From a virus, in the IMG/VR virus record IMGVR_UViG_3300020418_000040, positions 1 through 26,540 of that record: a stretch of 26,540 bases of DNA; one strand, given 5' to 3'. The notes under the pieces were generated by a model that ran no database searches, was not told where the DNA came from, and saw nothing but the letters and a program-made list of their open reading frames with translations. How positions within the stretch are numbered: position 1 is the stretch's first letter; every line of letters begins with the position of its first letter. This document shows positions 1 to 26,540 of the stretch, in pieces. A program made the position numbers and the translations under genes.

Positions 1-258
1 AGATTTTTTAACGACTTATTGGGCACATCAATCGAAGATTCGTTGTTTGAAACGAATTTAAATGACATTTCATCATTTTTAGAAAGAGAAATCACTGTTT
101 TACTCAAAAACTTTGAACCAAGAATCAACTTAACAAACGTATTAATTGATTCTTTGATTGATTCACATGAATTACAGATAAGAATTGAGTATGAAATTAC
201 AGGATTACCTTTTCCAACACAAAATATCGAATTTTTACTTCAACCGACTAGGATATAA
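1..258 (+). CDS. 25: Baseplate wedge subunit gp25 (5'-truncated)
   Basis: This is the C-terminal 85 residues of a T4 gp25-type baseplate wedge protein; the reading frame is open to the left edge, so the true start lies outside the window. T4 gp25 is about 132 residues and belongs to the lysozyme-like wedge family related to gpW/TssE. It joins gp6 and gp53 in the inner wedge and helps trigger sheath contraction. The stretch ER-I-----NFEPRI aligns with T4 ERNIESAVRNYEPRI, and the following beta strands and the C-terminal IEFLLQP fit the family end. A TTG at 19 is not a credible start because homology continues upstream of it. The stop TAA overlaps the ATG of gene 6 by one base (TAATG), which suggests coupled translation. 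Identification is by remembered family sequence, not a search. Confidence 0.9.
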   Translation, partial: RFFNDLLGTSIEDSLFETNLNDISSFLEREITVLLKNFEPRINLTNVLIDSLIDSHELQIRIEYEITGLPFPTQNIEFLLQPTRI

Positions 259-2141
259 TGTCATTTACACAGTTTACTAACCTTGATTTTAATACTTTAA
301 GGGCTCAAATCAAAGATTATTTGAGATCAAACTCAAATTTTTCCGATTTTGATTTTGAGGGGTCTAACTTTTCGATTTTAATTGATACTTTAGCATATAA
401 CTCTTATATAACTGCCTATAATACGAACATGGCTGTCAATGAAGCATTCATTGATAGTGCTACTCTACGTGAAAATGTCGTATCACTGGCAAGAAACATT
501 GGTTATGTGCCCAGATCGAAGAAATCTGCGACTGCAGTAGTGAATTTTTCAGTAAATGTACCAACTGGAGCAAATATTGTTAAATTGAACAGAGGTTTAG
601 TTGCATTAGGATCAATTCAAGGTGGAAATTATGTATTTTCAATTCCAGATGACATTACAGTAACACCAAATAGTCAAGGAATCGCAAATTTTAGCAATAT
701 TTCAATTTATGAAGGTAATTATTTGACAAAAACCTTTGTTGTAGACAGTTCACAAACAAATCAAAGATATATTTTACCAAATGCAAACATTGATACCTCT
801 TCAATTCGTGTTGAAGTTGAAGAAAAAGGATCAACTGAGGTTTATAATGCATACACTAACATTTTTGATGTAAATGCCGAGTCTAGGCTATTTCTTTTCC
901 AAGAAGTTGATGATGAACGATATCAAATTATGTTTGGTGATGACGTTTTGGGTCGAAAACCAGCAAACGGAGCTACAATAAGAGTTAGTTACATCATCAC
1001 CAATGGAACTGATGGTAATAATGCTGCTAACTTTAACTTTGCTGGAAGATTAACATATATTGTTGGTGGTGTAGACAGGGATATAACAAGTGGTATATCC
1101 ATTCTAACGACCACACAGAGGTCAGAAAATGGTGATTCGATAGAATCTGTGGATAACATTAAATACCTTGCTCCAAGGGTCTATGCGTCACAGTACAGAG
1201 CAGTAACACCGAATGATTATAAGAGTTTGATACCTTTTTTATATCCAAATGTTGACTCTGTAAGTGCATATGGTGGAGAAGAACTTGATCCACCAGAATT
1301 TGGAAAAGTTTTCATTACTGTTAAACCAAAAAATGGTGAAGTTTTATCTGCTGTAGTCAAAGATTCAATTAAAAATGATTTAAAGAAATATACGGTGGCT
1401 GGTATCAAACAAGAATTTCTTGATTTAAAGTATTTGTATGTTGAATTTAATTCAACTGTTGCATATGATTCAGGATTTGTTTCTGATAAGTTAAATTTAC
1501 AATCTCGAATATTATCCTCAATTGAGACTTATGCAAAATCATCAGACATTAACTCTTTTGGTGGAAGATTGAAATATAGTAAGTTACTTGCTCAAATTGA
1601 CCGAGTTGATACTGGAATAACTTCAAATATCACTACATTAATAATGAGAAGAGATTTAAAACCATCATATAACCAAATTGCAACTTATGAGATATGTTAT
1701 GGTAATAGGTTTCATGCTGATTTAGAGGGATTTAATATTCGTTCCTCTGCTTTTAAGATTGAAGGGGTTGATGGAGACGTATACTTAACAGATTTTCCAA
1801 ATAGTGATCAAACTACAGGAATAATCAAATTTTTTACACTTGATGGTGAAATTATCACTTATATCAACAATAATGCAGGAATTGTAGATTATATAAGAGG
1901 TGAAATAAATTTATTCCCAATCAATATAACATCTACAACTATATCTGAAAAAGTTGAAATTGAAATTACTCCAGAATCTAATGATATTGTAGCAAAAGAG
2001 AATCTCTATATCGTGCTAGATACTAAGGGAAACAGTCAACTTAATTTATTAGAAGATGTTCTTGTTTCTGGTTCCAATATTTCTGGAACAAACTATACAC
2101 CACCATCTAGTTTTATTAGCAACAAAAAATATACAAGATAA
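258..2141 (+). CDS. 6: Baseplate wedge subunit gp6 (baseplate J-like)
   Basis: A 627-residue homologue of T4 gp6 (660 residues), the main structural protein of the inner baseplate ring, which forms dimers that hold the wedges together. The N terminus is very characteristic of cyanophage gp6: FTNLDFN, then F-GSNFSILIDTLAYN at about residues 34-48, then a run around residues 60-85 with NEAFIDSATLRENV and NIGYVPRSKKSA. The middle part (FGDDVLGRKPANGATI near residues 227-242, followed by a beta-rich section) matches the baseplate J-like fold. The start ATG overlaps the stop of gene 25 and has an AGGA four bases upstream, at 250-253. It is followed after three bases by the giant gene, matching the 6-7-8 order of T4. 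Nothing looks truncated. Confidence 0.95.
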   Translation: MSFTQFTNLDFNTLRAQIKDYLRSNSNFSDFDFEGSNFSILIDTLAYNSYITAYNTNMAVNEAFIDSATLRENVVSLARNIGYVPRSKKSATAVVNFSVNVPTGANIVKLNRGLVALGSIQGGNYVFSIPDDITVTPNSQGIANFSNISIYEGNYLTKTFVVDSSQTNQRYILPNANIDTSSIRVEVEEKGSTEVYNAYTNIFDVNAESRLFLFQEVDDERYQIMFGDDVLGRKPANGATIRVSYIITNGTDGNNAANFNFAGRLTYIVGGVDRDITSGISILTTTQRSENGDSIESVDNIKYLAPRVYASQYRAVTPNDYKSLIPFLYPNVDSVSAYGGEELDPPEFGKVFITVKPKNGEVLSAVVKDSIKNDLKKYTVAGIKQEFLDLKYLYVEFNSTVAYDSGFVSDKLNLQSRILSSIETYAKSSDINSFGGRLKYSKLLAQIDRVDTGITSNITTLIMRRDLKPSYNQIATYEICYGNRFHADLEGFNIRSSAFKIEGVDGDVYLTDFPNSDQTTGIIKFFTLDGEIITYINNNAGIVDYIRGEINLFPINITSTTISEKVEIEITPESNDIVAKENLYIVLDTKGNSQLNLLEDVLVSGSNISGTNYTPPSSFISNKKYTR

Positions 2142-2144
2142 CAG

Positions 2145-5100
2145 ATGTCAGATAAAAAAGTTAAAATATCGAATATTCTTGGTAGTCAAATACCAGATTT
2201 TATACAAGTAGACAACCCACTATTCAAGGAGTTTTTGACTCAATACTATGCATCTGAAGAACGTGAGTATGGAACCACTTACTTAGCTGATAATATTTCA
2301 TCATTGAAGAAAATTTCAACTGTTGCTGATATTTCTTTAGTTGAAAAACAAACTATTCCTGCACCAAACAGCACAACTCCAGAATCTCCTGTTGTTTTAG
2401 CATCTTTAACGTATGCATTTGATGATGTAATTAATGTCAACCAAACCACAGGATTTCCAGATACATATGGTCTTTTAAAAATTGATAATGAAATTATCAC
2501 ATATACTGGAAAAACTGCAACTTCATTTACTGGGTGTATTCGTGGATTTAGTGGAATATCTGCAATTGAAACAGCTGGAGCTCCTGAGTTTTTAACCTTT
2601 AGTGACACTAATGCTGCAGCACACAATGCAAATTCGTTAGTAGTTAATCTAAGTTTTCTTTTTGTAACTGAATTCTACAAAAAGTTTAGAAAACACTTTT
2701 TACCTGGTTTAGAGGGAAAAGATTTTGCATATGGACTAAATGTAGAAAATATTTTATCAAGAGCAAGAGACTTTTATAGTTCAAAAGGAACAGATACCTC
2801 TCTGAAAATTTTATTTCAAGTTTTGTATGGAGAGCAAGTTGATATTATCAAACCTTTTAATCAGACTTTTTTACCATCAGATGCAGAATGGGACGTAACT
2901 GATGATATTATTGTAGAAAATATAAGTGGCAATCCTTTAAATTTAGTTGGTCTTAAAATATATCAAGACTCGTTTACAAATCCAACTGCAAGTGGAGCTG
3001 TAGCGAATGTAGAAGCAATATATTTAAAAAGTAAAAAATATTTTAAAATTTCTTTTTCAAAGGGAACAATAATTAACAAATTTAAAGTTTCCACAAAAAC
3101 AAAAGTAGTTGGAACTGCATCAACTACAGAAGTTACGACTGTAGACTCTACAGTTGGATTTGGTGACTCTGGTAATTTTTATTACTTAAACGCAGATAAC
3201 AGATATACATTAGCAACTTACACGTCTAAATCAAATAATCAGTTTTTTGGGTGCACTGGCATTTCTACTACTTTAATAGAGTCTGATCCTATTATTGATA
3301 CTAATTTCATTTATGGATATGAAAATAATGATCTAACAAAGATCTGTACAATGAGAACAACGGGATCAATTTCTGGAGTTTCAGATAATGCTAATGTTAC
3401 TAAGTATTTTGATATTGGTGACACGATAGGAGTTAAACATTTAGGTGAAAAAGTTGATATTGATGATCCAAAATTTAATACTTGGTTCTATAACAACTTA
3501 TCATATATTGATGTTATTAATCATGATGGAAGTGAAGCATTTACAACTGAAGTAAATCATTTTTTAAAAAAAGGAGATAGAGTAGACATAATTTTAAAAT
3601 CTAACGGATCATTGCAAGCTGAAAACGTAGAAGTTAAAGATACAAACACACCAAATAAATTTAGCATAGAAGTTACGAATGCACCAGGCATTTTTGGAGA
3701 TTATCAAATAAGAAAAAAACTTAGTTACATTGATAGTAGATTTGGAATTACGTCTTTATTGGGTAATATTCAAAATTCGTTCGTTGATAATGAAAAAAAT
3801 ACATATATTTCTTTTTCTGGTTATCCATCTTTTGAAACAACAAATACTAATCGATCAAAAACATTTAATTCATCGTCTGGAGTTAGCACAAACCAATATA
3901 CAGTTAATATAAATGATCATAACTTTATAAATGGAGAGAAAGTTTATCTTAACTTAGGAGAAGACTTAACATATTCATCTGGATCTGGAATAACTGGTAT
4001 CAGCACTGGATTTTACTTCATTAATGTTGTTGATTCAAATACAATCAAATTTGCTACAACTCCACTAAATTTATACAGAGGATTATTAGAAATTCCTCGA
4101 TACGTTGGAACTGTAAACGATAATACTACAGGTATTAATACTATATTTAAAGATGTAATTCATACGATTACTCCTGCAAATTTGTATGAAGGTGAAAAAT
4201 TACAAAACCAAGATTATTTTAAGAGAATATATAAAAATCCAAAAATATCAACGAAAAAGACAAATATTAGAGGGCCAATTGGTGTTTCCTTAAATGGAAT
4301 CGAATATCATTCTTCAATTTCAAAAGATTCTTTATATTATGGACAAATAAATGAAATTGAAGTTTTAAATTTTGGGGAAGATTATAATGTTATTAATCCA
4401 CCTACATTATCTATTGTAGATCTCTCTGGTAGTGGGTGTATTGGTTATGGAAATTTTTCTGGTGCTATAACAGATATTATAGTAACCAATAAAGGGTTTG
4501 ACTACACTACAACACCTTCAGTTACTATATCTGGGGGAAATGGAACAGGTGCAAGATGTGAAGCAAAGATGAGAGGATTTACTCATAGTAAGGCATATAC
4601 TGATTTTAATGTAGATTTAGCAACAAATTCATTTGATGGAGAACATAGATTTTTAGAAGGTGAAGAAGTTGTTTATACTGCAACAGGAAATCCTATAGGG
4701 ATTGATACTGGTGTTAATGTTGGTTTTAATACTGATTTATTATCTTCAGGTGCATCCTACTTTATTTTAAAGAGAACAGACTCAGCTTTTTCACTAACAA
4801 TAAAAAAAGAAGATGCTATTGCAGGAATTAATACAATATTTTTCATTCAAAATGGAAATGGAACACATATCTTTAGATCTAAGAAAAAAAGAAAAATAAT
4901 TGATAGAATAGAGGTTATTAATTCTGGATCTTTATATTCAAATAGAAAAGTAAACATATCATCTCAACAATATCCTACTCCTAATAGGAGTAATTTATTT
5001 AAAACATTTGTTGGTATAAACACTTTTAATAATTACATTTATGCTAAGAATCATAATTTTAAAAATGGTGATAATGTAGAATATAGTTGCACTGGTACTG

Positions 5101-8100
5101 TTATCTCTGGATTATCAACATCTAATGTTTATAAAATTACAGTTATTGATGATGATAAATTTAAATTAAGTGCAGCTGGGACTATATCTACAATTAATAG
5201 TACAAATTATGATAGAAAGATATATGAAAGTTTGAGTAGTGTTGGAGTTGGAACACATACGTTCAAATATCCAGAAATTAAAGTTAATATCAGTAATGAT
5301 GTTGCGATAGGGTTAACATCAACTATACCTGATTACTATATGGGATCTGCAGAAGCAATAGTTAAAGGTAAAGTTGAAAATGTATTCATAGAAAATGGAG
5401 GAGTTGGTTATGGTGTAACTAATATTATAAACTATTCTCGACAACCAAACATATCATTCCTAACAGGTAAAGATGCTTCATTAAATCCCATAATTGCTAA
5501 TGGGAATGTGGTTAATGTTGTAATTTCCAATTCTGGAACAGAATATACATCACCACCAACTTTGGAGGTTGTCGGATTAGGAACTGGTGTAGGATCTGTT
5601 GCTGAATTGAAAGCAATAGTATCTGATGGTAAAATTACAAATGTTGAAATTATTGAACAAGGATCTGGATATGATCCAGCCAAAACATTTATAAAAATTA
5701 CTCCAAGTGGAAGAGATGCGGTATTTTCAACACAAATTTATAACTGGAGGATAAACTCTGTAGAAAGATATAAAACTTCGTTAACAAATAATAATCAATT
5801 ACTACAAGTAAATTCTGAATTAAAATACAAAGGTAATAAAATTTGCTCTTTTTATCCTCCAACAAAATACAGAGAGTTATTAAGTGATACTAATGACATA
5901 ACTTCTCATTCAAAAATAATTGGATGGGCTTATGATGGAAATCCAATTTATGGCCCGATCAGTAACAATAACGTTGGAACTGGATTAACTTTTATTCAAT
6001 CAAGTTATAACATTTCTCCAATAAATGATATTAATTATAGGCCTCCACAAACCATATATCCTAATGGATATTTTATTGAAGATTACATTTATGATGAAAG
6101 TGGAGATTTAGATGAGTATAATGGTAAATTTACTACAACTCCAGAATATCCAAATGGAATATATGCGTATTTTTCAACCATAGATAAATTTAATTTTGAA
6201 CCAACTTTTCCATATACTACAATTAAACATCGTAATCATACTGATAGTTTTAATTACAGTTCCTCTGTTAGTCAATCAGATTTAACCATTAATAGTGGAA
6301 ATTATAAGAGAAATGTAACTCATTTAGGTTTGAATGAAACTTTTAGAAATTATCCATTGTTAGCAGATCCTCTTGCGTCTCAAGTTAAATTAAAAGTTGA
6401 TGGAGTAAAATCATCAGATATAACAGGAATATCAATAGATGAGTCTGGAGAAGATTATAAAGTAAATGACCAAATAAACTTTACAGATCCAACTATATCA
6501 GCTAGAGTTAATGAGGTTTTAGGTAAAGGTATAGTTTCAGTAGCAACCACAAACACAGTGGTTAATAACTTAAAGTTTTCTGTGTCTGATGAAAAAATTA
6601 CTGGTTTATCAACCATCCCTCACGGATTATTTGATGGTGATATGGTGGAAATTACTGGAATATCATCAACAAAATATAAAAATATTGAAGGAGTTAGAAT
6701 TATCGGTGTATCCACTGTTACTTCTTCAATATCCACCTCTATGGCAACTGTCAACGCTGGAATTACAACGTTTATAACTTTTTCTGATCCCACTATTAGT
6801 AGAAAATTTAAAGTTAATGATACTGTCATAATTGGAACAGAGCAACTTTTAATTATTGATCATGATGACATTAATAATAAGTATAGAGTAATTAGAGGAC
6901 ATAATTCAACCACTCCAACAGATCATCTCTCAGGGGCAGTGGTAACAAGATCAGAAACAGAATTTACATATAATATTAATAAAAAATTAGAAAATAAAAA
7001 TATAGAATTTCCAAAAATTCAATATTTTGAAGCTGAAAAATCAGTTGGTATTGGAACTAGTTTTACTAATATGACAGTGGGATTTGCTGGTGTTACTCCA
7101 ATTAAAAGATCTGTTCCACCAAAAGCAATATTTTTACCAAATCATAAATTTAAGAGTGGTGATGAATTATCTCTTGTCTCTCTTGGATCTACAATTATTG
7201 CATCTAGAAATTTGGATTTATCAAATCAATTTGATTTAAGTTCATTTGATAAATTATTTTGTGTAAAAATTAATGATGAATTTATTGGACTTTCAACAGA
7301 AAAGGTAGGATTTAGCACAAGTAACGTATTCTTTAAACAAATTACAACTGGAATTTCAACTGGATCAGATAATGTCAAATTAGAGTTAATAACAAATAAC
7401 ATTACTGGTCAATTGAGAAAAATAAATGGAACAGTAACTGTTGCCACTGCTACAACTACAGGACAACAACATGGATTATCTGTTGGTGATAAGTTTAAGT
7501 TAGATATAAAATCTAATAAAACTCAAATTTTTAATCTTAAGTATAATGAAACTATAAGAAAGTTAGTTGTTAATCCTGTTTCATTTGGATCAACTGATAT
7601 TGGAGTAGGAACTACATTATCAACAATAACAATTAATGATCATGATTTCGAAACAGGAGATGTAATTGTTTACAATTCTTCGACTCCAGCTACACCTCTG
7701 GTTAATGATGGAGTTTATTATGTTATTAAAGACTCATTACATACGATAAGGTTATCTGAAAATTCTTATGATATACTAACATTTCCATACAACTATATTG
7801 GAATAGGAACAACTGGTGGTGGGAATCATGAAATTTCAAAAATAAATCCAAAATTAAATTTATATAAAAATGGTACAGCAGAACTTATAACTTCAGATTC
7901 TAGTTTGACTGATTATGAAATCGAATTTTACAATGATTCTAATTTCATATCAAAATATAACACTAATTTAATTTCCAGAAATGGTGTTAACGGTGATGGG
8001 GATGCTGCAACTAAAATAAGTGTTTCCGTTGGTAGTTCATTATCAAATAAATTCTACTATAGAGTAGTAGGAAAAGGTAATAATTTTATAAAAACAATAT

Positions 8101-11100
8101 CCCATTTTGCTAATGTAGATGTTCCAGATCATTCTCAAATTCAAGTTTTAGATTCGAAGTTTAATACTGAGTATAAAGTAATTAGTATTGGTACTAGTAC
8201 TTTTACTTTTAATCCAACAGGAATCGCAGAAACTACTTCATATACTACAACAGGATTTTCATCTGCATTCTATTCTACTAAATCTACAACAGAACTTGGT
8301 GGAATACATTCAATCAATATTTTAAATAAAGGTTCTGAGGTATCTACCTTACCAATTTTAACATCAATCGGAACAACAACAGGAAAAAATGCTGTTTTGA
8401 GTATTGAAACGGATCAAATTGGAGAAATTGATGGTACAAAAGCAATTATTCAAGGAATAGAATTTACTCCAGACAAAACTTTACAACCTAAAGCTGAAAG
8501 TAACTTAATTTTAGAATTAAAAAATGTATTTACATTAAAATCCATAGGAGTGACCACTGGAGGTATTGAATATACAACTCCACCAAATGTAACAGTGGTT
8601 GGAAATTCCAATATAGTTGCTCAAACAACTTTAGCTGGGTCTGCTGTTAAGGATGTGGATATTTTACAGAATGATACTGGAATTAATCAAGATGTCAGAA
8701 TTGTACCAATTAACAATTCAAACGGAATTGTCGTAAAGGGGGCAACAACGCTTAATGAAATAGTTACGCTAGAATTAAGAGCACCAATTCCAGAAACAGG
8801 ATCTGGTGACAGTGGATTTTATAATCAAGGAAGTGATTTTCCGTTTAAAAAAGATGATTTAATATTTGTAGAAAATGTAAAAACATTAAATGATGGAGAT
8901 GGATTTAATTCAAGTGATTATAATTATACTTATTTCGCTGTTACTGGTGTAAACACCACAGGTGGTTTAGAAACAGTTTCATATTCAATAAGTGGTATTG
9001 GATCAACTGGAGGAACATATCAACAAGATAATAATTTTGGAAGAGTTATCAAAAAAGATCACTTAGCAACTTTTAATGCAGAATTTAACAAAGTTTCATT
9101 TTTTGATAATGAAAGTGTTTCAGTTTTGGGAAGAGATGTTTCTGGAGTTGTTGCAGAAAATGGCTGGGATCCAGAGTCTGAAACTTTAAAAGTATTTAAT
9201 GTAAATGGTGAATTTTTAGAAAATGACGTAATCTTGGGATCACAAAGTAATAACAAATCTACAGTAGAAAATATATTTAAATTTGATTTTGATTTGAATG
9301 TAGATGGTGCAGTAGAAATTGAAAACGGTTGGAAAAAAGAAACTGGTAAATTAAATTCCAGTATTCAGAATTTGCATGACAATGATTATTATCAAAGATT
9401 TTCATATTCAATTAAAGGGTCTGTTCCATTTTTAACTTGGAAAAACTCTGTTGATAGTCTAAATCATGTTGCTGGATTTAAAAATTTCTGTAATTTAGGT
9501 ATTCATTCAGTGGGTACTCATTCATTAAAGTCAGATTCATTATTAGAATTGGATGTTGAGATTGATCAGGAAGCTTCTGTTCATGACAAATTTTATTATG
9601 ATTTAGTAAGTGAAAATACAACTGATTCTAGTTTGTCAAAATTAGTTTCATTTGATTCCAAAATAATAACTGATTATAACGAGTCAATAACAAATAAAGC
9701 ATTATTAATAGATGATATTAGTTCTCAATTTACTGGAATTGTGACTTCTACTGGTGGAGGTGTAATTGGAACAACAAGTTTTGATATATTCACTGATAGT
9801 GAATCTCTATTCCATAAAGTCTTTGATCCAGCCACTGGAATCAATACGTCCACTAATTTACTTACAATAACAAAACATGAATTTAACACTGGAGAAGAAT
9901 TGATTTATAAACCACAAGTTGGTCAATCTGCGATTGTCATTGAGTCCACAGATGTTCCAGGTATCGGAGTTACTACTTTATTGCCATCAACTGTTTTTGC
10001 TATCAAAGAGGATGTTGATTCAATTAAAGTTGCAGTTGCAGAAACTTTTGCAAATGCAGGTGTAGGAGTAACATTCATAAACGTTACTGGAATTGGAAAT
10101 ACTCATACTTTATCAGTTCCATCTGAAAATGCTACAATTAGAAGTTTAATTACTATTGATAATATAATTCAAAGTCCATTAGGAATAACAACTGCTATTT
10201 CTGTTGGATTAGCAAGCACTGTTGGTGTAGGAAGTACTTCTATTTTCTTAAATGATGTTTCTGAAATAGCAGGTAAGTCTTTACTTAGAATTGAAGATGA
10301 AATATTTAAAGTCAATTTAGTTGGAGTGGGTTCAACTAATTCTTTAAGTGTTGATAGAGGTCAAATGGGAACAGTAGCAGCTGCTCATACAGTTGGTGCT
10401 GCAGTAACTGTTTTGAAAGGTGATTATAGAATTAATGAAGGGAGATTATATTTTTCAGAGGCACCATATGGGCCAACTGGAGGAATATCAACATTTTCAA
10501 CATTTACGGGTAGAGCATATTATAGATTAAATTACAATACAAACAAAATATTAGACGATATATCTGATAGATTTGATGGTTCAACTGATAAGTTTAATTT
10601 AACATCAAATGGAGTTCAATCAACAGGAATAAACAGTAGTTTTGGTGCAATTTTAATTAATAATATTTTCCAAAAACCTTATCTTGGAATCGTTGGTGAT
10701 TCAAGTTTAACTGATTATACTTTAGTTGGTACAGGACAAACAATTGATTTTACAGGAACTACTGCCAACAAGGATTTACCAAGAGGTGGTATAATTAATG
10801 AATTTGATGTTGGAATAGGGAGTGGATACCAGTTCCCAAGAAAAGCAATATTCAGTGCTGTAGTTTCTGCTGCTGGAACAATACAATCAGTTGGAATTGA
10901 AACTGGAGGTGCTGGTTATCTATCTAATCCTTTAGTGTCAATTGGTTCAACTATTGGAGTTGGTGCTGCATTTACAGCTTTTGTCACTGCTGGTGTTGTT
11001 ACTTCAATTACAATCAACAATGCAGGTGCTGGATATACTAATACAGGAATATCTACTGGATTAAACTTTATAACTGTTGCACCACCTAGTCCTTACAAAA

Positions 11101-12584
11101 ATATCCCTCTAACTGGTGGAAGTGGGTCTGGTGCATCTATCGATGTTGTTGTTGGAACTGGTGGTAGTATTATATCATTTGATATGGCAAATCGTGGCAT
11201 AGGTTATGAAATCGGAGATAACTTAGAATTATCCACAATACCTTTCCAAGTTGGTATAGGAACTAGTGCTTTTAATATAACAGTTAAAAACAAATATCAA
11301 GATAAATTTGCAGGATGGTGTTTTGGTCAATTATTAGAATTAGATGATTTTAGTATTCAATTTAATGGATTTAGAAAATCATTCTTAATAACAAGAACAA
11401 CCACATCAAAAGAGTATTATAGTATAGTTGCTCAGAAAGGATCAGGAATTATACTTCAAAATAATCTCTTAATATTCATAAATGATGTATTACAAACTCC
11501 AGGTAAAGATTACACATTTAATGGTGGAACAAGGATAACATTTAATGAGGCACCAAAAGCTGGCAGTAAATTTAGAATGTATTTTTATGCTGGATCAACA
11601 TCTGATTTTGATGAAATTGATGTTGATGAAACTATAAAACCTGGTGATGAGTTAAGATTACAAAAATATCTTGGTGTTTCAGAGCAAGATAATAGAGTCA
11701 TCTATGCATTAATTGCTGCTGACACTGTAGAGACACAAACTTATTCTGGAGTTGGTATATCAACTGATACAACTTTTTTAAGACCAACAGTTTGGAGAAA
11801 ACAAACTCAAGACTTAACTATAGATGGATTAAGAATATCAAAAGAAAGAAATTACTTAGAACCAAAAATATTACCAACTTCTGGAATTATAAAATCTGTT
11901 TTACCTACGGATACCAGAATATACATTAAAGACTCTTGGTCTTTTACAGTTGTTGATGGAATCGAGGGTAACTTAAATAATATATCCATAGTTGGTATTG
12001 AGTCGGCAACACCAAAAGTCGAGTCAATTAATAATGTAACTTATAATGGTGACTATGGTGATATTATTGGAATAGGAACTCAAACAACTGGTATTAATAC
12101 CACTGGGCCTGCTTTATTCTTTGATCTTAAACCCGATTCTACAATTTTTCCTGCTAATTTCTTATCTCCAACATCTAAAGAGAGACAAAAAACTGGAATT
12201 GAGACAGGTGACTACTTTGTAATTCAAAACACATCTATCGGAAGTAGCACTAGTGGAGTCACTGGAATCAAAACCACACTTTCAGGCCCAGAAATTATTG
12301 GTGTTGGAACTAATTTCTTAGATAATGTTTATTTTGCTGAACATATAGTTGGAATTGGACAATCTATTGTAAGAGTATTCTCAAACGTACAATCAATTTC
12401 TGGAATTAATACAGTTGGACTCACAACTTATGCTAGAGGTGGTAAATATAGTTGGGGTGCAGTAAATGTATCCAGAGGATTGAATTCCAAATCTTTTGAT
12501 TTCTTTAATCAAAATGGAGTTTCAGGTATAGAAACATCAGCTCAGGTGATAAGGTCTGCACCTATAAAAACAAGTTATACATAA
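2145..12584 (+). CDS. Giant mosaic virion structural protein in gp7 position (YHYH-type domain, beta repeats)
   Basis: A single uninterrupted frame of 3479 residues between genes 6 and 8, where T4 has gene 7 (1032 residues). I see no sequence likeness to T4 gp7. The N-terminal ~275 residues resemble the start of large cyanophage structural proteins: an ISNILGSQIPDFI opening, a LLKIDNEIITYTG / CIRGFSG module (about 96-169), and FYSSKGT--SLKILFQVLYGE (about 210-232), a pattern seen in phage baseplate proteins. The rest is a mosaic. H-x-F-x-x-G-D/E modules lie near residues 590, 832, 968, 1491, 1664, 1773, 1830 and 2577. GxGY-type beta repeats lie near 740-809, 1085-1201, 2059-2192 and 2917-3049. 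A degenerate YHYH-like domain is at about 1192-1376. An IFINDVLQTPGKDY module, with KAGSKFRMYFY after it, is at about 3109-3174. No transmembrane segment or signal peptide is evident. The inferred role is a baseplate-periphery or wedge protein. The structural call is firm, the exact role is not. Confidence 0.8.
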   Translation: MSDKKVKISNILGSQIPDFIQVDNPLFKEFLTQYYASEEREYGTTYLADNISSLKKISTVADISLVEKQTIPAPNSTTPESPVVLASLTYAFDDVINVNQTTGFPDTYGLLKIDNEIITYTGKTATSFTGCIRGFSGISAIETAGAPEFLTFSDTNAAAHNANSLVVNLSFLFVTEFYKKFRKHFLPGLEGKDFAYGLNVENILSRARDFYSSKGTDTSLKILFQVLYGEQVDIIKPFNQTFLPSDAEWDVTDDIIVENISGNPLNLVGLKIYQDSFTNPTASGAVANVEAIYLKSKKYFKISFSKGTIINKFKVSTKTKVVGTASTTEVTTVDSTVGFGDSGNFYYLNADNRYTLATYTSKSNNQFFGCTGISTTLIESDPIIDTNFIYGYENNDLTKICTMRTTGSISGVSDNANVTKYFDIGDTIGVKHLGEKVDIDDPKFNTWFYNNLSYIDVINHDGSEAFTTEVNHFLKKGDRVDIILKSNGSLQAENVEVKDTNTPNKFSIEVTNAPGIFGDYQIRKKLSYIDSRFGITSLLGNIQNSFVDNEKNTYISFSGYPSFETTNTNRSKTFNSSSGVSTNQYTVNINDHNFINGEKVYLNLGEDLTYSSGSGITGISTGFYFINVVDSNTIKFATTPLNLYRGLLEIPRYVGTVNDNTTGINTIFKDVIHTITPANLYEGEKLQNQDYFKRIYKNPKISTKKTNIRGPIGVSLNGIEYHSSISKDSLYYGQINEIEVLNFGEDYNVINPPTLSIVDLSGSGCIGYGNFSGAITDIIVTNKGFDYTTTPSVTISGGNGTGARCEAKMRGFTHSKAYTDFNVDLATNSFDGEHRFLEGEEVVYTATGNPIGIDTGVNVGFNTDLLSSGASYFILKRTDSAFSLTIKKEDAIAGINTIFFIQNGNGTHIFRSKKKRKIIDRIEVINSGSLYSNRKVNISSQQYPTPNRSNLFKTFVGINTFNNYIYAKNHNFKNGDNVEYSCTGTVISGLSTSNVYKITVIDDDKFKLSAAGTISTINSTNYDRKIYESLSSVGVGTHTFKYPEIKVNISNDVAIGLTSTIPDYYMGSAEAIVKGKVENVFIENGGVGYGVTNIINYSRQPNISFLTGKDASLNPIIANGNVVNVVISNSGTEYTSPPTLEVVGLGTGVGSVAELKAIVSDGKITNVEIIEQGSGYDPAKTFIKITPSGRDAVFSTQIYNWRINSVERYKTSLTNNNQLLQVNSELKYKGNKICSFYPPTKYRELLSDTNDITSHSKIIGWAYDGNPIYGPISNNNVGTGLTFIQSSYNISPINDINYRPPQTIYPNGYFIEDYIYDESGDLDEYNGKFTTTPEYPNGIYAYFSTIDKFNFEPTFPYTTIKHRNHTDSFNYSSSVSQSDLTINSGNYKRNVTHLGLNETFRNYPLLADPLASQVKLKVDGVKSSDITGISIDESGEDYKVNDQINFTDPTISARVNEVLGKGIVSVATTNTVVNNLKFSVSDEKITGLSTIPHGLFDGDMVEITGISSTKYKNIEGVRIIGVSTVTSSISTSMATVNAGITTFITFSDPTISRKFKVNDTVIIGTEQLLIIDHDDINNKYRVIRGHNSTTPTDHLSGAVVTRSETEFTYNINKKLENKNIEFPKIQYFEAEKSVGIGTSFTNMTVGFAGVTPIKRSVPPKAIFLPNHKFKSGDELSLVSLGSTIIASRNLDLSNQFDLSSFDKLFCVKINDEFIGLSTEKVGFSTSNVFFKQITTGISTGSDNVKLELITNNITGQLRKINGTVTVATATTTGQQHGLSVGDKFKLDIKSNKTQIFNLKYNETIRKLVVNPVSFGSTDIGVGTTLSTITINDHDFETGDVIVYNSSTPATPLVNDGVYYVIKDSLHTIRLSENSYDILTFPYNYIGIGTTGGGNHEISKINPKLNLYKNGTAELITSDSSLTDYEIEFYNDSNFISKYNTNLISRNGVNGDGDAATKISVSVGSSLSNKFYYRVVGKGNNFIKTISHFANVDVPDHSQIQVLDSKFNTEYKVISIGTSTFTFNPTGIAETTSYTTTGFSSAFYSTKSTTELGGIHSINILNKGSEVSTLPILTSIGTTTGKNAVLSIETDQIGEIDGTKAIIQGIEFTPDKTLQPKAESNLILELKNVFTLKSIGVTTGGIEYTTPPNVTVVGNSNIVAQTTLAGSAVKDVDILQNDTGINQDVRIVPINNSNGIVVKGATTLNEIVTLELRAPIPETGSGDSGFYNQGSDFPFKKDDLIFVENVKTLNDGDGFNSSDYNYTYFAVTGVNTTGGLETVSYSISGIGSTGGTYQQDNNFGRVIKKDHLATFNAEFNKVSFFDNESVSVLGRDVSGVVAENGWDPESETLKVFNVNGEFLENDVILGSQSNNKSTVENIFKFDFDLNVDGAVEIENGWKKETGKLNSSIQNLHDNDYYQRFSYSIKGSVPFLTWKNSVDSLNHVAGFKNFCNLGIHSVGTHSLKSDSLLELDVEIDQEASVHDKFYYDLVSENTTDSSLSKLVSFDSKIITDYNESITNKALLIDDISSQFTGIVTSTGGGVIGTTSFDIFTDSESLFHKVFDPATGINTSTNLLTITKHEFNTGEELIYKPQVGQSAIVIESTDVPGIGVTTLLPSTVFAIKEDVDSIKVAVAETFANAGVGVTFINVTGIGNTHTLSVPSENATIRSLITIDNIIQSPLGITTAISVGLASTVGVGSTSIFLNDVSEIAGKSLLRIEDEIFKVNLVGVGSTNSLSVDRGQMGTVAAAHTVGAAVTVLKGDYRINEGRLYFSEAPYGPTGGISTFSTFTGRAYYRLNYNTNKILDDISDRFDGSTDKFNLTSNGVQSTGINSSFGAILINNIFQKPYLGIVGDSSLTDYTLVGTGQTIDFTGTTANKDLPRGGIINEFDVGIGSGYQFPRKAIFSAVVSAAGTIQSVGIETGGAGYLSNPLVSIGSTIGVGAAFTAFVTAGVVTSITINNAGAGYTNTGISTGLNFITVAPPSPYKNIPLTGGSGSGASIDVVVGTGGSIISFDMANRGIGYEIGDNLELSTIPFQVGIGTSAFNITVKNKYQDKFAGWCFGQLLELDDFSIQFNGFRKSFLITRTTTSKEYYSIVAQKGSGIILQNNLLIFINDVLQTPGKDYTFNGGTRITFNEAPKAGSKFRMYFYAGSTSDFDEIDVDETIKPGDELRLQKYLGVSEQDNRVIYALIAADTVETQTYSGVGISTDTTFLRPTVWRKQTQDLTIDGLRISKERNYLEPKILPTSGIIKSVLPTDTRIYIKDSWSFTVVDGIEGNLNNISIVGIESATPKVESINNVTYNGDYGDIIGIGTQTTGINTTGPALFFDLKPDSTIFPANFLSPTSKERQKTGIETGDYFVIQNTSIGSSTSGVTGIKTTLSGPEIIGVGTNFLDNVYFAEHIVGIGQSIVRVFSNVQSISGINTVGLTTYARGGKYSWGAVNVSRGLNSKSFDFFNQNGVSGIETSAQVIRSAPIKTSYT
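5718..6270 (+). other. Degenerate YHYH-type domain inside the giant structural protein
   Basis: Within the 3479-residue protein (about residues 1192-1376) the order of motifs matches YHYH-family domains: IIGWAYDGNPIYGP (about 1257-1270), then GDLDEYNGKF (about 1319-1328), TPEYPNG, then GIYAYFST where the family has a Y-H-Y-H-type stretch, then FPYTT. Both histidines of the naming motif are replaced (Y-A-Y-F), and the family cysteine of L-D-E-C-N-G is tyrosine. The fold is therefore probably kept while any metal-dependent function is probably lost. The family is of unknown function and is recurrent in marine phage virion proteins. Confidence 0.75.
10895..11290 (+). repeat. GxGY-type beta-repeat block near the C-terminal part of the giant protein
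   Basis: Three tandem protein-level repeats in about residues 2917-3049: GGAGYLSNPLVSIGS, NAGAGYTNTGISTG and NRGIGYEIGDNLEL. They are separated by G-x-G-A-x-F/S-x-x-x-V strands (IGVGAAFTAFV, GSGSGASIDVVV). The pattern is I-x-x-V/I-x-x-x-x-x-G-x-G-Y, then T/x-x-P-x-V-x-I, then G-x-G-x-G-A-x-A. The units are diverged in DNA, so this is a protein repeat and not a nucleotide repeat. The same family occurs in gp8, in the 2446-residue protein and in gp14. Confidence 0.7.
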
Positions 12585-12588
12585 CAGG

Positions 12589-12596
12589 TATAAATA
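12589..12596 (+). promoter_or_regulatory. T4-type late promoter TATAAATA upstream of gene 8
   Basis: An exact TATAAATA lies in the 32-base gap between the giant gene and gene 8, with 20 bases to the ATG. This is the -10 consensus recognised in T4 by RNA polymerase carrying gp55 with the gp45 clamp. I found ATAAATA on the + strand only here and at 21821, both times in a gene gap, which argues against chance in this AT-rich DNA. Confidence 0.85.
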
Positions 12597-12616
12597 ATCA
12601 AAAAATGTAAGTATCA

Positions 12617-14248
12617 ATGCCCGCAATAATCACTGACCAGTACCGTATATTGAATGCCGAAACTTTTGTAGACAGTTTTGTGGGTATTGGCACAACTGGA
12701 AATAATAACTATTTTACTTTTTTAGGACATCCAGATCCAACTAATCTTACGGATGCGATTGGATATGGAGATGCGAGTTGGGGAACAGAAGCACCTAACC
12801 CAATAGACAACTTTGACCAAGAGAATAGATATCACGATAGTATGTTATTTTTGAAAAAAATCACTTCTAGTGATGTTCGAAGAGTCATACCTCGTATTAA
12901 TTGGCAAAGTGGAACAATTTATGAAATGTATAGAAATAACTATAGTGCCACTAATCGAACATCTCAAACTAGTTCTTCTAGTTTATATGGTTCAAATTAT
13001 TATGTTGTAACTTCTGAGTTTAAAGTTTATCTATGCATTAATAACGGTTCATCTCCAACTACTCCAAATGGAACCACTTCTAAAGTCGAACCAACTCATA
13101 CATCTACAACAGTTCCCGAACAGGACACAACTGGAAATACAGATGATTACCAATGGAAATATCTTTATACTATTTCTCCTTCTGATATTGTTAAATTTGT
13201 AACATCTTCATATATACCACTTCCACAAAAATGGGGAGATACAACAAATGCAAATATAAAAGATGCAGCAGTAGATGGTAAATTGGAATCAATAATAATT
13301 AAACGAGCAGGAACAGCTACAATTAATGGTGTAACTACAGGAGAACAAACTGTAACCGTTCCTATAATTGGAGACGGATCAGATGGTAAGGCTATAGTTA
13401 CTGTAAATGAAGGTGTAGTAACAAGAATAAAATTAGCAGATACTAATTCCACAGCATATACGTATGCAGCAGTTAGATTTGCTGAAGGTTCGCCCGTAGA
13501 TGGAAAAACATTAACTGTTGGTCAGGGATCTGATGAACCTCAGTTTGAAGTGATAATACCACCAAAAGGTGGACATGGTGCTGATATATATCGTGAATTA
13601 GGTGGATTTAGAGTTATGGTTTACTCTAAATTTGATAATAATATCAATGATAAAGCAGACTACATTGTTGGAAATGATTTTTCTCGTGTTGGAATAATTA
13701 GAGATCCCCTAGAATTTGGTGGAACCTCTGTTCTAAATAAGAGGACTGCAACTTCTTTAGGTGCACTAAAATTAAAAATTCCTAGTGGATCTAGCACAGT
13801 TTTATCTAATGTTGTTTACCCAAAAAACACAAAGATAACCCAATACTCAAATGATGCTACCATTGGTATTGGAACTGCGATTGGATATGTTGCTTCATGG
13901 GATTCTAATACTGGAGTCTTAAGATATTATCAACCAGTTGGTTTTTCAACTCAATCTGTTTATGGTTATGAACTTCGTAATTTTGTAGGAGTGGCAACTG
14001 CGGTTACTGGTGCAACTCATATTATTCCTGGTCAAACTGTTGATAATTTAGAGGTTGATACAACATTTAGTGCTGAATCAATTACTATTGGTCAAAGAAG
14101 TGAATCTTTAGGTCATGCATTTGTTAACGGAGTTGCAAATCCAGAAATTAAAAAATTCTCTGGTGAGATAATATATATTGATAACAGAGCACCAGTCACA
14201 AGGACAGCTTCGCAAAAGGAAGAAGTAAAAATCGTAATCGAGTTCTAA
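12617..14248 (+). CDS. 8: Baseplate wedge subunit gp8, expanded
   Basis: A 543-residue homologue of T4 gp8 (334 residues), a dimeric baseplate wedge protein that contacts gp6, gp7 and gp10. Both ends match T4. The N-terminal part has FTFLG-PDP and a V-R-V-I-P-R-I-N-W segment (T4 AVIPRRDW), then YQWKYLYTI-PSDI (T4 YVWEYLFEIPPDV). The C terminus SGEIIYIDNRAPV--T--QKEEVKI aligns with T4 SGEMIYMENRPPI. About 200 extra residues sit between these parts. A GxGY-like beta repeat is at about 220-294, and a module with GYVASWDSNTGVL is at about 421-445. The start is the first ATG after the late promoter; there is no clear Shine-Dalgarno sequence. Four bases separate its stop from the next gene. Confidence 0.93.
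   Translation: MPAIITDQYRILNAETFVDSFVGIGTTGNNNYFTFLGHPDPTNLTDAIGYGDASWGTEAPNPIDNFDQENRYHDSMLFLKKITSSDVRRVIPRINWQSGTIYEMYRNNYSATNRTSQTSSSSLYGSNYYVVTSEFKVYLCINNGSSPTTPNGTTSKVEPTHTSTTVPEQDTTGNTDDYQWKYLYTISPSDIVKFVTSSYIPLPQKWGDTTNANIKDAAVDGKLESIIIKRAGTATINGVTTGEQTVTVPIIGDGSDGKAIVTVNEGVVTRIKLADTNSTAYTYAAVRFAEGSPVDGKTLTVGQGSDEPQFEVIIPPKGGHGADIYRELGGFRVMVYSKFDNNINDKADYIVGNDFSRVGIIRDPLEFGGTSVLNKRTATSLGALKLKIPSGSSTVLSNVVYPKNTKITQYSNDATIGIGTAIGYVASWDSNTGVLRYYQPVGFSTQSVYGYELRNFVGVATAVTGATHIIPGQTVDNLEVDTTFSAESITIGQRSESLGHAFVNGVANPEIKKFSGEIIYIDNRAPVTRTASQKEEVKIVIEF
13276..13500 (+). repeat. GxGY-like beta-repeat insert in gp8
   Basis: Residues about 220-294 of gp8 follow the same strand pattern as the repeats of the giant protein: KLESIIIKRAGTATINGV, then VTVPIIGDGSDGKAIVTVNEG, then VVTRIKLADTNSTAYTYA. 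This segment has no counterpart in T4 gp8 as I remember it. It falls between the conserved N-terminal domain and the conserved C-terminal strand. Confidence 0.6.
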
Positions 14249-14252
14249 TCAG

Positions 14253-17200
14253 ATGCCACAAAATACTAATCTAAACGTTTCTCCATATTTTGATGATTTT
14301 AATGAAAATAAAAATTATCATAAAGTATTGTTTAAACCTGGTTTTCCAGTTCAAGCAAGAGAGTTAACAACACTACAGTCAATATTACAAAATCAAGTTG
14401 AGAAGTTTGGAAGACACTTTTTCAAAGAAGGTTCAATGGTCATACCTGGTGGAACTTTCTATGATCCCAACTATTTTGCGGTAAAAATAGATCCCAATTT
14501 TTTAAATATACCAGTTAATAGTTACACAAAATTTTTAGTAGATAACAATATAAAAATACAAGGAGAAACATCTGGTGTTGAAGCCACAGTGGTCAATAGA
14601 TTGACTGCACCCGAATCAATTGATGGATTTGACACTTTATACTTAAAGTATTCTAAATCTGGATCAGACGGGACTACAAGGACATTTCAGGATGGTGAAA
14701 ATTTAATAACTCTTTCAGGAATTGCATTTGAAAACACAAGTATTGCAGCAAATAGTCAATTTGCAAGATGTATTGTTGCAAATTCAACTTCCACAGGATC
14801 TTCATTTTCTATAAATGAAGGTGTATATTTTGTTCGTGGATTTTTTGTAAAAACAATAGCATCCACAGTAATTTTAGATCAATATTCAAATTCTCCAAGT
14901 TATAGAGTTGGATTTTTAATAAAAGAAGAAAAAACATCAGCATCTTCAACCAATTCTGATTTATATGATAATGCTCTAGGTTTTTCAAATGAAGCTGCAC
15001 CTGGTGCAGATAGGTTGAAAATTTCTGTATCTCTTCATAAAAAATCTTTAACTGATATTAATGATAAAGATTTTGTTGAGTTAATGAGAGTCGTTAATGG
15101 TTCTGTCAAAGAGATGGTAACTGCGACTGAGTATAATATCTTTGCGAAAGAATTAGCAAGAAGGACATATGACGAATCTGGTGATTATTATGTGAAACCA
15201 TTTTCTATAGATGTTAAAGAGTCTTTAAATGATAGAATTGGTAATAGAGGAATATATTTTGACACTCAACAGACTCAAAATGGAAATACTCCTTCAGATG
15301 ATATCATTAGTCTTCAGGTTTCTTCAGGAAAGGCGTATGTAAGGGGTTATGAGATCGATAAAGTTGGATCAACGTCCATTGATGTCCTTAAACCAAGAAC
15401 AACTAAATTAGAGGAAAATATAAGTATTCCAATAAGAATTGGAAAGTCAATGAACATAACAAATGTTCTTGGTTCTCCAGCTATTGGATTTAATGCATCA
15501 TCATTAAAATTATTGAATAGAAGATTACTTGATACTAGGCAACGTGATACTGGTGCAGCAGTCATAGGTGATGTAAGACCCTATGATTTTATGCAGAGAA
15601 CTTCGGCAGGAATTGCAGTCACAACTTTTGATTTAAGATTTTATGATATGCAATTGTATACAGTTCTTACTGTAGCAAATACAATTACTACTGGTGTAGA
15701 TTCTCATGTAAAAGGAAAATTTAGCGGAGCTGTTGGATATGTAGTTACAGCAGTTAGTGGAACTTCAATCACACTTCGTGATGTTATTGGAGAGTTTCAG
15801 ATAAACGAACCATTGATAGTTAACGGTCTTGAAATAGGTAATAATATTACAACGATTGTAGATAATAGTTTTGAAGATATAAAAGCAGTTCATAGCACTG
15901 CTGGAGTCAGTGCAGGTACAACTAGTTTTTCTGCAGACTTAGTATTAGATCGTGATAAAGAAATATTCAGAGCTGGGGAGGAAATTAGTATTGTTTCTGG
16001 ATTGCTTAAAAATCCATCTGTTAAGGATTACAGATCTTTAGTTAAAGAAAATGATATTATTGGTTTTGCTGGCAATGTTAATAGAACAGATATTACTTTT
16101 AACCGAGTAAGTTCTATTGGTGTTGGTGGAACTAATTTTCAAATGGAAGCAGTTGCTACTGTTCCTGGTGTATGTGATGGTGTTATTGGTAACATAACAC
16201 CTAATCATGTAACAGTTAAAATTCCAACATTAACTGTATCTGACGATCCTGGTTTTAGAGTTAAATTGGCAGATGATTTTGTTTCATCAATGAATGTATT
16301 AGATAGTTCATATATTGTAAGAAAGCAGATAACTAATGGTAGTTTTACAAACTTTCAGGCTGTCTTTAATATTACTGATCTTACTGATCTTAACACAGAT
16401 GATCTATTCTTTGAACCATTCACCCAAACAAATTATGCTTTAGAGGTTGATGCAGGTACAGGTGATGCATTTATGCAAAAACTAGATAGTCCAATGGTAA
16501 ACGTATCTACAAATCTTAAAACTGTTACCATAAGTGGATTATCGAAAGAAACTGGTGATGCAACACTAACAGCAACTATTAGAAGAAGCAGTTTATCATC
16601 AAAAGAAAAATCAATTGTAAGATGTAGTGATTTAGTGATAACAAAATCAGAATCAACTGGATCTGGTATTGGAACTACTTCTCTTAATGATGGTTTAACA
16701 TATAGTCAATATTATGGAACAAGAGTTCAAGATGAGGAAATATCATTAAATGTTCCAGAGGTTTCTCGTGTATTAGCAATATTTGAATCAAATGATACAA
16801 ACAATCCAGATTTACCAACTCTAATTGCAACTGATGCAACAGCAACATTTACTGGAAATGTTACCGTGGGAGAGCAATTTATTGGTGGTACTTCAGGTGC
16901 TGTAGCTCGTGTTGTTTCTGTTGTGTCTGGAACTTCGATTTCGTTTGTCTACGAGAATCAAAATACTTTTGAGGTAGGAGAGAATATATCACTTAAAACA
17001 TCTGGAATATTCGCATCATTAACAAGTGTTCTGCCTGGTGATCGAAATTTGCTTAACAATTATACTTTAGATGACGGTCAAAGATTAGAATTTGCAGATT
17101 TTTCTCGAATTGTAAGAAAGTCAGATGCAGAAAAACCAACTCGCAAATTGAGAATTATTTTTGACTACTTACTTAATAACGAAACTGCAGGAACTATTGA

Positions 17201-20200
17201 AACAGTTAATAGTTATAACACATTAAGTTATAGTAAAGATATACCATTAGTTTTTGATAGATTCGCCTCCGATTTTATTGATTTTAGACCTAGAGTTACA
17301 CCATTTACTGCAAATAATAAATCACCGTTTTCATTTGGATCTAGATCTTTTTCTTCAACACAGTCTGAAGTAGTGGCATCTAATGAAACTCTTGTAGTTG
17401 ATTATTCTTATTATCAAGGTAGAGTTGATAGATTATATCTAACAAAGGATGGTTTCTTTACAGTAAAAGAAGGAACTCCATCAAGACTTCCCAAATTACC
17501 CCTACCAAATGAAGAGGCTTTTGAGGTTGCTTCGATTTCATATCCTCCTTATGTTCGCAATGCGAATCAAGAAGTTACTGTAAAAACAGTAAGACATAAG
17601 AGATATACGATGAAAGATATCGGTAGTCTTGAGCATAGAATTAAAAATTTAGAAAATTATACAACTTTATCGTTGTTAGAAACAGACACTAAAAACTTAT
17701 CAATTAAAGATCCAAATACTGGACTAGATAAGTTCAAATCTGGTTTTTTTGTTGATAACTTTACTGATCACACAATTCATAATTTAAAAGGAGAATCTAA
17801 ATTTGATATCGATCTTGTTAGAGGTGAATGTAGACCAAGATCAACAGAAAGAAATGTTCCCCTAATACATGAAACAGTTAGCACACTTGGAAATCCAGTT
17901 AATACAGATTATAGATGGAGTGAAGATTTTGTTGATGGAAATATTACAAGAAATGGCCCCGCTTTAATTCTTAATCATACAGATGTAGAATTTTTAACTC
18001 AACCATTTGCAACAAGAACGGAAAACTTAAATCCTTTCCATATAGCATTATTTGCAGGAACAATACAACTAAATCCAGAATCAGATTTTTGGGTTGAGGA
18101 AGTTCCTCTTGGAGCTCCAGCAGTCTTTAACATCGACACCGCATATAATGCACTTGCAGAACTATTAGATGTTGAAGATCGTGAGAATGGTGGAATGGCA
18201 TCTAGTTTCTGGAACTCTCATGAAATTACTTGGAATGGTAGAGACAGTGCAACCTTCCTTGGAGAAGAAATTACTGATGTTGAAGTTTTATCATCCTCAA
18301 CTGAACAAATTCATCAAGCAGCTGGTCATGGAACCGAAGTATTAGAAGTAACAAATCAAACAATTCAAAATACAATTACACAAACTTTCTCAGAAAGTGG
18401 AATTGAAAGAGAATTTGGTCTTCAATTGACACCAAATGATCAAGTGATTGATTTGGGTAATAAAGTTCTTGGAATAGACATTTTATATAATGTTAGATCT
18501 AGGAACGTTGAAGTTGTGGGAAAGAGGTTAAAACCAAATACAAGATATTATGTATTCATGGAGAATGTAGATATGACAGCATATGCTGTCCCTAAACTTC
18601 TTCCAGTTGTTATGACAAGAGGATCATTCTCTACTGGTGATTTAATGTATAGCGTGGAAAATCCACCAGGAACAGCTGGCAGACCAAGTATCCATTTTAG
18701 ACTCACTAGTTCAAATCATAAGATAGGCCCATTTAATGCACCCACAGAAACATATACAACAAACCCATATGATTCATCATCTTTACCTGACACGTACTCT
18801 AGTACAAGCACAATATTAAATATTGACACTGGTGGATTAGCATTCTTTACTGAACCAGATCATATTGGATATGTTAATAAGGGAATGAACTTAGTTAATG
18901 CTAATGGTGATGCAGAGGCAACTGTTAGTGATTTAAGTTTAGTAAGTGATGAAAAAGGAGATTTAATATTCTCATTACATATACCTGACCCAACTGTAGA
19001 AAGTAGTCCTTTATTTACTACTGGAAACAATACAATTAGAATTACTACAAGTCCAACTAATGCAAGCATATTAGATCCTGGTGAAAGTTCTGCGGAAACA
19101 GAGTATCTTGCAACTGGTTATCAAACAAATACACAAGAACAAACTCTTAATATTCGAACTCCTCAAATTGAAACATTACAAATCGGTTCAGATCAACCAG
19201 TTACAAGAATATTTACAGAGGATGTGGTTCAAGATCCTGTGAATGTTCAAACATCGGAAAGAATAGATTACTATGATCCACTTGCACAATCATTCTTAGT
19301 TGAAAGAGACCAATATCAAGATGGTGTCTTTATAACAGGTGGTGAGTTGTTCTTTAAAACCAAAGATAATGAAGTTCCTGTCACTGTTCAATTAAGAACA
19401 ATGAGAGATGGTTCACCAACAACTACCATTCTACCATTTGGTGAGGTGCAAATTGATCCAGCACAAGTAAATGCTTCTGATGATCCAACAGTGGCCACTA
19501 ATTTTAGATTTAATACGCCAGTTTATCTACAAAGTGGATATGAATATGCGTTAGTTTTAGTTGCACCAACTGAAAAATATCTTACATATATTACTAGAAT
19601 GGGTGAAGAGGATTTAATTCTACAATCTGTAAGTAATAGACAACCATATCTTGGATCATTATTTAAATCACAGAACAGTTCTACTTGGACACCAAGTCAA
19701 TTAGAAGATCTTAAATTTAAACTCAATAAGGCACAATTTGTAACTAATACACCATCCAGTGTACTACTTCGTAATAGTGAATTGCAATTACAAAGAATTA
19801 GAAAAACTAATCCAGTTACTGCTTTTTCAAAGAGACTAACCATTGGAATAGGAGAAACTACAATATCATTTACTTCTGGAGCTGAAGTTACACAAGGAAC
19901 AAATACTGGTAGAGTATTTTCATCTGGTGGAAAAATAACTTCAGGAACTTCAAAAATTGAGGTAGCTGCCAACACTGGAATTGGACTCACACCAACAAGT
20001 GGTAGTTTTACATATTCTGGAATTGGATTTACTACTTTAACTGGATCTGGATCTGGAGCAGTGGCAGCTGTTACTGTTAATGGTGGTGCTGTAACTTCTG
20101 GTAATGTTAATATAACTAATGGTGGTACTGGATATCAAGTAGGTGATTTGTTACTTATGAACTCTGTTGGATTCAACGGTTCTGGAGTAAGAGCAGTTGT

Positions 20201-21593
20201 TAAGAACATTACAAATACAAATCAACTAATTATAGATGAGGTTGAAGACACATTTGTAGATAGTCAACCTATAACATATATTGAAACAAATGGAGTGAAT
20301 TTTGTTATTAATGCTGCTGATGTAACTGGAATTAGTTCTGATCCAATAAGAGATGGTTATACTCTTAAATTTGATCATAGAAATCATGGAATGCATTCAA
20401 ATACAAATAGAGTAAGAGTTTCTAATTTCCATCCAGATGTAAAACCAACTCTAATAACTTCAAGTATTGATGATGACAGTACAACAATTGATCTTACAAG
20501 TGACACTGATTTTACAACTTTTGAAGGAACTGCAGTTGGAGCTGGACATACTGGATACTTGTTAATTGATAGAGAAATTATTGCATATAATGCCATTGCA
20601 AATAATCAAATAACAATTTCAACAAGATCTGTTGATTCAAGTTTCAAATCCAATCATAGTTCATCATCTTTAGCTCATAAGTATGAGTTTAATGGTTTAT
20701 CTCTAAGAAAAATTAATACAGATCATAATATAGATTCTAGAGAAAAAACTTTTGATAGTTACCATTTAAAAATTGCCACTGATGGTAAAACATTCCAAAA
20801 AACTAAAACTGGAGGAGGAAGTGTACTTCATGTGTCACAAAATGTTCCTTTTGAAATTATTGACCCAAGAATCACATCAATCACACCTACTGGAACTAAT
20901 ATAACAGGAAGAATTAAAACAACATCTGGAACAAGTTTAAGTGGTAATGAGGCATCATTCGTAGACAAGGGTTATGAACCTGTGGCTTTAAATCAATTAA
21001 ATTATCTTGATAGTCCTAGAATAATTGCATCAGAGATAAATGAATTTGATTTGTTAGGTAATGAAAAATCATTTGGTCTTGAATTGACTCTTTCAACAAC
21101 AAAAGAAGATGTATCCCCAGTTGTTGATTTAGACACTTTAAATGTAGTTGGAATTAGTAATTTAGTTGATGATAAAGTGTCTAACTTTGAAACTGATAAT
21201 AGACCAAAAATATCTGGTTTTGATCCAAATACTGCCATATATGAAACTAGAAAAATTAATTTAGAATTTGTTTCTAACTCTATCTTTGTTCAGTTTGATG
21301 GACATAGAGAACCTGAAGGTGAGTTTAGAGTATTCTACAAATTATTCAGAGGTGATGGAGATGACATGAATCAAAATTATATTCCATTCAATGGAAATGG
21401 ATTACCTGACAAGACTGTAAATCCAAATGCTATTAGAAATGCTTTTAGTGAATATAAGTTTACTGTTGAAAATACTGCACAGTTCACTGGATTTATGATT
21501 AAAGTTGTAATGACATCTACTAGTCAGGCAAAACCACCTAGACTTAAGAACTTCAGAGCAATTGCACTTAGATCATTCCAAATTGACGATTAA
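14253..21593 (+). CDS. Large virion structural protein, DUF4815-like N terminus (gp9/gp10 position)
   Basis: A 2446-residue protein of a family common in marine T4-like phages and jumbo phages. The N-terminal VLFKPGFPVQARELTTLQSI (about 25-44), FFKEGSMVIPGG and, further on, SGKAYVRGYEID (about 355-366) fit DUF4815-type tail proteins. Other recognisable blocks are MKDIGSLEHRIKNLENYT---LLE (about 1120-1145), a NVRSRNVEVVGKRLKPNTRY section (about 1412-1435), DPLAQSFLVERDQYQDG--ITGGELFF (about 1673-1700), and ARMGEEDL-like and PYLGSLFKSQNSSTWTP parts (to about 1820). GxGY repeats lie near 1922-1972, and an IDREIIAY module near 2100-2147. The C-terminal domain starts YETRKINL-F and ends K-V-V-M-T-S-T and FRAIALRSF. 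It probably attaches fibres to the baseplate or forms its periphery; this is inferred from position, since T4 genes 9-12 are not recognisable here. The start is the first ATG after gene 8. Confidence 0.85.
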   Translation: MPQNTNLNVSPYFDDFNENKNYHKVLFKPGFPVQARELTTLQSILQNQVEKFGRHFFKEGSMVIPGGTFYDPNYFAVKIDPNFLNIPVNSYTKFLVDNNIKIQGETSGVEATVVNRLTAPESIDGFDTLYLKYSKSGSDGTTRTFQDGENLITLSGIAFENTSIAANSQFARCIVANSTSTGSSFSINEGVYFVRGFFVKTIASTVILDQYSNSPSYRVGFLIKEEKTSASSTNSDLYDNALGFSNEAAPGADRLKISVSLHKKSLTDINDKDFVELMRVVNGSVKEMVTATEYNIFAKELARRTYDESGDYYVKPFSIDVKESLNDRIGNRGIYFDTQQTQNGNTPSDDIISLQVSSGKAYVRGYEIDKVGSTSIDVLKPRTTKLEENISIPIRIGKSMNITNVLGSPAIGFNASSLKLLNRRLLDTRQRDTGAAVIGDVRPYDFMQRTSAGIAVTTFDLRFYDMQLYTVLTVANTITTGVDSHVKGKFSGAVGYVVTAVSGTSITLRDVIGEFQINEPLIVNGLEIGNNITTIVDNSFEDIKAVHSTAGVSAGTTSFSADLVLDRDKEIFRAGEEISIVSGLLKNPSVKDYRSLVKENDIIGFAGNVNRTDITFNRVSSIGVGGTNFQMEAVATVPGVCDGVIGNITPNHVTVKIPTLTVSDDPGFRVKLADDFVSSMNVLDSSYIVRKQITNGSFTNFQAVFNITDLTDLNTDDLFFEPFTQTNYALEVDAGTGDAFMQKLDSPMVNVSTNLKTVTISGLSKETGDATLTATIRRSSLSSKEKSIVRCSDLVITKSESTGSGIGTTSLNDGLTYSQYYGTRVQDEEISLNVPEVSRVLAIFESNDTNNPDLPTLIATDATATFTGNVTVGEQFIGGTSGAVARVVSVVSGTSISFVYENQNTFEVGENISLKTSGIFASLTSVLPGDRNLLNNYTLDDGQRLEFADFSRIVRKSDAEKPTRKLRIIFDYLLNNETAGTIETVNSYNTLSYSKDIPLVFDRFASDFIDFRPRVTPFTANNKSPFSFGSRSFSSTQSEVVASNETLVVDYSYYQGRVDRLYLTKDGFFTVKEGTPSRLPKLPLPNEEAFEVASISYPPYVRNANQEVTVKTVRHKRYTMKDIGSLEHRIKNLENYTTLSLLETDTKNLSIKDPNTGLDKFKSGFFVDNFTDHTIHNLKGESKFDIDLVRGECRPRSTERNVPLIHETVSTLGNPVNTDYRWSEDFVDGNITRNGPALILNHTDVEFLTQPFATRTENLNPFHIALFAGTIQLNPESDFWVEEVPLGAPAVFNIDTAYNALAELLDVEDRENGGMASSFWNSHEITWNGRDSATFLGEEITDVEVLSSSTEQIHQAAGHGTEVLEVTNQTIQNTITQTFSESGIEREFGLQLTPNDQVIDLGNKVLGIDILYNVRSRNVEVVGKRLKPNTRYYVFMENVDMTAYAVPKLLPVVMTRGSFSTGDLMYSVENPPGTAGRPSIHFRLTSSNHKIGPFNAPTETYTTNPYDSSSLPDTYSSTSTILNIDTGGLAFFTEPDHIGYVNKGMNLVNANGDAEATVSDLSLVSDEKGDLIFSLHIPDPTVESSPLFTTGNNTIRITTSPTNASILDPGESSAETEYLATGYQTNTQEQTLNIRTPQIETLQIGSDQPVTRIFTEDVVQDPVNVQTSERIDYYDPLAQSFLVERDQYQDGVFITGGELFFKTKDNEVPVTVQLRTMRDGSPTTTILPFGEVQIDPAQVNASDDPTVATNFRFNTPVYLQSGYEYALVLVAPTEKYLTYITRMGEEDLILQSVSNRQPYLGSLFKSQNSSTWTPSQLEDLKFKLNKAQFVTNTPSSVLLRNSELQLQRIRKTNPVTAFSKRLTIGIGETTISFTSGAEVTQGTNTGRVFSSGGKITSGTSKIEVAANTGIGLTPTSGSFTYSGIGFTTLTGSGSGAVAAVTVNGGAVTSGNVNITNGGTGYQVGDLLLMNSVGFNGSGVRAVVKNITNTNQLIIDEVEDTFVDSQPITYIETNGVNFVINAADVTGISSDPIRDGYTLKFDHRNHGMHSNTNRVRVSNFHPDVKPTLITSSIDDDSTTIDLTSDTDFTTFEGTAVGAGHTGYLLIDREIIAYNAIANNQITISTRSVDSSFKSNHSSSSLAHKYEFNGLSLRKINTDHNIDSREKTFDSYHLKIATDGKTFQKTKTGGGSVLHVSQNVPFEIIDPRITSITPTGTNITGRIKTTSGTSLSGNEASFVDKGYEPVALNQLNYLDSPRIIASEINEFDLLGNEKSFGLELTLSTTKEDVSPVVDLDTLNVVGISNLVDDKVSNFETDNRPKISGFDPNTAIYETRKINLEFVSNSIFVQFDGHREPEGEFRVFYKLFRGDGDDMNQNYIPFNGNGLPDKTVNPNAIRNAFSEYKFTVENTAQFTGFMIKVVMTSTSQAKPPRLKNFRAIALRSFQIDD

Positions 21594-21817
21594 TGAATAA
21601 ACACATAAAAGTTAAATCAGATGTCTCTCTTGTAAGGGATATCGATTCAAATGCAATTATCAGCAGAAATCAGAGTGAATTTGATAAGTTCATAAAATTA
21701 TCTGAGAAAAAATACGCAGAAAAAAAGAAATTAGACAATATGCGTAGTGATTTGGATTCTTTAAAACAGGATATGGATGAGATAAAAACTCTTCTTCGAA
21801 ATATTATGGATAAATGA
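21593..21817 (+). CDS. Small coiled-coil protein of unknown function
   Basis: 74 residues, charged and rich in K, D and E. The C-terminal half (about 40-72) has a heptad-like pattern, KLDNMRSDLDSLKQDMDEIK followed by TLLRNIMDK, that predicts a helix able to form a coiled coil. The N-terminal half (IKVKSDVSLVRDIDSNAII) is of a type found in small ORFs at this position in cyanophages. Its ATG overlaps the stop of the 2446-residue gene (TAATG) without a Shine-Dalgarno sequence, so translation is probably coupled and the product may act with that protein. It could be an assembly factor or a minor virion part; no function can be assigned. Confidence 0.75.
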   Translation: MNKHIKVKSDVSLVRDIDSNAIISRNQSEFDKFIKLSEKKYAEKKKLDNMRSDLDSLKQDMDEIKTLLRNIMDK

Positions 21818-21819
21818 TT

Positions 21820-21827
21820 TATAAATA
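21820..21827 (+). promoter_or_regulatory. T4-type late promoter TATAAATA upstream of the fibre-gene cluster
   Basis: An exact TATAAATA lies in the 39-base gap between the 74-residue and 112-residue genes, 29 bases before the ATG at 21857. It is the second of only two exact matches that I found. It would drive the fibre-like genes and, by read-through, genes 13 and 14. Confidence 0.85.
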
Positions 21828-21856
21828 TTCCAAGATAGATTCTAATTAGTTAAATA

Positions 21857-22195
21857 ATGGCAGCATATATTAGTAACATAGTAATTGATGCTGGTGCTGA
21901 CTTTAACCAGATTTTTAATTTAGAAAATGCATCAAATGCACCTCTAGATTTATCTGGATATACAGCTACATCAAAATTGAAGAAACATCCTGCCTCATTA
22001 ACTGATAAGGCAGCATTCACGGTCTCATTTCCGAACCGTGCTCAAGGACAATTAAAAATTGCATTAGGGTCTTCTGTCACATCTGCTTTAAAGGCAGGTA
22101 GATATAGTTATGATGTGTTATTAAATGATGGTTCTTTAAAAACAAGAATAGTTAGTGGAAGTGCGATTGTTACTGCTGGAGTTACTACAGGTTAA
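21857..22195 (+). CDS. Virion-type beta-sandwich protein, unknown role
   Basis: 112 residues with a pattern known from small structural proteins next to phage fibre genes: NIVIDAGADFNQIFNLEN at the start, LDLSGYTATSKLKKHPAS in the middle, AGRYSYDVLLNDGS after a short linker, and a strand that ends in a GVTT motif. The alternation suggests an all-beta, Ig-like or baseplate-upper-protein-like fold; this is inferred from strand pattern only. There is no signal peptide. It is the first gene after the second late promoter, has no clear Shine-Dalgarno sequence, and is followed after five bases by the 75-residue gene. It is likely a fibre adaptor or other virion part. Confidence 0.75.
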   Translation: MAAYISNIVIDAGADFNQIFNLENASNAPLDLSGYTATSKLKKHPASLTDKAAFTVSFPNRAQGQLKIALGSSVTSALKAGRYSYDVLLNDGSLKTRIVSGSAIVTAGVTTG

Positions 22196-22200
22196 TTAAA

Positions 22201-22428
22201 ATGTCTGAAATAAAAGTCAGAGTCGGTTCAAGAAATGCGAATAAAGTTATATCCTCTCTATCTGGTAGTGGAGGAACTTTAGGTGGATTATCAGACGTAG
22301 ATATATCTGGTGGTCTATCAGATGGAATGGTTTTAGTTTTTAACGCATCGACAAGTAAATTTGAAGCAACTTTAGAATTGACACCAGGAGCAACACAAAA
22401 TTTAAACATTAATGGGGGAAGTTTTTAA
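22201..22428 (+). CDS. Small glycine/serine-rich virion-associated protein
   Basis: 75 residues, with a charged beta-like start (EIKVRVGSRNANKVISS), a glycine-serine stretch, and then LGGLSDVDISGGLSDGMVLV and F-N-A-S-T-S-K-F-E. That last pattern is common in phage fibre and fibre-adaptor proteins, where it marks a short repeat unit. It ends in NGGSF, very like the DGGQF end of the following 480-residue protein. The codons of its last residues contain GGGGGA (22414-22419), a good Shine-Dalgarno site for the next gene, whose ATG follows the stop directly. It could be a detached first segment of the downstream fibre. The function is unknown. Confidence 0.75.
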   Translation: MSEIKVRVGSRNANKVISSLSGSGGTLGGLSDVDISGGLSDGMVLVFNASTSKFEATLELTPGATQNLNINGGSF

Positions 22429-23871
22429 ATGGCCAGCATAATACGAGTAAAAAGATCGACTGGCACCTCTGCTCCGTCAACCATAAACTATGGTGAACTC
22501 GCTGTTACGATTGCGAATGGAAATCAAGGGACATTAGGTGGAAGACTGTTCGTCGGAGATAATACAAATCCAGATCCAAATCCAATAGTCATTGGTGGTA
22601 AATATTACACTGATATGATGGGTAATGGGCCAGGTGAGGTTAAGGGAAAAGGAAATATTCACGGTGCTTCAGCAGCAAACGGTTTTATACCAATTTTAAA
22701 TTCAGATGTGGCTGCTAGACATCCAGGTGGAGGTTCTTCAGGATTTGGGCCAGCATATGCAGCACAAGCTTTACCAACAGTAGATAGTTGGACTGTAGAC
22801 AATCTTACATTTGATGGTAGTACAATATACTCAAATGATAGTAACGGACATATAAAATTTGTAACTAATGGCACTGGACAAGTAATCATTAATGATGATA
22901 CCAAGTTATCATTTGGTCAAAACTCAGATTCAAGTATCGAATATGATGAAGATGGAACAGATAAAATTCAAGTTACTGGTGCACCTTGGGTATATAATGG
23001 AGTTACTCTTGAGATAGTTAATCCTGGTGTCGGTGATGGTTTAGTTGTTGATAATATTGGAATTTCATCTAATGTAATTAGAAGCAGGCCTGGTGGTGGA
23101 AATACTTTATTCATCGACCCATACCCAGATGGTTTGGACAGTGATGGTATGGTCATCATCAAAGGTAGTTTACAGGTTGATGGAACTACAACCACTGTTA
23201 ACTCTACAAATACATCATTAAATGATCCAATAATGAATATTGGTGATGTAACAAGTAAGAGAACTGTTTTAGCAATAGTTGGATCTGGAACCTCTGCAAT
23301 TCAACTTGACTCAATTGCAGGTATTAATACTGGTGATACTATAAGTGGTAGTGCTTCTTTACCAGGTGCTGGTACAACAACGATTCATTCATTTGTTGAG
23401 TCTGCGGGCATTTCAACCGTATTCATCGATGGTCAAACCACAGCTGGAATATCAACAACAACTCAATTAACAATTACTCACGGATTTGATACTAACACTG
23501 ATCGTGGTATCACTTTTAATTATAATACAAGCACTGGAGTGGGTAACAACAAGACTGGATTCTTCGGATTTAATGACAGCACAGGTGAAAATAGTAATGC
23601 ACCCGAAAGATCATTTACATACATTCCTGATGCTACAAATACTGGTAATGTTATTAGTGGTACAAAAGGTTTCCTAGATATAAAAGGAATATATTTTCAA
23701 AGTGGAGATTATTCAACAGCTGGTAACGGAATCATTTATTTCGATACTACTGGTAAGATGGTTGGTGCAGCTGGTACTACTGCTGGTATAACTACCTCAA
23801 ACTTTATACTCACAACGGATGCCAGTGGCATACCGAAGTGGACAACAACGATTGATGGAGGTCAATTCTGA
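22429..23871 (+). CDS. Tail-fibre-like structural protein
   Basis: 480 residues with the typical opening of marine T4-like fibre proteins: IIRVKRSTGTSAPSTINYGE, then LGGRLFVGDN and IGGKYYTDM (to about residue 64). Asp/Asn/Gly-rich repeats follow (DGSTIYSNDSNGHIKFVTNG near 127-146), then LQVDGTTTTVNSTNTSLNDP (about 248-267), a phrase often found in phage fibres. The C-terminal part has GFFGFNDSTG, FTYIPDATNTGNVISGTKG and a final DGGQF. No histidine-rich metal-binding tip, chaperone or peptidase domain is visible. It probably forms a trimeric fibre or spike shaft; trimerisation is inferred from family behaviour. It starts immediately after the stop of the 75-residue gene with GGGGGA upstream. 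Confidence 0.8.
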   Translation: MASIIRVKRSTGTSAPSTINYGELAVTIANGNQGTLGGRLFVGDNTNPDPNPIVIGGKYYTDMMGNGPGEVKGKGNIHGASAANGFIPILNSDVAARHPGGGSSGFGPAYAAQALPTVDSWTVDNLTFDGSTIYSNDSNGHIKFVTNGTGQVIINDDTKLSFGQNSDSSIEYDEDGTDKIQVTGAPWVYNGVTLEIVNPGVGDGLVVDNIGISSNVIRSRPGGGNTLFIDPYPDGLDSDGMVIIKGSLQVDGTTTTVNSTNTSLNDPIMNIGDVTSKRTVLAIVGSGTSAIQLDSIAGINTGDTISGSASLPGAGTTTIHSFVESAGISTVFIDGQTTAGISTTTQLTITHGFDTNTDRGITFNYNTSTGVGNNKTGFFGFNDSTGENSNAPERSFTYIPDATNTGNVISGTKGFLDIKGIYFQSGDYSTAGNGIIYFDTTGKMVGAAGTTAGITTSNFILTTDASGIPKWTTTIDGGQF

Positions 23872-23875
23872 TACT

Positions 23876-24052
23876 ATGAACAGTGAAGTTGATGTGAATA
23901 TTTTGATTAATCATTACCATAAGAAATTATCAACATTAGTTAATCAAAATATATTATTAGAGGCAAAAATGGAATCCATGACAAAAGATTACATGGATTT
24001 AAAGCAAAAATTTGATGAATTACAAAGTCCTAAAAGGGGAATTAAAAAATGA
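23876..24052 (+). CDS. Small coiled-coil protein upstream of gene 13
   Basis: 58 residues starting VDVNILINHYHKKLSTLVNQ after the first Met-Asn-Ser-Glu. The rest (NILLEAKMESMTKDYMDLKQ and on) is a helix with leucine, methionine and isoleucine spacing of a coiled coil. Similar short ORFs occur just before neck genes in cyanophages. A longer frame opens at 23819, but that start lies inside the fibre gene. The ATG at 23876, four bases after the fibre stop and 13 bases after GGAGGT (23857-23862), is the better choice. Its stop overlaps the ATG of gene 13 (ATGA). The role is unknown; it could assist neck or fibre assembly. Confidence 0.75.
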   Translation: MNSEVDVNILINHYHKKLSTLVNQNILLEAKMESMTKDYMDLKQKFDELQSPKRGIKK

Positions 24053-24864
24053 GTAAGCCATCCACTAGACAGGAACTAATTGATTACTGCCTAAGAAGAC
24101 TAGGTTATCCTGTGCTGGAAGTTAATGTGGATGAAGATCAAATTGAAGACTTAATAGATGATGCACTTCAGTATTTTCAAGAACGTCATTTTGACGGTGT
24201 TGAGAGAATGCTTCTAAAACATAAAATTACAAAAGAAAATAGAGAAACATTAAGAACTGGAATTACTACTACCACTGCAACTTCTACAGTTGGTATAACT
24301 ACAAGTACTTTTGAAGAAGATCAAAACTTCATACAATTACCAGATCATGTAATAGGTGTAGAAAGAGTTTTGAAGATGGATAATAGTACAATATCCAGTG
24401 GCTTGTTTAATCTTAAATATCAAATATTTTTAAATGATCTTTACTATTATGGTGCACTTGATTTATTAAACTATACGATGACAAAGACTTATCTTGAAGA
24501 TTTAAGTCGAATTATCACACCAGATACCCAAATAAGATTTAATAAAAAAAGAGGAAGATTATATTTAGATATAGATTTTGAACAAATGTCTGATGATAAA
24601 TTTATCATTATTGATGGTTATCGTCTTTTAGATCCATCAGATGCAAGTAAAGTTTATAATGATTTTTGGTTGAAAAAATATGCAACATCACTAATTAAGA
24701 AGCAATGGGGAATGAACTTAATTAAATTCCAAGGAGTAATGTTACCTGGTGGAGTTCAGTTAAATGGAAGGCAGATATATGAAGACGCAATTCGAGAACT
24801 AGAAGAATTAGAAAACACACTCAAGACGGAATACGAATTACCACCACTTGATTTTATAGGATGA
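24049..24864 (+). CDS. 13: Neck protein gp13 (head completion)
   Basis: 271 residues, homologous to cyanophage gp13 and T4 gp13 (309 residues). With gp14, gp13 forms the neck connecting portal and tail after DNA packaging. The diagnostic N terminus is STRQELIDYCLRRLGYPVLE, followed by V-D-E-D-Q-I-E-D-L-I-D-D-A and LQYFQERHFDGVERM (about residues 5-55). At about residues 74-90 there is a threonine-rich loop, GITTTTATSTVGITTSTF, which looks like the G-I-x-T motif of the giant proteins. It is probably a surface loop. AGGGGA at 24035-24040, eight bases before the ATG, is a clear Shine-Dalgarno site. Four bases separate it from gene 14. Confidence 0.92.
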   Translation: MSKPSTRQELIDYCLRRLGYPVLEVNVDEDQIEDLIDDALQYFQERHFDGVERMLLKHKITKENRETLRTGITTTTATSTVGITTSTFEEDQNFIQLPDHVIGVERVLKMDNSTISSGLFNLKYQIFLNDLYYYGALDLLNYTMTKTYLEDLSRIITPDTQIRFNKKRGRLYLDIDFEQMSDDKFIIIDGYRLLDPSDASKVYNDFWLKKYATSLIKKQWGMNLIKFQGVMLPGGVQLNGRQIYEDAIRELEELENTLKTEYELPPLDFIG

Positions 24865-24868
24865 TGCC

Positions 24869-26314
24869 ATGCCACTTTCTCCGTATTTTTTACAAGGGTC
24901 TTCAAGTGAACAGAGATTAGTTCAAGATCTTATTAATGAACAGTTAAAAATTTATGGGCAAGACATAGTTTATCTTCCTCGTAAAATTATAAACAAAAAA
25001 ACAATTATGAAAGAGGTTGTAGCCTCTACATTTGATGATGCTTATCGTATGGAAGCATATCTATTAAATTATCAGGGATTTGAAGGAAACGGAGATATTT
25101 TACAAAAATTTGGAGTGCAAACTACGGATGCAGTCACGTTTGTAGTATCAAAAGAAAGGTATGAAGATTTTATTAGCCCATTTTTAAACGCAGATAGTAA
25201 TATAGAATTAGCATCAAGACCAGAGGAAGGAGATTTAATTTATTTCCCTCTCGATAATACAATGTTTGAAATCAAATATGTGGAGGGTAAAAAACCATTT
25301 TATCAGTTAAACAATCTTTATGTTTATACTCTCAGTTGTGAGGTAATGGATTATGCTCTTGATGAAAATATTGATGTTGGAATTGAAGAAGTAGATAAGG
25401 CAGCTGTTGAATTTGGATTTACTACAAGATTAAGTATGGTGAGTATTGCTGCTTCTACTGCAACTGCAACAGTTCAATTATCTAAAAATGCAGGTAATAT
25501 TAATGTTGGTAAGGCAGTTACTAAAATTGACTTAATTAATGATGGAACTGGATATACACTTCCACCACTAATCGGTATATCTTCAGCACCAAGTGCAGGA
25601 TTCAACGCAACTGCTGTTGCGATTATGACAAGTCGAAGTGGGCAAACTGGCCAATCAATAGACCACATTGAAATAACTAATCCTGGTTTTGGATATACAA
25701 TTACTCCAACAGTAACGATTCGAAGTCAAAATGTATTTGGAACTGGTGCTGCTGCAACTGCAATCATAGCAGAGGGAACACTCTCAACACCAACCATTAC
25801 CAATCCTGGTGCGAGTTATGCTATTGTTCCGAACGTTACAATAAATCCTGTTGGATTAGATACGAATATTGGTATTGGATCAACTGCACAGGCAGTTGCG
25901 ATTGTTAATACTCTTGGTCAAGTCGCTTCAATTAGATATACATTTGCTGGTGTTGGGTATACTGCAACTCCAACTTTAACAATTGACCCACCAGCAAGAG
26001 CTGGATTAGCAACTGGAAATTATGTGTTTAAAGAAATTGTTAGAGGAGTATCAACAGGAACAACAGCATTTGTTGCTGATTGGGATAGTGATGATAGAAT
26101 ACTCAAAGTCACAAATGTTGCTGGAAGTGGATTTGCAGTTGGTGAATCAGTTGTTGGTATTGGAACTACCTTATTGGGTTCAGATTCTGAGTATGTTGTG
26201 AGAGATACATCCGATCAAGATGAGTATGATACATACAATGAAAATATACTGGTTGAGTCCGAAGCAGACTCAATTATTGACTTTACTGAAGACAATCCGT
26301 TTGGTGATTTCTAA
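24869..26314 (+). CDS. 14: Neck protein gp14 with inserted beta repeats
   Basis: 481 residues against 256 in T4. The N-terminal ~170 residues match T4 gp14: a Y-L-P-R-K motif (T4 Y-V-P-R-E), F-E-G-N-G-D, LQKFGVQTTDAVTFVVS, and EEGDLIYFPLDNTMFEI and KPFYQL (T4 has GDLIYFPMDNSLFEI and DPFYQL). The acidic C terminus ends DNPFGDF, like the T4 end SSPFDNDFMD. Between these ends, about residues 214-390 form four GxGY-type beta repeats (GTGYTLPPL, GFGYTITPT, GASYAIVPN, GVGYTATPT), then a WDSDD / FAVGES module. These have no T4 counterpart and may decorate the neck, where T4 carries whiskers. AGG at 24858-24860 serves as the ribosome site. Confidence 0.93.
   Translation: MPLSPYFLQGSSSEQRLVQDLINEQLKIYGQDIVYLPRKIINKKTIMKEVVASTFDDAYRMEAYLLNYQGFEGNGDILQKFGVQTTDAVTFVVSKERYEDFISPFLNADSNIELASRPEEGDLIYFPLDNTMFEIKYVEGKKPFYQLNNLYVYTLSCEVMDYALDENIDVGIEEVDKAAVEFGFTTRLSMVSIAASTATATVQLSKNAGNINVGKAVTKIDLINDGTGYTLPPLIGISSAPSAGFNATAVAIMTSRSGQTGQSIDHIEITNPGFGYTITPTVTIRSQNVFGTGAAATAIIAEGTLSTPTITNPGASYAIVPNVTINPVGLDTNIGIGSTAQAVAIVNTLGQVASIRYTFAGVGYTATPTLTIDPPARAGLATGNYVFKEIVRGVSTGTTAFVADWDSDDRILKVTNVAGSGFAVGESVVGIGTTLLGSDSEYVVRDTSDQDEYDTYNENILVESEADSIIDFTEDNPFGDF
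25510..26040 (+). repeat. Four GxGY-type beta repeats inserted in gp14
   Basis: Four protein-level units of about 40-45 residues, each with I/T-x-I-x-x-x-G-x-G/S-Y-x-x-x-P-x-x-x-I followed by an alanine-rich strand: GFNATAVAIM, GTGAAATAIIAE, GIGSTAQAVAIV and, in shortened form, the last unit. The DNA of the units is clearly diverged, so recent tandem duplication is unlikely. Confidence 0.8.
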
Positions 26315-26317
26315 ATA
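26310..26317 (+). promoter_or_regulatory. Possible variant late promoter (TCTAAATA) before gene 15
   Basis: TCTAAATA differs by one base from TATAAATA and overlaps the stop codon of gene 14. It lies 24 bases before the ATG of gene 15, within the 20-29 base range seen for the two exact promoters. Because this DNA is AT-rich and the match is imperfect, the call is tentative. Confidence 0.4.
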
Positions 26318-26341
26318 GTTTGGATAAGTCCTGTTTAAGTT

Positions 26342-26540
26342 ATGTTAGGAACCTATTATTACCATGAAATTATCAGAAGGACTATTATAGCCTTTGGTAC
26401 TCTTTTCAATACAATTGACATCAAACATCAGACTGCTGCAGGTGCAGCATTTTCAACTGTAAGAGTTCCGATTGCTTATGGCCCAACAGAAAAGTTTTTA
26501 GCAAGACTAGAACAGAAACCAGATTTAAGAAAGAGAGTTG
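26342..26540 (+). CDS. 15: Tail sheath stabilizer/completion protein gp15 (3'-truncated)
   Basis: The first 66 residues of a T4 gp15-type protein; the frame is open to the right edge. T4 gp15 forms the hexameric ring that caps the tail tube and sheath and binds the neck. Here MLGTYYYHEIIRRTIIAFGT and LFNTIDIKHQ align with T4 FGYFYNSSFRRYATLMGDLF and SNIQIKRQ. VRVPIAYGPTEKFLARL aligns with T4 IRVPITYASKEHFMMKL. The ATG is the first in frame after gene 14, 27 bases downstream. The ribosome site is weak. The order 13-14-15 agrees with T4. Confidence 0.92.
   Translation, partial: MLGTYYYHEIIRRTIIAFGTLFNTIDIKHQTAAGAAFSTVRVPIAYGPTEKFLARLEQKPDLRKRV

Follow-up and report, generated by a model that had tools for sequence, protein, structure and literature searches.

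Cyanophages and pelagiphages are among the most abundant viruses. The baseplate wedge protein gp7 of phage T4 (1,032 aa; structures 5IV5/5HX2; PHROG 964) is encoded between the genes for gp6 and gp8 and contains helices, a KG motif, domain V and an HP.GF block, as well as ~638 N-terminal residues and domain VI. Minimal counterparts without large inserts are gp17 of Vibrio phage XM1, P2 gpI and TssG of the T6SS, which share the wedge place and the (gp6-like)2-(gp7-like)1 stoichiometry (PMC10457771, PMC6300606). One chain of XM1 gp17 or TssG, together with two gp6-like chains, forms a core bundle and a trifurcation (PMC10457771, PMC6300606), and in XM1 gp17, a gp7 orthologue of only 242 aa, loops 80-106 and 201-242 hold spikes (PMC10457771). 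The place of these minimal proteins beside T4 gp7 is taken from these publications; for the protein described below, Tail_P2_I (PF09684) gave no match in searches with single sequences, and the P2 gpI relatives are all ~99% identical, so that they yield no useful gpI profile.

Giant gp7 proteins (PHROG 2885) are already known from the corresponding locus of cyanophages, hundreds of which have them annotated as gp7 or 'baseplate wedge initiator'. Lengths within the family are 1,016 (Pelagibacter phage HTVC008M), 1,937, 3,007, 3,884, 4,067, 4,156, 5,195, 6,619 and 7,312 aa (the last being P-SSM4, from annotated coordinates). A published account holds instead that gp7 is absent and that VrlC replaces it (PMC7029224).

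The window analysed here, i.e. an entire IMG/VR fragment of 26,540 bases (IMGVR_UViG_3300020418_000040), encodes a further member of PHROG 2885. A single unbroken ORF (2145-12584, plus strand) specifies a protein of 3,479 aa, 3.4 times the length of T4 gp7, as the initial annotation had reported. The profile phrog_2885 ('baseplate wedge subunit') matches its residues 1-2530 with 2318 bits, and phrog_964 (T4-type gp7) does not match it. The gene order is T4-like: the end of a gp25-like gene (assigned by position and partial at the window start), a gp6-like wedge gene whose product is the expected gp7 partner (258-2141, +; PF21379/Pfam Gp6 domains; phrog_219, E 2e-192), the giant ORF, a gp8-like wedge gene (12617-14248, +; PF09215, E 1e-13; phrog_438), a 2,446-aa gene (14253-21593, +; PF16075, DUF4815) in the 'VrlC' position of S-SM2, phiM19 and HTVC008M, small structural genes and two neck genes. 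The 2,446-aa gene is distinct from the gp7 gene. The source, a marine T4-like phage, is cyanophage-like, since the window gp6 shares 56% identity with its counterpart in Synechococcus phage S-SSM7.

The group to which the window belongs is uncultured, and its close relatives occur in IMG/VR only. Their complete ORFs measure 3,456-3,674 residues, counted stop to stop, and their divergence is greatest at codon position 3 (33-42%, versus 12-22% at positions 1+2); the giant ORF is therefore one real gene and not an accident of assembly. Its first 1,000 residues match 467 phage records. Over this stretch the gp7s of P-SSM2 (5,195 aa), S-SM2 (4,156 aa), S-CAM9 (3,884 aa) and S-SSM7 (3,007 aa), encoded at the same locus, show ~28-34% identity to the window protein, and both of the core blocks described below are similarly placed (in P-SSM2 a motif search located the first block only). 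They differ from the window protein only in detail, i.e. in length, in the C-terminal extension and in this low identity. As a gene, the ORF is thus an ordinary member of a known giant gp7 family, and its moderate interest lies in the split-core architecture and in the corrected view of gp7 that follows from it. The suggestion that so large a baseplate attachment had not been described for T4 is true of T4, but giants of this kind already bear the name gp7 in many cyanophages.

Sites of the T4/S-PM2-type late promoter (TATAAATA) occur only twice in the window, at 12589-12596 and 21820-21827 (+), the first ~20 bases upstream of the gp8-like gene and the second ~30 bases upstream of a 112-aa ORF. 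By chance 5.5 such sites would be expected, more than the 2 observed.

The initial annotation described the N-terminal section as head-like and saw no sequence likeness to T4 gp7; on both points our results differ, and the section was found to be baseplate-wedge core. The motif quoted there, FYSSKGT--SLKILFQVLYG, has a counterpart at T4 gp7 734-752 (FYSTKGIEASYKFLFKVLY), and the profile matches are significant. Comparison by hhalign of eleven N termini with seven T4-type gp7 proteins aligned window residues 203-315 with T4 727-822 (prob 96.7, E 4e-10). Anchored on Sinorhizobium phage phiM19, in which the first insert is missing, the alignment begins at window residue 5 and T4 gp7 639 and covers T4 gp7 639-788 (E 2.9e-11); overall, residues ~5-315 align with T4 gp7 ~639-822. 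When all PDB sequences were searched with an HMM of 66 N termini, the two gp7 sequences came top (E 2e-6 and 4e-6; next match 0.56). A phmmer search of the PDB sequences with the full protein returned nothing to E 1, gp7 being reached by profiles only.

The fold search proposed in the initial annotation pointed to the same protein. An AF2 model of residues 1-345, of middling quality (pLDDT 71.5, pTM 0.46), had a sole Foldseek match at or below 1e-3 among 350,542 PDB chains, namely 5iv5_BJ (E 1.3e-4, prob 0.97), which we take to be gp7 because 5iv5 holds gp7 and the length of 1,004 residues fits. The superposition is loose rather than a rigid match (TM 0.16), which is no surprise for an extended chain of several domains whose partners were not part of the model. 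The VIA-align list, which mostly pairs the beta domain at 68-172 with unrelated beta domains at Z 6-8.5 (within the usual background), does not contain gp7 and is uninformative either way. An AF2 model of a compact full-length pelagiphage homologue was unusable (pLDDT 36).

The protein opens with helices at residues 7-70 (2163-2354, +), the counterpart of the T4 gp7 helical domain (~639-689) according to AF2 (helices 8-70) and the phiM19-anchored profile. Between these and the KG-motif helices sits a first insertion of ~100 residues, a beta domain at residues 72-170 (2358-2654, +; AF2 strands 96-168; VIA-align rows 68-172), which T4 and phiM19 lack. There follow the core helices at residues 172-228 (2658-2828, +), in which DFYSSKGTDTSLKILFQVLYG corresponds to FESRSYDFYSTKGIEASYKFLFKVLYNEEVEI of T4 gp7 727-758 by PDB hmmsearch and hhalign, and a domain V-like part at residues 229-320 (2829-3104, +; T4 gp7 ~759-822). 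Domain V is recognised only by profile alignment, which reaches T4 822 (Pfam Gp7_5th spans 766-861 in T4); PF21427 itself does not match the window protein. None of the Pfam gp7 domain models was significant; only PF23786 ('Baseplate_wedge') appeared, at E 0.025, and it found no match in two related contigs. Domain VI (PF21456) had no Pfam match in the window protein, 300-residue slices included. The first ~638 residues of T4 gp7 (fn3-like and following domains) are absent, the family starting at T4 ~639.

Several close relatives (loci L059-L067; e.g. L063:3035-4540) have ~100 extra residues before the KG motif, which in L063-L065 stands at 308-313 vs 211; these residues apparently represent one more module at the site of the first insertion. 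The gp7 of S-SZBM1 (6,619 aa; L309:21249-41108, reverse strand) has ~500 more residues at this point: window residue 124 aligns to 110 and window residue 126 to 623, and matches to the GxGYt module described below lie there.

A second gp7 core block was recognised far downstream, at residues 2405-2455 (DNDYYQRFSYSIKGSVPFLTWKNSVDSLNHVAGFKNF; 9357-9509, +). It aligns with T4 gp7 ~855-905 (863-895 in the feature match) at an hhalign score of 39.1 (E 6e-5), over a short alignment of 33 columns; the best of 100 column-shuffled T4 profiles scored 23.8, and the T4 profile in reverse 14.2. An earlier comparison with seven sequences had given E 0.007 (prob 5), and the wider alignment brought this to 6e-5. 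The region is conserved in 217 phage records, and conservation along the window protein is raised at both blocks (80-89% at 1-240; 76% at 2401-2460 vs 63-71% alongside). In T4 gp7, domain V leads directly into YYVMKIKSNLPSSRWKSDVIRFVHPVGFGF, whereas the window equivalent, DYYQRFSYSIKGSVPFLTWKNSVDSLNHVAGFKNF, lies ~2,080 residues further on. Because the second core block, with the HP.GF motif, stands at ~2405-2455, the ~2,080 residues that part it from domain V (~330-2400; 3132-9344, +) have the appearance of an insert within gp7; the two blocks are adjacent in T4 and far apart in nearly all cyanophage-type relatives.

Almost every cyanophage-type locus that was examined has 2,030-2,310 residues from the KG motif to the HP.GF block; the distance is ~570 for pelagiphages and ~850 for phiM19. 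Both blocks are also present in compact relatives, i.e. in phiM19 (1,007 aa) and in HTVC008M I899_gp055 (1,016 aa), which is encoded at the same locus as the window protein, has its core blocks at 202 and 773, and carries an insert of ~450-500 residues only. In S-CREM2 and phiM19 the second block lies close to the C-terminal end. Comparisons of sequence and fold identify residues ~1-320 (minus the insert at 72-170) and ~2405-2455 as the gp7 wedge-core blocks, ordered as in T4 ~639-905. The picture of an N-terminal gp7 followed by one large appendage therefore stands as regards the N-terminal core, but has to be revised for the second core block and for the missing ~638 residues of T4. Conversely, T4 gp7 is without the ~100-, ~2,080- and ~1,020-residue additions of the window protein. 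We found no earlier description of a split gp7 core in the open-licence literature.

These matches bear directly on the proposal that true gp7 is absent and that its role has been taken by a convergent window protein or by VrlC, the product of the gene after gp8. This proposal has the statement in PMC7029224 behind it, and T4 gp7 used as a single tblastn query brought up no cyanophage among the leading organisms listed. It does not fit, however, with the matches to gp7, which are significant in the profile, PDB-sequence and fold searches alike and keep their order along the chain. Moreover, the VrlC-annotated genes of S-SM2, phiM19 and HTVC008M lie after gp8, and none of them is matched by the gp7 profile. 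As the VrlC genes follow gp8 and a split gp7 core is recognised between gp6 and gp8, the view in PMC7029224 is contradicted. An unrelated replacement of gp7 is strongly disfavoured, and we regard it as very improbable.

A second gp7 was sought in complete relatives, since the window record is only a 26.5-kb fragment. In seven of ten complete relatives (searched together with T4) the T4 gp7 profile matched only the gene between gp6 and gp8 (E 2e-10 to 3e-3, on the KG motif), one of them showing an extra non-significant match inside the same gene; in the other three there was no match at all. The N-terminal profile of the family found the gp6-gp8 gene in all 11 genomes, T4 gp7 included (E 2e-9). 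Its sole match outside gp7 genes is a 615-aa neighbour in S-SZBM1 (positions 49-120), in the first-insert region. The gp7 homologue elsewhere in the genome, which the initial annotation had named as evidence against a gp7 role for the N terminus, thus did not appear in these genomes, and that role is well supported by homology beyond position alone. The S-SSM7 record contains two giant genes named gp7, the second of which (L106:25090-32979) is in the VrlC position.

The initial annotation spoke of thousands of residues of beta modules. Two repeated modules and a YHYH-type domain were found; the fold prediction covers residues 1-345 only. The modules, A in 7-8 copies and B in 7, come from an iterated self-HMM search, which was trained on itself and so gives inflated E-values; blastp lends the repeats independent support (E 2e-7 to 1e-4). 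Module B (H.F..Gd.v.y type) occupies residues 588-647, 830-896, 968-1018, 1490-1537, 1663-1727 and 1829-1879 (all within 3906-7781, +), with a seventh copy at 2574-2639 (9864-10061, +). Module A (GxGYt type) forms two clusters of three copies, at residues 1061-1187 (5325-5705, +) and 2896-3030 (10830-11234, +). The YHYH-type domain lies at residues 1244-1347 (5874-6185, +; PF14240, E 2e-21, 77 bits vs a cut-off of 25); its namesake motif reads YAYF here, and YAYF or FAYF in 36/36 sequences, never YHYH. It was the only significant Pfam match when the protein was searched in 300-residue slices, as had been proposed. Lsm_C, Glyoxalase_7, TMP_3 and others were discarded as below the cut-off. Behind the second core block comes a C-terminal extension of ~1,020 residues (2456-3479; 9510-12581, +) for which no T4 counterpart was found.

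Module A is common to gp7, the neck protein gp14 and the 2,446-aa gene in the VrlC position of the same genome (window gp14 vs gp7: blastp E 2e-7), which suggests that modules are shuffled between tail genes. The gp14-like neck gene (24869-26314) has four GxGYt copies at residues 216-374. In HTVC008M, I899_gp055 (33435-36485), which sits between gp6 and gp8, is annotated 'head closure Hc2', like PHROG 3465. This name looks wrong and is probably derived from the shared GxGYt module; misleading database names of this kind for gp7 seem to stem from the repeat module common to the neck protein.

Such modules, together with the YHYH-type domain, might also be read as parts of an adhesin or fibre, i.e. 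the gp7 core would be merely an anchor, and the insert and tail mainly a host-recognition device fused to the wedge. The hypervariable stretch at 601-660 (the minimum of conservation along the protein, 38% identity), the big differences in size among phages and the spike-holding loops of XM1 gp17 (PMC10457771) agree with this reading. Conservation is, however, good over most of the insert and throughout 2701-3240 (with 1-240, the most conserved part of the protein), and the insert length is near constant within the group, more as in a structural part than in a receptor binder that varies; moreover, such phages have fibre genes annotated separately. A mainly host-recognising function is therefore possible but rather unlikely.

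Homologues of the window protein are present in virions, in line with the virion role initially proposed. S-CREM2 ORF122, a virion protein of 1,937 aa, was detected by mass spectrometry (91 unique peptides, 27% coverage; PMC10665884, Table 3), as was S-SZBM1_208 (6,619 aa; 71 peptides; PMC9146016, Table 1). Each of them shows homology to the window protein (best blastp E 9e-30 and 2e-44, respectively) and carries the second gp7 block. With ~2,080 residues between two core blocks, the giant chain might conceivably be made as a precursor and cleaved as assembly proceeds, so that its insert or its C-terminal section would end up as separate virion proteins. The published proteomes are peptide counts and not chain lengths, and are neutral on this point; we consider such cleavage very improbable.

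In our opinion, the phage is a T4-like myovirus of the cyanophage type and the window protein is very probably its gp7 orthologue, with a split core and with an insert and extension that would form a peripheral layer of the baseplate. By analogy with the T4, XM1 and T6SS structures, the N-terminal helices would pack with two gp6 chains into the core bundle, while the KG-motif helices and domain V would lie in the trifurcation that carries the peripheral proteins of the wedge. Since the chain exits the core after domain V and re-enters it at ~2405, the ~2,080-residue insert would be a huge outward loop; both this insert and that at 72-170 are predicted to leave the core at loops and to point outward. 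Together with the C-terminal extension, the large insert may build the peripheral layer, which could take over what in T4 falls to the N-terminal domains of gp7 and to gp10-gp12, for example the attachment of fibres or spikes and the relay of the signal for contraction.

We see about equal grounds for and against a broader scheme, in which a split gp7 wedge core carries a peripheral layer of more than 2,000 residues and conserved size, the T4 periphery arose from a different, N-terminal addition, and insertion at this locus, from 1,016 to 7,312 residues, is the way in which baseplate complexity evolves. The placed core blocks offer cryo-EM workers anchor points for a very large chain, correct the published claim of a missing gp7, and define two sites where insertions appear to enlarge the baseplate of T4-like phages. 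A further observation concerns IMG/VR contig 2974739009 (L087, L088), which has two T4-type gp7 loci 13-14 kb apart, each 82% identical to the C-terminal part of T4 gp7; this is either a duplication or an assembly artefact.
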